From the NCBI RefSeq assembly GCF_007970665.1, contig NZ_CP042430.1, positions 248,001-312,000 of the forward strand: a stretch of DNA of 64,000 nt, in the 5' to 3' direction. Position numbers and translations under genes: made by a program. Source of the DNA: Baekduia soli (GTDB lineage: Bacteria > Actinomycetota > Thermoleophilia > Solirubrobacterales > Solirubrobacteraceae). Numbering within the stretch: the first letter of the stretch is position 1; the number at the start of each line of letters is the position of its first letter. This document shows positions 1-64,000 of this stretch, in pieces. The notes under the pieces are model-generated. The model was not told the DNA's origin. It saw only the letters and a list, made by a program, of their open reading frames with translations, and searched no databases.

Positions 1-1
1 C

Positions 2-883
2 GCCACGCTCACCGAGCTCGAGCGCAAGCTCAAGGAGCTCGAGCGCGAGCTGGAGAACGTGGGCCGCGGCGGCGAGACCGACGCCGAGCCCGCTCAGTCC
101 GGCTGGCCGCACGCCGCCGATCCGGCCCTGTCCGCCGCACCGCCCGCGCCCGATCCGGGCCCGCCGCCCGCCGGCGTGACGCCGTTCACCGCCTCCTGGC
201 ACGGCACCGCCGGCGCCGCACCCCCGCCGCCCGGGCCGCCCGGGCCGCCGCCGCCCGCCTACAACGGCGCCCCCGCGGCCGTGCCCGTCACGCCGCCACC
301 GAGCCCGTGGCCGCCCGCCGCCCAGGCCGCGCCGGCCCCCGCGCCGGCACCGCCCGCCCCGCCGTGGGCGCCCGAGCCGGCCGCGGCGGCGTGGCCCACG
401 GAGCCCCCGTCCGCCTGGCCGACCGAGCCCCCGCCCGCGCCGCAGGCCCCCGCCGCCGGCCTGCACCGCCAGCTCGACGACCTGTTGGCCTTCCGCGAGC
501 GGCTCGTGGCCTCGACGAACGACCTCGTCGCCGAGCTGTCCCGCGTGCTCACCGACCTCAGCGCGGAGATGACGCCGCCCGCGCCGCCCGACCCGCACGA
601 CACCGTCTTCGCCGGGCACGTCACGATCGAGGCCGCCCCATTCACCGAGTTCGCCGCCCTGGCGGCGTTCGAGCAGGCTCTCGTGCACGCCCCGGGCGTC
701 GCCGACGTCAGCGTCCGCGCCCTGGACGCCGGGCGCGCCACGCTCGAGGCCACGCTGGCCCGGCCTGTCGCGCTGGCCGCCGCGCTGCGCGCCTCGTCGC
801 CGGTGCCGTTCTCGATCCAGGTCGTCGCCGACGGCTTCCTGGGCCTGGCGATCGGCCCCGCCGCCGGGCCGCCTCCGGGCTGA
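2..883 (+). CDS. Partial protein: coiled coil, Pro-rich linker and C-terminal alpha/beta domain of unknown function
   Basis: The reading frame is open from the left edge, so the start lies outside the window. The first 19 codons (before a GTG at 59) are Leu/Glu/Lys/Arg heptads typical of a coiled coil. About 110 residues rich in Pro and Ala follow, then a second short helical segment (around the HRQLDDLLAFRERL motif), and a compact C-terminal domain of about 90 residues with alternating strands and helices. I do not recognise this last domain; its layout recalls small ferredoxin-like domains. The next gene, an MshEN-glycosyltransferase fusion, starts 18 bp downstream on the same strand, so the two may be co-transcribed. 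A scaffold or regulatory role for the glycosyltransferase is only a guess. Confidence 0.7.
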   Translation, partial: ATLTELERKLKELERELENVGRGGETDAEPAQSGWPHAADPALSAAPPAPDPGPPPAGVTPFTASWHGTAGAAPPPPGPPGPPPPAYNGAPAAVPVTPPPSPWPPAAQAAPAPAPAPPAPPWAPEPAAAAWPTEPPSAWPTEPPPAPQAPAAGLHRQLDDLLAFRERLVASTNDLVAELSRVLTDLSAEMTPPAPPDPHDTVFAGHVTIEAAPFTEFAALAAFEQALVHAPGVADVSVRALDAGRATLEATLARPVALAAALRASSPVPFSIQVVADGFLGLAIGPAAGPPPG

Positions 884-901
884 CCGCGGCACCGAGACGC
901 G

Positions 902-3010
902 ATGGACGAGGCTGTGCGCATCGCGTTCGAGGCCGGGCTCCCCTACACCGCGCTGCGGGACTTCCGCCCCGACGAGCGGCTCTGGGGCCGCATCGCGCCC
1001 GAATGGGCGGTGCGCGAGCGCGTCGTGCCGCTGCTCGTGGTCGGCGACCGCCTGCAGCTCGCCGCGACCCGCCCCGATCCCGACCTCAGCGCGCTGCACG
1101 GCGACTGGGCCGGCGTGGACGTCGTCATCGCGCCCGCGGGGGAGATCGACGCCGCGCTCGCGCAGGTCGCCGCCGCGCCGACGCGCGAGGACCGCGCGCC
1201 GGTCACCGACCCGGGCGACCCCCACCGCCTCGGCGACCTGCTCGTCGCCCACGGTGCGACGACCGACGACGCCGTCGCCCAGGCGCTGGGCGAGCAGGAG
1301 CGCACCGGCGGGCTCATCGGCGACGTGCTCCTGTCCCGCGGCGCGGTCGGCGAGGACCGGCTGCGCAGCGTCCTGGCCGAGCAGCTCGGGCTGCCCGTCA
1401 TCGACCTCGGCGGCTACGAGGCCGACCCCGCGGCCGTCGCCCTGGTCCCCGAGCTGCTGCAGCGCCGGCTGCGCTGCGTGCCGATCGCCGTCGACGACGC
1501 CGCGGTCTTCCTCGCGGTCGCCGACCCGCTGGACGACGACGCGCTGACCGCGCTGCGCACGGCGCTTGGGGGCCTGCAGCCGCGCTGCTTCCTCGCCGGC
1601 CGCCACGACGTCGACGAGCTGCTGCAGGACCTGCACCAGGAGACGTGGACCGCGGCCGCGCTCGGGACGCTGCGCGACCGCTTCCCCGGCGAGACCTGCG
1701 CGACGCCGGTCCGGCCGGCGCTCGTGCTGGCCGGCATCCTGGTCCTCGCGGCGGCGATCGCCGGACTCGCCGTCGCGCCCGCCACCGCCGGGCTCGTGCT
1801 CGTGGCGCTCACCGCCGCGGCCTGCGCGGCGCCCGCCCTGCTCGCGCTGCCGCTGGCGGTGGCGGCCGCCGGGCCGCGCCGTGCGCCCGTCCGGGCCGCC
1901 GGCGGCGACGAGCTGCCGCTGACGACCCTGCTGATGCCGCTCGGCCGCGGGGCCGGCGCGTCGGTGCGCGCCGCCGGGACGCTCGCGGCGCTCGACCACC
2001 CGCAGGCGCGCCTGGAGGTGCTCCTGCTGTGCCCGGCGCACGACGTCGCCGGCCTGCGCGCCGCGCGGGAGCTGACGCGCCGCGCCCCGCACCGGCTCGT
2101 CGCGGTGCCCTCGCCCGCGGCCGCCTCGCGCGCCGCGATGCTCGACTACGGGCTCCTGCTGGCCCGCGGCGAGCAGATCGCGGTCCTCGACCCCGGCGAC
2201 GTGCCGGCGCCCGGCCTGCTGCGCACCGCCGACGCGGCGCTGCGGGCCGCCGGGCGGCGCACCGCCGTGGCCCAGGCCGCCCTCGCCCCGCCGCCGGGCG
2301 GCGGCGCCGTCGCCGCGTGGCTGGCCGCCGAGGCCGCGGCCTGGCACGACCTGCTGTCGCCCGGCCTGGCCCGCCTCGGGCTCCCCGTGCCGCTGGCGAC
2401 CGTCGGGCTCGTCGCGCGCCGCGCGGCGCTGGAGGAGATCGGCGGCTGGGATCCCGCGTCGGCCGCGGCCGGGACCGACCTCGGGCTGCGGCTGCACAAG
2501 TCGGGCCTGCGCGCCACGACGATCGACGCGGCCGTCGGCGTCTCCGGGGTGACCGGAGCGCGCGGCTGGCTCTCGGTCCACGCGGTGTGGTGGCGCGGGA
2601 CGCTGCAGGCGTTCAAGGTCCAGCTGCGCCATCCGTGGCGGACGGTCCGCCGGCTGGGCCCCGGCGGCACGCTGGCCGCGGTGGTGCTCGGCCTGGCGAC
2701 GATCGCCGCCCCGCTGGTCTGGCTGCCGGTCCTGGTGCTCACGGTGCTCGGCGCGCTGCAGGGCCTGCAGGTCGTCGACGGGCTGCTGCCCGTCACCCTG
2801 GCCCGGATCGCGGGCGGCGAGGTCGTCGTGGTCTGCCTCGTGACGATGGTGCTCGGCGTCGCGGGCGGCCTGCGGCGCCGCAGCGGCGCCGCCGCGCGCG
2901 CCGCGCTGCTGGCGCCGGTGGCCCTGACGGCCGGCGCGATCGCCGCCTGGGTCGGGATCGCGGGCGTCGTGGCCGGACTCGGGCGCGGCGCGGCCGCCGA
3001 GGCCGGATAG
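902..3010 (+). CDS. MshEN (c-di-GMP-binding) domain fused to a membrane family 2 glycosyltransferase
   Basis: Probably a membrane polysaccharide synthase or exporter gated by c-di-GMP. Residues about 109-161 hold two 24-residue MshEN motifs (RLG...G...Q at 109-132 and LIG...G...Q at 138-161) with the usual five-residue spacer, followed by the MshEN C-terminal part to about 245. Residues 1-98 resemble the second half of another such domain. Two membrane segments precede a GT2 domain (about 330-580) with the variant acidic motif LDPGDVP, GTDLGLRLHKSG in place of the TEDxDL motif, and WWRGTLQAF matching the Q/RxxRW acceptor motif. Four or so membrane helices end the protein. MshEN domains are known high-affinity c-di-GMP receptors, and E. 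coli NfrB has the same two modules in the opposite order. A coiled-coil gene follows 6 bp later. Product sugar unknown. Confidence 0.83.
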   Translation: MDEAVRIAFEAGLPYTALRDFRPDERLWGRIAPEWAVRERVVPLLVVGDRLQLAATRPDPDLSALHGDWAGVDVVIAPAGEIDAALAQVAAAPTREDRAPVTDPGDPHRLGDLLVAHGATTDDAVAQALGEQERTGGLIGDVLLSRGAVGEDRLRSVLAEQLGLPVIDLGGYEADPAAVALVPELLQRRLRCVPIAVDDAAVFLAVADPLDDDALTALRTALGGLQPRCFLAGRHDVDELLQDLHQETWTAAALGTLRDRFPGETCATPVRPALVLAGILVLAAAIAGLAVAPATAGLVLVALTAAACAAPALLALPLAVAAAGPRRAPVRAAGGDELPLTTLLMPLGRGAGASVRAAGTLAALDHPQARLEVLLLCPAHDVAGLRAARELTRRAPHRLVAVPSPAAASRAAMLDYGLLLARGEQIAVLDPGDVPAPGLLRTADAALRAAGRRTAVAQAALAPPPGGGAVAAWLAAEAAAWHDLLSPGLARLGLPVPLATVGLVARRAALEEIGGWDPASAAAGTDLGLRLHKSGLRATTIDAAVGVSGVTGARGWLSVHAVWWRGTLQAFKVQLRHPWRTVRRLGPGGTLAAVVLGLATIAAPLVWLPVLVLTVLGALQGLQVVDGLLPVTLARIAGGEVVVVCLVTMVLGVAGGLRRRSGAAARAALLAPVALTAGAIAAWVGIAGVVAGLGRGAAAEAG

Positions 3011-3016
3011 GTTCGC

Positions 3017-3661
3017 GTGGTGGCCGACCCGCCGCCTCCCACCTCCGACGCCCGCGAGCTGGCGGCGACGCTGTCGCGGCGCGTGCAGGAGACGCTGGCG
3101 GCCGCCGAGCAGGCCGGCGCGCAGATCCGCGCCGCCGCGGAGGCCGACGCCGCGCGCCTGCGGTTGGCCGCCGAGCACGAGGCGGCCGCCTACCTGCAGG
3201 ACGCGCGGCGGCGCGTCGACGCGTTCGCCGAGGGGCGGGCGCGGCGCATGGCCGCGGTGGCCGACCGGCTGCTGGCCCACGCCGAGGTGCTCGCCGACCG
3301 TGCCGAGCGCGCGGGACGGCTGCGCGCCGGGATCGAGTCCGTCGTCGACGCGCTGGCCGCCGCGGCCGAGGCCATCGCCGCGGAGGCCGCCCGCGCGCCG
3401 ATCACGCTGCCCGGCATCGACGAGCCCGGCGCCCAGGTGACGCGGCTGACGACGCGGCCCCACGCGGTCCCGGACCCCGAGCCCGAGCCCGACCCCGAGC
3501 CCGAGCCCGAGCCCGAGGCGACCGCCAGCGCCGACGACGACGCCCGCGAGCACGTGCTGCAGATCGCCAGCGCGCTGCCGCGGCGCCCGGGATCGCGCCC
3601 GCGCCCGACGACGTTGCGCCCGCCGCCGCCGCTGCCGCCCGAGCCCGACGACGCCGCCTGA
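3017..3661 (+). CDS. Coiled-coil protein with acidic Pro-Glu repeat tail, unknown function
   Basis: 214 residues from a GTG start six bases after the glycosyltransferase stop, so very likely in the same transcript. Residues about 10-125 are an uninterrupted Ala/Glu/Arg-rich helix resembling DivIVA-like or F0F1 b-subunit-like coiled coils, without a recognisable family motif. A PEPEPD-type repeat lies around residues 153-168 and the C-terminus is Pro/Arg rich. No signal peptide or membrane helix is visible. It could be a cytoplasmic partner or scaffold for the c-di-GMP-responsive synthase upstream; this rests on position only. Confidence 0.68.
   Translation: MVADPPPPTSDARELAATLSRRVQETLAAAEQAGAQIRAAAEADAARLRLAAEHEAAAYLQDARRRVDAFAEGRARRMAAVADRLLAHAEVLADRAERAGRLRAGIESVVDALAAAAEAIAAEAARAPITLPGIDEPGAQVTRLTTRPHAVPDPEPEPDPEPEPEPEATASADDDAREHVLQIASALPRRPGSRPRPTTLRPPPPLPPEPDDAA
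3475..3518 (+). repeat. Simple repeat encoding Pro-Glu/Pro-Asp dipeptides
   Basis: A CCCGAG/CCCGAC hexamer repeats about seven times inside the coiled-coil gene and encodes an acidic linker. The unit is a multiple of three, so copy-number change would keep the frame. Confidence 0.7.
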
Positions 3662-3679
3662 GCCCTCGCGCGCCGCGCC

Positions 3680-5290
3680 TCAGCCGCGGCGCACGCCGCC
3701 GAGCCCGTCGGCCTTGGCGGCGTACAGCGCCGCGTCGGCGCGGGCCAGCAGGGCGTCGGCCGGCTCGCCCGCCGTACGCACGACGAGCCCGGCCGAGCAC
3801 GCGATCTCGCCCGGCGTGGCCTCCTGGAGGCGGATGACGATGCCCTCCGCGCAGCCCAGGTCGCAGTCGGGCAGCAGGACGGCGAACTCGTCGCCGCCCA
3901 GGCGGGCCAGCAGGTCGGCGCCGCGCAGCAGCGCACGCCAGCCCTCCGCGAGCTCCACGAGCAGCCGGTCGCCGGCCTGGTGACCGTGGTGGTCGTTGTA
4001 GGGCTTGAACCGGTCGAGGTCCAGCGCCGCGACGCAGAGCGGCAGGCCGGACCGGTCGGCGCGCGCGAGCTCGACGCCCAGGCGATCGTCCCAGAGCCGC
4101 CGGTTGGCCAACCCGGTGAGCGGATCGGTGCGCGCGAGGTCGCGCAGCTGGTCCAGGAGCCGCCGCCGCTGGACGGCCGCGCCGAGCTCGGCGGCCACGA
4201 GCTCGACGAGCGTCTCCTCGCGGGCGCCGGGCGCCGGCGCACCACCCGGCCACCGGACGCGCAGCACGCCGAGGTGCTCGCCCCCGCGGACCACGGGCCG
4301 ACGCAGCTCGCAGGCCTCCGCGCCCGCGTCGCCTTCGTCGCCCGTCAGGAGCTCGGCGTCCTCGGCGCCGAGGACCTCGCACGCTCCGGCGCACAGGGCG
4401 GGGACGGGGTCCTGCGCGGTCGAGGCGTCCCGCGCGAGCGCCGAGAGGGCCAGCACGTCGGCCTGCTGGCGGCGCAGCGCCTGCTCGGCCTCGTGGAGCT
4501 CCTCGCGGGCGCGCCGCTGGGCGCTGACGTCGATGAGCGTCCCCAGCCACCCGGCCGCCGAGCCCCAGGGGTCGCGCAGCAGCACGCCGGTGGCGTGGGC
4601 CCAGCGGACCGTCCCGTCGGGCGCCGCGAAGCGCATCTCCATCGAGAACTCTCCGTCGCCGGCGGCGGCGGCGCGCCAGCTGGTCTCCAGCGTCGCGCGG
4701 TCGGCGGGGTGGACCGCCTCGCGCCAGCCCTGGTCCAGGAGCGCCGGCCCCCGGAAGCCGGTGAGCTCGCAGACCCAGTCGTTGGCGAACACGCAGCGGC
4801 CGCGGTCGTCGATCTCCATGATGCCCACCGGCGCCAGGTGCGTCAGCGTGCGCCAGCGGTCCTCGCGGGCGCGCAGGAGGTCCTCCGTGCGCTCCTGCGC
4901 GCGGCGGCGGGCGACCGCGAAGCGGATGGCCCGGACGAACGCCGGCACGCTCGCCGCGTTGCCCTTGACGAGGTAGTCCTGGGCGCCCGCGCCGATCGCA
5001 TCCAGGGCGAGCGCGTCGTCGTCGTGGCCGCTGAGCACCAGGACGGGGCAGGTCACGCCTGCGTCGGTGAGCGTCGCCAGGCCCTCCAGGCCCGAGGCGT
5101 CGGGCAGGCTGAGGTCGAGCAGCACGGCGTCGGCATCGCGGGCGCGCAGGTCGTCCACGGCCGCCGCCAGTCGCTCGTGGTGGCGGACCTCGATGCCGCC
5201 CGGCACCGCGTCGGCGAGCAGGAGGGACACGAGCCGCGCGTAGGGAAGGCTGTCCTCGACCAGGACGATCGAGGCGGAGGGCTCGGCCAT
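3680..5290 (-). CDS. REC-PAS-(GAF-like)-GGDEF diguanylate cyclase response regulator
   Basis: 536 residues. An N-terminal receiver domain (about 8-125) has the acidic pair after the first strand (VLVEDS), the phospho-acceptor Asp in LLDLSLPD and a Lys in YLVKG. A PAS/PAC module follows (about 150-265, ending in the typical TLIDVSAQ), then a degenerate GAF-like stretch (about 280-370), then a GGDEF domain with an intact GGDEF signature and an RGAD inhibitory I-site five residues before it. It should make c-di-GMP from GTP under control of a phosphorelay and a PAS ligand, with product feedback. It is convergent with the c-di-GMP-binding glycosyltransferase operon and may feed it. No cognate histidine kinase is adjacent. 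Confidence 0.93.
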   Translation of the reverse strand: MAEPSASIVLVEDSLPYARLVSLLLADAVPGGIEVRHHERLAAAVDDLRARDADAVLLDLSLPDASGLEGLATLTDAGVTCPVLVLSGHDDDALALDAIGAGAQDYLVKGNAASVPAFVRAIRFAVARRRAQERTEDLLRAREDRWRTLTHLAPVGIMEIDDRGRCVFANDWVCELTGFRGPALLDQGWREAVHPADRATLETSWRAAAAGDGEFSMEMRFAAPDGTVRWAHATGVLLRDPWGSAAGWLGTLIDVSAQRRAREELHEAEQALRRQQADVLALSALARDASTAQDPVPALCAGACEVLGAEDAELLTGDEGDAGAEACELRRPVVRGGEHLGVLRVRWPGGAPAPGAREETLVELVAAELGAAVQRRRLLDQLRDLARTDPLTGLANRRLWDDRLGVELARADRSGLPLCVAALDLDRFKPYNDHHGHQAGDRLLVELAEGWRALLRGADLLARLGGDEFAVLLPDCDLGCAEGIVIRLQEATPGEIACSAGLVVRTAGEPADALLARADAALYAAKADGLGGVRRG

Positions 5291-5355
5291 GTCGCCCGGA
5301 GGATCCCGTCCGCAGCGGACGCCACGGGCGGCGGCGGGCTAGCATCGGTACCACG

Positions 5356-6456
5356 ATGCCTGACGTGATCTCCTTCGCCCGCGGCGCCCCCTCCCTGGAC
5401 ATCGTCGACGTGGAGGGCCTCAAGGCCGCGGCGACGCGCGCCTTTGACCGCGACCCCGGCGGCACGACGGGCTACGGCACCGCGGTCGGCTACGCCCCGC
5501 TGCGCGAGTGGATCGCCAACAAGCACGGGGTCGACCCGTCGCAGGTCATCGTGACCAACGGCTCGATGCAGGCCGACGCGTTCCTGTTCGAGTCGCTCGT
5601 CAAGGCCGGCGACGCCGTCGTCGTCGAGAAGCCGACGTACGACCGCACGCTGCTGAACCTGCGTGGCCGCGGCGCCGACGTGCGCATGGTCGAGCTGGAG
5701 ACCGACGGGATCGACGTCGTCGCGCTCGAGGCGCTGCTGCGCGACGAGGGCGTGCGCCCGACGCTGGCCCACGTGATCCCCAACTTCCAGAACCCGGCGG
5801 GCTACACGCTGTCGGGTCCCAAGCGCCAGGCGCTGCTGCGCCTGGCCGAGCAGTTCGGGTTCGTCATCTTCGAGGACGACCCCTACGTCGACATCCGCTT
5901 CTCGGGAGAGTCGCTGCCGACGATGCTGTCGCAGGACACCGCGGGCGCCGTCGTCTACGCCTCGTCGTTCTCCAAGACCGTCTGCCCGGGCATCCGCGTC
6001 GGCTACCTCGTCGGGCCGGCCGAGCGCATCTCCGAGATCCAGCGGCTGGCGACCAACACCTACATCTCGCCGAACATGGTGGCGCAGTCGCTCGTGTACG
6101 AGTTCTGCGCCTCGGGCGACATCGACCGCTCGATCGCCACGGTCAAGGCGGCGCTCGCCGCGCGCGTGCAGCGGCTGACGGCCGCGCTGGAGCGTGACCT
6201 GCCCGAGGCCCGCTTCCAGGCGCCGGAGGGCGGCTACTTCATGTGGGTCGAGCTGCCCGAGGGCACCGAGGTCGACCGCGTCTTCGAGCAGGCCACCCAG
6301 CGGGGCGTCGCGTTCGTCAAGGGCACCGACTTCCTGCTCGAGGGCGGGGAGAACACGCTGCGCCTGGCCTACTCGGGCGTGACCGAGGACCAGATCGACG
6401 AGGGCGTCTCGCGCCTGGCCGACGCGGTCCGCGCCGCGCAGGGCGCGCCGGCCTAG
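5356..6456 (+). CDS. PLP-dependent aminotransferase, class I/II (LysN / 2-aminoadipate aminotransferase-like)
   Basis: 366 residues, fold-type I aminotransferase. The PLP-binding lysine is in SFSKT (about residue 207), with NFQNPAGYTLS and EDDPYVDIRF as the usual cofactor-contact motifs and an Arg in the C-terminal LRLAYSG segment for the substrate carboxylate. The sequence style matches the 2-aminoadipate/aromatic aminotransferase branch that also supplies the catalytic part of MocR regulators, but no GntR helix-turn-helix domain is present. Divergent from the diguanylate cyclase (65 bp between starts) and convergent, with a 4-bp gap, with the metal regulator. Substrate cannot be fixed from sequence. 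Confidence 0.88.
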   Translation: MPDVISFARGAPSLDIVDVEGLKAAATRAFDRDPGGTTGYGTAVGYAPLREWIANKHGVDPSQVIVTNGSMQADAFLFESLVKAGDAVVVEKPTYDRTLLNLRGRGADVRMVELETDGIDVVALEALLRDEGVRPTLAHVIPNFQNPAGYTLSGPKRQALLRLAEQFGFVIFEDDPYVDIRFSGESLPTMLSQDTAGAVVYASSFSKTVCPGIRVGYLVGPAERISEIQRLATNTYISPNMVAQSLVYEFCASGDIDRSIATVKAALAARVQRLTAALERDLPEARFQAPEGGYFMWVELPEGTEVDRVFEQATQRGVAFVKGTDFLLEGGENTLRLAYSGVTEDQIDEGVSRLADAVRAAQGAPA

Positions 6457-6460
6457 GGGT

Positions 6461-7186
6461 TCATCTGCCGTAGCGCTCGCGGCCCAGCACGAGCTGGGCC
6501 GGCAGCGCGACGCGCGGCGGCGGCGACGGGTCGGCGACGACCGACACGGTCTCGGCGACGCTGCGCGTCACCGCGCAGCGTTGGCCGTCCCCCATCTCGA
6601 CGACGACCTCCTCGTCGCCGCTGGAGGACAGCGTGCCCTCGCGGCCCGGGTCCAGCCCGGCGGCCTTGAGGTAGTGCAGCAGGTCCTCGGCCTCGTTCTC
6701 GAAGCGGATGATCGTGACCTTGGCGCCCGGCGCGACGTCGGCCAGCGGCACGCTGGCGACGCGGCTGCCCACGTCGATCGGGTGGCCGTGCGGGCACGTC
6801 TTGGCGTCGCCGATCGCGGCGAGCATGCGCTCCTCCAGGACGGGCGACATCGCGTGCTCGAGGCGCTCGGCCTCCTCGTGGACCTCGTCCCACGGGATGC
6901 CCAGCACGTCGGTCAGGAAGCGCTCGATGAGGCGGTGGCGGCGGACGATCGCCTCGGCGTGCTCGCGCCCGGACTCCGTGAACGAGATGGCCTTGTCGGC
7001 GGCGCGCGTGATGTAGCCGTCGCGCTCGAGCCGGCCGACCATCTCGTGGACCGTGGGCGGCGACAGCTGCATGGCCCGGGCGATGTTCGCGCCGGTCATC
7101 GGCAGCCCCGCCTCGTAGAGCCAGAACAGGGTCTCGAGGTACTCCTGCTCGGCGACGGTGGCGTTGGCGGACGTCATCCGGGCCAT
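6461..7186 (-). CDS. DtxR/IdeR/MntR-family metal-dependent transcriptional regulator
   Basis: 241 residues. The winged helix at about 10-70 (EQEYLETLFWL, LSPPTVHEMVGRLERDGYI) is typical of DtxR/MntR proteins. The dimerisation and metal-binding domain follows, with H and E ligands in HRLIERFLTDVLGIPWDEVHEEAERLEHAMS and a CPHGHPI motif. A C-terminal FeoA/SH3-like domain occupies about 150-220. Members repress iron or manganese uptake genes when metal-loaded. No iron or manganese gene is adjacent, so it probably acts as a global regulator. The start overlaps no neighbour; the gene stops 4 bp from the convergent aminotransferase gene. Confidence 0.93.
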   Translation of the reverse strand: MARMTSANATVAEQEYLETLFWLYEAGLPMTGANIARAMQLSPPTVHEMVGRLERDGYITRAADKAISFTESGREHAEAIVRRHRLIERFLTDVLGIPWDEVHEEAERLEHAMSPVLEERMLAAIGDAKTCPHGHPIDVGSRVASVPLADVAPGAKVTIIRFENEAEDLLHYLKAAGLDPGREGTLSSSGDEEVVVEMGDGQRCAVTRSVAETVSVVADPSPPPRVALPAQLVLGRERYGR

Positions 7187-7201
7187 CGTACCGTCCGCGA
7201 C

Positions 7202-8149
7202 TCAGCCTCCAGGAGGGTGCTGACGCGGCGGCGTGGTGCCCAGCTCCCGGGCCATCGCCTGCATGCCCTCCTCCGCGAGCGCCATGAACTCGCGGGCGGC
7301 GGGCGACAGCCGGGCGCCGCGGCGGTTGATGAAGGCGAAGGTGTCGTGCAGCGGCTCGGCGAACGGCACCCAGCCCAGGCGCCTGGGGACCCGCCGGCCC
7401 AGCGAGAGCAGGACGCCGCGGGCGACGAGCGCGTCGCCCATCCCCCGCGAGGCGAGCTCGATCGCGGTCTCGACGTCCTCGACGTCGATGGCCGGCTCGA
7501 TCTTGACGCCCTCGCGCTGGGCCAGCTCGTAGAGCTGGCGCCGGGTGGGGTCCTCCAGGCCGTAGCTGGCGTCGGTGAGGATGAGCGGGGCGGCGGCGAG
7601 GTCCTCGATCGTCACGGGGTGGCGCAGGCGCGCCGCGTCGGCGCTGAGGTAGACGATCTCGTCCTGCATGATCGGGCGCACCTCGAGCCCCGTGTCGTCG
7701 ATCGGCAGCGCGATGAGGCCTGCCTCGAGGTCGCCCGCGCGCACGGCGGCCGCGACCTCTGAGGAGTTCTGACCGACGAGCCGGACGCGGACCTTGGGGT
7801 GGCGGCGACGGAAGGCCATGACGATCTGGGTGCCGGGGTACCAGCGCGCGGTCCCGAACGTCCCGAACGTCGCGATCCCGCCCTGCAGCTCGCGCTGGGC
7901 CACGACCGCCTCGCGCGCGTGCTCGACCGCCGACAACGCCGCCTCGGCGTGGGGGCGCAGCGCCTCGGCCGCGGCGGTCGGCTTGATGCCGCGCCCGACG
8001 CGGGCGAAGAGCGCGACGCCCAGCTCGGCCTCCAGGCGGCGGACCTGCTCCGACAGCGACGGCTGCGCGAGCAGCAGGCGCTCGGCCGCCGCCGTGAACG
8101 ACCCCTCCTCCAGGGCGGCGAGGAAGTACTCGAGCTGCTGCAGCGTCAT
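7202..8149 (-). CDS. LysR-family transcriptional regulator
   Basis: 315 residues starting at the ATG of MTLQQLEYFLA; an upstream in-frame start at 8194 would add 15 non-conserved residues. The N-terminal LTTR helix-turn-helix (SFTAAAERLLLAQPSLSEQVRRLE) is complete, and the rest is a periplasmic-binding-protein-like effector domain. The next genes to the right read divergently (a small ORF and an EamA transporter), and the 84-bp gap before the small ORF holds short palindromes. LysR proteins usually control the divergent neighbour, so the transporter is the best guess for its target. Effector unknown. Confidence 0.93.
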   Translation of the reverse strand: MTLQQLEYFLAALEEGSFTAAAERLLLAQPSLSEQVRRLEAELGVALFARVGRGIKPTAAAEALRPHAEAALSAVEHAREAVVAQRELQGGIATFGTFGTARWYPGTQIVMAFRRRHPKVRVRLVGQNSSEVAAAVRAGDLEAGLIALPIDDTGLEVRPIMQDEIVYLSADAARLRHPVTIEDLAAAPLILTDASYGLEDPTRRQLYELAQREGVKIEPAIDVEDVETAIELASRGMGDALVARGVLLSLGRRVPRRLGWVPFAEPLHDTFAFINRRGARLSPAAREFMALAEEGMQAMARELGTTPPRQHPPGG

Positions 8150-8193
8150 GTTCGTGACCTCAAGGGGAAACCTATGGGAGTCGGAGGCAACCA

Positions 8194-8205
8194 AGGCTAG
8201 AGCCT
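8194..8205. promoter_or_regulatory. Short palindrome in the LysR/transporter intergenic region
   Basis: AGGCT-AG-AGCCT forms a perfect 12-bp palindrome between the LysR start and the divergent genes. Position suggests an operator half of an LTTR site, but the canonical T-N11-A spacing was not convincingly found. Confidence 0.25.
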
Positions 8206-8220
8206 GGGGAACATACGGTC

Positions 8221-8238
8221 GATCATGAGGACATGATC
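8221..8238. promoter_or_regulatory. Perfect inverted repeat GATCATG-N4-CATGATC
   Basis: Two 7-bp arms separated by AGGA. The right arm contains the ATG of the small ORF at 8233, so a protein bound here would block its translation start or transcription. A candidate operator of the adjacent LysR regulator. Confidence 0.4.
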
Positions 8239-8340
8239 AGTCTCCTCACCGTCTTCGGGGTCTTCGGCGCCAACGCCGTGCTCTCGTCCCGCTTCGGCGC
8301 CGACTCGCGTCGCCGCAACGACGATCGCCGCAACTGGTAA
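8233..8340 (+). CDS. Possible 35-residue small protein
   Basis: ATG to TAA, 35 codons, beginning MISLLTVFGVFGANAVL and ending in a run of Arg/Asp/Asn. A hydrophobic N-terminal half and a charged tail would suit a small membrane-associated peptide. AGGA sits only 1-2 bases before the ATG, too close for a good ribosome site. It lies between the LysR regulator and the transporter and could be a leader peptide. No family recognised. Confidence 0.3.
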   Translation: MISLLTVFGVFGANAVLSSRFGADSRRRNDDRRNW

Positions 8341-8396
8341 GCGGTCGCACCCGCGACCCGCCGGACCTCTCCCATCCCGACCTCCCCAACACCACC

Positions 8397-9347
8397 ATGA
8401 AGCCGCACCGCCACGGGATCACGCTCTGCGTCCTGTCGGCGTGCGGCTTCGGCACCATGGCCATCTTCGCCAAGGAGGCCTACGCCGCCGGCGTCGGCGT
8501 CGTGACGCTGCTGGCCCTGCGCTTCCTCATGGCGGCCGCCCTGTTCTGGGCGATCGTCGCCGTGCGCGACGTCGCGATGCCTCCGCGGCGCGTGGTCCTC
8601 GCCGGCCTGGCGCTCGGCGCCGGCGGCTACGCCGCGCAGGCCGGGCTCTACTTCGGGGCGCTGACGCGCATCGACGCATCGCTGACCTCGCTGCTGCTGT
8701 ACCTGTACCCGTCGATCGTCTTCGCCGGCGCGCTGCTGCTGCGCGCGCACACCGGCGAGCGCCCGACGCCGCGGCGCATCGGCGCGCTCGCGCTGGCCAC
8801 CGCGGGCACGATGCTCGTGCTGCTCGGCGGCCACGTCGGCGGGGTCGACGGCCTCGGCGTCGCGATGGCCGTGGGAGCCGCATTCGTCTACGCGGGCTAC
8901 ATCCTGGTCGCCGACCGGCTCGTCGGCGGCACCGACCCGTTCGCGCTGGCCGCCCTGGTGACGACGGGCGCCTCGGCCTCCACGCTCGCCGTCGGCGCGT
9001 CCTCCGGCGGCCTGGACCTGGGCTTCGCCCCGGCGGGCTGGGGCTGGATCGCCGCGATCGCCGTCGGCTCCAGCGTCCTGGGCATCAGCGCGTTCTTCGT
9101 CGGCCTGCGGTCCGTCGGGCCGGCCACGGCGTCGATCGTCTCGACGATCGAGCCGGCGGTCACCGTCGGCCTCGCGACCCTCATCTACGGCGAGGTGCTC
9201 GGCCCGGCCCAGCTGGCCGGCGGCGTCCTCGTGCTCGGTGCGGTCGTGATCCTGCAGCTGCGGACGGGTACGGTGCCCGGCGATGACCCTGCCGCTCACG
9301 CCACCGTTGCTGCCCCAGCTCGCGCGCTCGCGCACGAGCCTGCCTGA
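8397..9347 (+). CDS. EamA/DMT-superfamily transporter
   Basis: 316 residues with ten hydrophobic helices arranged as two EamA repeats (about 5-135 and 150-285). The start MKPHRHGITLCVLSACGFGTMAIFAKEA and the second-repeat segment IVSTIEPAVTVGLATLIYGE are characteristic. Such proteins export amino acids or metabolites; the substrate is unknown. The last 65 bases overlap the start of the ligase gene in another frame, and the final 30 residues are not membrane-like. Probably controlled by the divergent LysR regulator. Confidence 0.9.
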   Translation: MKPHRHGITLCVLSACGFGTMAIFAKEAYAAGVGVVTLLALRFLMAAALFWAIVAVRDVAMPPRRVVLAGLALGAGGYAAQAGLYFGALTRIDASLTSLLLYLYPSIVFAGALLLRAHTGERPTPRRIGALALATAGTMLVLLGGHVGGVDGLGVAMAVGAAFVYAGYILVADRLVGGTDPFALAALVTTGASASTLAVGASSGGLDLGFAPAGWGWIAAIAVGSSVLGISAFFVGLRSVGPATASIVSTIEPAVTVGLATLIYGEVLGPAQLAGGVLVLGAVVILQLRTGTVPGDDPAAHATVAAPARALAHEPA

Positions 9348-10215
9348 GGGCGACGACTGGGCCTACGAGCCCAAGTTCGACGGCTTCCGGGCCATCGCGT
9401 TCGTCGACGGCGGCGACGTCGTCCTGCAGTCGCGCAACGGCAAGCCGCTCGGGCGCTACTTCCCCGAGGTGCTGGCATCCTTCCCCGCCGGGCGCTACGT
9501 CCTGGACGGCGAGGTGGTCGCCGCGTCGTTCGACACGCTGGGCCAGCGGATCCATCCCGCCAGGTCGCGCGTGGAGCGCCTGGCCGTCGAGACGCCCGCG
9601 CGGTTCATCGCGTTCGACCTGCTCGCCGAGGGCGACACGGTGCTGCTGGACCGGTCCTACGACGAGCGCCGCGCCGCGCTCGAGGCGCTGGCCCTGGAGG
9701 GCGTCGAGCTGACGCCGGTGGTGCGCGCGGCCGCCGACGCGCAGGGCTGGCTGCAGGACGAGGAGGGCGTGATAGCCAAGGAGACGGCGGCGCCCTACCG
9801 CCCGGGCGAGCGCGTGGGCATGGTCAAGATCAAGCGCGTGCGCACGATCGACGCGGTCGTGCTCGGCTGGCGTCCCGGCAAGGCCGAGCGGACGGTCGGC
9901 GCGCTCATCCTCGGCCTGCACGGCCCGGACGGCCGGCTGCGCGAGGTCGGCCACTCCTCGGGCTTCACGGCCAAGCAGAAGCGCGAGCTCGTCGATGAGC
10001 TGGCGCCCTACGAGACCGGGGAGCACGGCTCGGGCGGGCCGTCGCGGTGGTCGGCGGGGCGCGACCTGGAGTGGGTGGCGCTGCGGCCCGAGCTCGTCGT
10101 CGAGGTGACGTTCGACCACGTCTCCGACGGGCGCATCCGCCACGGCGCCAAGGTGCAGCGCTGGCGCACCGACAAGGCGCCCGCCGACTGCACGACCGAT
10201 CAGCTCGAGTCCTAG
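9283..10215 (+). CDS. ATP-dependent DNA ligase, LigC-like
   Basis: 310 residues. Motif I EPKFDGFR carries the adenylation lysine (about residue 31), GEVV is motif III, FDLLAEG is near motif IIIa, EGVIAKE is motif IV and MVKIKR is motif V; an OB-fold follows to the end. Size and motifs fit actinobacterial LigC-type ligases used in repair rather than the NHEJ LigD fusion. The ATG at 9283 lies inside the end of the transporter gene (65-nt overlap), implying coupled translation. No Ku or polymerase gene is nearby. Confidence 0.92.
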   Translation: MTLPLTPPLLPQLARSRTSLPEGDDWAYEPKFDGFRAIAFVDGGDVVLQSRNGKPLGRYFPEVLASFPAGRYVLDGEVVAASFDTLGQRIHPARSRVERLAVETPARFIAFDLLAEGDTVLLDRSYDERRAALEALALEGVELTPVVRAAADAQGWLQDEEGVIAKETAAPYRPGERVGMVKIKRVRTIDAVVLGWRPGKAERTVGALILGLHGPDGRLREVGHSSGFTAKQKRELVDELAPYETGEHGSGGPSRWSAGRDLEWVALRPELVVEVTFDHVSDGRIRHGAKVQRWRTDKAPADCTTDQLES

Positions 10216-10838
10216 GCGGGCGCGGGCGCCGGCTCGGGCGCCGGGGCGACCGCGAAGAACGGGACGGTCAGGTGCGCAAGCGGGCCGATGGCCAGCGCGA
10301 AGAGCAGCGTCCCGACGCCGACGGTGCCGCCCAGCAGCGTGCCCGCGAGGAGGACGGTGACCTCGATCGTCGTGCGCACGACGCGCATGGAGTGCCCGCG
10401 CTTGACGAAGGCCGTCATGAGCCCGTCGCGCGGCCCGGGCCCGAGGTCGGCGCCGAGGTAGAGCCCGACCGCGACGCCCGAGGCCAGGACGCCGCCGACC
10501 AGCAGCGCGATGCGGACGACGATCCCGTGGGCGGGGCCGAAGGCCGAGAGCATGATCTCCACGACGATGCTGATGACGACGACGTTGCTGATCGTGCCGA
10601 TGCCGGGGCGCTCACGCAGCGGGATCCAGGCCAGCAGGACCAGCGCGCCGACGATGAACACCCAGGCGCCGACGGTCAACCCGAACGTGCGCGCCAGGCC
10701 CTGGTGCAGGACGTCCCACGGGCTGTTGCCCAGGCCGGCGAGCAGCTGAGCCGACGCGCCGAGGCCGAAGAGGACCAGGCCGGCGTGGAGCTGGGTCAGG
10801 CGGCGCAGGGCACGCGGGGGCGCCGCATCGGCCCGCAT
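10212..10838 (-). CDS. YczE/YitT-like integral membrane protein
   Basis: 208 residues if started at MRADAAPPRALRRLTQL; the open frame runs much further upstream, but that part is the antisense-like shadow of the neighbouring gene. Five hydrophobic helices are visible, with the conserved LGNSPWDVLHQGLA and LGADLGPGPRDGLM segments of this family, which is annotated in many actinobacteria but has no firm function. Its stop overlaps the ligase stop by four bases (convergent). The palindrome at 10897-10919 lies 59 bp upstream of the chosen start and could regulate it. Confidence 0.83.
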   Translation of the reverse strand: MRADAAPPRALRRLTQLHAGLVLFGLGASAQLLAGLGNSPWDVLHQGLARTFGLTVGAWVFIVGALVLLAWIPLRERPGIGTISNVVVISIVVEIMLSAFGPAHGIVVRIALLVGGVLASGVAVGLYLGADLGPGPRDGLMTAFVKRGHSMRVVRTTIEVTVLLAGTLLGGTVGVGTLLFALAIGPLAHLTVPFFAVAPAPEPAPAPA

Positions 10839-10896
10839 GATCGCGGATGGCCGGGGGCGGGTACGGGCGCGGCGGGCGCCGGGGCGCCTGGTGGCC

Positions 10897-10919
10897 TTGA
10901 CGTGCCATATGCACGTCAA
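10897..10919. repeat. Palindrome copy A (TTGACGTGC-CATAT-GCACGTCAA)
   Basis: Perfect 9-bp arms around CATAT. The same 23 bases occur in the same orientation at 11822-11844. This copy covers the stop codon of the AbiEi/DUF559 gene (10916-10918) and lies upstream of the YczE-like gene. It may be an operator, a hairpin, or the edge of a small mobile cassette. Confidence 0.75.
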
Positions 10920-11833
10920 CACGACCATGACCGTTGCAGCATCGTGCCGACGGTCGCCGCGACGGCCTCGGGCTCGCCCGTCACCTGGGCGTAGGTGAAC
11001 CGCAGGACGGTGTAGCCCGCCAACGCCAGGAGCTGGTCGCGGCGGCGGTCCTGCGTGAACGCGGTGGGCATCGCATGGAACGCGAAGCCGTCGGTCTCGA
11101 CGAGCAGGGTGCTGCCCCGCCACGAGAAGTCGACGCGCACGCCTTCGACGATCCTGTTGGCGACCGGTCGCGGGAGGCCGAAGTCGTCGCACAGCTGGAC
11201 GAAGGCGACCTCCATCGGACTCCGCAGATCGCTCGTGCCGACACCCTCGAGCGCCAGGAGCAGCCGCACCAGCCGCGGCACTCCGGGATGGTGGGCAGAC
11301 CGCGCGGCGGCGGCGTGCACGTCGCCGAGGTCGAAGATCCGCGCGCGGGCCGCGTGGCGCACGGCGAGCTCGAGCTCACGCGCGCGCACGCGCGCAGCGA
11401 GGTCGAGGAGCGTCCGCGGCACCGAGGTGACGGGAACCGAACGATGCACGGTGCGGTCGGCGTCCGGCAGGTCGGCGCGATGGCCCACGACGCCCGCACG
11501 CCGCCGCGGCCCGGAGCGCCGCGGAGCGATGACATGCACCGGAGCGGCCGGCGCGTCCCGGATCCCCCAGTGCGCCGCGGCCGTCCCGTGGCTCAGCACC
11601 GCCGCCGGTCCACAGGCCATGACGGCGGCCAGCCAGTGGCCCTCCCGGCGCAGCTGGCGATGTCCATCGCTGTAGACCCCGCGATGGAGCACGAGCAGGC
11701 GCCGGGTCCGTACGCGCATGTCGACGACGTGGCCTGGGACCCCGGCCTCCAGGAGCTGGCGGCGCGCGACGACCCCGTGCTGGGCTCCCGCCAACGCCGC
11801 GATGAGACGATCGTGGTCACCTTGACGTGCCAT
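10916..11833 (-). CDS. AbiEi-like N-terminal domain plus DUF559 (Vsr-fold) nuclease-like protein
   Basis: 305 residues from the ATG in MARQGDHDRLIAALAG, which begins in the spacer of palindrome copy B; the open frame extends to 11905 but that part is not conserved-looking. Residues 1-90 look like the winged-helix type IV antitoxin AbiEi domain (HGVVARRQLL, VLSHGTAAAHWGI). The C-terminal 100 residues match DUF559, a Vsr/PD-(D/E)XK-type fold: VDFSWRGSTLLVETDGFAFH with D, E and D, then RRRDQLLALAGYTVLRFTY. No AbiEii toxin is adjacent. A DNA-binding and possibly DNA-cutting protein is the natural inference. Its gene is bracketed by two identical palindromes, which it might bind. Confidence 0.82.
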   Translation of the reverse strand: MARQGDHDRLIAALAGAQHGVVARRQLLEAGVPGHVVDMRVRTRRLLVLHRGVYSDGHRQLRREGHWLAAVMACGPAAVLSHGTAAAHWGIRDAPAAPVHVIAPRRSGPRRRAGVVGHRADLPDADRTVHRSVPVTSVPRTLLDLAARVRARELELAVRHAARARIFDLGDVHAAAARSAHHPGVPRLVRLLLALEGVGTSDLRSPMEVAFVQLCDDFGLPRPVANRIVEGVRVDFSWRGSTLLVETDGFAFHAMPTAFTQDRRRDQLLALAGYTVLRFTYAQVTGEPEAVAATVGTMLQRSWSC

Positions 11834-11851
11834 ATGCACGTCAAGGTGACC
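11815..11851. repeat. Palindrome copy B, extended 16-bp arms
   Basis: Same 23-bp core as copy A. Here the arms extend outward by GGTCACC/GGTGACC to 16 bp, 37 bp in all with a 5-nt spacer. It contains the proposed start codon of the AbiEi/DUF559 gene and lies 53 bp before the divergent glycerate kinase gene. It would make a very stable hairpin or a strong dimeric operator. Confidence 0.8.
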
Positions 11852-11903
11852 GCCGCCCGGAACCCGCCCCCCTCCCGCCCCCTCTGGTACAAGCCCGGAC
11901 GCC

Positions 11904-12899
11904 ATGGCCTACGTGCAGCCCCCGGTCCTCGTGTGCCCCGACGCCTTCGCCGGGACGCTGCGGGCGGCCGAGGTCGCCGCGGCCGTCGCGCGCGGCCTGG
12001 AGCGGGCCGGCCTGGCCCCGCCGGACCGCTGCCCCGTGGCCGGCGGCGGCCCGGGCACCCTGGAGATCCTGCTCGCGGCGCTGGGCGGCGAGACCGCCGG
12101 CGCGCCGGCGACCGACGCGCTCGGCCGCCCCGTGCGCGCGGGCTTCGCGCTCGTCGAGGACGGCGGCACCGCGATCGTCGAGGTCGCCGAGACCGCGGGC
12201 CCGCGGCGCGTCGCCGCAGGCGACCACGACCCGGCGACGGCGACCAGCCGCGGCACCGGCGAGCTCATCGCCGCCGCCGCGGCGGCCGGCGCGCAGGTCG
12301 TCCTCGTCGCCGCCGGCGGCGGGTCGGCGGCCGACGGCGGCGCCGGCGCGATCGAGGCCATCGCCGAGGCCGGCGGCCTGCAGGGCACCGCGCTGGTCGT
12401 CCTGTGCGACGAGCGCCGGCCCTTCGAGCACGCCGCGCGCGCGGCCGGCGCCGATCGCGCGGCGACCACGCGCCTGCAGCGGCGTCTGGACCGCCGGGCC
12501 GCGCGCTGGCCCAAGGACCCGCGCGGCGTGCCGATGACGGGCGCCGGCGGCGGCCTGGCCGGCGGCCTCTGGGCCGCCCTCGGCGCGCGCCTGGAGCCCG
12601 GCACCGCGTTCGTCGTGCAGGCCCTCGACGTCGACCGCCGCATCCGCGCCGCGCGCGCCGTGGTCATCGGCGAGGGCCGGTTGGACCGCGCGACCCTGCT
12701 CGGCGGCCCCGCGGGGGAGATCGCCACCCGCGCCCGCCAGGCCGGCGTGCCCTGCCACGCCATCGTCGGCGCCGACGCCATCGAGCCGTTCGACGCCCGC
12801 ATCCTCGACCTCCAGGTCATCCTCGAGGCCGGCACGCCCGCGGCGCTGCAGGACGCGGGCGAGCGCCTCGGGCGCATGCTCGAGGCGCGCGTCGCCTGA
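11904..12899 (+). CDS. Glycerate kinase (GarK/GlxK family)
   Basis: 331 residues. The start PPVLVCPDAFAGTL corresponds to the family KIxPDSFKGTL motif, and the centre has the glycine-rich VLVAAGGGSAADGGAGA (usually GGSATNDGG). MTGAGGGLAGGLWAAL and VIGEGRLDRATLLGGPAGEIA are the typical C-terminal motifs (usually GEGxxDxQT). It should phosphorylate D-glycerate with ATP. Several positions differ from consensus (TND replaced by ADG, DxQT by DRAT), so activity or substrate may deviate. Divergent from the AbiEi/DUF559 gene, convergent with the GGDEF-EAL gene. Confidence 0.85.
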   Translation: MAYVQPPVLVCPDAFAGTLRAAEVAAAVARGLERAGLAPPDRCPVAGGGPGTLEILLAALGGETAGAPATDALGRPVRAGFALVEDGGTAIVEVAETAGPRRVAAGDHDPATATSRGTGELIAAAAAAGAQVVLVAAGGGSAADGGAGAIEAIAEAGGLQGTALVVLCDERRPFEHAARAAGADRAATTRLQRRLDRRAARWPKDPRGVPMTGAGGGLAGGLWAALGARLEPGTAFVVQALDVDRRIRAARAVVIGEGRLDRATLLGGPAGEIATRARQAGVPCHAIVGADAIEPFDARILDLQVILEAGTPAALQDAGERLGRMLEARVA

Positions 12900-12911
12900 C
12901 GGCCGCCGCGG

Positions 12912-15233
12912 TCAGCCCAGCCAGGCGGGCGTGCGGAACGTCCGCGCCGCCCCGGCGTCGCCGAGCAGCGCCTCGAGGTCGCCCGGCGCCATCGGGCGGG
13001 CGAAGTGGAAACCCTGGCCCATGCCGCACCCCAGCGCCCGCAGCGCCTCGGCCTGCGCGCCGACCTCGATGCCCTCCGCGATGCACGAGAGGTTCAGGCT
13101 GGCGGCCAGGTCGACGATCGCGCGGGCCAGCGCGCGGCCGTCGGGGTCGTCGGCGTCGACGAGCCCGTCGACGAACGGCTTGGCCATCTTGAGGATGTCG
13201 ATGGGGAACCGCCGCAGGTAGCGCAGAGACGAGTAGCCCGTGCCGAAGTCGTCGACGGCGAGCCGGACGCCGAGGGCCTTGAGCGCCGACAGGCGCTCGA
13301 TCGTCGCCTCCGTGTCCTGCATGAGGACCGTCTCGGTGATCTCGAGCACGAGCGCGTCGGCCGGCAGGCCGCTGTCGGCCAGGGCACCCGCGACGTCGGC
13401 GACGATGCCCGGGTCCTCGAGCTGGCGGCCCGAGAGGTTGACGGACATGATCCGCCGCTCCTCGGAGGGAAACGCGTCGATCCAGCGGACGGCCTGGGCG
13501 CACGCCGTACGCAGGACCTGGCGGCCGAGCGCCACGATGCTGCCGTTGTCCTCGGCCAGCGGGATGAAGTGCGGGGGCGGGACGAGCCCGCGCGTCGGGT
13601 GGTTCCAGCGGGCCAGCACCTCGAAGCCGGCGAGCGTCTCGCCGTCCAGCGCGATGACGGGCTGGTAGTGCACGGCGATCTCGTGTCGCTCGACCGCGCG
13701 CAGCAGGTCGGCCTCGAGCTCGAGGCGGTCGAGGACCTCGGCCTCCATGGAGGCCTCGAACAGCACGTGGCGCCCCTTGCCCTGGGCCTTGGCGCGGTAC
13801 ATCGCGACGTCGGCCTGGCGCAGGAGCTCGGGCGCGCTGTCACGGCCACAGGTGATGCCGACCGAGGCGCTGACGAAGACCTCGCGGCCGCCGACCACGA
13901 ACGGCACACGCAGGGCGTCGACGATCCGCTCGGCGACGATCGCGGCCTCCTCGGTGCCGGAGAGGTCCTCGAGCAGCACGGAGAACTCGTCGCCGCTCAG
14001 GCGCGCGGCGGTGTCGGCGGTGCGCAGCGCCTCCTCGAGGCGCCGGGCGACCGCGACCAGCAGCTCGTCGCCGGCCGCATGGCCGAGCGAGTCGTTGACG
14101 GTCTTGAAGCGGTCCAGGTCGAGCGAGAGCACGCCGCAGGACGTGCCGCGGCGGCGGCCGTGGACGAGCGCGTGCTGGACGCGGTCGACGAACAGCGCGC
14201 GGTTGGGCAGCCCGGTGAGCCCGTCGTGCAGCGCCTGGTGGACCATCGTGTCGGCGCGGCGCGCGTCGCTCAGCGCGAGGCTGGCGTGCTCGGCGAAGGA
14301 GAGCAGCATGTCCTGCTCGGAGCGCGTGAACACGCGGCCGGGCCGGAACGAGGAGAGGATGAGGCCGCCGGTGACCCGGCCGTCCTCGTGGACGGGGGCG
14401 GCCATCGCGGCCTGCACTCCGAGCCCGACGAAGCGCGACACGCGGTCGGGCGAGCGGGCGTAGTCCTCGGCGACGACGAGGCGCCCCTCGGCGACCGCGC
14501 GGCCGGCGACGCCCTCGCCCAGGCGGCGGCGGCGGTGGCGCTCGATCTCGACGGGGTCGTAGCCCCGGGCGGCGGCGATGACCATCCAGCCGGGGTTCTC
14601 GGGATCCAGCAGCAGGAGCGCGGGCGCGTCGTCGCCGAGCAGCTCGCCGGCGGCGCCCACGATGGTCTCCAGCACGCCCGGCAGCGGCTCGCGGCGCGAG
14701 ATGGCGCGCTGGATGCGGGCCATGGCCTCCAGCACGCGCTGGCGCTTGCGCAGGGTCTCCAGCAGCCGGACGTTCTCGGCGGCCTGCAGGTCGGCGCGGC
14801 TGCGCAGCGTGCGCTCGGCCTCGATCGCGCGCAGCAGGCGCAGCGTCAGCGCCAGGCCGCGGGCCATGCCGCGGACCAGGCTCTGCTCCTCGCGCACCAG
14901 CGGCGTCGCGGCGCGGGCGACGAGCAGGTGGGCGGCGTGCTCCTCGAGGGCGATGCACAGCACGGGGGCGGGCCCGGCGCCCGGGACCGGGACGGTCGTG
15001 GCGCGGCCCGCGACGGCGTCGAGCAGCAGGCGCTCGGGGATCTCGAAGCGCGGCCAGCCCATGGAGGCGACGACCTCGCCGCCGCTGACCACGGCGCCGC
15101 ACTCGGCGTCGACGGCGATGCACGCGGACTCGATCGCCTCGCGCAGCGCGCCGGCCTCGTCGGTGGTCTGGGAGATGGCGCTGAGGAACTCGGCGAGCTG
15201 CTGGGCGGACCAGCTGCCGGCGGCGCCCGTCAT
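12912..15233 (-). CDS. GAF-GGDEF-EAL c-di-GMP turnover protein
   Basis: 773 residues. A degenerate GAF-like segment (about 10-140), a short coiled linker, a clear GAF domain (about 175-335), then GGDEF (about 345-505) with the signature as SGDEF and DLDRFKTVNDSLGH, then EAL (about 515-765) with EVLARWNH, NLSGRQLED, the DDFGTGYSSL loop and EGIE. The EAL motif reads EVL, a common active variant. It may make and/or degrade c-di-GMP. Four-base ATGA overlap with the upstream FIST gene indicates a tight two-gene operon, so FIST ligand sensing probably feeds this enzyme. Confidence 0.93.
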   Translation of the reverse strand: MTGAAGSWSAQQLAEFLSAISQTTDEAGALREAIESACIAVDAECGAVVSGGEVVASMGWPRFEIPERLLLDAVAGRATTVPVPGAGPAPVLCIALEEHAAHLLVARAATPLVREEQSLVRGMARGLALTLRLLRAIEAERTLRSRADLQAAENVRLLETLRKRQRVLEAMARIQRAISRREPLPGVLETIVGAAGELLGDDAPALLLLDPENPGWMVIAAARGYDPVEIERHRRRRLGEGVAGRAVAEGRLVVAEDYARSPDRVSRFVGLGVQAAMAAPVHEDGRVTGGLILSSFRPGRVFTRSEQDMLLSFAEHASLALSDARRADTMVHQALHDGLTGLPNRALFVDRVQHALVHGRRRGTSCGVLSLDLDRFKTVNDSLGHAAGDELLVAVARRLEEALRTADTAARLSGDEFSVLLEDLSGTEEAAIVAERIVDALRVPFVVGGREVFVSASVGITCGRDSAPELLRQADVAMYRAKAQGKGRHVLFEASMEAEVLDRLELEADLLRAVERHEIAVHYQPVIALDGETLAGFEVLARWNHPTRGLVPPPHFIPLAEDNGSIVALGRQVLRTACAQAVRWIDAFPSEERRIMSVNLSGRQLEDPGIVADVAGALADSGLPADALVLEITETVLMQDTEATIERLSALKALGVRLAVDDFGTGYSSLRYLRRFPIDILKMAKPFVDGLVDADDPDGRALARAIVDLAASLNLSCIAEGIEVGAQAEALRALGCGMGQGFHFARPMAPGDLEALLGDAGAARTFRTPAWLG

Positions 15234-16414
15234 GCGATCGCGAGCACGACGAAGGTCTGGTGGTGGAAGCCGAGCGCACCCCGGGTGCGGGCGATCTCCC
15301 CGTGCGTGTAGGCCCCGGCCACCGGGGCGCCCGCGGCGTGGCGCGCGACCCGCTCGGTCTCGCGGGCGGCGACGTCACCGCCGCCGCCCAGGAACGTCAG
15401 CCGTGCCGCGCAGTCGAACGCGACGAGCGCGCGGGCGGGCGCGCCGCCGAGGGCGGCGACGGCCTCGGCGCAGGCGGCGTCGGCGGCGTCGATGACGCCG
15501 TCGTGGGTGGCGCGCATGAGCCAGACCAGCGCGCCGGCGGGGATCGCGCAGCGCACGCTGCCGTCCGTGGCCTCGTCGAGGCGCACGATCCGCACGCGGG
15601 CTTCGCCGACGCGCGGCTGGATGCCGAGCGGGTGGGCCAGGACGTTGGCGTCGGAGACCTCGCCGTCCAGCAGCGCGGTGTAGACCTCGCGCGCCGGGCG
15701 CTCGTCGAGCTCGAGGACGCGACCGGGCGCGGCGCGGGTGACCAGCAGCGGCTCGCCGACCGGCTCCCAGCCGTGGCGGACGCCGATGCCCAGCGGGGCG
15801 TCGGAGCCGATCGCGACGCCGACGACCGCGTCGTTGAGCGCCGCGGGCCCGTAGAGCACGGCGTGGCTGTCGGGCCGCCCGACGGGGTGACCGGCGACGC
15901 CTCCGACGAGCGGGACGCCCGCCCCGGTGACCGAGTAGGCGCCGCGGACGATGTCGGGGTGGATCGCCGCGCCGCCGTCGGTGAGCAGCATGAGCACGCG
16001 GTGCTCGCGGTCGGCGACGTCGCCGAGGCACGCCGCGGCGCGGGCGCCGGCGTCGCGCGGCGCGGCTCCGCTGACGCCGGCGATGCTGAAGGTGAAGCCC
16101 TCCCCGCCCAGGGCGAGGACGAGCACGGATCCCGAGGCCGGCCCGGCCGCGTCGAACTCGGCGGCCGTCGTGCAGCCCACCAGCGGCACGGGGCCGGCGA
16201 CCTCGGCCAGCGCGGCGCCGAGGACCGCGGGGTCGTAGGCGCCGCTGACGAACGCCAGCAGCAGGCCCGGCTCGCGGTGCGCGCGCAGCGCCGCGTGCAC
16301 GGCCTCGTGCGCGGCGGTGGTGGGATCGGGGTGGGCAGAGCGTCCGACCTCTGCCCAACGGCAGAGACCGGCGCGCGCCAGCCCTGGCACGGCGCGCTCC
16401 ATGCCCACGGTCAT
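15230..16414 (-). CDS. FIST N/C-domain sensory protein
   Basis: About 394 residues from MTVGMERAVPG; a GTG at 16459 or an ATG at 16402 are alternatives. The N-terminal FIST domain (GLLLAFVSGAYDP, LVGCTTAAEF, GAGVPLVGGVAG) and the FIST_C domain (VYTALLDGE, HPLGIQPRVGE, AGAYTHGEIARTRGALGFHHQTFVVLAI) are both complete. FIST proteins are thought to sense small ligands, perhaps amino acids, and sit beside signalling output genes. Here the partner is the overlapping GGDEF-EAL gene. Confidence 0.88.
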   Translation of the reverse strand: MTVGMERAVPGLARAGLCRWAEVGRSAHPDPTTAAHEAVHAALRAHREPGLLLAFVSGAYDPAVLGAALAEVAGPVPLVGCTTAAEFDAAGPASGSVLVLALGGEGFTFSIAGVSGAAPRDAGARAAACLGDVADREHRVLMLLTDGGAAIHPDIVRGAYSVTGAGVPLVGGVAGHPVGRPDSHAVLYGPAALNDAVVGVAIGSDAPLGIGVRHGWEPVGEPLLVTRAAPGRVLELDERPAREVYTALLDGEVSDANVLAHPLGIQPRVGEARVRIVRLDEATDGSVRCAIPAGALVWLMRATHDGVIDAADAACAEAVAALGGAPARALVAFDCAARLTFLGGGGDVAARETERVARHAAGAPVAGAYTHGEIARTRGALGFHHQTFVVLAIA

Positions 16415-16479
16415 CGGCCGCCGGACCGGCCGGTTGAGGGTGGGGACGGCGCTGCGCACGTCCGACTAGGCTCGCGCTG

Positions 16480-17622
16480 GTGCCGCCTGATCGCCCGCGA
16501 CCCTCCCTGTCGCTGCCGACGCCCGGCGCCCGGCGGGCGGTCGTCGTCGGCGCGGGGTCGTTCGGCACGGCGATCGCGGTCCTGCTCGCGCGCGGCGGGG
16601 TGCGCACGACGCTGCAGGCGCGCACGAACGAGCAGGCCGAGCGGCTGGCCGCCGACCGCGAGAACCACACCTACCTGCCGGGCGTCGCGCTGCCTCAGAC
16701 GCTGCGCATCGAGGCCGTCGGCGCCGGCCTGGCCCGTGCGGACTACGTGCTGCTGGCCGTGCCGTCCCAGAGCCTGCCCGGCGTCATCGCGGGCCTCCCG
16801 GCGGCCCAGCTGCCGCGGCGCGCGGCGATCGTCTCGCTGGCCAAGGGCCTCGTGCCGCCCCAGGGCACGCCGCCGACGCTCCTGCTGGCCGCACGCTTCG
16901 GCACCGACCGCGTCGCCTGCGTGGGCGGTCCCGCGCACGCGCGCGAGATGGTCGACGCGGGCGCCGCGCTCGTCGCGGCGTCGACCGACGAGGCGCTCGC
17001 CCTGTCGCTGGCGTCGTTCTTCCAGCGGGCCGGCGTGGTCTGCGAGGCCAGCAACGACCCCGTGGGCGTCGAGCTGGCCGGTGCGGCCAAGAACGCCGCG
17101 GCGCTCGCCGCGGGCGCCACCGAGCGCCAGGGCCTCAACGCCGCCGGCGCCGCGGCCGGGCACATCTTCGCCGAGGTCTGGCGGTTCGCCGAGCTGCTCG
17201 GCGGCCGGCCCGAGTCGCTCATCGGCCTGGCCGGCACGGGCGACCTCGTCGCCACGGCGCTGGCGCCCCAGAGCCGCAACCGCCGGGCCGGCGAGCTGCT
17301 GGCCGACGGCGTGCCCGGCGCCGAGATCCCGGCACGCATCGGCCAGGCCGTCGAGGCGCTGGACGCCGTGCCGCTGCTGTCGTCGGCGCTGACGCGCGCG
17401 GGGATCGACGCGCCGGTGACCAGCGGCCTGGCGCGCCTCATCGGCGGCGAGCTCCCACTCGACGACTGGGTCGCGCTCGTGCGCACGACGATCCCGCCGC
17501 CGGCGCGCTGGCGGCGCCCGGACGGCTCGGGGGCCGGCCTGCACCGCCTGCGCGAGCGCCTCCGGGCGGCCGCGGCGCGCCGCGCGCGGCGGCGCCGCCT
17601 CCCCGGAGCCGAAGGGACGTGA
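16480..17622 (+). CDS. gpsA: Glycerol-3-phosphate dehydrogenase [NAD(P)+], GpsA-like
   Basis: 380 residues from a GTG. The NAD-binding motif GAGSFGTAIAVLLA is near residue 24, NHTYLPGVALP and VPSQSLPGVI follow, AAKNAAALAAG holds the catalytic lysine (usually LKNVIAIAAG), and GLAGTGDLVATALAPQSRNR is the GDLxxTCxSxxSRN motif. The C-terminal 50 residues are Arg-rich and extra to the family. It would reduce dihydroxyacetone phosphate to glycerol-3-phosphate for lipid synthesis. The missing Cys/Ser of the T-C/S motif hints it may be a second, diverged copy. Confidence 0.85.
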   Translation: MPPDRPRPSLSLPTPGARRAVVVGAGSFGTAIAVLLARGGVRTTLQARTNEQAERLAADRENHTYLPGVALPQTLRIEAVGAGLARADYVLLAVPSQSLPGVIAGLPAAQLPRRAAIVSLAKGLVPPQGTPPTLLLAARFGTDRVACVGGPAHAREMVDAGAALVAASTDEALALSLASFFQRAGVVCEASNDPVGVELAGAAKNAAALAAGATERQGLNAAGAAAGHIFAEVWRFAELLGGRPESLIGLAGTGDLVATALAPQSRNRRAGELLADGVPGAEIPARIGQAVEALDAVPLLSSALTRAGIDAPVTSGLARLIGGELPLDDWVALVRTTIPPPARWRRPDGSGAGLHRLRERLRAAAARRARRRRLPGAEGT

Positions 17623-17644
17623 CCGACCGCGGAGCCCCGGACCG

Positions 17645-18029
17645 CGCGAGCTGCAGCTCCAGCGCTCCGACGAGGAGCTCGCCCACTTCGCCCACCGGAC
17701 TGCTGCAGGCCCGCCCGGGCGCCGACCTGGGCCGGCGCGACGGTCACCCGCGACGACCTGCCGGTCGTGCAGGCGCGCCGCCGCGAGGCGACGTCCACTG
17801 GGAGCTGACGGTGCGCGACAACGGCATCGGGATCGAGCCCGGCTTCCGCGAGCGCGTGTTCGGCCTGTTCCTGCGGCTGCCCACGGCCGAGGAGTACCCT
17901 GGCACGGGCATGGGTCTGGCCATCGTCAAGAAGATCGTGGAGCCCAACGACGGCTGCGTCCGCGACGAGCCCGCGCCCGGCGAGGGCGCCGCGTTCGTCG
18001 ACTCGCTGCCCGCCGGGGAGGGTGCGTGA
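17645..18029 (+). pseudogene. Remnant of a sensor histidine kinase, frames scrambled
   Basis: Pieces of one kinase appear in all three frames. At 17645 a HisKA-type segment reads RELQLQRSDEELAHFAHR (usual form RSNEELEQFAYVASHD). At 17737 a second frame reads ATVTRDDLPVVQA, the part preceding the N box. From about 17800 a third frame gives VRDNGIGIEPGFRERVFGLF and GTGMGLAIVKKIVE of the ATPase domain. The phospho-His and the N box are gone and the residues after KKIVE are corrupted. The original was probably the partner of the intact response regulator that starts at the stop codon. Confidence 0.75.
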
Positions 18030-18475
18030 GCGCCGTCGCCGGCCCGCGCCGGCTGCTCGTCGTCGAGGACTCCGAGTCCGACGTCGAACTGCTGCGCGAG
18101 GCGCTCTCGGACTCCGATCCGGGCGTCGCGCTCGACGTCGTGCGCCACGGCGAGGACGCGCTGGCCTTCCTGCGCCGCGAGCAGCCGTTCCCCGATGCGG
18201 CGCCGCCCGACCTCGTCCTCCTGGACCTCAACCTGCCGCGCATGGGCGGCTTCGAGGTGCTGCGCGCCCTGCGCGCCGACGTCGACCCGCGGCTGCGCCG
18301 CCTGCCCGTCATCGTCTTCACGACCTCCGGCGCGCGCAGCGACGTCGAGACGGCCTACGACCTGCACGCCTCGACGTTCGTGACCAAGCCGACGGCGTTC
18401 GAGCACTACCTCGACACCGTCCGGGCGTTCCGCGAGTTCTGGCTGCGGGTGGCGACGCTGCCCTCGACCGCCTGA
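18026..18475 (+). CDS. Single-domain response regulator (Rcp1/CheY-like)
   Basis: 149 residues from GTG, overlapping the end of the kinase remnant. Acidic pocket in VVEDSESD, phospho-acceptor in LLDLNLPRMGG, Thr/Ser in FTTSG and Lys in FVTKP. Insert and length match the Rcp1 type that pairs with phytochrome-like and PAS kinases of the family whose remnant lies upstream. With that kinase lost it must be phosphorylated by another one or be drifting. Confidence 0.9.
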   Translation: MSAVAGPRRLLVVEDSESDVELLREALSDSDPGVALDVVRHGEDALAFLRREQPFPDAAPPDLVLLDLNLPRMGGFEVLRALRADVDPRLRRLPVIVFTTSGARSDVETAYDLHASTFVTKPTAFEHYLDTVRAFREFWLRVATLPSTA

Positions 18476-18482
18476 TCGCGGC

Positions 18483-20765
18483 GTGACGGTCGTCCCGACC
18501 GAGCCGTGGACGGCGCTGCTGGACGCCGGCCGCGACGACGCGCGCCTGGTGCGCCAGGCCTTCGAGGGCGCCCGCGAGGCCGAGCTCGTGCCGCTGCCGG
18601 CCGACCTGCACCCGGCGCTGGGCGAGGGGCTGCGCGGCGCCGGCATCGGCGCGCTGTTCACCCACCAGGCGCAGGCGCTGGACGCAGCCGCCGACGGCCC
18701 CGTGATCGTCACGACCGGCACCGCGTCGGGCAAGTCGCTGTGCTTCAACCTGCCGACGCTCGACGTGCTGTGCACCGACGCCAAGGCACGCGCGCTCTAC
18801 CTCTACCCGACCAAGGCGCTGGCCCAGGACCAGGCGCGCGCGATCGCCGCGCTGCGCCTGGGCAAGCGCGTGCGCCCGGCGATCTACGACGGCGACACGC
18901 GCCGCGAGGACCGCACGGCCGTGCGGCGCCGCTCCAACCTCATCCTGACCAACCCGGACATGTTGCACGTCGGGGTGCTGCCCAACCACGCGCGCTGGGG
19001 CGACTTCTTCGCCAACCTCGCCGTGGTCGTGGTCGACGAGGCCCACGTCTACCGCGGGGTCTTCGGCTCCCACGTCGCCAACGTGCTGCGGCGGCTGCGG
19101 CGCATCGCCGCCGCCTACGGGACCGAGCCGCGGTTCCTGTTGGCCAGTGCGACGATCGCCAACCCGGTCGACCTGGCCGAGCGGCTCACGGGCCTGGACG
19201 GCTTCACCCACGTGCACCGCGATGGCTCGCCGTCGGCGGCGCGGCAGATCGCGATGTGGAACCCCCCCGTCGTCGACGAGGCGCTGCAGTCACGGCGCTC
19301 GGCGCTGGGCGAGGCGGCCGAGATGGTGGCCGAGCTCGTCCGCGGCGGCGGGCGGACGATCTGCTTCGTCAAGTCGCGCAAGGGCGTCGAGCTCGTCGCC
19401 AAGCTCGTCGCCGACGAGCTCGGCCGCACCGACGCGGCCCTGCGCGAGCGCGTCGCGCCCTACCGCGCGGGCTACACGCCGGCCCAGCGGCGCGAGCTCG
19501 AGGCGCGCCTGGTCTCCGGCGACCTGATGGCGGTCGTGACGACGGACGCGCTCGAGCTCGGGATCGACATCGGCGCCCTGGACGCCGCGGTCGTCGTCAC
19601 GTTCCCCGGGACGGTCGCGTCGCTGCGCCAGATGTGGGGGCGCGCCGGGCGCCGGGGCCGCGGGCTGGCGGTCTACGTCGCCGGCGAGGACGCCCTGGAC
19701 CAGTTCTTCTGCCGCCATCCCGACGAGTTCCTGGACCGCCCGGTCGAGGCGGCGATCATCAACCACGAGAACGAGCAAATCCACGACCCGCACCTGCTCT
19801 GCGCCGCGCACGAGGGCCCGATCGACCCCGCGACCGACGCCGAGTTCCTCGGGCCGCGGGTGCGCGCGCACTGCGAGCACCTCGCCGGGCTGGGCGAGCT
19901 CGTGGAGCGCGGCGGGCGCTTCGGCCTGCGCCGGCCCGAGGACTACCCGGCCGCGCGGGTCTCGCTGCGCTCCGGCTCGCCGGACTCGTTCACGATCATC
20001 GACGTCGACCACGGCGAGGTCCTGGGCACGGTGGAGGCCGCCCGCGCGTTCTCGACCGTCCACGACGGCGCGGTCTACCTGCACCTCGGGCGCACCTACG
20101 CGGTGGCCGAGCTCGACGTCGAGGGGCGCCGCGCGCTCGTGCAGCCGTTCTCCGAGGGCTGGTACACGCAGCCCAAGACGGAGACGATGACCCATGTCGA
20201 GCGCCTCCTGGACCGGCGCGAGACGCTCGGGGTCAGGCTGAGCCACGGGATCGTCAGCGTCAGCGAGACGGTCATGGCCTACCAGCGCCGGCGGCTGCCC
20301 GACCACGAGCCGATCGACCTGTGCGCGCTCGACCTGCCCGAGACGACGTTCACGACGCAGGCGCTGTGGTACGAGCTGCATCCCGACCTGCTGGCCGACG
20401 GCTTCCCGCTCGAGCTCCTGCTCGGGACGCTGCACGCCGCCGAGCACGCGCAGATCGCCGTGCTGCCGCTGCTGGCGATGTGCGACCGGTGGGACATCGG
20501 CGGCCTGTCGACGAACCTGCACCCGCAGACCGGCGGGCCGACCATCTTCATCTACGACGGCCACCCCGGCGGCGTCGGCATCGCCCGGCAGGGCTTTGCG
20601 AGCTTCGAGCAGCTCGTCGGCGACGCCCAGCGGCTGATCGGCGAGTGCCGCTGCCGGTCGGGCTGCCCGTCGTGCGTGCAGTCACCCAAGTGCGGCAACC
20701 TCAACGAGCCGCTGGCCAAGGCCGGGGCCGCGGAGATGCTCGCGCGCATGCTCGCGCGCGGGTGA
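18483..20765 (+). CDS. DEAD/DEAH-box helicase with DUF1998 domain (MrfA-like)
   Basis: 760 residues. Walker A TTGTASGKS has Lys at about 84, DEAH is in VVVVDEAHVYRG near 184, LASATI is motif III, TDALELGIDIG and QMWGRAGRRGRG are motifs V and VI. The C-terminal DUF1998 region (about 550-745) has the four-cysteine cluster ECRCRSGCPSCVQSPKCG. This is the layout of Bacillus MrfA, a 3'-5' helicase of mitomycin-lesion repair, and of yeast Hrq1. GTG start 7 bp after the response regulator. The bacterial MrfB nuclease partner is not adjacent. Confidence 0.92.
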   Translation: MTVVPTEPWTALLDAGRDDARLVRQAFEGAREAELVPLPADLHPALGEGLRGAGIGALFTHQAQALDAAADGPVIVTTGTASGKSLCFNLPTLDVLCTDAKARALYLYPTKALAQDQARAIAALRLGKRVRPAIYDGDTRREDRTAVRRRSNLILTNPDMLHVGVLPNHARWGDFFANLAVVVVDEAHVYRGVFGSHVANVLRRLRRIAAAYGTEPRFLLASATIANPVDLAERLTGLDGFTHVHRDGSPSAARQIAMWNPPVVDEALQSRRSALGEAAEMVAELVRGGGRTICFVKSRKGVELVAKLVADELGRTDAALRERVAPYRAGYTPAQRRELEARLVSGDLMAVVTTDALELGIDIGALDAAVVVTFPGTVASLRQMWGRAGRRGRGLAVYVAGEDALDQFFCRHPDEFLDRPVEAAIINHENEQIHDPHLLCAAHEGPIDPATDAEFLGPRVRAHCEHLAGLGELVERGGRFGLRRPEDYPAARVSLRSGSPDSFTIIDVDHGEVLGTVEAARAFSTVHDGAVYLHLGRTYAVAELDVEGRRALVQPFSEGWYTQPKTETMTHVERLLDRRETLGVRLSHGIVSVSETVMAYQRRRLPDHEPIDLCALDLPETTFTTQALWYELHPDLLADGFPLELLLGTLHAAEHAQIAVLPLLAMCDRWDIGGLSTNLHPQTGGPTIFIYDGHPGGVGIARQGFASFEQLVGDAQRLIGECRCRSGCPSCVQSPKCGNLNEPLAKAGAAEMLARMLARG

Positions 20766-20882
20766 AGGATCGCGCCCAGCGGGGCGCGCGTCGGCGCCGA
20801 AGCTCCACCGGGGCTGCGCGAAGCTGCGCAAGGCTTGCTGCAGGCCGCAATCGGTGCGCGCCCCTGCCGACCCTTCGGGGCA

Positions 20883-21905
20883 GTGCGCTGGACCCGACGT
20901 CCCCTGCTCCCGGCGCTCGTGGGCCTCGCGGTCCTCGGGCCGGCCGCCGCTGCGCCGAGCGCGTGGGCATCGGTCGGTGGCGCCGCCGCACCGACCGACC
21001 AGCGCGCGGGCGGCGCGGAGTACGGCATCCTGCTGGGCCGTCCCAGCGCGCCGCGGCCGGCCGTCGCCGCGTTCCGCGTGGCGCCCCACACGCTGGTCTC
21101 CGGCCGCGCGCCGCGCCTGGCCGTGCAGATCACCCAGCGCGGCGTGCGCACCGTCACCGCCCGCATCGTCTTCCGCCCGGTGCACGGCAACGGCACCCTG
21201 CTCGAGCTGCCCCTCGGGCAGGTCCGCACCGAGCGGCTGCTACGCCCGGCCTGGCCGGCCTCAAGCGTCCTCGCGCCCGGGCGCTACGTCGTCTCCCTAC
21301 ACGCCACCGGCCCCGCGGGCGGCACGCTGCTGCGCCGCGCGCAGGCGTCGGGGCGCGTACCGATCACCGTCAGGCCCCGGCCCGTGGCGCCGACGCCCGC
21401 GCCGGTCGTGGCGCCCGCGCCCACCCCGCCGCCGCTGGTGGCGCCCGTCGTCCCCCCGCTGCCCGACCCGGGCGTGACGCCCGACGGCGCCTTCCCCGTC
21501 GCCGGCCCCCACAGCTACGGCGGCGACGACGCCCGCTTCGGCACGGGCCGGGTGGGCCACAGCCACCAGGGCCAGGACGTCCTGGCCGACGAGGGCACGC
21601 CCGTCGTCGCGCCGCTGGCGGGCACGATCATCGCCCGCGACTACCAGGCCTCGGCCGCCGGCTTCTACCTGGCCATGGATGCTGCCGACGGGCGCTCGTT
21701 CTTCTTCGCCCACTGCCAGAAGGACACGTTCGCGGTGACGCTCGGCCAGACCGTCGCCGCCGGCCAGCAGCTCTGCCGCGTCGGGCACACGGGCGACGCG
21801 ACGGGCCCCCACCTGCACTTCGAGATCTGGATCGGGGGCTGGCGGCGCTCGTCGGCGAGCTACCCGGTCGACCCGCTGGCCCAGCTGCAGGCCTGGGATC
21901 ACTGA
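20883..21905 (+). CDS. Secreted M23-family zinc metallopeptidase
   Basis: 340 residues from the GTG at 20883, chosen because it gives a clean signal peptide (RR, a Leu/Val/Ala core, then a PSAWAS cleavage region); a TTG 48 bases upstream is less likely. An N-terminal Ig-like region and a Pro-rich linker precede the LytM/M23 domain with the zinc motifs HSHQGQD (HxxxD) and HLHFE, plus FAHC. These enzymes cut peptidoglycan cross-bridges or act as division activators. The end overlaps by 7 nt the tail of the convergent DUF3352 reading frame. Confidence 0.9.
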   Translation: MRWTRRPLLPALVGLAVLGPAAAAPSAWASVGGAAAPTDQRAGGAEYGILLGRPSAPRPAVAAFRVAPHTLVSGRAPRLAVQITQRGVRTVTARIVFRPVHGNGTLLELPLGQVRTERLLRPAWPASSVLAPGRYVVSLHATGPAGGTLLRRAQASGRVPITVRPRPVAPTPAPVVAPAPTPPPLVAPVVPPLPDPGVTPDGAFPVAGPHSYGGDDARFGTGRVGHSHQGQDVLADEGTPVVAPLAGTIIARDYQASAAGFYLAMDAADGRSFFFAHCQKDTFAVTLGQTVAAGQQLCRVGHTGDATGPHLHFEIWIGGWRRSSASYPVDPLAQLQAWDH

Positions 21906-23500
21906 GGGTCGCTGCGCGCCGGCGTCAGCGGTTCAGCGCGAGCGTCGCGGTCGCGTCGAGGCCGGCCACCGTGTCGGAGGCGACGACATCGAGGTCGCCG
22001 AACCCGCCGAGCGCGAGGCGCGCCAGCGGCGGCAGCCCGAGCCGGCTGACAAGCTGGTCCTGCACCGCGGCGCCCGTGGCGCGCAGCTCCAGCGCCCCGG
22101 GCCCGGCGGTCGGCGCCGGGCGCCGGGCGCCGGTCGGCGATGGCGCGCAGGCCCGCGTTGAGGTCGGTCGAGACGACGAGCGTGTTCCCCAGGACCGCCA
22201 GCTTGAGGAACGTGGTGCCCTTGCGCCGGACCTCGTAGGCGTCGTCGCCGGCCTTGTCGAGGTCGAGATCGGTGACGCCCGCGAGGCTGATCGCCACGTC
22301 GGGAATGGCCGCGATGCGGTTCAGCGCGGTGCGCAGCGGGCCGCCGTCGCGCAGCTCGGCCCGGATGGCGATGCCGCCGGGCTCGCGCGTGAACGTCGTC
22401 GTGCCGCTGAGCTGGTCGATGAGCGCGGCGTCGGCGTCGATGCGCCCGAACGTCTTCAGCGGGCCCTTGACGGAGTCCAGCGTGTCCAGCGCGCCGGTGA
22501 CCGGCGCCAGCAGCGGCACGTCGAGGTCCTTGCGGACCGCGTCGAGCAGGCGGATCGTCTGGTCCAGCCCACGGGCGCCCGCCGACAGCGCCGCGACGCC
22601 GGGCGCCGGCGAGGGCGGTGCCGCGCCGGGCGCCAGCGGGAGGTCCTGGGCGCGCAAGCCGGCCGGGTCGGTCGTCAGGTGCACGTGCAGGCGCAGGCCC
22701 GGCGACGCGACGCTCAGCGCAAGCGCGCCGCCGCGCAGCGCGTCGACGAACGGGACGCCGTGGGCACGGTCGCCGATGAGCACGCGCGGCTGGGCGGCGA
22801 CGCGCACCAGCGCGGGGCCCGAGAGCGGGCCGAGGCGGGCGGCGAAGGTCGCCGCGCTGAGGCCGCCCTGGCGGTCGCGGAGCGCGAGGGCCTGACCGAG
22901 GCGTGCGGACGTCCCGGCGAGGACGACGTCGGGACCCCGGACCGCCACGCGCCCGCCGTCGTCGGGCAGCGCGTACTGCTTGGCGCCGCGCAGGTCGGGC
23001 AGCGCGCGCATGCGCCCGTCCTTGACCGCGCCGGAGAAGACGCCGGCGACGTCGGAGGCGCTGCGGCCGGTCACGGCGGCGACCGCACCCGTGCGCAGCA
23101 GGCCGACAAGGTCGAGCTGCAGCCCGGTGACCGCCCGCGTGAGCGCGGTGGCGGCGTCCTTGCTGCCGGCGATGACGAGCGGACCGCCGAGGATGCGGGG
23201 CAGGTCGGCGTCGGCGTCGAGGCCGAGGGGGCGCAGCGCGCCGGGCACGGCGCCGGAGGCGAACCGCGCCGCCGGGAAGGTCCGGGCCAGGCCGGTCAGC
23301 GCGTCGCGCTGCGGGGAGCCGGGCGTCAGATCGACGTCGGCGACGACCTCCGAGGACGCGGGCGCGTAGGCGAGCGCCTCGGCGAGGGGATCTCCGACGG
23401 CCCGCTGCGGCTGCCCGCCCCCACGCGTTACGAGGTAGACGACGACGCCCGCGACGGCGAGCGCCGCCACGAGGGCGAGGATCAGCGGGCGCCGCGGCAC
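21899..23500 (-). CDS. DUF3352-type membrane-anchored protein, frameshifted near the C-terminus
   Basis: A single N-terminal membrane anchor (LILALVAALAVAGVVVYLV) is followed by about 420 residues of extracytoplasmic domain like DUF3352 proteins of actinobacteria. After about residue 450 the frame turns into an Arg-rich nonsense tail. In the next frame the sequence continues sensibly (GALELRATGAAV, ending ATLALNR) and stops at 21925, short of the M23 gene. The switch falls at three tandem copies of a 7-bp unit; with two copies the frame would be continuous. True shift, phase switch or assembly error cannot be told apart here. Confidence 0.75.
   Translation of the reverse strand: MPRRPLILALVAALAVAGVVVYLVTRGGGQPQRAVGDPLAEALAYAPASSEVVADVDLTPGSPQRDALTGLARTFPAARFASGAVPGALRPLGLDADADLPRILGGPLVIAGSKDAATALTRAVTGLQLDLVGLLRTGAVAAVTGRSASDVAGVFSGAVKDGRMRALPDLRGAKQYALPDDGGRVAVRGPDVVLAGTSARLGQALALRDRQGGLSAATFAARLGPLSGPALVRVAAQPRVLIGDRAHGVPFVDALRGGALALSVASPGLRLHVHLTTDPAGLRAQDLPLAPGAAPPSPAPGVAALSAGARGLDQTIRLLDAVRKDLDVPLLAPVTGALDTLDSVKGPLKTFGRIDADAALIDQLSGTTTFTREPGGIAIRAELRDGGPLRTALNRIAAIPDVAISLAGVTDLDLDKAGDDAYEVRRKGTTFLKLAVLGNTLVVSTDLNAGLRAIADRRPAPGADRRARGAGAARHGRRGAGPACQPARAAAAGAPRARRVRRPRCRRLRHGGRPRRDRDARAEPLTPARSDPQ
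22112..22132. repeat. Three tandem copies of GGCGCCG inside the DUF3352 gene
   Basis: A 7-bp unit repeated three times with no interruption, at the point where the coding frame is lost. Removing one unit restores the downstream frame (7 = 1 mod 3). Such repeats are slippage-prone and can act as an on/off or C-terminus switch. Confidence 0.7.
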
Positions 23501-23538
23501 GGCGGCGAGGCTAGCGCCCGCGCTACGCTTCCGGCCGC

Positions 23539-23611
23539 GGCGAGTTAGCTCAGTTGGTAGAGCACACGACTGAAAATCGTGGTGTCCCCGGTTCGAGTCC
23601 GGGACTCGCCA
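23539..23611 (+). tRNA. tRNA-Phe (GAA)
   Basis: Acceptor arms GGCGAGT and ACTCGCC pair fully, the D-arm TAGCTCAGTTGGTAGAGC and T-arm with GGTTCGAGTCC are canonical, and the anticodon loop CTGAAAATC carries GAA. The discriminator base is A at 23611; CCA is not encoded. Its 3' half is repeated at 55855-55896, so this gene is the integration site of the island. Confidence 0.97.
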
Positions 23612-23686
23612 TCACCCGGAACTACGTCGATATGCAGGCATAACGCCCGAGCTGGCCGCGGGCTGGATCTGCCGCCCAGTGCCAAG

Positions 23687-23707
23687 TGGCAAACAGGGTG
23701 GCAAACA
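23687..23707 (+). promoter_or_regulatory. Paired TGGCAAACA repeats, candidate integrase/excisionase arm sites
   Basis: TGGCAAACA occurs twice with a 12-bp period, just inside the attachment core; the first copy also forms TGCCA-AG-TGGCA. Short direct repeats at this distance from a tRNA attachment core usually are arm-type recombinase or Xis sites. The same pair is at 55972-55992. Confidence 0.45.
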
Positions 23708-23750
23708 TCGCCCCGGGGATCCGGGCCCTCGCATCGCCCTATTGGGCGTG

Positions 23751-24056
23751 ATGCAGGAGCACCGAGACCCCACGATCCAGGCCGATCCGTCGCTGGTCCT
23801 GGCGCTGCCCCCAGCTGTCTTTGAGCTGCTGGTGGCGCGCGTCAGCGAGCAGGTCATGGCCCGCTTGTCGCCCGAACCCGAGGGCTGGGTCGGGGTGGCC
23901 GAGGCCGCCCGCCATCTGGGCTGCAAGCGCCAGCGCATCTACGACCTGGTCTGCCGACGGGCCGTGACCGGGATCCCGCACCGCAAGGAAGGAACCCGGT
24001 TGCTGTTCAAGCTGTCGGCGCTGGATCGATGGATCGACGCCGGTGGCGCAGCCTGA
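23751..24056 (+). CDS. Excisionase-like MerR/Xis helix-turn-helix protein (copy 1)
   Basis: About 101 residues from the ATG of MQEHRDPTIQ. The C-terminal half is a DNA-binding excisionase-type domain: GWVGVAEAARHLGCKRQRIY, then PHRKEGTRLLFKLSALDRWI. Such proteins bias integrase toward excision or regulate it. It lies between the attachment site and the integrase start, the classic place. A near-identical copy is at 56036-56341. Confidence 0.85.
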   Translation: MQEHRDPTIQADPSLVLALPPAVFELLVARVSEQVMARLSPEPEGWVGVAEAARHLGCKRQRIYDLVCRRAVTGIPHRKEGTRLLFKLSALDRWIDAGGAA

Positions 24057-24133
24057 CGGTCTGCACCCGACCAACCCTGGACACGGCCAGCCCCTCCGTC
24101 CGGCTCCTCTCGGCCCAACACGCAAAGGCCGAG

Positions 24134-24373
24134 ATGCCCGACCCCAAGAAGACCACCAAACGCCAGACGACCAAGACCAGCGTCCCCGGCATCTACCGCC
24201 GCGGCGGACGCTACGTGTTCAGCTACCGCCTCGACGGCCGCCAGCGCTGGGGCTCAGCCGAAACCCTCGATGAGGCCCGCCGCGTCAGGACCCACTCAGA
24301 GTTGCAATCATGCGGGAGCGGAGGTGGGCCGCCGCGGACCGGCCGACTGCCGGCTGCGACTGCGATCCAGTGA
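24134..24373 (+). pseudogene. Truncated tyrosine integrase, N-terminal fragment (copy 1)
   Basis: Starts MPDPKKTTKRQTTKTSVPGI and continues with the YRRGGRYVFSYRLDGRQRWG strand-rich arm-binding domain of phage-type integrases. Homology-like sequence ends near 24290 (after DEARRVR); the last 25 or so codons are unrelated. The core-binding and catalytic domains (R..HxxR..Y) are absent, so the element cannot move by itself. Confidence 0.8.
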
Positions 24374-24976
24374 CGGTCGCGAGGCGCATGGGATCGTCCG
24401 CCGCCGCACCCAGTACGTGGACGTCAAACCACGACAGTCGATAGCGGTCGCGAGTGCGATCTGCGGAGACAATGCACGGTTCGCCTGTAGGACAGGCACT
24501 CGGCTCACGTGATTCGCCGCTTTCACGGGAGTCGACGTGACGTGGCCCGAGGGGTCGCCGGTTCTACGACATGTAGGGCTTCGTCGACGCGTTCAATGCG
24601 ACCGCGCCAGGGCCGAACGGTCTCCCAGGTAGGCTGGAACGCGCTGATTGAAGCGCTCCTTGACCGCTGCTTCGGCGACGCGCGCGTCCCATGCCTTGAG
24701 ATCGTCGAGGGCGCTCATGCGGCGGCCTCGTTACCGGGGGGTGCCAGGGCATGCGCGACTTGTTGAGGGCCTCCGGGAGACCTTCGAACAGCACGAAGAG
24801 CGCCACTCCGCCGCTCCAACACTCCCGCACCCAACCCAACCGAACGATCTCGAGCTCGGTCACGCAACCCAGCGGTTGCCCATCGTTCGGACGGGCGCGC
24901 CGGACCCGGCGGATGGCCGAGCCCGCGCGCAACGTCGTGGTTTGCGCGTGTGACCTAGTAAGGTTCCGCGACCGCT
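24374..24976. other. Region without a confident gene
   Basis: Junction debris behind the cut integrase. The only protein-like piece seen is the 41-codon ORF at 24593-24718. No repeat, terminator or RNA gene was recognised. Confidence 0.5.
24593..24718 (-). CDS. Possible 41-residue protein, unknown
   Basis: ATG-initiated frame beginning MSALDDLKAWDARVAEAAV, charged and helical in character, ending in a stop just after ALARSH. It may be a fragment of a larger lost gene. No family recognised and no clear ribosome site. Confidence 0.28.
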   Translation of the reverse strand: MSALDDLKAWDARVAEAAVKERFNQRVPAYLGDRSALARSH

Positions 24977-25315
24977 ATGACACGAGACCTGGCTGGCTTT
25001 CGAATCAAGTCGCGTCGGCTTGCTGGCGGTGGGTCTGTTGTCGTCAGCGTCCTCGGCGACGTCGACATCGCGACGGTCCCCCAGCTGGACGCCGTCTTGA
25101 CCGAGGCGGCCGCAGACGCCGGCCACGTGATCGTCGACTTGCGTGCGGTGACGTTTATGGACTCGTCCGGGCTTCGTCTGTTGGTTCGCAAGCATCAGTC
25201 CGCACGGGACAGCGGCCACATCTTTGCGCTCGGCAAACCCGTGTCGGAGACCGTGCAGCGGCTGCTGGAGCTGACCGCGATGGATCGCATGTTCGTCTTC
25301 GACGACTTGCCGTAG
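24977..25315 (+). CDS. STAS-domain anti-sigma factor antagonist (RsbV/SpoIIAA-like)
   Basis: 112 residues forming a single STAS domain: GDVDIATVPQLDAVL, then DLRAVTFMDSSGLRLLV where the first Ser is the usual phosphorylation site. Unphosphorylated, such proteins bind an RsbW-type kinase and free a sigma factor. The RsbU-like phosphatase gene follows 83 bp downstream, which fits a partner-switch module. No RsbW or sigma factor is next to it; a broken RsbW-like gene lies 20 kb away. Confidence 0.92.
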   Translation: MTRDLAGFRIKSRRLAGGGSVVVSVLGDVDIATVPQLDAVLTEAAADAGHVIVDLRAVTFMDSSGLRLLVRKHQSARDSGHIFALGKPVSETVQRLLELTAMDRMFVFDDLP

Positions 25316-25398
25316 TCCAGCCTCTCGCCGGGCGCGTGGTGGGTGCCCCGGCGCCATGTCCCGACGAGCTGGTATCGACGGGCGCATAGGCTGTGCGC

Positions 25399-26625
25399 AT
25401 GACGGACGATCAGGTGGCGCGTTTGGATCTCGGCGCGCTGCTCGCCGCGGTGGAGAACGCTCCTCCGGTGGCCGCTGCTGACGTTCTTGCCCAGAAGCTG
25501 GGCGACGTGCTGGGTGCCACGGGTGTCGAGTTCCTCATCGCCGACTTCAGCGGGCAGGCGCTCATCCGTCTGGGTCACGCCGGCGACCGCTCTGCGACGC
25601 GTACCCACCGGCAGGAGACGGCCGACTGCGTGCCCCTGTCTGCCGGTGCCCACGGTCGTGTGCTGGCCGGTCAGGACCTCGAGGTGACCACGGGCCCCGA
25701 AGGGACGCGGGTCCTGGCGCCGGTGACCAATCGCGGCGAAGCTATCGGCGTGCTGGAGCTACGCCTCCCGCAGGTGCCCGACGGCCAGATGCGGGCCGAC
25801 ATCGCTCGGGCGGCGCACGCGTTGGCCTATGTGGTCATCGCCAACCGCCGCTACACCGACTTGTTTGAGTGGGGTCAGCGCTCGGTGCCGCTGTCGCTGG
25901 CCGCCGAGATCCAGCACCGCCTCCTGCCAGCTTCCTACACGTGCGAAGCGGGGCAGTTCACATTGGCCGGCTGGTTGGAGCCTGCCGGCAACAATGCCGG
26001 CGACACGTTCGACTTCTCCCTGGAACGTGACATCCTGCACCTGTCGGTGACCGACGCGGTGGGTCACGACGTCGAGGCCGCGATCCTAGCCACGGTGCTC
26101 GTCGGCGCGCTGCGCAACGCCCGGCGCGCCGGCATCAATCTCGCCGAACAAGCGCGACTGGCCGGCGCAGCGCTGAACGAGCATGCCGGGCCGGGCGGAT
26201 TCGTGACCGGGCAGCTCGTGCGCGTCGACTTGGCCCGCGGAGTCGCATACGTCGTCAACGCCGGCCACCCGTGGCCGCTTCGCCTGCGCGCCGGACACGC
26301 GGAGTCCCTCAGGCTGGACCCCGACCTGCCCTTCGGCGTCGAGCGCGACTTACGCTACGGCGTGCAGATGCTTCAGCTCGAACCCGGCGACCGTCTGGTG
26401 TTCCTGACGGACGGCCTCCTGGAACGCAACGCCGCCAACCTGGACATCCGCGGCCTCATCGAGTCAGGCGCCGAGGAGCACCCACGCGAGACCGTCCAGC
26501 ACCTGATGGCCGCTGTGCTGCAAGCCTGCGGCGGCGAGCTCCAAGACGACGCTACCGCGCTCTGCCTGGACTGGAACGGCGGGCCGGACCGCGACCGCAA
26601 CAGCTCCGCAGGCGCAAACCGCTAG
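25399..26625 (+). CDS. GAF-like + SpoIIE/RsbU PP2C-type phosphatase
   Basis: About 408 residues from the ATG of MTDDQVARL (a GTG two codons earlier is possible). The N-terminal 150 residues are GAF-like. The SpoIIE phosphatase domain spans about 165-395 with the metal motifs NNAGDTFDF (usually GGDxYD), VTDAVGHDVEAA, VVNAGHPWPLRLR and FLTDGLLERN, and a late DDATALCLD. It should dephosphorylate a STAS protein, most simply the one just upstream, in response to a ligand of the GAF-like domain. Confidence 0.9.
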   Translation: MTDDQVARLDLGALLAAVENAPPVAAADVLAQKLGDVLGATGVEFLIADFSGQALIRLGHAGDRSATRTHRQETADCVPLSAGAHGRVLAGQDLEVTTGPEGTRVLAPVTNRGEAIGVLELRLPQVPDGQMRADIARAAHALAYVVIANRRYTDLFEWGQRSVPLSLAAEIQHRLLPASYTCEAGQFTLAGWLEPAGNNAGDTFDFSLERDILHLSVTDAVGHDVEAAILATVLVGALRNARRAGINLAEQARLAGAALNEHAGPGGFVTGQLVRVDLARGVAYVVNAGHPWPLRLRAGHAESLRLDPDLPFGVERDLRYGVQMLQLEPGDRLVFLTDGLLERNAANLDIRGLIESGAEEHPRETVQHLMAAVLQACGGELQDDATALCLDWNGGPDRDRNSSAGANR

Positions 26626-27300
26626 CACCCTCCCGCGCCGTCAGCGCGCGCCACAGTCAGACCCGGTCTTGAACGTTTCCAGCGTCCCCCCGTCCGGTGC
26701 TGGCGCAGAAGTTCCGCCTCGCGCCTTACTGGGAACACGGGGGACTCCTGCAGCTGGCTTCGCCACGTCGCCGTTGTTTGCTGCCGACGCCGAGGATCTG
26801 CTCGCCGCGACCATTCGCTCCTTGTGGCTCAGCGGTACTTGGAGGTGACGTCGATCGTCCGGGTTCGGAAAGCTCCCGACAATTGTCTTTACTAGCGACC
26901 ACGCTCTCAGATCACCGACGGTTGGCCTGGAGCCACAGGCGAGGGGCTTGTCGCCAACCTCGAGGAGCAGACTGCCAGCGAAACCGACCCTCAACGGCGC
27001 AAGCGCGCTGACGCACTACGAGACACTGCCCGTTAGGTCGGCGTGGCAGCGCTGCGAGGTCCTGAAGAAGGTGTCGCTCGACGGGTGGGTTCAGCGGGGT
27101 CGCGCCGCCACCTAAGCGCGCTGTCGACCGCCCTCTCACAAGGACCCGGACGACATCGGGGGGCCCGAGGAGAAGTACGGGGTCTGACCCCGGTGGTCCA
27201 AAGTCGACTGGGACGCTGATTTGCCCGCTCGGTCTCCCGGACGAGGTAGCCGGTTCGGAAGCGCTCATTGCGGGCGCGCCTACGTCGACGTCGGCTTTGG
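26626..27300. other. Region without a confident gene
   Basis: Open frames exist on both strands but none shows a domain, codon pattern or ribosome site. One 47-codon stretch near 26706-26846 on the plus strand (ending ATIRSLWLSGTWR) looks faintly protein-like and may be a relic. Confidence 0.4.
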
Positions 27301-27699
27301 AAATCTCCGCCGCACGCGCGCTGCGCGCCGCGACCAGCAGCCTTTGCAACCGCTCGACCGCTTGGAAGGATGTGACCTGCTGGAACGGCACGTTGTTGTA
27401 GATGTACGTGTGGGATCGGTTGTTAACTCGACGAACTTGCCCCTGCCGCAAACGGTCCAGGACCAAGCCCATCATCGCGGCGGTTGCACACTTGACGCCA
27501 TACTCCAGGGGCTTGCCCGCGTCGACCGCTCCGGAGTGTCGATGGCAACCAGGCCCACCGCTGGTCGTCGGGCCGCCTCGGTTCTGGCTTTGATTGTGTC
27601 GCCGTCAGTAACGCTGATCACGCGGGCTGGGGTTAGTTGGCTGATCTCGTCTGTAGGCGGCGGCGTCGGAGGGGGAGTGGCTCGGCAATCGGCTGAATG
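27301..27699 (-). pseudogene. Decayed thermonuclease (SNase-fold) gene
   Basis: Near 27627 the minus strand reads RVISVTDGDTIKAR and VGLVAIDTPER, the SNase active-site signature (DGDT plus ...GIDTPE). Immediately after, the frame is lost, and a different frame continues with GKPLEYGVKCATAA, the normal next segment. Downstream sequence is degenerate. At least one frameshift near 27525 has killed it. Related secreted or lipoprotein nucleases are common in actinobacteria. Confidence 0.65.
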
Positions 27700-27875
27700 A
27701 CCGGGAAAGCCCAGCGGAAACGGACGCGAGCACTGAGTCCGGGTTTGCGCGCCAGCGTTTCCTGGGGACCTCATAGACAACGAGCAGCACGTCGCGCGCT
27801 TCTCGGAGTGCTACGTAGCACCGCCTTCAGCCCAGAGGCACTCCACCGTCATCAGTCGTCCCCTTGGAGGACTCC

Positions 27876-28196
27876 ATGAGCACCCCAGCCACGCGCCCCG
27901 GCGCAGCAGACCGTACTACCCGTAGTGACCACACGCGAGGCCGCACGCGCCGCCTGACGACCGAGACCAAGCACTCGACCAAGACCACCGAGTTCTTCGC
28001 CATGATCGTCGTGATCGTCGGCACCCTCATCAGCGCCGCCGTCATCAAGGGCGGCGACACCAACGGCACCGACGAGTTCGTCGCCCACCAGGCGTGGCTC
28101 TACGTCTCGATCGTCGCCGGCTCGTACTTCATCTCCCGCGGCCTGGCCAAGTCCGGCAGCCGCGAGCCGTACGACTCCGACGACAACGACCACTAG
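27876..28196 (+). CDS. Small two-helix membrane protein, unknown
   Basis: 106 residues from the ATG at 27876, chosen because GGAGG lies five bases before it. A basic, Thr/Arg-rich N-terminus is followed by two membrane helices (FFAMIVVIVGTLISAAVI and AWLYVSIVAGSYFISRGLA) and an acidic tail. One of the best translation signals in the island, so it is probably expressed. Function unknown. Confidence 0.72.
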   Translation: MSTPATRPGAADRTTRSDHTRGRTRRLTTETKHSTKTTEFFAMIVVIVGTLISAAVIKGGDTNGTDEFVAHQAWLYVSIVAGSYFISRGLAKSGSREPYDSDDNDH

Positions 28197-28560
28197 AACG
28201 ACTCGGCCTTCGCTTGCCGAAGGTTGGTACCGCAGCAGCCCGGTTCGCATCATCGGATACGGTCCGAGCAGCGCAGCACGTATGGCCCTCACGTCGGGGG
28301 CCATTCGTCGTTCTAACCGTGTAGGCGTTGGTGTCGGTCAGAGGCGGAGAGCCCTGCGGTCGCCGACGCGGCGTCATCATGAGCCGGAGGTCGATTGACC
28401 AGGTCCGTAGGCGCGGATCACACCACCATCGCGCCATGGAGTGAACAGCAGGTCGGGACCCGAGTGGCGACGGACCCAAATAGCGCGGCGGCAACGTCCA
28501 GGCGTGGGCGATCGCGACGTTGCGCATGCCGCGCCGTCGAAGCTGTTCGCCGGTCGGATA
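28197..28560. other. Region without a recognised gene
   Basis: No coding signal, repeat or RNA structure seen. Confidence 0.4.
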
Positions 28561-28564
28561 CGCC

Positions 28565-29066
28565 TCAGTGCCCTAGTCTTGTCGGGTTCCCGAAGAGGCA
28601 GCGACTGCCGTCGCAGGCATAGATCAGACGTCTCCCGCCCACGACGGTTGTGGCTCCCGAGATGCACAGGCACTTGCCTCCGGACGCGAGGCGGACGCCC
28701 CCCGGCGGTCCCTTCGTAAACGCTACGTCGGGGCTGGCGGCCAGCTCACGCGTAACCGGACGACGCGGATGGCCCCTGGAGGTTGACGCACCCAACGACG
28801 GGGTGGTCCTGGGGGGCTGTCGGCGTCATCGAAGTAGCACGGTTCACGCAGTGGGGTTGTGTCGGCGCAGCGAAGCCGCCAGGGAGGATGGAGGACTCTT
28901 CGAAGCAGCTCCCGCCGGTCCTAGACGTTGTCGACACGGCGGGGGCGAGTGATCCGTCTACGCGGGACGGCGTGTACCTGGTGGCGATCGTCTTTGCCGG
29001 TGCCGTGGCCGCCACACTGAGCGCCACGGCGAGCCCGGCGATCGGCAGGGCGGGGCGGGGACCCAT
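28565..29066 (-). pseudogene. Possible secreted Cys-containing protein with a broken frame
   Basis: From 29066 a frame gives a signal-peptide-like start (MGPRPALPIAGLAVALSVAA) and continues to about 28750. An overlapping second frame (to 28565) carries a Cys-rich end with GGKCLCISGA and YACDGSRCLFG. The two together would form a plausible small secreted protein with one frameshift near 28750-28790. No family recognised; the link between the halves is inference. Confidence 0.3.
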
Positions 29067-29174
29067 CGCGCCACCTATCCCGCGTAACCGGACGTCGTCG
29101 GGCCGCGCGACACCGAAGTCCTGTGTCGGGGCTTGGGACAAGGCGATCGGCTCGTGCCGAGCCCGACGCGGGCT

Positions 29175-29432
29175 CTAGCCGTCGAGCGCGTCCCGGAGTG
29201 TCGCCGGTGCCTGCGCGCCCTCATCGAGGTCGATCTCCAGGTCGACGCCGCCCTGGACGGCCTGGGCGATCATCTCGGTCGCGCCGGTCATGTGCCCGTT
29301 GTTGGCAGCGATGACGAGCGCGGTGAGGACGACCCGGCGCTGCGTAGGGTCGAGGGAGACGCGGTCCTCTACCTCTGCGCTGAGCGCGGCCACCATGTCG
29401 CTGAGTGCCTCGTGGCTGAGGTCGTCGCTCAT
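29175..29432 (-). CDS. Small acidic protein in a two-gene unit, unknown
   Basis: 85 residues, helical and acidic (SDDLSHEALSDMVAALSAE, LTALVIAANNGHMTG). Its ATG overlaps the stop of the upstream Cys/His protein gene by four bases, so the two are surely co-translated. Family unknown. Confidence 0.55.
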   Translation of the reverse strand: MSDDLSHEALSDMVAALSAEVEDRVSLDPTQRRVVLTALVIAANNGHMTGATEMIAQAVQGGVDLEIDLDEGAQAPATLRDALDG

Positions 29433-29662
29433 TTCGCGATGAGCTCGATCGATGGTGGCGCGTCACGCGCCTGCAGGTCACCGGCGATCTCGCCGACCCA
29501 GCGCCAGAAGTCCTGGTTTCGTGGCGTTCGACGACCGGTGTCGACAAGCACCAAGTGCCGGCGACAGAGTGCGACCTCGACGGGCTCCAGCCCAGCACGC
29601 AGCAGCCGCGATCCCACACGCGGGAGAAGGCATCCCGGGCTGTCACACGAGACTGGACGCAT
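29429..29662 (-). CDS. Small Cys/His (zinc-finger-like) protein of an island-specific family, copy 1
   Basis: 77 residues with SCDSPGC near the start, ALCRRH in the middle and RTPRNQDFWRWVG toward the end. The same pattern (CxxPxC ... LCxRH ... RTPxxxFWxW) is found in the gene at 41713-41922, and the first two parts in 42138-42338. Two Cys plus Cys-x2-His would make a small zinc site. Function unknown; coupled to the 85-residue gene by an ATGA overlap. Confidence 0.6.
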   Translation of the reverse strand: MRPVSCDSPGCLLPRVGSRLLRAGLEPVEVALCRRHLVLVDTGRRTPRNQDFWRWVGEIAGDLQARDAPPSIELIAK

Positions 29663-30120
29663 CCTGGCCGACCCTACGCCTGGGTCGTATGGAATGCCGA
29701 TCTGCTGTCAGCTAACGGCCTCGACTGCTGTTCGCGTCCACGGCGTAGCCTGATCGTCCGGCTACCGTGTGCCTTACCTGCAGTACTCGACGACGCGCCG
29801 CGATCGAGCCAGCGCCAGCACCGTCACCCACGTCGTCGACGACGCGGTGACCGTCCTGAGGCCCATCGCGCCCGGTCCGGGCCAGGGACGCAAGCACTAC
29901 GACCGGCTGCGCGAGCAGGCGATGAGCAAGGCGTGGACGGGGAAGATGCCAGCACACCAGACGCCTCGGGCGGCAAGGCCACCGCGACGGCGAGCCGAGC
30001 GGGTGCGCAGCGGACTCGAGGGCGCACTGAGCTTGAGACTCGGCGCCTCCGAGACGCCGACGCCGGCTGGTCATCGTCATTGTGCGCGCCCGTCGCCGAA
30101 GGCCCGGTCAGGCTCGCCAG
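29663..30120. other. Region without a confident gene
   Basis: Downstream of the carboxylase operon stop. No domain or clear coding frame on either strand. A small remnant of a plus-strand gene around 29880-29960 is possible but unsupported. Confidence 0.4.
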
Positions 30121-33100
30121 TCAGGCTTCGCATCGCCTCTGCGCTCGGAGCATGCCCGCCTCGACAGCCTCGATGATTCGCGGGCGGAGGCGGGCTGCGG
30201 GGACGATCTCGTCGATCGAGCCGACCTGCTGGGCGCGCTGGATGCTGTGGACGCCGTCGAACTCGTCGGCGACTTCTCCGAGCTTCTCGGAGCGCACCGC
30301 CGACCGGATCTCCGCCAGCTCAGCACGCAGCCGCGCGCCCTCCTCCGGCTCGGACCGGTCGAGCCGGGTCTGCGCGTCGACGACGCGTGGGTCGGCGTCG
30401 GTGCGCCTGCCGATCTCCGCGGCGAAGACCGCCGCGGCCGCGGGAGCACCTCCGATCACGGACGCGTACGACCCCTCGACCGCTAGCACGGTCATCTCGT
30501 CGTTGAGCGTGCCGGAGAACACCACGAACGCGCCGCCGTGGTAGCGGGAGATGACGCAGAAGACGATGGGCCCGTCGAAGTTCACGACCGCGCGACCGAT
30601 CTCGGCGCCGTACTCCAGCTGCAGCTCGCGCAGCGACTCGGGCGAGCCGTCGAAGCCCGACAGGTTGGCGAGCACCACGACCGGGCGGTTGCCGCTGGCG
30701 GCGTTGATGGCGCGGGCGACCTTCTTGGAGGACCGGGGGAACAGCGTTCCTGCCGTCCACTGGTCCGGGCCGTCGGCCGGCGGGAAGCCGCCACGGGCCA
30801 GGGCGCGCGACTCGATGCCGATCATCGTCACCGGATGACCGCCCAGGTGGGCGTCGAGGACCACCGCGGTCTGCGCGGCCGCCATGGTCGCCCACCGCTC
30901 CAGGGGACTGTGGTCCTGGTCGGCCACAGCGCGCATCACCGTTCGGATGTCGAACGGCTTCTTGCGGTCGGGGTTGGTCTCCGGGGAGAAGATCTCACCG
31001 ACCGTGCGGAAGCCGCCGTCGACAGTGCGGTGCGGTGAGTCGCAGATGTCGCGCTCGCGCGGATCGGTCGTCGGCGCCGAACGCGGGAACCGCTCGCCCG
31101 ACGGGACGTAGGCATGATCGTAGTGGGCGAACAACACGTCGACCGCCGCCGCCAGATCGGGCGCCCAGTACTGGGCCTGGCCATTGGGCCCCATGATCCG
31201 GTCATAGCCACCGATGCCGAAGTTGTCCTCCGCCGAGACGCCGCCCGAGAAGTCCAGCGCCTGCTTGCCGGTCAGGACCATGGCGCCCTCGGGCGTCATG
31301 ATCAGGATGCCGCGGGTGTGCTGGAGCATCGTGGCCTCGGCGTTCCAGTACGGCTGAGCGCCCACGTTGATGCCGGCCACGATGAGGTTGACCTCACCGC
31401 CGGCCTGCGTGAACGTGATCAGGCGGCGCAGCACGCGCGAGACCCAGTCCATGTTCTCGGTGCCGCTCTCCATCGAGATCTTCGCTCCGGCCGACACCGC
31501 CAGCCACTCGACGGGCACCTGCAGCTCTGCGGCCAGATCGATCGCGCCGAGGATCCTCTTCGCCTCGGGTTCGGCGATGGCCCCGAGCGCCTTGGTCGAG
31601 TCGCCGAGTACGGCGACGCGCACCATGCCCTCCGGATGGCGATCGGTGATCGTGCGCACGAGTCCGACGACGATGCCGGCCGTGTTGCCCCCGGGGGCGC
31701 GTCGCACGGGGACGAGCCGTCCGTCGGCGTCCAGGTCGTGCTCGGTGAAGGTACCCCCCGCACGCGTCAGCAGCGGCACGGCCTCGTAGGGATACACCGT
31801 CCCACGGCGCTGGGCCTGAAGCACCTTCTGGGTGTAGGCGTCGACGGACAGCATCGGCTCGGTCGGCGGTTCGCTGACCGAGAGCGTCACGCCGGTGCCG
31901 GGTTGATAGGAGAACGTCAGGGCCATCCGGCGAAGCTCGCCGTCGACTCCGGACGGGATCACGGCCTCGATGGAGACCGCCTCGAGGCCGAGCCCGGCCG
32001 TGCGCGGGGCGAGTGACCTCGTCACCTCCAGCAGCTCATCGAGCGGGACATCGATGGCCGGCCAGATGTAGAGGAACACGCGGTTGGCGGCCAGGCGCCG
32101 GTTCTGCGGGCGCTGGGCCTGGACGCGGCGGATGCCGTCGAGGCAGGCGCCCAGGACGCGCTCCGGCTCGGGCAGGGCAGTGAGCCGGCCCGCCGCATCG
32201 CGCACCGGGGTGATGTTGCGGATCTCGGCCAGCGCCACGAGGCGCTCGTCGCGGGGGTTGTCGCGCGCGACGCACTGCAGGACGTGGATCTCGTCGACGG
32301 TGGGGACGCGCCGGACGTCGAAGTTCGACAGCCGCCAGAGCTGGAGCCGCCGAGCGATCATCGGATGCAGGCCGCGCAGGACCCGCTCCTCCGAAACGCC
32401 ATCCGACGACGGGTGGAAGGTGAAGTGATGGACCTCGGCGCCGCCCCGCGCGCTGACCGAGACCGCCACGCGGCGCACGGTCTCGGGCATCCGGGCCAAC
32501 GCGATGGCGCCGGCCAGTTCGCCGCCCATGGCGTCGAGGTCGCGCGGTGGATCGCCCCAGGCCACATAGAAGTCCACCACGCAGTCCCCCGCTCCCGAGG
32601 CCGCGGCCAGCCGGGCGGCACCCTCGGCGGCCCCGGCCAGCTCGGAGGCCTGCGCCATCGTGGTGATCAGATGGACGTCGCGGCCCTCGTAGGCGTAGCG
32701 GCCGGTGACGAACGGACGCCCCTGCTCGGTGCAGGGCCGGACGTCGTCGAGGGGATGCACGCGGTAGTAGCGGCGTGCCAGGATCTCCAGCAGCGGATCG
32801 GGCGCGTGGCCGACGCCGTTGCGCCCGCTGAGCAGGGAGATGAGCGGGTGTGGGCTCTGGACGAGGGCCTCGACGTGGGCCGCGCGGTCGGGCGCGTCGG
32901 GGTGGGCGTCGAGGTGGGCCAGCCGCCGGCGTGCCTCGCTGAGCACGTGCTGGTGGCCCTGCTGGATGAGCGGCTGGTCGAAGAGCCGGAAGCGCACGCT
33001 GCGGGCCAGCTCGCCGATCGCCGGGTGGCGGACCTGGGCGGCGACGATCAGGCGGTCCAGGGTCGCGCGGAACTCGTCGCGCAGCCCCTCGGGCAGCGCG

Positions 33101-35646
33101 TCGGCCTGCTGCAGGCGGCGGTCCAGCAGCGCCCGCACGGCGGGGAGCTGCGGTGTGGTGCGCTTGTGTGCGAGGAAGATCCGGTAGACCGCCTCCTCGA
33201 GCTCCGGCGTCCGCTCGGTCCCGTGCACGCCGTAGCGGGCCAGCGCCCGCGCCAGCCGGGCCCGGAAGGTCTCGGGCAGGCGCTCGCGCTCGGCGTCGAG
33301 CGAGCGCAGGTAGGTGCGGAAGTGCTCGCGCGGGCTGCGCGTGGCGTCGCCGTCGCCATCGCCGAGCTCGTCGGCCTCGGCTGCCGGCCAGTTGCGCGAG
33401 AGCTCGGCCAGCTCGGCGAAGATCTCGAGCGTCTCCAGCTCGGCGTGCAGGAGGTCGGGGTCGTCGGCGGGCAGCGCGTCGCGCGTGCGCTCGAAGGCGG
33501 CCACCAGCCGTCGGGCCTCGACCAGGGTCACGTCGTAGCCCATGATCAGGCTGCGCGCGGCCGCGAGGTGCTCGTGGACCACACCACGCACGTCCGGGCC
33601 TGCCGGGTCGCCGGCGGGCCCACCCGCCTGCGCGACTCCGAAGGTCACGCGCGTCGTCGCCGCGGCGGTCGCCGTCTCGCTGTCGTCGTGGGGCTCGATC
33701 CGCACCAACGGCGCGCCGGCCTCGACGTGGGCGTTGCCGGCCACGAGCACGTCGCGGACCAGGCCGGTGTGGGTGGCCTGGATCGTCATCTCCATCTTCA
33801 TCGCCTCGAGCACCGCGACGGGCGTCCCGGCGTCGACGTGGTCGCCTGGTGCGACGCTGATCGCGACGACCAGCGCCGGCGCCGGAGCGCGGACGATGCC
33901 CCCGTCGTCGCGCGAGACGCGATGGGCCACGCCCTCGACCTCGACCAGGTGCTCGGGCCCGTCGATCGCCGAGTCGACGCGGTAGACGTGACCGTCGATC
34001 GTGAGCCGACGGTGGAACGGGCGCAGCGACTCGGACTCGACCTGCACGGCGGCGCCGTCGACCTCGAGGCGATAGCGCTGCGGGCCCACCTGGGCCACCG
34101 TGATCCGGTAGCCCTGGCGACGATGGCGCAGCTCGATGCTGCGACCGATCTCGTGGCGGGCCTGGGGACGGCCCCGGCCGGCGGCGGCGAAGAACACCCC
34201 GCGCTCCAGCGCCTCCTCGGCGTCGTGGATGTCGATGGCGGCCGACAGCAGCGCGATGTCGGCGTGGCGGTCCAGCAGGTGCCCCTCGGCCGCCACGAGC
34301 CGGTCCAGCCAGCCGGTGTCGGCGGTCGAGCCGACGACCTCGGGCCGGTCGAGGATGTCGAGCAGGAACGCCCGGTTCGTCGTCCCGCCACGGACGATGA
34401 CGGTGGTCTCGAGCAGCGCGCGATGCAGCCGCGCACGGGCCTCCTCGCGATTTCGGCCCCAGCCGATCACCTTGGCGATCATGGAGTCGAACTCCGGCGC
34501 GATGACGTCCCCCTCCGCGACACCGGCGTCGACCCGCACCCCCGGGCCGCTGGGCAGTCGCAGCAGCGCGATGGTGCCCGGCGCCGGGGCAAAGCCCCGC
34601 TCGGGGTCCTCGGCGTTGAGCCGCGCCTCGATCGCGTGGCCCGAGACCGCGGGCGGCTCACCCTCCAGGCGCCCACCGGCGGCGACGTGAAGCTGGAGCT
34701 TGACGAGGTCCAGGCCCGTGACGAGCTCGGTGACGGGGTGCTCGACCTGGAGGCGGGTGTTGACCTCCAGGAACGCGAACAGGCGCTCCTCGGGCTGGTA
34801 GAGGAACTCGACCGTGCCGGCGTTGCGGTACCCGGCCGCGGCCGCGAGCCGGGCGGCGGCCGCGCGCAGCTCCTGCTCCTGCTCGCCGCTGAGCACCGGC
34901 GAGCAGGACTCCTCCAGCACCTTCTGGTTGCGGCGCTGGACCGTGCAGTCCCGGACGCCCGCCGCCCAGACCGCGCCGTGGTGGTCGGCGATGACCTGCA
35001 CCTCGATATGGCGTGCGCCGGTGACCAGGCGCTCCATGAAGATCGTGGCGTCGCCGAACGAGCGCAGCGCCTCGGCCCGCGCGCGTTCGAAGGCGTCGGC
35101 CAGCTCGGCCTCCGCGGCGGCCACGCGGATCCCCCGCCCGCCACCGCCCGCGGTCGCCTTCAGCATCAGCGGATAGCCGATCGTCCGCGCGTGCACGAGC
35201 GCCTCGTCGAGGGTGTCGACCGGACCGCGACTCCAGGCGGCGACCGGAACGCCGACCTCCTCCGCGAAGCGCTTGGCGCCGATCTTGTCGCCGAGGCGGC
35301 GCATGACGTCGCCGGGCGGCCCGATGAACACCACCCCGATGCGCTCGCACAGATCGGCGAACACGGGGTCCTCGGCGACGAAGCCCCAGCCCACCCAGGC
35401 GGCATCGGCGCCACCGGCGCGCAGGGCGCGCTCGAGCACGGCATGGTCGAGATACGGGGCCGGGCCGCCGATCAGGACCGCCTCGTCGGCCTCGCGCACG
35501 AACAGGGCATGGCGCTCGGCCTCGGTGTGCAGCGCGATCGTGCACAGGCCGCCCCCACGCTCGTGCGCGACCTCCCGCACGGCGCGGATCAGGCGCACGG
35601 CGGCTTCACCCCGGTTGACGATGGCGATGCGGCTGAAGTCAGGCAT
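30121..35646 (-). CDS. Giant single-chain acyl-CoA carboxylase (BC-BCCP-central-CT)
   Basis: 1841 residues. Biotin carboxylase at about 1-455 (VNRGEAAVRLIRAVRE, ATP-grasp loop KATAGGGGRGIRV, EVQVIADHHG, EVNTRLQVEHPVTE). A biotinyl domain follows with EAMKMEM near residue 616. A long central region spans about 700-1230, and two carboxyltransferase halves follow (about 1260-1800; ISMESGTENMDWV, GGYDRIMGPNGQAQYW, SRALARGGFPPADGP, YGAEIGRAVVNFDGP). The layout is that of eukaryotic-type or long-chain acyl-CoA carboxylases. It would make a malonyl-CoA-type extender from acyl-CoA, biotin and bicarbonate. Start codon shares one base with the stop of the KAS III gene, so both work together. Intact despite lying in a decayed island. 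Confidence 0.92.
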   Translation of the reverse strand: MPDFSRIAIVNRGEAAVRLIRAVREVAHERGGGLCTIALHTEAERHALFVREADEAVLIGGPAPYLDHAVLERALRAGGADAAWVGWGFVAEDPVFADLCERIGVVFIGPPGDVMRRLGDKIGAKRFAEEVGVPVAAWSRGPVDTLDEALVHARTIGYPLMLKATAGGGGRGIRVAAAEAELADAFERARAEALRSFGDATIFMERLVTGARHIEVQVIADHHGAVWAAGVRDCTVQRRNQKVLEESCSPVLSGEQEQELRAAAARLAAAAGYRNAGTVEFLYQPEERLFAFLEVNTRLQVEHPVTELVTGLDLVKLQLHVAAGGRLEGEPPAVSGHAIEARLNAEDPERGFAPAPGTIALLRLPSGPGVRVDAGVAEGDVIAPEFDSMIAKVIGWGRNREEARARLHRALLETTVIVRGGTTNRAFLLDILDRPEVVGSTADTGWLDRLVAAEGHLLDRHADIALLSAAIDIHDAEEALERGVFFAAAGRGRPQARHEIGRSIELRHRRQGYRITVAQVGPQRYRLEVDGAAVQVESESLRPFHRRLTIDGHVYRVDSAIDGPEHLVEVEGVAHRVSRDDGGIVRAPAPALVVAISVAPGDHVDAGTPVAVLEAMKMEMTIQATHTGLVRDVLVAGNAHVEAGAPLVRIEPHDDSETATAAATTRVTFGVAQAGGPAGDPAGPDVRGVVHEHLAAARSLIMGYDVTLVEARRLVAAFERTRDALPADDPDLLHAELETLEIFAELAELSRNWPAAEADELGDGDGDATRSPREHFRTYLRSLDAERERLPETFRARLARALARYGVHGTERTPELEEAVYRIFLAHKRTTPQLPAVRALLDRRLQQADALPEGLRDEFRATLDRLIVAAQVRHPAIGELARSVRFRLFDQPLIQQGHQHVLSEARRRLAHLDAHPDAPDRAAHVEALVQSPHPLISLLSGRNGVGHAPDPLLEILARRYYRVHPLDDVRPCTEQGRPFVTGRYAYEGRDVHLITTMAQASELAGAAEGAARLAAASGAGDCVVDFYVAWGDPPRDLDAMGGELAGAIALARMPETVRRVAVSVSARGGAEVHHFTFHPSSDGVSEERVLRGLHPMIARRLQLWRLSNFDVRRVPTVDEIHVLQCVARDNPRDERLVALAEIRNITPVRDAAGRLTALPEPERVLGACLDGIRRVQAQRPQNRRLAANRVFLYIWPAIDVPLDELLEVTRSLAPRTAGLGLEAVSIEAVIPSGVDGELRRMALTFSYQPGTGVTLSVSEPPTEPMLSVDAYTQKVLQAQRRGTVYPYEAVPLLTRAGGTFTEHDLDADGRLVPVRRAPGGNTAGIVVGLVRTITDRHPEGMVRVAVLGDSTKALGAIAEPEAKRILGAIDLAAELQVPVEWLAVSAGAKISMESGTENMDWVSRVLRRLITFTQAGGEVNLIVAGINVGAQPYWNAEATMLQHTRGILIMTPEGAMVLTGKQALDFSGGVSAEDNFGIGGYDRIMGPNGQAQYWAPDLAAAVDVLFAHYDHAYVPSGERFPRSAPTTDPRERDICDSPHRTVDGGFRTVGEIFSPETNPDRKKPFDIRTVMRAVADQDHSPLERWATMAAAQTAVVLDAHLGGHPVTMIGIESRALARGGFPPADGPDQWTAGTLFPRSSKKVARAINAASGNRPVVVLANLSGFDGSPESLRELQLEYGAEIGRAVVNFDGPIVFCVISRYHGGAFVVFSGTLNDEMTVLAVEGSYASVIGGAPAAAAVFAAEIGRRTDADPRVVDAQTRLDRSEPEEGARLRAELAEIRSAVRSEKLGEVADEFDGVHSIQRAQQVGSIDEIVPAARLRPRIIEAVEAGMLRAQRRCEA

Positions 35647-37589
35647 CAGCCGGCGAACGCCGCCCGGACGTCCTCGACCGACGGCGCCGCGTTCTCCTGT
35701 TCCACGGTCACGGGCTCGACACGCTGCAGGCTCTCAGGCGCCACGATGGCGGGGTCGAAGCGCATGACCGTGTACCCGCCGACGGCCCCGGCGCCGAAGG
35801 CCGGGGTGAACACGCGCATCGGACGGTCGACGACCCCGTCGCGCACCGCGTCGAACAGGGCCAGCGGGATGCTGGCGGCTGACACGTTGCCCATCTGCTC
35901 GATGTTGAAATACAGACGCTCCTGAGCGAGCCCGGCCGCCGCGGCGATCTCGATCACCATGGTCTTGTTGGCCTGGTGCGGGACGACGAGGTCGATGGCA
36001 TCCAGCAGCGCGCCGCCGTCGGGGCCGGGCAAGGACCCGAGCTCGGCCATCATCTGGTGCAGGTAGCGCTCGACAAGTGACCGGACCTCGGGCCCGTAGA
36101 TCGTGATGTTGTTGTCGAACTCGGGGTTGGGCCAGATGATCGAGTTGACCTCGCTGACCGGTCCGCTGGCATAGACCTGGGCGACCTCGACGTCGGAGGC
36201 GACCCCCTCGGCGGCGGGGCTCATGACCATCGCCGCGGCACCGTCGGCCAGGATCATCCGGGAGGTGCGCACGCTGCCGATCTTGTCGGAGAACTTCTCG
36301 GCGAAGATGACGAGCACCGGGCGCCGGACCTCCTGCAGGATCCGCACCGCCTCGAGGATCCCGTAGGGGAAGCCGGCGCAGGCTGAGACGAGGTCGTAGC
36401 TGCCGTGGGTCTGCGCGATGCCCAGCTGTCCCGAGATCCAGGCCGCGACCGACGGGATGAGCCGCCGGCTCGTGCACGAGCAGAACAGCACGGCGCCGAT
36501 CTCCTCCGGGCGCCGGCCGGCCCCCTGCAGCGCATCGTGTGCCGCCTGCAGACCGATGTGCTCGAGCTCGCGCTCGGTGTAGCGGCGCGACTCGATGCCC
36601 GTCTTGCTCTGGATCTCGGAGGCCGACATCGGCGACCAGCTGTAGGCCGCGTTGCGGATGACGTCCTCGTTGGTGCAGACGCACTCGCCCTTGACCACGG
36701 CCAGCGACTCGAGCTGCGGCATGACCCGGAAGTGGTCGGCGACGACGACCGGCGAGAGCGGGGCGCTGGGCCGCACGACCGAGGCCGGGGGTGCCGGCCG
36801 GGTGCGGGCGGGCACGTCGGCCCGGGCCCGTCGGATGAACTCCATGACCTCGTGGTTGCGCGGCACGAGCACGACCACGAAGTCGTCGTCGTCGAGTTCG
36901 GCCACGGTGGCCAGCCGGGCCGCCGACCGGTCCCACGGGTACTGGTTGTCGAGGATCAGCGCGAGCCGATGCAGTGCCTCGAGCTCGGGCACTGCCTCGG
37001 CGCAGTCCAGGATCTCCTCGTAGCTGTGGACCGGGCGGTCGGGATCGTGGCCGGGCAGGCACAGGGTCAGGTTGGTGGCGTCGCGGGCGATCTCGGCCAC
37101 CGTCGGCTTGATCGCATAGATGTCGGTCGCGTGGTGGCGCTTGTGGCGGAAGATGTCGAACAGGACGTCAAAGGTCCGCTGCTCGGCCGCGGCGTCCCAG
37201 GTCGGATCCAGCTCCTCCCAGACCCGGCCCACGGCGGCGACCTTGCGCTCGCCGTCCTCCCACGGCGTCAGCAGCGTGAGAAACACGTCGTCGCGACGGC
37301 GCGGGACGTCGCGCCAGCGCGTCGGGCGCTTCTCGTACATCGTCATCGCGTAGCGATTTCCCCAGGTGAGGTTCAGCGCCAGGTCGCGCAGCAGCTCGTA
37401 GCGGGAGGCGTAGCCGCCGGACTCGACGCGCTGGAGGATCTCGGAGCCGGTCGGCGCCTTGGCCTCGAAGTCGCGGCGGATGACGGCGGCGAGATGGTCG
37501 AGCGTCTCGATCACCGAGAAATCGAGGTCGGCGATGAAGTTCGACGGGAACACGAGACGGCCGTGACCGTTGAACACGAAAGGCCTCAT
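35646..37589 (-). CDS. KAS III (FabH-like) ketosynthase with a 290-residue N-terminal extension
   Basis: 647 residues. The C-terminal 350 residues are a FabH-type condensing enzyme with catalytic Cys in DLVSACAGFPYG (about 403), His in LVVPHQANKTM (about 535) and Asn in MGNVSAASIPLALF (about 566). The N-terminal about 290 residues (start MRPFVFNGHGRLVFPSNFIA) match nothing I know; they could load or bind the acyl substrate. Overlap with the carboxylase suggests the pair condenses an acyl group with a carboxylated acyl-CoA to a beta-keto product, for an unusual lipid or polyketide. Operon promoter expected upstream of 37589. Confidence 0.88.
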   Translation of the reverse strand: MRPFVFNGHGRLVFPSNFIADLDFSVIETLDHLAAVIRRDFEAKAPTGSEILQRVESGGYASRYELLRDLALNLTWGNRYAMTMYEKRPTRWRDVPRRRDDVFLTLLTPWEDGERKVAAVGRVWEELDPTWDAAAEQRTFDVLFDIFRHKRHHATDIYAIKPTVAEIARDATNLTLCLPGHDPDRPVHSYEEILDCAEAVPELEALHRLALILDNQYPWDRSAARLATVAELDDDDFVVVLVPRNHEVMEFIRRARADVPARTRPAPPASVVRPSAPLSPVVVADHFRVMPQLESLAVVKGECVCTNEDVIRNAAYSWSPMSASEIQSKTGIESRRYTERELEHIGLQAAHDALQGAGRRPEEIGAVLFCSCTSRRLIPSVAAWISGQLGIAQTHGSYDLVSACAGFPYGILEAVRILQEVRRPVLVIFAEKFSDKIGSVRTSRMILADGAAAMVMSPAAEGVASDVEVAQVYASGPVSEVNSIIWPNPEFDNNITIYGPEVRSLVERYLHQMMAELGSLPGPDGGALLDAIDLVVPHQANKTMVIEIAAAAGLAQERLYFNIEQMGNVSAASIPLALFDAVRDGVVDRPMRVFTPAFGAGAVGGYTVMRFDPAIVAPESLQRVEPVTVEQENAAPSVEDVRAAFAG

Positions 37590-38255
37590 GCGAGCTCGCT
37601 CTCCGTTGGTGCACCGGCGGATATGTGCCTCGCACGCGCCGGCCGGTCACGGCGGTGACGGAGCTACGGCCTCACTGTCTTCGGCCTGTGACGTCACGAC
37701 GTTGTGGTGGCGGCCGGGCGCAGTGCCTGCTCAACGGAGCTTACTCGTGAGCTTGGTCCGGATCGAGAGAGATGCAGCGCTGGCCCGCACACCTAGTCCT
37801 GAGCCTCGTGCTGGCAGATGCCGGCGCGCTGGCCAGCTCCATCGGGCCGTCGTGCCGGCGACGCCCGTCGCAGTAGTGGGCACAATCGGTTATCACCCTT
37901 GCCTCCGATCCAGTCGCTTGGCCCATTCTCCGTCTCGGTCGAGCGGCAGGCGCACGAGTGCTCGGACGACAGGGAGGACCTGGGCGTAGCGAGTTGACCC
38001 TCGGGCGCCCTACGCCATCGTCCGCGCCGACGAGTTCCCCGGCGCACCAGCGTGGAGGCAACGTCGCGAGGGGAACGGACGTGAACATGCGATGGTGTTT
38101 CTGTTGTTGGTGTATTGCGTCAAGGGGATGTTCAAGGGCTAGCAGCGCGCGAGCTGACCGGCCGCCGAGACGGACACGCTGATTCGGGAGGCGCTGTGAC
38201 CGCCACGCGGAACCTCGGCGTCACGGCGGGCAACGGGTGGGCCGGACTGTGGGGC
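37590..38255. other. Region without a recognised gene
   Basis: Upstream of the KAS III operon and downstream of the lipase. Frames here are short and GC-shadow like. It probably holds the operon promoter, but no clear -35/-10 pair can be named. Confidence 0.4.
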
Positions 38256-39044
38256 TCAGATCGGTGCGAGCGCTCGGCTCACGGCCTGCGCTTGTCTGAC
38301 GGCCTGCGAGAGCCTGGGCCCGCGCCGGCGTGGGGCGAAGCTGCCGAGCGCGCGCCCGATCTCGGGATAGACCGCGGCATTGTGGGCCATGCCGAGATGG
38401 CTCGAGCGGACCTCGACGCACCTGGCCGACGGGTGTCGACAGTGCTGCCACGGAGCGATCTGATCGCTGCGGGAGTAGATCGAGACATACCCCACCCTCG
38501 CCGGGAAGCTGCCGGTCAGCCCACGCGCGAATCGGGTTCCGCAGGTGCCGCTCAGGCACCGCCACGACAGCACATTGGGCAGGTGTCCGCGATGGAGCAT
38601 CGCCGCCAGCGCGATGGCGCCCGAGCGCGGCACGAGAGGCCGCGAGATGACGGTCGGAGAGCCCAGCGTGGCGATCCCCGACACGAGATCGGGGCGGGCT
38701 GCGGCGACGGCCTTGGCCAGCACCCCGCCGCGACTGTGGCCGATGATCGCCACCCGCTCACCGGCGTCAAAGGCGATCGATTCCAACCGCGTCTCCAGAC
38801 GGCCACAGATCTTCTCCGAGCAGCCGACGTTGATGCCCACCCGCGCCCGATGCGTCCGATACCCCCGTAGTCCCACCCAGCTGGCCAGCAGCTCCAGCGA
38901 CGCATCCGGGACGCCCAGCCCCGGCACGAGCAGCACCGGCCGGCCGTATCCCGACGCGATCCCTCGACCGAGCCACACCGGACTGATCGCCAGCCCCGCC
39001 AGCTCGCCGGTCACCGAGCGCGCGCCGCCGAGCGCTGACCGCAC
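38256..39044 (-). CDS. Alpha/beta-hydrolase, lipase/esterase
   Basis: 262 residues from GTG. Nucleophile elbow GHSRGG, oxyanion region VLLVPGLGVPD, acidic residue in YSRSDQIAPW and catalytic His in SSHLGMAHN form a complete triad. Two cysteine pairs (CSEKIC, CLSGTC) may form disulphides. No signal peptide in the chosen start, though coding-like sequence continues upstream about 20 codons without a good start codon. Similar actinobacterial proteins are annotated as triacylglycerol lipase or PGAP1-like esterase. Confidence 0.85.
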   Translation of the reverse strand: MRSALGGARSVTGELAGLAISPVWLGRGIASGYGRPVLLVPGLGVPDASLELLASWVGLRGYRTHRARVGINVGCSEKICGRLETRLESIAFDAGERVAIIGHSRGGVLAKAVAAARPDLVSGIATLGSPTVISRPLVPRSGAIALAAMLHRGHLPNVLSWRCLSGTCGTRFARGLTGSFPARVGYVSIYSRSDQIAPWQHCRHPSARCVEVRSSHLGMAHNAAVYPEIGRALGSFAPRRRGPRLSQAVRQAQAVSRALAPI

Positions 39045-39394
39045 GATCAGCGCGCCCGGATCCGCGGCGCCGCGGAGCTCGATCTCGTGGGCATGACGAC
39101 CAATCTAGCCGCCGACGAGGTCGCTCCGAACACACCTCGCCCGAGGAGCGCATCGCCGAGGCGCAGCGGCTCTCCGGCGGTGCCGGGGCGGTCTAGTCGG
39201 CGGCAGATGCGTCCGGCAAACCAGTGATCAAGACGACTGATCACCGGCACCGCTTCCGGACCGAGCTCCCAGCTGCATCGCGGAAACTTGTCGATTTCAT
39301 CGCCGGTCTGGCCGCCGAACATCTCGGCGAGATCACCCGCGTCGGCAGCCACGAAATGCACCGCGAGGACGTTGGCCGTCACACGCCACGTTGG

Positions 39395-39414
39395 CGGGAC
39401 TCGCCATCACCCAG
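39395..39414 (+). repeat. Third tRNA-Phe attachment-site remnant
   Basis: CGGGACTCGCCATCACCCAG is identical to the end of tRNA-Phe plus following bases at 55885-55904, and differs at one base from 23600-23619. The rest of the tRNA is absent. It may be the right end of one element in a stacked array. Confidence 0.6.
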
Positions 39415-39439
39415 GAACCCTCGCACTAAGCGGGGGTTT
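39415..39439 (+). terminator. Intrinsic-terminator-like hairpin after the third attachment remnant
   Basis: AACCCTCGC pairs with GCGGGGGTT around loop ACTAA, with TTTC following. A terminator right behind a tRNA 3' end is what the native chromosome downstream of tRNA-Phe would carry, so this may be the original right flank moved away by later integrations. Confidence 0.55.
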
Positions 39440-39450
39440 CGTCGTCCCGA

Positions 39451-39546
39451 ACGAGATGAGCGACGGTGCTCTTAGCACCGGCGCCGTCCGAAACCGGCAG
39501 TGTCCAAGCGGCCGTGAGACTGATCCGCGGTTGTTCACGGGCAGAC
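39451..39546 (+). ncRNA. Partial copy (E3) of an unrecognised repeated RNA-like element
   Basis: Shares blocks with 52141-52240: ACGAGAT-AGCGA-GGTGCT, a GTGTCC, then CTGATCCGCGGTTGTT and GGG-AGAC. Contains a perfect 7-bp hairpin, CGGTGCT-CTT-AGCACCG (39464-39480), at the place where the other copy has a different but also pairing stem. The upstream hairpins of the full copies are missing. Function unknown. Confidence 0.4.
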
Positions 39547-39673
39547 ACTTCGCCTACCCGAGCGCCCTTGGCAAGTTGGAGCACCATGGGGCCTTGCCGT
39601 CGACGTGCGCCCGTTGGCAAGCAAGGCCAGCGCTGATCTTCTATGTCGGGTAGGTTCGGCGGCAACCAACCAA

Positions 39674-39687
39674 GTGGCATATGCCAC
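39674..39687. promoter_or_regulatory. 14-bp palindrome GTGGCATATGCCAC
   Basis: Perfect palindrome ending 14 bp before the ABM-like gene start, directly upstream of its ribosome site. A likely operator for this gene. Confidence 0.45.
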
Positions 39688-39701
39688 GAGAAAGGACCGC
39701 C

Positions 39702-39992
39702 ATGTACGCAGTCGTTCGAAGCTACTCCGGGCAGGGCGCGTCGGAGGTGTTCGATCTCATCGAGCAGAAGGCGAAGGACGTCGAGAGCCTTCTTAGCGGG
39801 GTTCCGGGCTTTGTCAGCTACACGGCCGTGCGTCGCGATGACGGCGGCGTGACCGTGACGGTCTGTAAGGACAAGGCCGGAACCGACGAGTCCACCCGAC
39901 GCGCGGCGGAGTTCGTGAAGGAGAACGCCAGCGCCCCGGGCAACCCGCCCGCGATCACCGAGGGTGACGCGGTGGTTCAGTTCAGCTCCTAG
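39702..39992 (+). CDS. ABM-like dimeric alpha/beta-barrel protein
   Basis: 96 residues from the ATG of MYAVVRSYSGQG, with GAAAGGA six bases upstream. Strand-helix-strand pattern (YAVVRSYSG, PGFVSYTAVRRDDGGVTVTVC, AAEFVKEN, GDAVVQFSS) fits the antibiotic-biosynthesis-monooxygenase or stress-response A/B barrel fold. Catalytic role unknown; many such proteins only bind ligands. A palindrome sits at its promoter. Confidence 0.75.
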   Translation: MYAVVRSYSGQGASEVFDLIEQKAKDVESLLSGVPGFVSYTAVRRDDGGVTVTVCKDKAGTDESTRRAAEFVKENASAPGNPPAITEGDAVVQFSS

Positions 39993-40078
39993 CGCCGCAT
40001 GCGGCCGCTGCGCTCCCGCCTGTTGCTGCGGAGGCAGGAGCGCGGCCCGGCGGTAGCGTTGCGCATGAGCGACGGTCC

Positions 40079-40306
40079 TCAAGTCCTCAGCCCGACGAGC
40101 CGCCTGCGCGGCTTCTGCGACCGTCTCCTAGTCGTAGATGCCCTCCCGCCCGGCTGGCAGGTAGCTGAGCACCGCGGCGGGCTCACATGGGCGAACTCGG
40201 TCAGCAGCAGGAACCCGGTCAGGATCGCGAACGCTCCACCGAGCGAGCCGTCCACGAGGCTCGCGACGACCGCCAACGCGGTGCCGATGGCGGCGGTCCA
40301 CGCCAT
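40079..40306 (-). CDS. Small membrane protein, unknown
   Basis: 75 residues; the first 40 are hydrophobic (MAWTAAIGTALAVVASLVDG, AFAILTGFLLLTEF), followed by a basic tail with two Cys. The Arg-rich last 20 residues may be read-through beyond the ancestral stop. Six bases downstream of another tiny membrane ORF. Confidence 0.42.
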   Translation of the reverse strand: MAWTAAIGTALAVVASLVDGSLGGAFAILTGFLLLTEFAHVSPPRCSATCQPGGRASTTRRRSQKPRRRLVGLRT

Positions 40307-40312
40307 GACCCG

Positions 40313-40432
40313 TCACCACGTGCTGGTCCTGGACAGCGCCTGCGGCAGGCGATAGCCGCGCGAGGCGGCGAAGATCAGGGCGAGCAGACCCACCGTGCCC
40401 AACACCATGATCGCCGCATCCAGCCCGTCCAC
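40313..40432 (-). CDS. Possible 39-residue single-helix membrane protein
   Basis: GTG-started frame (VDGLDAAIMVLGTVGLLALI and onward, ending LSRTSTW) with one membrane helix and a basic end. It sits 6 bp before the next small membrane gene, so the two may form a small operon. Too short for a family call. Confidence 0.35.
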   Translation of the reverse strand: MDGLDAAIMVLGTVGLLALIFAASRGYRLPQALSRTSTW

Positions 40433-40930
40433 AGCCCGGGTCTACGCACTGCGCGTACACGGGCGCCCGGACGACCGGCGTGCCGACGGTTCAGCCCAAT
40501 GGCCGGCCCGCAAGCTCTCCGATCCGATCGAGCATCAGGCGGTCTCCGGTCGGTCTCCGGTTCCGTCCGCCTGATTGGGCTTCACCTGAGTCGCCCTGAG
40601 CCAGATCGACGGCGACGCGTCGTCCTCCGCGTCGCGCCAGCTTCAGATCACGACATGGTGATGTGACAATGCCGCCTGGGGCCGAGAGAAGCCATGGAGA
40701 GGTCCATGCTGGCCGTTCATCGGTGGCGCTTGCGTGTAACGGCCACGACGATCCGGCGACCGTCCTGAGAGACTCGCCTTGCGCCTGAGGGCGGTCGCGC
40801 GGGAAGGGCGCTCCGGATGCTCGTTGGACTCGCAAGCGCATCGTCGAGGCGCAGCGTGACTCGTTGAGGGGTACGTGATGGCCCAGCAGCGATCGACGGT
40901 GTCGAGAGAGAAGCGCTCGGACCTCGAGAG
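40433..40930. other. Region without a recognised gene
   Basis: No convincing coding frame, repeat or hairpin. Confidence 0.35.
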
Positions 40931-41221
40931 GTGGTGCGGCTACTGCGGGACCTTGAGCGGGTGGACGCGACGAGGCAGAGCGAGGGCGGCTGGGCCGTCC
41001 AGCATGAGGTCCAGGACCAGCCGGTTTTCACGCATTCAACGCAGGCCGAAGCTGAGCAGGCGGCGAGGTCCCGCGCCACCAGAATGGCGATCTGGAAGTC
41101 GTCCATCCACCGGCCGACGGACGGATCCGCGACTGCGACACGATGGATCCGCGCACGAGAGCGACGCGCCAGACACCGTCCGCTGAAGAGGGTGCTGCCG
41201 GCCGCCCGGGCCAGGATATGA
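40931..41221 (+). CDS. Possible DUF2188-like small protein, perhaps degenerate
   Basis: GTG start. Residues 20-65 (GGWAVQHEV, FTHSTQAEAEQAARSRA, SSIHRPTDGS) recall DUF2188, which has a W.V strand, a T..EA helix and a vHxxDG turn. The end is Arg-rich and runs into the RNA-like element at 41194, so the true stop may have been lost. Low certainty. Confidence 0.33.
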   Translation: MVRLLRDLERVDATRQSEGGWAVQHEVQDQPVFTHSTQAEAEQAARSRATRMAIWKSSIHRPTDGSATATRWIRARERRARHRPLKRVLPAARARI

Positions 41222-41325
41222 GGGCTTCGGGCAGCCGGCAGCGGCATCCATGCGAGGCCGAGAGGGGGAACCCTGCGGGCCTCAGACGAGGTGGTAGAAC
41301 GGCGTCGTCTCAGAACCGTCCCGTT
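41194..41325 (+). ncRNA. Repeated structured RNA-like element, copy E1
   Basis: Hairpin P1 pairs 41194-41208 with 41228-41242 (15 bp, one C.A mismatch) and closes the conserved loop around CCAGGATATGAGGGCT. Then GCATCCATGC, then hairpin P2 pairing GAGGCC (41254) with GGCCTC (41278) around GGGGGAACC, then ACGAG. Copy E2 keeps the loops but changes the stems: P2 there is GAGACC/GGTCTC, a compensatory G-C to A-T change. I do not recognise it as a known riboswitch class. A 79-residue gene starts 145 bp downstream. Confidence 0.55.
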
Positions 41326-41469
41326 GTCGTCTGCGCCCGACGTATCCGGGGGAACCGGGCTCTGATTCTCGGAGTGTCTGGATCCGGACAGATTGTCGGG
41401 GTGGTGCGAAGCATCCGTCTGTGCTCGCGGCCCGACGACTTGGCTGGGACCGTCGTTAGGGTTTGCGCG

Positions 41470-41709
41470 ATGACCGGCGATCGAGATGGGCGAGCTCACG
41501 CGCGGGATGTTGCTGCGGCCAAGCGGGATGCCGAGGCAGCGGTTCGTGACGGCCTGATGGACGAGACGACGATGAGCGAGCGCGAGTTGGATGCTCGGAA
41601 GCAGGCACGGGCCGATCGCGAGGCCTCGCTGGCGGATCGCATGGCGTCTGGCGCCGATCGCGAGGCGGCGGCCGAGGCTCGCCGGGCGGCGCAGCGCAGC
41701 GGCGAGTAG
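41470..41709 (+). CDS. Small highly charged helical protein, unknown
   Basis: 79 residues (MTGDRDGRAHARDVAAAKRD...), almost entirely Ala/Arg/Asp/Glu with repeats of the type ADREAS/ADREAA. Predicted long helix, possibly a coiled coil or nucleic-acid-associated protein. It lies downstream of RNA-like element E1 and ends 3 bp from the convergent Cys/His protein gene. Confidence 0.5.
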   Translation: MTGDRDGRAHARDVAAAKRDAEAAVRDGLMDETTMSERELDARKQARADREASLADRMASGADREAAAEARRAAQRSGE

Positions 41710-41712
41710 CAG

Positions 41713-41922
41713 CTAGGGCTGCCAGGGCCGGCGTGGATTGGTCGGGTCGCCGGTGTACCAGGACCAGAATTCGCGCGTCTTCGGCGTACGCAGGTCGGCG
41801 TCAGCGATGGCCGTGTGGCGGTCGCACAGGTAGATCGGCGCGTGCGCGGTGCCGACTTGGACCGAGCGCGTCTCGGTGCTGAGCTTGTCGCACGCTGGGA
41901 ATTCGCATCGTGTGAGGGTCAT
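41713..41922 (-). CDS. Small Cys/His (zinc-finger-like) protein, copy 2
   Basis: 69 residues from the ATG of MTLTRCEFPACDK. CEFPAC, LCDRH and RTPKTREFWSWYTG line up with CDSPGC, LCRRH and RTPRNQDFWRWVG of the protein at 29429-29662. A strong 15-bp inverted repeat lies 25 bp upstream of this start. Function unknown; probably zinc-binding. Confidence 0.62.
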   Translation of the reverse strand: MTLTRCEFPACDKLSTETRSVQVGTAHAPIYLCDRHTAIADADLRTPKTREFWSWYTGDPTNPRRPWQP

Positions 41923-41946
41923 GGCGTCGTCTGGGTCGAGGAAGGT

Positions 41947-41983
41947 GAGTGCGCTCTGCTCCCCCAGAGAGCAGAGCGCACTC
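41947..41983. promoter_or_regulatory. Perfect 15-bp inverted repeat between divergent small genes
   Basis: GAGTGCGCTCTGCTC and its exact reverse complement are separated by CCCCAGA. It sits between the Cys/His gene at 41922 (minus) and its relative at 42138 (plus). Either a strong operator or a hairpin in the 5' leader of the minus-strand gene. Confidence 0.6.
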
Positions 41984-42137
41984 GTACTGACCGGGATGTC
42001 CCTCCCACACGTCGTGTTCGGTCGGGCGATATGAGCGTTGCTGCGCCAGAGTCCGAAAACTGACGTACTGGACGGACGCGTCGTCGGAGTTGCTGAGGAC
42101 ATCCTCAGCAGTCAGCGCTGCTCGGTATGTTCGCGGC

Positions 42138-42338
42138 ATGTTGGTGTCCCAGGACGGCCGCGCGGGGTTCCTGGTCTGCGACCACCCGTTGTGCGATCGC
42201 ACGAGTGATCGATTCGTTGCCTATCTGGGCGGGTCGTTGCCGGATGGCTGGGTGATCTCCGTCCGGTTTCGCAGTCAGGGCCTGGCCGGCCACCTGTGCC
42301 CCCGGCACGCGGGAGAGACCACCGCGACGCCGTCGTGA
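42138..42338 (+). CDS. Small Cys/His (zinc-finger-like) protein, copy 3
   Basis: 66 residues from MLVSQDGRAGFLVCDHPLCD. CDHPLC and HLCPRH match the two metal-site parts of the other island copies; the RTP...FWxW tail is missing. Divergent from copy 2 with a shared palindromic gap. Confidence 0.52.
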   Translation: MLVSQDGRAGFLVCDHPLCDRTSDRFVAYLGGSLPDGWVISVRFRSQGLAGHLCPRHAGETTATPS

Positions 42339-42448
42339 GGGAGGCCAACCCCCTTATCGCGGTCCGGGCCGAGAACAACGCGTAAGCTCGATAGCCCTAG
42401 CCGCCGATGACGGGTACCGAGAGACGTGGCCATCGGTCTGGATAAAGC

Positions 42449-42499
42449 GCGGCCGGCGGCCCGCAGCGCACATCGGGTACGCCGAAGACCGCCGGCCGC
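42449..42499. repeat. 11-bp inverted repeat with a 29-nt loop
   Basis: GCGGCCGGCGG (42449) and CCGCCGGCCGC (42489) are exact reverse complements. A hairpin this GC-rich could end transcription of the 42138 gene or be part of a small RNA; no U-tract follows. Confidence 0.4.
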
Positions 42500-43573
42500 T
42501 AGCTGAAACCCTGTCCCGGGTTCGCCGCCAACATACTCCGGCGCCGGTCAGCGACTTCAGGTATGAGTTCGCTGTCACATTCAGCGTCCTGCAACCTGCG
42601 GAGGGACGGGTCGTCGCTTCTGTGGCTCGCGTGGCCGTCCTGAGTCGCGGCACAGGTCGGTCCGCGAGGCCTGTTAGGTTCGCGCCACAACGACTGCTCT
42701 GGTGGTCCGTAGGCTGGCGACGCCGCGGCCACCACACCGCATGGGTCGTCAGGGGTACGGGAAGAACACCGACTGCGCCCGGGTCAGCCCTCGAGTTCAC
42801 CGGGCGTGGCGGCGGCCGGGTCCCTGCATCCCTGGCCGCCGTCATGGCTTGGGCTTCGTCGGACGTAGCCTCGGGCGTGCGTGTCACCCCGACCGCAGTC
42901 CTCATTTCTATGCCTGTCGTGTGTCTGGGATGCGGACCCCGAGCACGAGGTCGGCTTGCAGACGGCAGGGATGATCTGCACCCCATGCGGTTCAGTCTCT
43001 CGGACCGCCTGCCTAGGGTCTGGTGCATGGCCGGGACAGCCTGAAGAGCTGCATCGTGCCGCCATGAGGTTTGGCGACGCGGTCACCGTGGCCTTGGTGC
43101 GTTCCCGCCCCGGCAGGGGATATGGGCCGGGACGGCCGCACGGCAAGCCACGGGAAGATCCTGATCCACGTGGCCGCGAGCACCATTCCTTGGACGTTGT
43201 CGCCAAGCCGGTGCGACGCCCGTTGCACGGGCTTTGCCGGCCGAGGTGCGCGACTACCAGAACCTCGCCGCGGCTTGGAGGTCGCCCCGTGGTTGCTCCG
43301 GCCGACTACGCGGTGAAGTCAACGGCGGTGGAAGGCCTCGACGAGCTGCACGAGGCGGGCATGGCGGTCCTTGGGCCCAGCCGCACGTAACGGCTCGAGT
43401 CGTTCGCGTGCCTTGGTGAAGCGGGCCAGCCTGTGCTTCGAATGCGAGTCCACCGCCGCGACCGATGCGCCCCTGTCTTGAAGAATGGACATGGACACGT
43501 TATTCCCGAGCGACGCAGCGATCGAACTCAGGCAGTTGTGAACCGCGCCTTGGTGGGAGTGGCGTTCCGGCTG
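42500..43573. other. 1-kb region without a recognised gene
   Basis: Only short frames with shuffled-looking composition on both strands. Possibly decayed genes; none identifiable. Confidence 0.4.
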
Positions 43574-43635
43574 GGCCAGAGCCCGGAACGCTGCCTCAGC
43601 CCGGGCGGGCCAGTGCCCGGAACGCTCCCTCAGCC
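43574..43635. repeat. 28-bp tandem direct repeat (period 34)
   Basis: GGCCAG-N-GCCCGGAACGCT-N-CCTCAGCC occurs at 43574-43601 and 43608-43635, with two base differences. It overlaps the end of the small membrane ORF on the minus strand. Confidence 0.6.
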
Positions 43636-43863
43636 AGGGTTCGCGGACGTGCGGAGGCGCGGCGACTCCGTCGCCAGACATCCCAGCGACGAGGCGATCC
43701 CAAACCGACGCTTCCCGCTAGTGCGTCGGCCGCGGCCGACCAACTCTGACGCGCTTGCACAGTACGCCTCGAGCCCGCCGCCTAGACCACCGAACACGGA
43801 GGCCAATCCGAGACCGACGGCGATGATCAGGACCAACGCGATGATCGCGATTCCGCCTTCCAT
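43630..43863 (-). CDS. Possible small membrane protein, unknown
   Basis: 77 residues beginning MEGGIAIIALVLIIAVGLGL with a Gly-rich turn after the helix and a basic tail. GGGAA lies three bases before the ATG. The tail beyond residue 50 overlaps the direct repeat and may not be original. Confidence 0.4.
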   Translation of the reverse strand: MEGGIAIIALVLIIAVGLGLASVFGGLGGGLEAYCASASELVGRGRRTSGKRRFGIASSLGCLATESPRLRTSANPG

Positions 43864-43968
43864 GATTCCCGGAGTAGCCGGTGCATGTGACCCACAAGCC
43901 GAGTTCGACGGACGCGGCTTCCTTCAGAAGGCGCGACCGGCAGAGGCGTCTGATCGACAACCTCTTCG

Positions 43969-44220
43969 TCACCTAGATTGTGCGGCCCAGCACCTACCGA
44001 GACGCGGCCTTGGAGCCCTTGACGGCCGCTGGCGCGACTGATCGAGCACGGCGGGGTGATGCGCATCGACGTCGATACCCGTCATTAACCGCAGCCCTGT
44101 CGCAGCCCGACGTGTTCGGCGATGGTGCGCGGCGGCCCGGCTCGCCGCCTGGACGCGCGGTCGCGTTGGACGGGCGCCCCGCCGGCGACTCGACCCGGGC
44201 TGGGTCATCTCGAAGGTCAT
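43969..44220 (-). CDS. Possible small basic protein with strong ribosome site
   Basis: The ATG at 44220 follows AAGGAG at eight bases, the best ribosome site in this stretch. The frame gives MTFEMTQPGSS and then a long Arg/Ala run without domain features. The start may belong to a gene that has since lost its frame. Confidence 0.28.
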   Translation of the reverse strand: MTFEMTQPGSSRRRGARPTRPRVQAASRAAAHHRRTRRAATGLRLMTGIDVDAHHPAVLDQSRQRPSRAPRPRLGRCWAAQSR

Positions 44221-44644
44221 GAGCGGATCTCCTTCGCGCGTCCTACGTGCATCGTTCGCCGCGCCGTCGGGCCAGACAAGGCGCCAAGCGCGTAGCAACG
44301 CGCCTCACCAGTACTCCGAGAACCACGGTGCACGCCGGGGCAACTCGGCGAGGGGCTACCCGACGGCGAGTCATGCACTGCTCTCTATACGTCACCACGG
44401 AAGTCCCTGCGCCGAGTCGCGCATGTGGCGCGCCTGATGCTTGGCAGCGGCAGAAGCGCTGCCTCGTTAGATGCCACATCCGACACTCGCCGACGCGCCT
44501 ACGCCCCGCTCAGTCGGTCGCCCGGAGCCAGGATGGGACCAGCGCGCGCAGCCACGACGTCGCCGCCACAATACGTGGGCCTCAGCCGTATGTGCCAAGG
44601 GCCAACCCGACGAGCGAGCACCGGCGCCCGCGTGACAGGCCTGG
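44221..44644. other. Region without a recognised gene
   Basis: No coding signal or structure of note. Confidence 0.35.
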
Positions 44645-45040
44645 TTACTCAGCGCCAGCTGCGAAGTTCATCCGCACGCGCGTGCCGCCCTCAGGCCGGT
44701 TTTGCACGTCGAAGTGTTCGCAGAGCGAGGCGATTAGCGGCAGGCCAGGCCCAGCCCGGGACTGTCTGCGCGGGGCCGCACGCCGCGTCCGTCGTCGCAA
44801 ACGGTGATGTTAAGACCGTCATCGGGCACGCGGTAGGCGTGCAGCTCGATGTCCCCGGGTGCGGAGCAGTCGGTGTAGGCGTGCATCACGACGTTGGTCA
44901 GCGCCTCTGACACCGCCACCGCTAGGCCTTCGGTCCGCGGCCCCGTGCTCGTTGGCATACGCCACGACTTGGTGGCGCGCGCGACGGACCGCCTCAGGGA
45001 CAGCGGAGAAACGCCAGACTTCGGCGGTAGGCGGTTCCAT
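44645..45040 (-). pseudogene. RsbW/SpoIIAB-type anti-sigma kinase, two frameshifts
   Basis: The N-terminus starts at 45040 (MEPPTAEVWRFSAVPEAVRR...VVAYANEHGA), typical of RsbW-like HATPase proteins. After a shift near 44940 it continues as EGLAVAVSEALTNVVMHAY (N box) and ITVCDDGRGVRP (G1 box). After a second shift near 44745 it ends GLPLIASLCEHFDV, GGTRVRMNF and stops at 44645. All parts of the fold are present and in order, so decay is recent or the shifts are sequence errors. It was probably the kinase for one of the island STAS proteins; a STAS gene reads divergently 209 bp away. Confidence 0.75.
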
Positions 45041-45248
45041 GTGCTGGTGGTGCCCGGCGAGGAGAGCGCCGCGAAGCAGTTGCGAACGGATTGTCAGCGT
45101 ACAGACGGCGGCGGTAGCATACGCGCCACTTCTTAAGGCGCGTTGACCGTCGCGAGGTAAGAGGAAGACCAGGTAGCGAGCGATCGCCCGATTTTCGAAT
45201 CCCGCCCCGTTTGAGCTGGACCAGGAGCGTTGGAGCGACGGCACGATT

Positions 45249-45515
45249 GTGCTGTGGGTCCGGGGAGAGCTGGATGTGGTGTCGACGCCAGTTCTGCGCG
45301 ACATGCTCGACGCGCTGGCCGGAAAGGGTCGGACCGTAATGGTCAACGTGCGAGAGGTCACCTTCATGGACTCCACGGGCCTGAACCTGCTGATCCGGTC
45401 CAAGCAGCACGCCGAGCAGGACGGCTGGTCCCTGAGAGTGGCACGCGAGGTATCGCCACAGGTCGCCCGGCTCTTTGAGCTGACGGCCATCTCGGAGTAC
45501 CTGCTGTCCGAGTAA
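45249..45515 (+). CDS. STAS-domain anti-sigma factor antagonist, start uncertain
   Basis: 88 residues from the GTG at 45249. VRGELDVVSTPVLRDML and VREVTFMDSTGLNLLI hold the STAS core and the phospho-acceptor Ser. Coding-like sequence (FELDQERWSDGTIVLW) continues upstream in frame to 45177, where a stop lies, without an ATG, GTG or TTG. So the true start is either lost, or the first strand is translated from a non-standard codon. Close relative of the STAS gene at 24977 in layout. The RsbW remnant lies divergently. Confidence 0.75.
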   Translation: MLWVRGELDVVSTPVLRDMLDALAGKGRTVMVNVREVTFMDSTGLNLLIRSKQHAEQDGWSLRVAREVSPQVARLFELTAISEYLLSE

Positions 45516-45549
45516 AGGCTCCCGGGCGCCCACGCCGACGGGCACAGCA

Positions 45550-45820
45550 CTGACGGCCTCGAAGCAGCGCATCGCCGTCGGCGGCGCCGAGGTCCATGAC
45601 TGTCAGCGTGAGTCCGGGTCCAAGGCTGCCACGTTCGGCCCCCAACACACCGACCGTGAGGTTCACCAGCAGGACATCTCCGAGGCCAAGGACGAGGTCG
45701 ACATGGGCCGCAACAGGGACAACCGCAACGACGCGAAGGACGAAATCCCGATGCTTACCCAGCACCTGCAGATCGCACAGCAGCTCGGCGGCCAGCTCGC
45801 CGCCGGCCCTCTCGGCTAGA
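45550..45820 (+). other. Open frame without start, possible gene fragment
   Basis: One frame is open for about 90 codons ending at the TAG near 45820 (ending TQHLQIAQQLGGQLAAGPLG), rich in Asp/Arg/Gln. No start codon, no known domain. Possibly a relic of a small charged protein. Confidence 0.25.
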
Positions 45821-45839
45821 CCATCCGCGGGAGTGTCCT

Positions 45840-46252
45840 GAGACCTGGACGCACAGCCGCCTCATCTGCGCCGCCGGGCTACGCCAGATCGCTCGATGCG
45901 GGCCAGGCGCCGAGCAGGCCGCCCGCTGGGTCTCGCTCGCGGACACGATCGTCTCTGACACCGCAGCACACGCGGTCCATCCCTCCGGGCGTTGGCAGCG
46001 CTCGCCAGGCGACGTGCGCGTGGACGCCGCCCTGTTGCTGCCTGCCATCCGCGGCGCGATCCCGGCCTCCGACCCCCGCTCACTCGCACGCTCCAGGCCG
46101 TCGCGACAGAGCTCACCCAAGACGGCTACTGCTACCGCTATCGCCCTGACGAACGGCCCCTGGGAACGTCTGAAGGTGCGTTCCTGCTCTGCGGCTTCCT
46201 GTTGTCGCTCGCGTTCGCCCAGCAGGGCGACCACGTCAGCGCCACCCGCTGA
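45840..46252 (+). pseudogene. Fragment of a GH15 family glycoside hydrolase
   Basis: From about 45843 a frame reads HSRLICAAGLRQIA, then GRWQRSPGDVRVDAALLLPA and RGAIPASDPRS. Near 46085 it shifts to another frame with TLQAVATELTQDGYCYRYRP and EGAFLLCGFLLSLAFAQQGD, ending at 46252. This is the C-terminal half of the GH15 (glucoamylase/trehalase-like) catalytic barrel. The N-terminal half, with the first catalytic acid, and the last part are missing. Confidence 0.7.
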
Positions 46253-46595
46253 GCAAGGATGCCGAGGGCGCCGACGGCGTGGCGCTGCGGCGGTGGCGGT
46301 CGGCCTCTCTCCATCCCGGCCGCCACCGGCCATCCGCTCGCACCGGACGGGGCCTCCACCCCTTGGCCCGGGTGCACCGTGGTGGTTCCCGTTGCGTCTC
46401 GGTGATGGACGCTGCCAGCCGGTCCGACTGTCCGGCGCAGGACCACCGGCCGGCGGGGTCGCATGGCGAGGCGTCGCGGCGGCGATGACGCCCATGGACA
46501 CCAAGAAGGGCAACGGCCGTCTCCAATGCCCTCCTCCCGTCCCCTGTCGCCCGCGGCCTCATACCTGTCGCGGACTCTCGGCAGGATCTGGTTTC
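46253..46595. other. Region without a recognised gene
   Basis: Between the hydrolase fragment and a terminator-like hairpin. Nothing recognisable on either strand. Confidence 0.35.
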
Positions 46596-46625
46596 ACCGT
46601 CGGCCCCCTTATCGGGGCCGACGGT
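46596..46625 (-). terminator. Terminator-like hairpin after the two small minus-strand genes
   Basis: ACCGTCGGCCCC and GGGGCCGACGGT pair perfectly (12 bp) around CTTATC. It starts 14 bp past the stop of the 46640 gene on the minus strand. No T-run follows, so it resembles the GC-only terminators common in actinobacteria. Confidence 0.6.
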
Positions 46626-46639
46626 CGTTCAGGATCCCC

Positions 46640-46906
46640 TCAGGCGGTGGGGCGGTGGTCGTCGTCGGACGCGGCGCCGTGTTGGTCGGGGCCGGTCGCC
46701 GTCAGCGCCTCGAGGGTGGTGCTGCCGACCTGAAGGCGCATGGCGATTTCTGCCGTGGTCAGGCCGAGGTTCAGCGCCTCACGCACTAAGACCACGATCC
46801 GAGCTAGGGCCGGCGCCGCGACGGGGTCGCCGTGTCGTCGAGTGATGGAGCGTCGATGCCCCTCGACGGTCAGCTGGCTTCGTATCTCGTCGATGCGCTC
46901 GGTCAT
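46640..46906 (-). CDS. Small helix-turn-helix-like protein, unknown
   Basis: 88 residues. The segment LGLTTAEIAMRLQVGSTTLE has the spacing of a LuxR/sigma-70 region 4 type recognition helix. It overlaps the upstream CxxC protein gene by four bases (ATGA) and is followed by a terminator-like hairpin, so the pair forms a compact operon. Possibly a DNA-binding regulator. Confidence 0.55.
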   Translation of the reverse strand: MTERIDEIRSQLTVEGHRRSITRRHGDPVAAPALARIVVLVREALNLGLTTAEIAMRLQVGSTTLEALTATGPDQHGAASDDDHRPTA

Positions 46907-47097
46907 GCTGGCGCGGGCGGGCCGGGATTGATGTGACGGCGCACCCGCAGATGCCGTTGGCGTTGCATGACCAACGCGAGTGCATCGGTGGTCGTCATTT
47001 CGGCCAGCCGTCGGCGACAGTGCGAACAGCGGTCAGGGCGCGGGTCGCCTGCATGGATCTTCAAGCAGGTGGGACAGACAGCGCAGGTCGCAGGCAA
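46903..47097 (-). CDS. Small CxxC...CxxC zinc-ribbon-like protein
   Basis: 64 residues with CPTCLKIHAGDPRPDRCSHC, a four-cysteine zinc ribbon, then a basic tail (RQRHLRVRRH). Translationally coupled to the HTH-like gene. Probably nucleic-acid or protein binding; unrelated in spacing to the CxxPxC family of this island. Confidence 0.58.
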   Translation of the reverse strand: MPATCAVCPTCLKIHAGDPRPDRCSHCRRRLAEMTTTDALALVMQRQRHLRVRRHINPGPPAPA

Positions 47098-47479
47098 CGG
47101 TAACTCCGATCACGTCCAGAGGTGATGTGTCCGTTGCTTCCCCACTTGCCTGCAATAACAGTGAGGCCGCGTGCCGGTCTGATCCGACGGAGTCCTTGGA
47201 GGCTCCGAGAACGTCGCCGTGCCAAATTGTACTTCGAACGCAGTGCCCTAAGAGCGTCAGACGTGTGGTCCTCGGCCGCGACGTCAGGGCTCCGACGTCC
47301 CGGCGCTGACGTCTCGGTAAGAGGTCAAGTTCAGGGGGTCGCGGCGAAGATCATGCGCAGGCGGCCGAGCTCTCCCTGCGACGGCCGGTGCGCCGGGGCG
47401 TTCCGCGCCACCACCCGATGTGGGTCCCTGCGCGGACGATTCCCCGCTGGTTGCCCCGTCCCGGAACCACACTGGCGCC
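47098..47479. other. Region without a recognised gene; upstream of the PKD protein
   Basis: Probably carries the promoters of the divergent CxxC and PKD genes. No clear motif found. Confidence 0.35.
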
Positions 47480-48649
47480 ATGACTGCATATCGCTGGGCT
47501 GCGCCGCGTTTCGTCCTGCTGCTGGTGGCCCTCGCCGCCTGTGTGCTGGGCCTCACCGGCGGCGTCGCCTCGGCGACCCCGCCCGCGGCGAGTTTCACGA
47601 TGAGCCCCGACCCCGCGGTAGTCGATCAGACGGTGACGTTCACCGACACGTCGACCGATCCCGACGGGGGCACGATCGTGGCGCGCGGATGGGACATCAA
47701 CGGAGATGGCGTCATCAGCGATCCGCTCGGCGCACCGGTGGTGCAGCGGACCTACCACACGGCCGGCATGTACACGATCACGCTGCGCGTCACCGACTCC
47801 CAAGGGGAGACCGCCACTCTTCAACGCACCCTCCAGGTCGGCACGAGCGCACCTCCACCCGACCCGACGCCGACGCCGACCCCGGCGCCTCTCCCGACGC
47901 CGACCCCGACCCCGGCGTCCGGTCCGTCGCCGTCGGCATCGAACCGCACGCCGGTCGCGGCATTCACGTTTTCGCCGTTCGCCCCGACCGTGGGGGCGCT
48001 CGTCTCATCTACCTCGGGGTCCAGCGACGCCGACGGATCCCTGGTCCACCAGCTCTGGGACCTCGACGGCGACGGCCAGTTCGACGATGCGGCGGGCGCG
48101 ACGGTGCAAATCGCGTACGCCACTGCCGGAAGCCGGGCCGTGAGCCTCAAGGTGACCGACGACCGCGGCGCCTCCGCGGTGGCGTTTCAGACGGTCCCGG
48201 TCATCGACGCGCCGGCCGGCGCCGCCTCCGGCGCTCCGACGCCCGCGGCCACCAACACGCCGACGACATCCACGAGGACGACCCGCACCCCGCTGCTGGC
48301 CCCGTTCCCGATCGTGCGCATCCGCGGACAGGTCATCGGCTCCGCCGTGCGCCTCTCGGTGCTCAGCGTCAGGGCGCCCGCGCGTTCGACGGTCACCGTG
48401 CGCTGCTCGGGCCGCGGATGCCCAGTCACCCGCTCGGTGCAGCGCGCCGGGTCCCGCACCCGCACCGTACGCCTTGCTCGCCTGGAGCGCACGCTGCGCG
48501 CCGGGACCGTGCTGCGCGTGTCGGTCACGCGCGCGGGCACGGTCGGCAAGTACACGGAGTTCCGCCTACGAAAGGGGCGCGCGCCGGCTCGCCGCGACCT
48601 GTGCCTACGCGACGGGTCACCGCGTCCGTCGGCCTGCCCGGCGGCCTGA
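47480..48649 (+). CDS. Secreted protein with two PKD repeats
   Basis: 389 residues from MTAYRWAAPRF, which gives a signal peptide (FVLLLVALAACVLGLTGGVASA). PKD domain 1 (about 33-122; SFTMSPDPAVVDQTVTFTD, WDINGDGV, YTITLRVTDSQGE), then a Pro-Thr linker with PTPTP repeats, PKD domain 2 (about 155-245; SSDADGSLVHQLWDLDGDGQ), a second Thr-rich linker and a C-terminal basic domain with VRCSGRGCP of a kind common in this group's surface proteins. Likely cell-surface binding or adhesion protein. Confidence 0.85.
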   Translation: MTAYRWAAPRFVLLLVALAACVLGLTGGVASATPPAASFTMSPDPAVVDQTVTFTDTSTDPDGGTIVARGWDINGDGVISDPLGAPVVQRTYHTAGMYTITLRVTDSQGETATLQRTLQVGTSAPPPDPTPTPTPAPLPTPTPTPASGPSPSASNRTPVAAFTFSPFAPTVGALVSSTSGSSDADGSLVHQLWDLDGDGQFDDAAGATVQIAYATAGSRAVSLKVTDDRGASAVAFQTVPVIDAPAGAASGAPTPAATNTPTTSTRTTRTPLLAPFPIVRIRGQVIGSAVRLSVLSVRAPARSTVTVRCSGRGCPVTRSVQRAGSRTRTVRLARLERTLRAGTVLRVSVTRAGTVGKYTEFRLRKGRAPARRDLCLRDGSPRPSACPAA

Positions 48650-49059
48650 TGCTCGGCGCATCGGGCGGGCCGGCTCGGCAAGCACATCGTGTCTCCGCTC
48701 GATCTCGCCACGGCCCTCGACATGACGAGATGAACCCTGGCACATCGCCCAATGGCTGGGCGTGCCTGCCCTGCTGCGGGCCATCGGTATCTCATCCTGC
48801 CGGGCCGCTGCCTGACCTCAAGACATCCTCTGGTCCAAGGCGCAACGATGAGTCCTCCGGCGCATCAGCGCCGCGGCGGCGAACCGGGATCCCCGACGTC
48901 CGGCCGTGCGTCTTGGGGCCACCGTGCCCAGAGCAGGTCACCGGACCAGATCGCGGATCACCGGAGTCGACCATGCCTGGGCTGTGCGTGACATCAGAAC
49001 CACTCGGTGACCGTCGAGATCGCGTTCCGTGTCGCCCCGCCCGCGGGCTTGGGGCAGGC
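48650..49059. other. Region without a recognised gene
   Basis: Convergent gap between the PKD protein and the DUF1345 gene; no good frame or hairpin with T-run. Confidence 0.35.
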
Positions 49060-49737
49060 CTACTTGGCCAGCGACGCTACGAGGTTGATCGTGGTGGCGA
49101 TGATGAGCGTGCCGAACATGTACGACAACAGCGCATGGCGCGTGGCGGTGTGACGGATCGCCTTGGCCTGCAGGTCGGTGTCTGAAACCTGGAAGGTCAT
49201 GCCGATGGTCAGAGACACGTAGCCGAAGTCGGCATAGCTGGGCGGATCGTTCTCATTGAAGCCGATGCCGCCCGGAACGCCTTCGTAGTAGAGGCGGGCG
49301 TAGCGCAAGCAGAAGACCGTGTGCACCACGCTCCAGGCCAGCAGGATGCTGATGATGCTCGCGCCGATCAACAGGTCCTTGGTCGCGCCGCTGCTGTGGC
49401 TGGCGCGCACGAGGATGATGCCCACGGCCAGCAGGCTGGCCAGGCTGCCGGCGAGCAGCAGGCCATCTGAGGCCCCGCGGCGAGGGTCATCGCGCAGGGC
49501 GTGCCGCGCGGTCCCGGCGGCGTCGACCGCCCACACCGACCACCAGATCCAGGCAAGGAACACGACCGCCGCGATGTCCCAGACGGCCAGCGGCACCAGC
49601 CACCAGATGCCGAATGCCGCGACTACGAAACCGGCGAAGACGCCAATGACAGCGCAGACAATGATCCGGACGCTGGCCGACACACCCCGGGCACGCTCTG
49701 GCATCCGCGCCGTCTGCCCGATCGGAGCCTTGCTCAT
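49060..49737 (-). CDS. DUF1345 integral membrane protein
   Basis: 225 residues from MSKAPIGQTARM; frames upstream to 49827 look non-coding. Five or so membrane helices and the DUF1345 signature: HTVFCLRYARLYYEG, YADFGYVSLTIGMTFQVSDTD and HALLSYMFGTLIIATTINLV. Function of the family unknown. Confidence 0.88.
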   Translation of the reverse strand: MSKAPIGQTARMPERARGVSASVRIIVCAVIGVFAGFVVAAFGIWWLVPLAVWDIAAVVFLAWIWWSVWAVDAAGTARHALRDDPRRGASDGLLLAGSLASLLAVGIILVRASHSSGATKDLLIGASIISILLAWSVVHTVFCLRYARLYYEGVPGGIGFNENDPPSYADFGYVSLTIGMTFQVSDTDLQAKAIRHTATRHALLSYMFGTLIIATTINLVASLAK

Positions 49738-50318
49738 GTGATGTGGATACCACGATCCTGTGCTGCGCACCCCCACAAGGGACGGCGGCGGCGCGTCGCG
49801 TGGCCGGCGGATGGCACCGTGCCTCACCGCTGCTCGCGCGGCGTCACCTGCCTACACGACGGCAGGGTGATCCAACCAAGCCGCCGTTCCCAGGCGTCCG
49901 GGGTCCGCCGAACGTCGCGAGGTCGGCTCGCCCATCAATGGACCGGTCGCCAACACCGGCCGAAACAACGCGACCAAGTCTTCCGGCCTAGACAGCGAGC
50001 TGCCACACCGGCTGAGCATCGCCCTACTCGGACGGGGCGTGACCTCGTATGACTTGCGAGCGGCAGACGTCTCGGCACCGTGGCGTTCATCCGCCCCTTG
50101 TCGACGAGAACCATGCCTCCTCGACGCCGCGCGGAAGGTCACGGCTACCGCCAAGAGACGTCAGAGGTGGCCAGCAGCGACAGCGCTTCGCCAAAGCCCA
50201 CTCCCGTCGACACTCGACGCATCCGGCCCCGGACGATCATCTTCATAGTCTGCGCAACGACCGCCGATGCAGCCCACCCCCTAAAAGTTGGGGTGATGTA
50301 CCGCTAGCGTGTTGAGGG
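49738..50318. other. Region without a recognised gene
   Basis: Divergent gap between DUF1345 and metallophosphoesterase genes. Just before the latter CACCCC-N9-GGGGTG (50275-50295) forms a short inverted repeat that may be an operator. Confidence 0.35.
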
Positions 50319-51830
50319 ATGACCTTTCCCTGCCGGTCAGGAATCGCTGTGGCGGTGGCGCTCACGGCCTCAGGAGCGGTGAGCCCGACCATCGCGCCGG
50401 CAGCGGCACGTGGGTCTTCGGTGTGCCCGGTCGTGGCCTATCAACGGGCGGCCGGCGGGACCTATCTGCTGCAGCCGGTGCGATACGTGCGCGCGGGAGA
50501 TCGGGTCTGGGCGGCGTTTCGTTACAGCGATGCCCGTGGCAGGAAGGCCTACGAGTTCCGCCAGTATCCGTTGGTCGACGGGCGGTTGAGGCTGATCGCG
50601 GTGCGCGAGGGACGGGTGGCCGGCGACGGCGTTGTGGCCGCGTATGCGCGCTCCTGCGTTCCGGACGCCGCGTTGGCCCCGACGGCTCGTCTCGGGCGCT
50701 ATGCCATCACCGTTTCGCTGCCTGTCGCCTTCGCCTGGAAACTGCCGGGCCACCACCTCGCTCCGAGCGCAGGTCCTGTGATCGGCGGAGTGCTCGGTGC
50801 GCAGTCCGCGGCGCCCGTGGCCGCACAGTCCCAGGAGCCTTTCAAGGATGTATCGGCCTCTGAGACCGGGCCATCGCTGGCGCCTGTACCTCCTGCGCTC
50901 CCCGCACCCGGTCCGGCGGCTCCCCCGATGGCGACGACGGCGACCGTGCTGGTGGCCGGTGACATCGCCGAGTGCGTCAACAATGTGCCCGGGGACCCGT
51001 CCCAGGGCCAGCATCCCGGCAGGGGCGCGGTGGCCACCGGACAGATGATCCGGGCGCAGATCGCTGACGGCGGCATCGACGGCATCCTCTCCTTGGGCGA
51101 CCATGTCTATGAGTCAGGCCTCCCCGCGGAGTTTCGCGACTGCTACGAGCCGACGTGGGGCTCCTTTCGCAACATCACCTTCCCGGTTCCCGGTAACCAC
51201 GACTACCGCTGCGGTCAGACCGTGCCGGGCTGCCCGACGCCGGCCGGCGCCTACTTCAACTACTTCGCCGACCGCGCCGGTCCCCCGGGGCGCGGCTACT
51301 ACAGCTTCGATCTCGGCGCCTGGCACATCGTGGCCTTGGACTCCGAGATCGATTCCTCGCCGGCGGCGGCCAGGACCTCGACGCAGATGGCCTGGCTCAA
51401 GGACGATCTCGCCGCCCATCCCAACCGGTGCCTGGCCGCCATGTGGCACCAGCCGGCCTACAGCAACGACCCCCTGCACGGCGACGACCCCACGATGCAG
51501 GTCTACTTCGCCGCCCTGCATGACGCCGGAGCCGATCTCGTGCTCAACGGCCACGTCCATGCCTACGAGCGCTGGGCCGAGCTCGGCGCCGACGGCCTCC
51601 CACAAGCCGGCGGCACCCGCGAGATCATCAACGGCCTCGGCGGCGCCAACATCACCGCTGCCAACACGGGACGACCCGGCCAAGAAGTCGTCTACAACGC
51701 CAACTACGGACTGCTCAAACTGAACCTGGCCTCCGATGGCTACCGCTGGGCCTGGCTCAACGCCCCCAACAACACCAGCCCCAGCGTCAGCGGCCAGCTC
51801 ACCGACTCCGGCACCGGCAGCTGCCACTGA
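50319..51830 (+). CDS. Secreted calcineurin-like metallophosphoesterase
   Basis: 503 residues. Signal peptide (GIAVAVALTASGAVSPTIAPAAA), an N-terminal region of about 170 residues of unknown fold, a Pro/Ala linker, then a purple-acid-phosphatase-like domain (about 205-470) with metal motifs AGDIAEC, LGDHVYESG, PGNHDY, MWHQPAYS and GHVHAYER. Probably an extracellular phosphatase or phosphodiesterase for phosphate supply. The ATG lies 24 bp behind a short inverted repeat. Confidence 0.9.
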   Translation: MTFPCRSGIAVAVALTASGAVSPTIAPAAARGSSVCPVVAYQRAAGGTYLLQPVRYVRAGDRVWAAFRYSDARGRKAYEFRQYPLVDGRLRLIAVREGRVAGDGVVAAYARSCVPDAALAPTARLGRYAITVSLPVAFAWKLPGHHLAPSAGPVIGGVLGAQSAAPVAAQSQEPFKDVSASETGPSLAPVPPALPAPGPAAPPMATTATVLVAGDIAECVNNVPGDPSQGQHPGRGAVATGQMIRAQIADGGIDGILSLGDHVYESGLPAEFRDCYEPTWGSFRNITFPVPGNHDYRCGQTVPGCPTPAGAYFNYFADRAGPPGRGYYSFDLGAWHIVALDSEIDSSPAAARTSTQMAWLKDDLAAHPNRCLAAMWHQPAYSNDPLHGDDPTMQVYFAALHDAGADLVLNGHVHAYERWAELGADGLPQAGGTREIINGLGGANITAANTGRPGQEVVYNANYGLLKLNLASDGYRWAWLNAPNNTSPSVSGQLTDSGTGSCH

Positions 51831-52047
51831 GACGGGTCACGCTTGCGCGAAACCCGGTGCCCAGATGCACGGCGGTGGGTCTGGCATCGCCACCGCGCTA
51901 ATGGCTGCGATTGCCACGGGTGGGACCGAGTGACGGATCACCGGAGATCTGCGGTTCATGCACAGACGGACAGATCCGCGACAGCGGCATGATAGATCCA
52001 GGGCAAGTAGGCCACGCACACGGCACTGCCGCTGGCGCGATGCTATG
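51831..52047. other. Short gap before RNA-like element E2
   Basis: No coding frame recognised. Confidence 0.3.
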
Positions 52048-52240
52048 GGCCGCCCTGGGCCAGGATATGAGGGCTCCAGGACGGCCAGCTAGCCGCATCC
52101 GTGCAGAGACCGAGACGGGGGAACCAATTCAGGTCTCAAACGAGATAAGCGATGGTGCTTCTCAGCTCCATCCCCGTTCGAGGCCAACGTGTCCATGGTT
52201 CCGTGGCTCTGATCCGCGGTTGTTTGCCGGGAGACAGCCC
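52048..52240 (+). ncRNA. Repeated structured RNA-like element, copy E2
   Basis: P1 pairs GGCCGCCCTGG (52048) with CCAGGACGGCC (52076), one C.A mismatch as in E1, around the same GCCAGGATATGAGGGCT loop. P2 pairs GAGACC (52106) with GGTCTC (52132) around GGGGGAACC. Then ACGAGATAAGC and a third stem, GATGGTGCT with AGCTCCATC (52151-52172, one T.T mismatch). The last part (CTGATCCGCGGTTGTT) is shared with E3. No gene follows closely on this strand, which favours an independent RNA or a mobile repeat over a cis riboswitch. Confidence 0.55.
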
Positions 52241-52568
52241 CCCGTCGGGTTTTCACCGCGGACCGCCGCTTGCGATGCTCCGTGTGTGCCGGCCGGACCA
52301 GGTGCTGAGCCTGGCGAGCGTGTGCGCCGCCTCTGTGACCGTCGATGCGCGGAAGCCCAAACGGCAGGTTTGTGGCGGACCCGGGAGCGCATCCGAGGGC
52401 GGAATCTCCTCATCGGCAGCTAGCGCCGGCGGCCTTGGCAGCCCAGTCTCGGTCCGAGGCCGCGCGGCTCCGGCACCTGGGGGGACCCGCAGCCGATCGC
52501 CTATGTCCGTCGTGCTGCCGCGGAGTCCTCACCTGCACCGCGGTGAATGCGGAGTGACGGCCCTGTGG
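52241..52568. other. Region without a recognised gene
   Basis: Only antisense-like frames; nothing supported. Confidence 0.35.
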
Positions 52569-52841
52569 CTACCGCGTGGACCGGAGCACGCGGGCGGCGA
52601 GGGCGCCCACGGCCAGCGGCGACAGGGCGAGCGGAAGGCAGCACCCGCTGACGGTCACGCGATTGCCCCGGCGGGTGCGCGCGCTGTAGGACGGAAACGG
52701 ACCGATGCGTCCGAACCCGCCGCGACCTGCCCGCCCGCCCGGACCGTAGCCTCGGGCTCCGTAGGAGCCGCGGCCACGCTGCTGGCCGCGCAGCACGCGG
52801 CGCAGCAGGTACCGGCCGAAGAACCGTCCGACGACGTTCAC
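52569..52841 (-). CDS. Small Gly/Arg-rich protein with C-terminal membrane segment
   Basis: 90 residues: MNVVGRFFGRYLLRRVLRGQ, then a Gly/Arg/Tyr-rich stretch, then CCLPLALSPLAVGALAARVL. It starts one base after the lipoprotein stop, so both are in one operon. Function unknown. Confidence 0.55.
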   Translation of the reverse strand: MNVVGRFFGRYLLRRVLRGQQRGRGSYGARGYGPGGRAGRGGFGRIGPFPSYSARTRRGNRVTVSGCCLPLALSPLAVGALAARVLRSTR

Positions 52842-52842
52842 G

Positions 52843-53367
52843 TCAGCCTCCGAGCCCGGGTGTGGCGAGGTCCTTGATGACGGTTCCGGCGCTGCTGCTC
52901 TGGCTCCCCAGACGGTCCACGGAGCTGGCGGCGCCGGCGATCGCCGCCGGGTTCAACACCCCACCCTTCAGCGAGGTGGCGAGCTCTCCGAGCTGGCCGC
53001 CGAGCCCGTCCACCTTCTGAGCCAACGGCCGCAGGCGGTCATCGGACAGCGCAGCCCTGTTGGCCTGCTTGAGCTCGTGGACGGCGAAGAGACCGGCGGC
53101 ACCCGCCTTGACCATGACCTTGGTGCGGCCCGGCGCGCTCTTGCTGAACTGGTGGGCGCGGTAGGGCGTGTAGATGTAGCGATGAAACGCTCCGAAGGCC
53201 AGGCCGGTGTGCAGCACGAACTTGGTCTTGGCGAAGTGCACATCGGGCACGGTCGCGGTGGTCTGCTGACCGTTTGCTCCGGTCTGGGTCACCGTCTTGG
53301 TCGCGTTGCCGCAGCCGGCCAGGAAGATCAGTGACACCAACAGTGCGGCGGGCATGGTTCTCGACAC
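52843..53367 (-). CDS. Putative lipoprotein, unknown function
   Basis: 174 residues from the GTG at 53367, chosen for GAGGAG six bases upstream and because it starts just before the lipoprotein signal MPAALLVSLIFLAGCGN with lipobox LAGC. The mature part has a TTxTVPDVHFAKTKFVLH segment and a long helical C-terminus. Exported and membrane anchored. Co-transcribed with the 90-residue gene. Confidence 0.75.
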   Translation of the reverse strand: MSRTMPAALLVSLIFLAGCGNATKTVTQTGANGQQTTATVPDVHFAKTKFVLHTGLAFGAFHRYIYTPYRAHQFSKSAPGRTKVMVKAGAAGLFAVHELKQANRAALSDDRLRPLAQKVDGLGGQLGELATSLKGGVLNPAAIAGAASSVDRLGSQSSSAGTVIKDLATPGLGG

Positions 53368-53908
53368 GGGCTGCTCCTCAGCAAGGATGAGAGCGACGAT
53401 ACGCGTCGCTGGGCTGGACACTGCTGGTGTAGAGCGGTCTTGCGCCGAGAGGCGGTCCTAGCGCGCGGCATACACCTGTGATCCGGGGTAGCCGCTGGTG
53501 TGCCATGTCAAGCATCAGCTGTCCGATGCTCAGTGACCGCCGACCTGCCGCACCGTGCTGAGCATCGCCCGCTGGCCGCCGCAGGCCGACGACCTTGTGT
53601 GCCCATTCGCAAAGGCCCCATGACCGGGCATCCTGAACGGTGTTCGTCCTGCGTAGAGGAACACAGGAGAAGCGACGTCCACTGACGGCTAGTCGTTGCT
53701 GGCCATCTTTCCCGCCATCATCGCCCGGAGCACATTGGGCTATGTGGGTTATGGCTCCTGTCGCGCCGTCAGCCCAACCCCCACCGCTTCGTACTAGACC
53801 AGGGTCTTCTTGGGGTTCTCACCAGGTCTGCGGGCACCTCCACCTAGTCCCCGTCCTGCGTTCCGGCGTCCGACGCCTGAGCGGGGCGCCGGAATGTCCC
53901 GCGAGCCC
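53368..53908. other. Region without a recognised gene
   Basis: No frame with domain or ribosome support. Confidence 0.35.
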
Positions 53909-54289
53909 CTAGGGCGAGGGCGGCCCCGGCGTCTCGTTGACACCGCCGACATAGGCCGGCGGGTACGCGTCACCCTGGCCGTGACGGTCGTCGTGCTTGG
54001 CGAACTTAGAGGTCAGCTTGTCGCGATTCTTGAAGGCCAGGCCGGCCGCGCCGGCCAGGAGCGCAAGACCGCCGGTCTTGCCCTTGCCCTTCGTCCGACG
54101 GCCCTTCGCACCCGAGGAACCCAGCAGGGCGCCGAGGCCGCTGAGCGCCGCGCTCGTGCTCGACTTGTGCGACCGCTTGCTTGAGCGGCCGGGGGACCGG
54201 GAGATCGAACGCTTCGGCGCCGTCGTCGGGCGGCCGAATCGGCTGCTAGCACCGGCGCGCTTTGAGGTGCGTGTGCGTGTGGTGGCCAT
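53909..54289 (-). CDS. Small basic Ser/Arg/Lys-rich protein, unknown
   Basis: 126 residues from the ATG of MATTRTRTSKRAGASSRFGR, with GGGAG nine bases upstream. The first 75 residues are Ser/Arg/Lys rich and disordered, then a short hydrophobic segment (GGLALLAGAAGLAFKNRDKL) and an acidic/His tail. It might bind DNA or membranes. Confidence 0.6.
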   Translation of the reverse strand: MATTRTRTSKRAGASSRFGRPTTAPKRSISRSPGRSSKRSHKSSTSAALSGLGALLGSSGAKGRRTKGKGKTGGLALLAGAAGLAFKNRDKLTSKFAKHDDRHGQGDAYPPAYVGGVNETPGPPSP

Positions 54290-54887
54290 GCGGACGGACT
54301 CCCCGAATGCGCACCCGTCCAAGCAAGACATCGCAACACCCCGGACCTGACCGGGGTTCTTGCCGTGGTCGACTCTTGCTAGCCGGAACGCGCTGTCTCG
54401 CATTCAGGCGCGGCCTGTCGTCATCGGAACGACGGTGCGCCCCACGAGTACCGACCGCGGCCGCGGTATCGCGCAATGGCAGCTAAGCCTTCTCGCACGC
54501 GATCCGTATTGTCGCGGTCGAGGCTCGTGTTCATCCGTGTTGACGTGGAAGTTCAGCACCGGGGTGCCCGACGACACATGATCGTGCGCCGCCGCCCGCC
54601 CCAGACCGTGCGCATACAACGCGTTCAGGCTCTTGCAATTCTCGTGGTGCTTCACCCCGTGCGAACTCGGGCGCCGCGCAGACGCCGAGGAGCGCGATGC
54701 GACAAGCAGACTCACAGCAACATCGCATGTGCCGACGCCACAGAACCTCAGCGATAAGCAAGACCATGTGCATGGCCGCGGTGGCCTCTTGCCCAAACTA
54801 CCCCCAGCACGGTCCCGCAGTACGCAAATTTCGGGCCTCTTCGAGACACGGTCTCGTCTTAGGTCTGTTGCGAGGGTCCGGCGACCG
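54290..54887. other. Region without a recognised gene
   Basis: Nothing supported on either strand. Confidence 0.35.
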
Positions 54888-55373
54888 CTACCAGCCGAGA
54901 GGGCTGTGCAGCACCGCGTCCGCATCGCGCTCTGCTCCCGACCCGAAGGCGTGTCGACAGTACCGGCACACCCGCGCCTCCAGCTTCACGCGCTCGGCGC
55001 AGTCGGGGCACGTCTTGTGACTGCGCACATCGACCCACCAGACGGCCAGGACGATACCGCCGGCAAGGCACAACCCGACCACGGCGGCCTGCGCGTAGTC
55101 CTCGGGGTCTCCGTTCGGAAGGCCGGTGGCCGCCATCAGTCCAGCCGTCTGGACTCCTGCGATGATCAGGACGAGCACCGGAGCGATACCCCCGACGACC
55201 TCGCTGCGCTGCGCCAGGATCGCCAGCACGACGACGAACAGCGCGAAGATGCCCAGCCCAACTAGGCCCAGCGTCGTCCCATCGGTGTGTTTGGCTAGCC
55301 ACGCCGCGCCGGTCCCGGCTCCCGTCGCCAGGCCGACGAATGCGCCCAATGCCGCCAGCATCCGACCGAGCAT
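54888..55373 (-). CDS. Membrane protein with C-terminal zinc ribbon
   Basis: 161 residues. About four membrane helices (through AVVGLCLAGGIVLAVWWV), then a cytoplasmic zinc ribbon KTCPDCAERVKLEARVCRYC. This helix-plus-ribbon layout is common in small actinobacterial membrane proteins without known function. Confidence 0.75.
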   Translation of the reverse strand: MLGRMLAALGAFVGLATGAGTGAAWLAKHTDGTTLGLVGLGIFALFVVVLAILAQRSEVVGGIAPVLVLIIAGVQTAGLMAATGLPNGDPEDYAQAAVVGLCLAGGIVLAVWWVDVRSHKTCPDCAERVKLEARVCRYCRHAFGSGAERDADAVLHSPLGW

Positions 55374-55854
55374 CGCGTCCTAAGGTAGGCCCAAACACGT
55401 CCCATGGGAGGCGGTGCAAGATGCGTGCCAGTCCGTCATGCTTGGTTGCGCGGTAGACGCGCGGCGATGACGACGACTTTGCCGCCGGCAAGGCGCTTAT
55501 GGAGGACGCGGTCGCTCCCCTGCTCCGGATGGTCGACCGAGCGCGGTGCGCGGCCCACGCTCGGCGCCCCGTGGCGAGGCACCCTGCTTGTCTGGCGGAA
55601 CCTCGCGCCGCTCCCGCGCAAGCAACGGCTCCACGCCCACCCGGACCTGCGGACAATGCCCTGGGCGAACCGGACGGCATTCCCGTGCACGCTTCAGTAG
55701 CTCAGCTTGAACCGCCGGCCGGACGTCGGTAAGCACCTGGCAAACGCACCACGCCGAGAGGAGCCGAAGCGGAGCTCTCGCCGGGAGGCCGGATCGCCAG
55801 ACAATCAACCTGGTTGCCTGCAGGAGCGAGACGGCCCGAACCACCTCGATGCAC
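55374..55854. other. Region without a recognised gene, left of the second attachment site
   Basis: No coding sequence recognised; composition is like the rest of the decayed island. Confidence 0.35.
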
Positions 55855-56035
55855 CTGAAAATCGTGGTGTCCCCGGTTCGAGTCCGGGACTCGCCATCAC
55901 CCAGAATTACGTCGATATGCAGGCATAACGCCCGAGCTGGCCGCGGGCTGGATCTGCCGCCCAGTGCCAAGTGGCAAACAGGGTGGCAAACATCGCCCCG
56001 GGGATCCGGGCGCTCGCATCGCCCTGTTGGGCGTG

Positions 56036-56341
56036 ATGCAGGAGCACCGAGACCCCACGATCCAGGCCGATCCGTCGCTGGTCCTGGCGCTGCCCCCAGC
56101 TGTCTTTGAGCTGCTGGTGGCGCGCGTCAGCGAGCAGGTCATGGCCCGTCTGTCGCCCGGACCGGAGGGTTGGGTCGGGGTGGCCGAGGCCGCCCGCCAT
56201 CTGGGCTGCAAGCTCCCGCGCATCTACGACCTGGTCTGCCGACGAGCCGCGACCGGGATCCCGCACCGCAAGGAAGGGACCCGGTTGCTGTTCAAGCTCT
56301 CGGCGCTGGATCGCTGGATCGACGCCGGCGGCGCGGCCTGA
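56036..56341 (+). CDS. Excisionase-like helix-turn-helix protein (copy 2)
   Basis: 101 residues, same start and motifs as the copy at 23751 (AEAARHLGCKLPRIYDLVCR, PHRKEGTRLLFKLSALDRWI). Differences include KRQRIY to KLPRIY in the recognition helix and several synonymous changes. Intact, but the integrase it would serve is lost. Confidence 0.85.
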   Translation: MQEHRDPTIQADPSLVLALPPAVFELLVARVSEQVMARLSPGPEGWVGVAEAARHLGCKLPRIYDLVCRRAATGIPHRKEGTRLLFKLSALDRWIDAGGAA

Positions 56342-56418
56342 CCGTTTGCACCCGACGAACTCTGGACATGGCCAGCCCCTCCGTACGGCTCCTCTCGGCC
56401 CAACACGCAAAGGCCGAG

Positions 56419-56479
56419 ATGCCCGACCCCGAGAAGATCACCAAGCGCCAGACGACCAAGACCAGCGTCCCCGGCATCT
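56419..56479 (+). pseudogene. Integrase start codons cut by the IS3 element (copy 2)
   Basis: Encodes MPDPEKITKRQTTKTSVPGI and is then replaced by the IS3 end. Twenty codons of an integrase; the rest is deleted. Confidence 0.8.
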
Positions 56480-56548
56480 TGGAGTGGACCCGGTCTGATG
56501 GACATCTGGGGGCTTTCGTGGCTTGGCCGCGAAAGGATGTGTCTGTCG

Positions 56549-56842
56549 ATGCCGAGAACGCGCCCTGCGTACCCCGATGATTTCCGCCGTGAGGCGGTCG
56601 AGTTGCTGCGTGCTGGCCGGACCCCGAGAGAGCTCGCGCAGAGCCTGGGGGTCTCGGAGCAGACGCTGAGAAACTGGCGGCGTCAGGACCAGATCGATCG
56701 CCACGAGCGCGACGATGGCCCGACCAGCGAGCAGCGCGATGAGCTGACTCGGTTGCGCCGCGAGAACGAGCGCCTGCGCCAGGAGCGTGACTTGCTCAAG
56801 CGAGCCGCGGCCTTCTTCGCAACGGAGAACGGGACCCGGTGA
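56549..56842 (+). CDS. IS3-family transposase OrfA
   Basis: 97 residues from MPRTRPAYPDDFRRE. N-terminal helix-turn-helix (REAVELLRAG, ELAQSLGVSEQTLRNWR) and a C-terminal leucine-zipper-like coil (LRRENERLRQERDLLKRA). Stop overlaps OrfB start by four bases instead of a typical slippery A-tract. Confidence 0.93.
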   Translation: MPRTRPAYPDDFRREAVELLRAGRTPRELAQSLGVSEQTLRNWRRQDQIDRHERDDGPTSEQRDELTRLRRENERLRQERDLLKRAAAFFATENGTR

Positions 56843-57726
56843 TGATGTACCGGTTGATCTCGGCGGAGAAGGCCCGCACCCCTGTCTCTGTGGCCTGCGA
56901 GCTGCTCGGTGTCTCGAGGTCGGGCTTCTATGCGTGGTCGACGCGGGCGCCGTCTGACCGCGCGCTTTCGGACGCGTGGCTGATCGAGAAGATCAAAGAC
57001 ATCCACAACGACAACCGTCGGGTCTACGGATCGCGGCGGGTGGCCGCCGAGCTGCGCCTCGGCCACGGCATCACGGTCTCGCGCAAGCGCATCCAGCGCC
57101 TGATGCGCCAGGCCGAGATCTCCGGTCTGGTGGCAAGAAAGCGCGGCCGCACGACGATCCGCGTCCCAGGCGTTCGCGTCGCCGACGACCTCGTGCGCCG
57201 CCAGTTTCGCCCCGCGGCGCCCGACGTCTTGTGGGTCGCCGACATCACCTACCTCAGAACCTGGGAGGGCTGGCTCTATCTCGCCGCCGTCCAGGACGCC
57301 TTCAGCCGCCGGATCGTCGGCTGGTCGATGGCCGACCACATGCGCGCCGAGCTGGTCGTCGATGCGCTGCAGATGGGCGTTCACCGCCGCCGGCCCGGAC
57401 CCGGACTGGTTCATCACTCCGACCAAGGCAGCCAGTTCGTCTCGCTGGCCTTCGGCCAGAAAGCCCGCGACGCCGGCATCGCCGTTTCGATGGGCTCACG
57501 CGGCGACTGCTACGACAACGCCGTCGCCGAGAGCTTCTTTGCCACCCTCAAGAAAGAGCTCGTGCACCGCCGCTGCTGGCCCACGCGCCGCGAGCTGTCC
57601 TCAGAGGTCTTCGAATACGTCGAGGCCTTCTACAACACCACCCGCCGACACTCGACCCTGGGCTACCTCTCACCCGCCCAGTTCGAGAACATCTCCCAAT
57701 CCAACAACCCCAAGATCAACGGCTAG
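56839..57726 (+). CDS. IS3-family transposase OrfB (DDE integrase)
   Basis: 295 residues. HTH_21-type segment (RRVYGSRRVAAELR), then an rve core with D in WVADITYL, D in HHSDQGSQF and E in AVAESFFATLK, complete. The C-terminus has YNTTRRHSTLGYLSPAQFE. Apparently functional. Confidence 0.95.
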   Translation: MMMYRLISAEKARTPVSVACELLGVSRSGFYAWSTRAPSDRALSDAWLIEKIKDIHNDNRRVYGSRRVAAELRLGHGITVSRKRIQRLMRQAEISGLVARKRGRTTIRVPGVRVADDLVRRQFRPAAPDVLWVADITYLRTWEGWLYLAAVQDAFSRRIVGWSMADHMRAELVVDALQMGVHRRRPGPGLVHHSDQGSQFVSLAFGQKARDAGIAVSMGSRGDCYDNAVAESFFATLKKELVHRRCWPTRRELSSEVFEYVEAFYNTTRRHSTLGYLSPAQFENISQSNNPKING

Positions 57727-58311
57727 CCCCGCAAGCCCGGAACTGTCCGAACAACGGGGTCCACTCCACCCGCCGGGCTCGATGAGCGTGACGTGGATCC
57801 CGAAGCCCGCGACCTCCTGGGCCAGCGCCTGGCTGAGGCCCTCCAGCGCCCACTTGGAGGCGTGGTACATGCCGATGCCCGGGAGGGCCGAGATGCCGCC
57901 GATCGAGGAGACCTGGAGGATGTGGCCGCTTCCCTGCTCGCGCAGGAACGGCAGCGCGGCCTGCGTGACCCACAGCGCCCCGAAGAGGTTGGTCTCGATC
58001 TGGTCGCGCGCCTCCTGCTCGCTGAGCTCCTCGACCATGCCCAACTGGCCGTAGCCGGCGTTGTTGACGACGACGTCGAGGCGGCCGAAGTGCTCGTGGG
58101 CGCGGGCGACCGCCGCGAACGCGGCGTCGCGGTCGGTGACGTCCAGGGCCAGCGCCAGCAGCGCATCGCCGTGGCGGGCGACGAGGTCGTCGAGGCCGCC
58201 CGTGTCGCGCGCGCTCGCCGCGACGCGGTCGCCGCGCTGGAGCGCCGCGGCGGCCCACTCGCGGCCGAAGCCGCGCGACGTCCCGGTGATGAACCATGTC
58301 TTGGCCGGCAT
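57670..58311 (-). pseudogene. SDR oxidoreductase truncated by the IS3 element
   Basis: Starts MPAKTWFITGTSRGFG with the cofactor motif, has NNAGYG and YHASKWALEG (Tyr-Lys pair). Native sequence stops after HVTLIEPGG at 57769. The last 30 or so codons come from the insertion sequence. Family members are about 270-285 residues, so about 90 native residues are gone. Catalytic residues remain, but substrate-binding loop and dimer parts are lost. Confidence 0.85.
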
Positions 58312-58416
58312 GATCCCACGCCACAGCCCTTGCGCTGGGGTAGCAGGTGGCTTGGGCACCTGCCGCCGGTATCACGCTCCGCACCCCTTCCACGAGGTGC
58401 GTCAAGCCAGCCGGTT

Positions 58417-58475
58417 GCCTCTGCTCCCCTCTTTCGCTGCGTGGGCGGCCTCTGCTCCCCTCTTTTCGCTGCGTG
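58417..58475. repeat. Short tandem direct repeat (period 31)
   Basis: GCCTCTGCTCCCCTCTTT-CGCTGCGTG occurs twice, at 58417 and 58448, the second with one extra T. It is in the leader of the truncated SDR. Origin unclear. Confidence 0.6.
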
Positions 58476-59069
58476 CGTGACCTCCTATCGCGGCCTTCTT
58501 CGGCCTCTTGTTCTCACGGCCTCGGACGAGATGTAGCCCTAACGGGAAAGCCCATCCCGACCGCCATTCGATTGCAGCCCGTCGATCACGATGACGAGAG
58601 TGCTCGTCGCAGGCCGACTATCGCCTCGAGCGACCTGACGAGAAGGCCGACGTCAGCGTCTGGGGCGCCGCCCTCCGTACTGGACGTGATTCGCGTCGCC
58701 CGGTGACGGTGACATGGCCGGCGGTAAGACATGCGGTGAGGGTGACGCTGGGGTGTGTATGAGCAAACAAGCCTTCGTGATCGTGGGCGTGATCTCGCCG
58801 GTACGGCTGGGCAGACGACCCTCCCGGCCCAGCGCCAACAAGCGGCGACCGGGCTCGTCGTCACGCGCGAGCAGACCTCCACCAACGAGCATGCCGACCT
58901 GGGTGGGCGCCGGTACCGCGTCTATCGCGCCGCGCTCGTCGCCGCCGCGGGCCGATGGGAGGTGACGAGATGGGAGCCGCAGCCCTGACCGCGCCCTGAC
59001 GCTCCGACCGCGCCCGCTGGGCGCCGCCCCTCCGGGCGGGGCGCCCACGGATCCACCACCAGCCGGGTC
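58476..59069. other. Intergenic region with a possible gene fragment
   Basis: Downstream of the glutamine-synthetase-like gene. A plus-strand frame ending at 58988 (VVTREQTSTNEHADLGG, then YRVYRAALVAAAGRWEVTRW) reads like the last 50 residues of a secreted protein whose front is lost. Otherwise nothing recognised. Confidence 0.35.
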
Positions 59070-60428
59070 CTAGATCAGCTCGAAGTACCGATGCTTCTCC
59101 CAGTCGGTGACGGAGGTGTTGAACATGCGCGTCTCGTGGCGCGACAGGACGGCGTAGTGCTCCACGACGTCCTGTCCGAATACGCGCTTCGCGAAGTCAC
59201 TCGTGGCGAACCGCTCCGTGGCACGCTCGAGTGTCGGTGGCAGGGGCGCGATGTCCAGCTCGTAGCTGCTTCCCGACAACGGTGGTCCTGGGTCCAGCTG
59301 CCGCTGGAGTCCGTCGGCGACAGAGGCCAGCAGACCTGCGATCGCCAAGTAGGGATTGACGTCGGCGCCCGGCACTCGGTACTCGAGACGGATGCTCTCG
59401 GCCTGGTCGCCGACGACGCGGCAGCTGACGGTTCGGTTGTCGAAGCCCCAGGTGCGTCCTCGCCCGGCGAAGTCGTCGCTCGCCGTCCGCCGGTAACTGT
59501 TGACGGTAGGGGCGTAGAGCTGCATCAGCTCGGGCGCCCGATCCAACACGCCGCCGACGGCGTGCAACAGCCGGTGCCCGACGGCCCGCTCCCGTGAGGG
59601 GTCGAAGAACAGCGACTCGCCGCCGGCGCCGGTCAGCGACACATGGATGTGGCACGACGAGCCGATCCCGGCCTCGGTCGACGGGCGCGCCATGAACGTC
59701 GCCGCCAGGCCCGCCCGGCTGGCCATCCTCTTGAGCCCCAGCTTGAAGAGCACGTGGGCATCGGCCATGGCCAGCGCCTCGTCGTGCGGAAGGTTCATCT
59801 CCCACTGACCGAGGCCCCACTCGCCCTGGCTGAGCTCGACGTCCAGGCCCGACGCCGCGAGCGCCTGCCGCGCGGGCCGGAAGAACGGCTCGAGGTCCTC
59901 GGTCTGCTGCACGGCGTAGTCCGCATGCGTCAGCGTCGTCGGCTCGAGGTTCGCGTAGCCGACGCGTCGCGCATCGTCGTACGTCGTCCGGAAGAGGAAG
60001 AACTCCAGCTCGGTGCTCACCCGAGCGTGAAGCCCGAGATCGGCCAGCGCCGTGATCTGGCGCCTGAGGATGGTACGCGGCGAAACGGGCACCAAGCCGC
60101 CGCGATCGTCGACGGCGTCGCCCAGGCAGATGGCCGTCTCCTGCGCCCAGCCGGCCACGCGCAGCGTGCTCAGTTCGGGCCTGACCATGAAGTCGTGCCA
60201 GCCCGTGTGCTCCCCCGCGAAGGGGACCGCCAGGCCCTCGAGCGCCTGGTCCATGTCCCAGGCCAGCGTGCAGGTGCAGACGTGGATTCCGTCCGGCAGC
60301 TTCTGCGCGAACGCCCGCGGGCTCATGCGCTTGCCCACGAGCCGGCCCTGCACGTCGACCGTGGCGAGGATGACGCTCTCGAAGCGGCCGCCGAGCAGAT
60401 CGTCGAGCGTCAGTCTGCCCTCGCTCAT
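59070..60428 (-). CDS. Glutamine-synthetase-family ligase (gamma-glutamyl-amine synthetase-like)
   Basis: 452 residues from MSEGRLTLDDLLGG. Glutamine synthetase fold with ELEFFLF (metal Glu), GQWEMNL, SSCHIHVSL (catalytic-domain His), RTWGFDNRTVSCRV and RLEYRVPGADVNPYLAIAG. Length and lack of the adenylylation loop fit PuuA-like enzymes that join glutamate to putrescine or other amines with ATP. Its start overlaps the SDR stop (ATGA). Neighbours PuuD-like amidase, aldehyde dehydrogenase and GntR regulator support the amine pathway. Confidence 0.9.
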   Translation of the reverse strand: MSEGRLTLDDLLGGRFESVILATVDVQGRLVGKRMSPRAFAQKLPDGIHVCTCTLAWDMDQALEGLAVPFAGEHTGWHDFMVRPELSTLRVAGWAQETAICLGDAVDDRGGLVPVSPRTILRRQITALADLGLHARVSTELEFFLFRTTYDDARRVGYANLEPTTLTHADYAVQQTEDLEPFFRPARQALAASGLDVELSQGEWGLGQWEMNLPHDEALAMADAHVLFKLGLKRMASRAGLAATFMARPSTEAGIGSSCHIHVSLTGAGGESLFFDPSRERAVGHRLLHAVGGVLDRAPELMQLYAPTVNSYRRTASDDFAGRGRTWGFDNRTVSCRVVGDQAESIRLEYRVPGADVNPYLAIAGLLASVADGLQRQLDPGPPLSGSSYELDIAPLPPTLERATERFATSDFAKRVFGQDVVEHYAVLSRHETRMFNTSVTDWEKHRYFELI

Positions 60429-61237
60429 CGGACGAGCCAGCCGCCGTCGACGGGCAACTGGATGCCTGTGATGTAGGAGGCGTCCTCGGAGAGCAGGAAC
60501 GACACCGCGGCGGCCATGTCCTCGGGCTCGCCGACACGCTTGATCAGCAGCCGGTCGGAGATCACGGCGAACACATCCGGATCGGCAAAGCTCGTGCCGG
60601 TGAACAGCGTGTTCGTCGCCCCGGGCGCCACCGCGTTGACGCGGATGCCGCGGCGCGCCAGCTCTGCGGCCAGCGCCTTGGTCAACATGAGCGCGCCGCC
60701 CTTGGAGGCGTTGTAGTGCACCTGACAGCGACCCGTCGTGCTGACGATGACCTCGGCCTCGATGGTCGTGATGTTCACCATGGCGGGATTGTTGCCGACT
60801 GCCAATGCTTCGACCGCCGCCTTGGCCACGAGGAAGTACCCCTTCATGTTGACATCGACGACACGGTCCCACTCATCCTCGGTGACGTCGTCGAAGCCGG
60901 ACATCGTCACGATTCCGGCGGCGTTGACCAGGAGGTCGAGCCCGCCGAGGTCAGCGATGGCCTGGCCGACCGCGGCCCGAACCTCGACGCCACGGCGGAC
61001 GTCGGCGACGACGACCAACGGCGTGCCTCCCGCCGCCTCGATCGCCGCGGCGGTCTCGCCGGCCGCCCGGCGATCGACGTCAAGGCAGGCCACCGACGCG
61101 CCCTCAGCCGCGAGGCGACGGGCGATCGCGCGCCCGATCCCCGACCCGGCGCCGGTGACGAGCGCCCGTCGCCCGGCGTGTCGATCGCGAATGGCTCGGA
61201 CGGCGGCCGGCGCGGCCTGATCAGGATGTGGCGACAT
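60425..61237 (-). CDS. SDR-family NAD(P)-dependent oxidoreductase
   Basis: 270 residues. TGAGSGIG cofactor motif, DVDRR acidic residue suggesting NAD preference, NAAG, catalytic Ser/Thr region and YNASK pair, VAPGATNT and the C-terminal ITGIQLPVDGGW. Classical SDR, probably oxidising a hydroxy or amino-alcohol intermediate of the amine pathway. Overlaps genes on both sides (17 nt with the amidase, 4 nt with the ligase). Confidence 0.93.
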   Translation of the reverse strand: MSPHPDQAAPAAVRAIRDRHAGRRALVTGAGSGIGRAIARRLAAEGASVACLDVDRRAAGETAAAIEAAGGTPLVVVADVRRGVEVRAAVGQAIADLGGLDLLVNAAGIVTMSGFDDVTEDEWDRVVDVNMKGYFLVAKAAVEALAVGNNPAMVNITTIEAEVIVSTTGRCQVHYNASKGGALMLTKALAAELARRGIRVNAVAPGATNTLFTGTSFADPDVFAVISDRLLIKRVGEPEDMAAAVSFLLSEDASYITGIQLPVDGGWLVR

Positions 61238-62012
61238 GGGCGGGTTCCTCGTTGATGGTCATGGTCTCGGCCCGGGCGCTTCGTCGCGCCGCATCGACCA
61301 GCCAGGTGAAGACAGGATCGGGCTGCTCGCGCAGGTACTCGGGGTGCCACTGGACTCCCAGCGCGCGCGAGCCGATCCTGATGGCCTCGCACACGCCGTC
61401 GGGAGCTGTGGCGATGGGCACCACCCCTCGGCCGAGCTCGGCGACGGACTGGTGGTGGAAGCTGTTGACGCCAACGTCGGCGGGCAGGACGTGTTCTAGG
61501 AGCTCCCCCCGGACGAGGTCCAGGCCGTGAACGCGCGCGTGAAGCGGATACGCCAACTGGCCGTGCGCTTCGCCGGCGTCGAGCGGCAGGTGGTCGACGA
61601 GGGTACCCCCGCGCACGACGTTGAGCAGCTGGCACCCACGGCAGATCCCCAGCAGCGGTGTGTTCTGCCGGAGGGCGAGCTCGATGAGCTCGAGCTCGAA
61701 CGCGTCGCGGTCAGGGTCGATATGGGTGGCGTGCAAACCGGGGCGGCTGCCGTACAGGCGCGGATCGACGTCATCGCCTCCCGCGACGACCACACCATCC
61801 AGCCGACGCACGAGATCCGCCGGCCGCGCGTCTCGGGTGAGCTGGACGGGCGTCCCGCCCGCGGCGGCGACGGCCGTGGTGTACGGCACATGGTGCAGAT
61901 CCACGATGCCTCCCAGCAGCAGCTCGGGCATGCCCATCACGCGAGACGCGCGCGCCCGGGCCCCTGTGATGCCGATCAGGACGGGGTCGGACGCCCCGGA
62001 CTCGGTCCTCAT
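61221..62012 (-). CDS. PuuD-like gamma-glutamyl amide hydrolase (class I glutamine amidotransferase)
   Basis: 263 residues. Catalytic Cys in GICRGCQLLN (about 124), His and Glu in GVQWHPEYL, plus VAGGDDVDP and NSFHHQSV of the gamma-Glu-GABA hydrolase family. It should release glutamate from a gamma-glutamylated product. First gene of the minus-strand operon, 100 bp from the divergent regulator. Confidence 0.93.
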   Translation of the reverse strand: MRTESGASDPVLIGITGARARASRVMGMPELLLGGIVDLHHVPYTTAVAAAGGTPVQLTRDARPADLVRRLDGVVVAGGDDVDPRLYGSRPGLHATHIDPDRDAFELELIELALRQNTPLLGICRGCQLLNVVRGGTLVDHLPLDAGEAHGQLAYPLHARVHGLDLVRGELLEHVLPADVGVNSFHHQSVAELGRGVVPIATAPDGVCEAIRIGSRALGVQWHPEYLREQPDPVFTWLVDAARRSARAETMTINEEPAHVATS

Positions 62013-62024
62013 GGATCAGAATTT

Positions 62025-62068
62025 AGTCCAAAGCCCCATGATGTGGCAAGCGATTGGTCTTCTGGACT
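62025..62068. promoter_or_regulatory. Inverted half-sites AGTCCA/TGGACT in the divergent promoter region
   Basis: AGTCCA (62025-62030, in TTAGTCCAAAG) and TGGACT (62063-62068, in CTTCTGGACTG) face each other between the PuuD-like and GntR genes. Flanking bases also agree. A candidate operator pair for the GntR regulator. Confidence 0.4.
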
Positions 62069-62112
62069 GCAAGACAGGCCACGCGAGGGAGTTCTCGGCG
62101 TATCCTTGCCCG

Positions 62113-62811
62113 GTGTCCCCGAGTCGCGTCACCGTTCCCGCCGCCTACGCCGTGGTGGTCGAGCATCTGCGCCGCGAGATCCAGCTGGGTCGCTACGCGC
62201 CGGGCGACAAGCTGCCGCCCGAGCGCGAGCACGCCGAGCAGCTCGGCGTCTCACGTGTGACCTTGCGCGAGGCCGTCCGCGTGCTGGAGGGCGAGGGCCT
62301 CGTCCACGTGCGGCGCGGCCAGACGGGTGGGACGATGATTCGCGCGCGCGGCACCAGTGCGCAGTTGCGCCGCCAGGTGCGCCGCCGGCTGGACGACGTA
62401 CTGGCGACCCAGGAGTTCCGACTCGCAATCGAGCCGCTGGCCGCGGCGCGCGCCGCCCAGCATCGCAAGGCGGCCGCGGTCAGGGAGTTGCGCACGGCGG
62501 TCACCGACCTGACGTCGGCGTCCGACATCGGCACGTTCCGGCGGGCGGACTCCGCCTTCCACCTCACCGTCGCGCGCAACGCCGCCTGCCCGCCGTTGGA
62601 GCGTGCGGTGGAGGACGCCCGTATCGCGATGTTCGAGCCGCTCGACGTCCTGGCCTTCGACATCGTGCTTCCCAGCGCCGTGGAAGCACACCAGGCGATC
62701 CTCACCGCCATCGAGGATCGTGATCCCGAGGCCGCGCGGGCGGCGATGGACGCGCACATCCGGACGACCACCGGCGAGATCAAGGCGCTGTTTCCCGCCT
62801 CCGCCTCGTAG
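62113..62811 (+). CDS. GntR-family regulator with FCD domain
   Basis: 232 residues from GTG at 62113; in-frame ATGs at 62038/62041 would add unlike sequence. GntR winged helix at about 10-75 (LPPEREHAEQLGVSRVTLREAVRVLEGEGL), then an all-helical FCD ligand domain (FRLAIEPLAAARAA, DSAFHLTVARNA, AHQAILTAIEDRD, AMDAHI) with the metal-binding D/H residues. Most likely represses the divergent amine operon in the absence of substrate. Confidence 0.92.
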   Translation: MSPSRVTVPAAYAVVVEHLRREIQLGRYAPGDKLPPEREHAEQLGVSRVTLREAVRVLEGEGLVHVRRGQTGGTMIRARGTSAQLRRQVRRRLDDVLATQEFRLAIEPLAAARAAQHRKAAAVRELRTAVTDLTSASDIGTFRRADSAFHLTVARNAACPPLERAVEDARIAMFEPLDVLAFDIVLPSAVEAHQAILTAIEDRDPEAARAAMDAHIRTTTGEIKALFPASAS

Positions 62812-62817
62812 CCGGGG

Positions 62818-64000
62818 CTAGAGCGCCAGCGAGCGATCCTCCTCACCGACGATCCGCGTGCCGAGGTGAGCGGCGAGCACGGACGCCCGGCCGTGACCGC
62901 CGGTACCGCTCGTGCCCCAGAACGACTGCGCGGAGCCGTCGGCGAGATCGAGCACGCGGACGCCCCCCAGCCGGACCTCACCGGCGTGCAGCCGCAGGCC
63001 GATGCCGAACGCCTCATCGGGATCGGAGGCGAAGACGTAGCCGGCAAGCCCGTCGTCGAGCGCGTTGGCCGCCTGCAGCGCCTCCTCCAGCCCGGCGTAG
63101 GGCGAGACGGCCAGCACTGGGCCGAAGATCTCCCCGCGGACCGCACCGGTCGGCAGTCCGGCGACGACGGTCGGCGAGAGGAAGAGCCCCTCGGGCGGAA
63201 GCTGATCGTGCGATCGCGCGACCTCGCCGATCTGGCCGAGGCGCTCCACGTCCTGAGCGACGCTGTCGCGGTGCGTCCTGTGCGCCAGGGGGCCGATGTC
63301 GGTGGAGTCCTCCAGCGCCGGCCCGATCCGACCGCGTCCCAGCTCGCCCAGGATCCGTGCGACCAACTCGTCGTGGTCGGCCCGGTGCACGAAGACGCGC
63401 CGCGGCGCCTCACACCACTGACCGTTGAGCACCAGTGCGCCGCGCGCGAGCTCTTCGGCCGCCTCCTGCAGGTCGGCACGCGGGGCGACGATCGCCGGGT
63501 TGCTGGCGCTGAGCTCGAGCTGGAGCGCGGCCATGCGGCCGATGGAGGCGGCGGCCACGGCACGGCCTCCGGCCGTGCCGCCGGTGTAGCTGATCATGCG
63601 GACCCGGCGGTCGGCGGCCAGCGCTGCGCCCACCTCGGCGCCCCCGCACACGACCTGGACCGCGCCCCACCCGAGCTCGGCCGCCTGCAGGGCCTCGACC
63701 AGCAGGCCGGTCGTAGCCGGGGCGTACTCGGAGGGCTTGAGGATCGCGGGACAGCCGGCGGCGATCGCGTAGGAGAGCTTCGTGGTCGCCAGGAACGCCG
63801 CCGCGTTCCAGGCCGCGTACAGCGCGGCCGGGCCCCACGGAAGCCGCAGCGCCTCGACGCGCCGCGGGCCGGCGTCGAGGCGGCGCCCCGCCACCACGGG
63901 CGGCGCGAGCTGCGCGACCCCGCGGGCGATGCCGCCGAGGCCCGCCGCAAACAGCCGGGACACGGCGATCGGGATGCCGGTCTCGCGCGCATGGAGGTGG
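62818..64000 (-). CDS. Aldehyde dehydrogenase, partial at the right edge
   Basis: 394 codons visible; the frame continues past 64000 (HLHARETGIPIAVSRLF at the edge), so the N-terminus is outside. LPWGPAALYAAWNAAAF, KPSEYAPATT, SYTGGTAGGRAV, LELSASNPAIV with catalytic Glu, GQWCEAPRRVFV with catalytic Cys and EIFGPVLAV are present. It fits oxidation of gamma-glutamyl-aminobutyraldehyde in the amine pathway. The usual ELGGKxP is changed to ELSASNP, so substrate could differ. Confidence 0.92.
   Translation of the reverse strand, partial: HLHARETGIPIAVSRLFAAGLGGIARGVAQLAPPVVAGRRLDAGPRRVEALRLPWGPAALYAAWNAAAFLATTKLSYAIAAGCPAILKPSEYAPATTGLLVEALQAAELGWGAVQVVCGGAEVGAALAADRRVRMISYTGGTAGGRAVAAASIGRMAALQLELSASNPAIVAPRADLQEAAEELARGALVLNGQWCEAPRRVFVHRADHDELVARILGELGRGRIGPALEDSTDIGPLAHRTHRDSVAQDVERLGQIGEVARSHDQLPPEGLFLSPTVVAGLPTGAVRGEIFGPVLAVSPYAGLEEALQAANALDDGLAGYVFASDPDEAFGIGLRLHAGEVRLGGVRVLDLADGSAQSFWGTSGTGGHGRASVLAAHLGTRIVGEEDRSLAL

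Follow-up and report, generated by a model that had tools for sequence, protein, structure and literature searches.

Within a 64,000-nt stretch of the Baekduia soli chromosome (hereafter, the window), two similar hairpin-forming elements, E1 and E2, raise the question of whether they belong to a new class of structured RNA, as a sequence-only reading had proposed, or have a more ordinary origin. On balance, we think that E1 and E2 are probably diverged duplicates of the tail of a DUF2188 gene together with the hairpin-bearing region downstream of it, most likely a 3' untranslated region (3' UTR), and that they are now decaying.

Extent, copies and genomic setting

The resemblance between E1 and E2 is real and far past chance (blastn, E 2.7e-21), with 76% identity across the first 175-180 nt of the ~275 nt that each comprises, and the letters that had been named for both elements were found as described. 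Homology on the + strand spans 41116-41390 for E1 and 51965-52236 for E2, and nhmmer with a profile of E0, E1 and E2, which thus includes both elements, gave 41113-41394 and 51964-52236. While the kinship of the two copies holds, their size had been set too small at ~130 nt, and the homology begins in a coding gene tail. A partial third copy had also been overlooked: E0 (39444-39547, + strand), detected by blastn in the genome itself, consists of the 3' 104 nt alone, matches E2 at E 4.6e-9, shows 74% identity across 105 columns and lacks the DUF2188 part. A candidate fourth copy, the next genomic match of model R2 (E 0.0115), lay inside a 723-aa frame and was taken as chance. The frames of E0, E1 and E2 matched no Pfam or NCBIfam family, and the E0 frame had four weak matches outside its own genome in a search of 232 genomes (E 3.3e-4 to 0.0064). 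The gene 3' of E0 (39702-39989) had a sub-threshold ABM match only (E 0.016, Pfam and NCBIfam).

Copies of the tRNA-Phe 3' end at 39395-39414 and 55855-55896 delimit the segment in which the elements sit. The first of these (+ strand), just upstream of E0, includes the next bases and resembles an attachment site; it is identical at 20/20 positions to 55885-55904 and 95.8% identical over 24 positions to 23600-23622. Next to it, 39416-39445 (+ strand) is a terminator of the type found after tRNA genes in family genomes, and its matches in the order directly adjoined a tRNA gene in six of the seven loci examined; a P2 hairpin first assumed in E0 was dropped because the stretch concerned turned out to be this tRNA-type terminator. 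Downstream of tRNA-Phe, three genus relatives have no DNA in common with this genome but the tRNA and a short match at 58048-58214. The earlier idea of a mobile island with unlike neighbours is partly supported: the segment is bounded by tRNA-Phe copies, but the DUF2188 tail is a neighbour common to E1 and E2.

Spread within the segment as a non-autonomous, MITE- or REP-like mobile repeat would account for three copies in less than 13 kb that have their right edge in common, where a near-palindromic TGTC...GACA can be seen by eye. We regard this as very improbable, given that the genome has just these three copies, all in one segment, that their left part is coding sequence and that neither terminal inverted repeats nor target-site duplications were apparent by eye. 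A 16-mer occurs at two places in the whole genome, E1 and E2.

A DUF2188 gene end before the hairpins

A DUF2188 gene remnant lies upstream of E1 and overlaps it (40979-41186, + strand), as identified with Pfam PF09954, an HMM of our own and a comparison of gene ends by eye. PF09954 matches residues 17-65 at E 4.4e-7 and 30.4 bits, above the curated cut-off of 22, at genome positions 288979-289125 (window 40979-41125). The remnant is split over frames: the domain lies in the frame of 40931-41221, the motif DGRIRDCDT in the next frame, and the apparent end AHESDAPDTVR-stop, recognised by eye against loci L079 and L081, in the third, with its TGA at 41184-41186, which is also the stop of ORF 40875-41186. 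An HMM built from 7 of 30 DUF2188 loci in relatives scored two E1-side frames (E 2e-7 and 0.0032), and the first 50 nt of E1 matched the 3' ends of DUF2188 genes among these 30 loci (L086, E 3.9e-5; L079, 1.4e-4; L081, 0.002). In E2, the counterpart of the tail (51965-52010, + strand) reads DGQIRDSGMIDP and is recognised by nucleotide homology with E1, which extends across this stretch. Its own DUF2188 HMM signal is weak (E 0.17, behind an unrelated segment at 0.082), and blastn gave no match between E2 and the DUF2188 ends of the 30 loci.

One ancestral stretch, comprising the tail of a DUF2188 gene and ~200 nt beyond it, was probably duplicated, with E0 as an extra copy of the last 104 nt only. 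Its downstream part carries the GC-rich hairpins P1 and P2 immediately behind the gene and closes with a terminator-like hairpin, and given this arrangement, its likeliest role while the gene was intact would have been that of a 3' UTR, transcribed from the + strand, ending transcription and shielding the mRNA 3' end. Given that the gene part is frame-broken, the copies are probably decaying. The PF09954 match running into E1 and the position of the TGA 7 nt before P1 support a 3' UTR, while the weak DUF2188 signal in E2 and the missing DUF2188 part in E0 weaken this interpretation, as does the absence of the downstream part after other DUF2188 genes (30 loci; core model best E 0.86).

Hairpins and tests for the retention of structure

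In E1, P1 (41194-41242, + strand, loop AGGATATGAG) was found by arm search and by folding; its 15-nt arms (41194-41208/41228-41242) are 93% complementary, and it begins directly behind the apparent stop codon of the remnant. P1 of E2 (52042-52093, + strand) has the same loop and pairs as GCTA/TAGC, GGCCG/CGGCC, CCTG/CAGG and GGCC/GGCT, the inner part being predicted by folding and the outer GCTA/TAGC, which is absent from the minimum-energy fold, being assigned by eye. P2 was recovered by folding in both elements (+ strand), at 41254-41283 in E1 (arms 41254-41259/41278-41283) and at 52106-52137 in E2 (arms 52106-52111/52132-52137). The pair change for which P2 had originally been singled out, G-C 41257/41280 in E1 versus A-T 52109/52134 in E2, was confirmed on the alignment. 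A further change noticed by eye in P1, C41207-G41229 in E1 versus T52056-A52078 in E2, needs realignment by structure and was not column-aligned by MAFFT (T-A versus gap/G).

At the 3' end, E2 has a terminator-like hairpin with the tail TTGTTT (52201-52219, + strand), found in a terminator scan, whose GC-rich stem and T run are those of an intrinsic terminator and add to the support for a 3' UTR. The matching hairpin in E0 (39512-39530, + strand, tail TTGTTC) was recognised by eye and lies within the E0 fold, while a possible E1 counterpart (41355-41372, + strand, CCGGG/CTCGG, lacking a T tail) was seen by eye only and is absent from the minimum-energy fold. The scan of 39000-53000 listed no E0 or E1 site and found four terminator-like sites versus 4.0 expected from shuffles, and this lack of enrichment weakens the case for a 3' UTR.

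The hairpins could also belong to functionless duplication debris in a gene-poor segment, having arisen by chance in GC-rich DNA and persisted partly through shared ancestry. The 72% GC of the window, the frame-broken gene tail and the outcome of the majority of the structure tests, which were not significant, are consistent with such an origin, as are the energies of E2, where P1 is matched by 446/3197 60-nt windows and the core by 1359/3195. However, P1 of E1 is exceptional, being beaten by 5/3197 windows over the whole window and by 0/823 in the local segment, and E0 and E2 have kept a common 3' fold, so that we consider plain debris rather unlikely. The stability of P1 in E1 supports the 3' UTR interpretation instead, together with the conservation of paired columns in the core alignment (A4), of which 40/48 are identical versus 40/68 unpaired columns (Fisher P 0.008). 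This is the reverse of the conserved loops and varying stems that had been taken as the mark of a structured RNA. The longest identical run, 19 columns, was attained by 2% of column shuffles over the whole alignment and by 7.5% over the first 185 columns.

A structured RNA private to this lineage, either free-standing or derived from a 3' UTR, could consist of P1, P2 and the 3' terminal domain and be under selection on the + strand of the tRNA-Phe-bounded segment. In agreement with this, the cores of E1 (z -3.96, 0/200) and E2 (z -2.95, 1/200) are each more stably folded than their dinucleotide shuffles, and retention tests of single hairpins gave, by direction, P 0.087 and 0.005 for P1 and P 0.11 and 0.0013 for P2. 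On the + strand, the 3' folds of E0 and E2 have 30/33 or 24/28 base pairs in common (P 0.032 and 0.010, 1500 random-mutation nulls each, within an overall range of 0.01-0.04) versus P 0.24 and 0.19 on the - strand, and the common fold carries several two-sided changes; this exceeds what would be expected of plain debris and also weakens the reading of the copies as decaying 3' UTRs. Against a private RNA, consensus folds were not significant relative to column shuffles (core, 18/300; whole, 62/300; 3' parts, 109/300 and 140/300), and neither were mutation nulls (core, P 0.07-0.135; 3' part, P 0.2-0.5). Core retention tests overall ranged from P 0.06 to 0.15, with a result no better on the + than on the - strand, E1 and E2 have just 4 pairs in common in their 3' folds, and neither 3' part folds better than shuffles. 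All of these P values are uncorrected for the number of tests, and the windows were not preset. Considering also the lack of homologues in the genome samples described below, we view a private RNA as doubtful. We are similarly hesitant about a modular family of structured 3'-end RNAs whose terminal domain, as in E0, also stands alone behind a tRNA-type terminator at the attachment site, with its + strand fold kept via two-sided changes.

Relatives and comparison with known systems

At gathering score, the sole Rfam match in the whole window was tRNA-Phe, and relaxing the threshold to E 10 gave nothing of note in E1 and E2; the search was empty for E0-E2, in line with the initial impression that the elements fit no familiar riboswitch class. 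The actinobacterial homologues on which covariation was to be judged did not materialise: overlapping samples of 7 genus, 146 family, 232 order, 399 class and 396 phylum genomes gave none outside the own genome to count on. The best matches of model R1 outside it (order, E 0.0052, in one genome; class, E 0.0138) are noise for such numbers of genomes, and the phylum sample gave nothing at E <=0.02; searches over 40 genomes used stricter filters, which can lose weak matches. Phages gave no match, and plasmids gave three, which at E 0.2 span 14-15% of the query.

Several motif matches were rejected. Two exact 16-mer matches in IMG/VR lacked the other motifs of the elements, and a gapped pattern had eight matches in GTDB contigs, whose cores (8/8, by eye) do not preserve the stems, and two in IMG/VR, of which the one inspected was not an E element. 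Two 3'-domain patterns had one IMG/VR match each, in which nothing beyond the pattern agrees, and locus L026, with a similar GGATATGAG loop, was dropped, as it has no Rfam family and its surroundings differ.

A new class of non-coding RNA is thus unsupported, with a 5' part that is a decayed DUF2188 end, no homologue among the sampled genomes, paired columns more conserved than unpaired ones and borderline retention tests, yet both cores do fold better than shuffles. If duplicated DUF2188 gene tails are indeed the explanation, they call for caution, because gene ends bear hairpins and transitions between duplicates often preserve pairs, so that duplicated gene tails in GC-rich DNA may mimic a new RNA class. 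If instead the RNA is private to the lineage, it would be a structured RNA confined to one genome, with a function that is experimentally testable.

Among known systems, the compact hairpins recall many cis-regulatory RNAs, but none of the riboswitch or small RNA families in Rfam matches E0-E2. Like MITE- and REP-type repeats, the elements are short, hairpin-forming and present in several copies per genome; unlike them, there are only three copies, one of which has a third of the length, with coding sequence on the left. With its 5' part, E1 represents the tail of a DUF2188 gene (PF09954), although the E1-side gene is frame-broken and the hairpin region was not seen downstream of the DUF2188 genes of relatives. 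Compared with intrinsic terminators, P1 lacks a T tail and has a 10-nt loop, and the terminal hairpin of E1 is doubtful; as in intrinsic terminators and 3' UTR hairpins, however, the GC-rich hairpins of E1 directly follow an apparent stop codon, and in both E2 and E0 the terminal hairpin has a T-rich tail.

A probable duplicated gene tail and its 3' region

The best-supported reading, which we hold with moderate confidence, is that the tail of a DUF2188 gene was duplicated together with a hairpin-bearing 3' region, and the position of this region suggests that it may work as a 3' UTR. The motifs named in the sequence-only reading were found in the window, and the kinship of the two ∼275-nt elements that carry them, E1 (41116-41390) and E2 (51965-52236), is far above chance (76% over E2 query positions 6-185, E 2.7e-21, blastn against the own genome). 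The genome also holds a partial third copy, E0 (39444-39547), of which 39444-39535 aligns with E2 query positions 174-265 (blastn, E 4.6e-9). A three-copy profile marked 51964-52236, 41113-41394, and 39444-39547 in the window and, being built from E0, E1, and E2 themselves, is informative about these extents and nothing else. Across the 5.2 Mb genome, a sequence model built on the 3' part recovered all three copies; the next match (E 0.0115), considered as a fourth copy, was rejected, as it sits within a long reading frame.

Upstream of and into E1, the frame 40931-41221 matched DUF2188 (PF09954) above the curated cut-off (E 4.4e-7), and a genome-wide search for this family recovered the same place. 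Among 30 DUF2188 loci of relatives, the first 50 nt of E1 resembled the 3' ends of the genes at L086 (3.9e-5), L079 (1.4e-4), and L081 (0.002). A DUF2188 HMM, built from 7 of the 30 loci chosen by a motif filter, gave E 2e-7 and then 0.0032 for two successive frames on the E1 side, the second carrying DGRIRDCDT, and a third frame ends, by eye, in AHESDAPDTVR-stop, resembling AHEGPGRDKVH-stop (L079) and ANEGPDKDQVH-stop (L081). Because the tail spreads over three frames, either the E1-side gene is frame-broken or the sequence contains errors at that place. E2 has DNA homologous to this tail, reading DGQIRDSGMIDP. Given that E2 alone scored E 0.17 with the HMM, weaker than an unrelated segment, and had no blastn match to DUF2188 genes in the 30 loci, its putative link to DUF2188 rests on homology with E1.

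The right part is ordered as hairpin P1, hairpin P2, and a less conserved stretch, which in E2 is followed by a terminator-like hairpin (52201-52219) whose tail is T-rich. P1 of E1 starts at 41194, 7 nt past the TGA at 41184-41186. The matching terminal hairpin of E0 is visible by eye and present in its fold, and that of E1 is seen by eye only and is absent from its fold. As terminator-like sites numbered 4 in 14 kb vs 4.0 expected from shuffles, such a site is by itself no proof.

Blastn against 7 genomes of the genus and 146 of the family found no homologues; the four family matches outside the own genome were each 26–37 nt long, and one, L008, was read and is not a copy. R1, a search model of the core holding P1 and P2, found none in 232 order, 399 class, and 396 phylum genomes (overlapping samples, stricter filters) and nothing notable in the 30 DUF2188 loci (best E 0.86). 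GTDB contigs gave 8 matches to an exact pattern with gaps, none of them a copy by eye, and homologues were not found in IMG/VR, phages, or plasmids. We regard a mobile repeat as highly improbable.

Tests of fold retention

A private structured RNA, its fold kept by selection, is a possible but doubtful alternative. The fold tests given in this section overlap and were chosen post hoc, and all their P values are nominal. The cores fold better than dinucleotide shuffles (E1, z -3.96, 0/200; E2, z -2.95, 1/200), as does the E0 3' part (z -2.44, 3/200), and P1 of E1 was equalled by 5/3197 60-nt windows, and by 0/823 in 39.4-55.85 kb. Random-mutation nulls gave, by direction, P values of 0.087 and 0.005 for P1 and 0.11 and 0.0013 for P2; the E0/E2 3' fold gave 0.032 and 0.010 on the + strand (0.041 and 0.024 with slightly wider ends) vs 0.24 and 0.19 on the - strand.

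However, E2 energies were common in the window (P1, 446/3197; core, 1359/3195), and the 3' folds of E1 and E2, with only 4 pairs in common, did not surpass shuffles (z 0.07 and 0.20). Shared core pairs gave nominal P values of 0.15 and 0.08 (+ strand) vs 0.06 and 0.08 (- strand). Column shuffling equalled the consensus fold in 62/300 (+) and 98/300 (-) cases for the whole, 18/300 (+) and 19/300 (-) for the core, 39/300 and 25/300 for the 5' part, and 109/300 and 234/300 (E1/E2) and 140/300 and 70/300 (E0/E2) for the 3' part; mutation nulls gave 0.135 and 0.07 for the core and 0.495, 0.33, 0.215, and 0.45 for the 3' parts. The copies could also be pure debris, which we likewise consider rather unlikely. 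Conserved loops with varying stems, the proposed mark of a structured RNA, were not borne out: in the core alignment, paired columns were the more conserved (40/48 vs 40/68 unpaired), which fits stems under constraint, or chance.

The tRNA-Phe-bounded region

All three copies lie within 39395-55855, inside a region bounded by tRNA-Phe (23539-23611), whose last 42 nt recur at 55855-55896. These belong to a 300-nt direct repeat (23570-23869 and 55855-56154, 98% identical) that combines the 3' part of tRNA-Phe with the beginning of an excisionase-like (HTH_17) gene; its two copies are probably the termini of two related elements integrated at a single tRNA. The 20 nt at 39395-39414 are identical to 55885-55904 and directly followed by a terminator, then E0; of 7 loci examined in family genomes, 6 have this type of terminator beside a tRNA gene. 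An internal attachment-like site with a tRNA-type terminator (39395-39445) divides the region into two tandem segments.

The region also encodes two sets of STAS plus SpoIIE or HATPase_c_2 genes (24977-26625 and 44737-45515), anti-sigma-type regulators, and, at 30121-37589, an 1841-aa acyl-CoA carboxylase-like fusion frame (biotin carboxylase, biotinyl, and carboxyl transferase domains) beside a 647-aa ketoacyl-synthase III-like frame. Among the selected proteins scanned, no integrase was found, aside from an IS3-type transposase gene pair (HTH_Tnp_1; rve) that lies just past the 55855 repeat (56498-57726).

This setting is consistent with several elements stacked at an integration hot spot, and 39395-55855 may be one of them. 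Genus relatives carry different DNA downstream of tRNA-Phe, and in one of them the 3' end of tRNA-Phe recurs in partial form (L071; G006:C1:966319-966356) ∼14 kb from the intact gene; that genome probably uses the same tRNA-Phe integration site.
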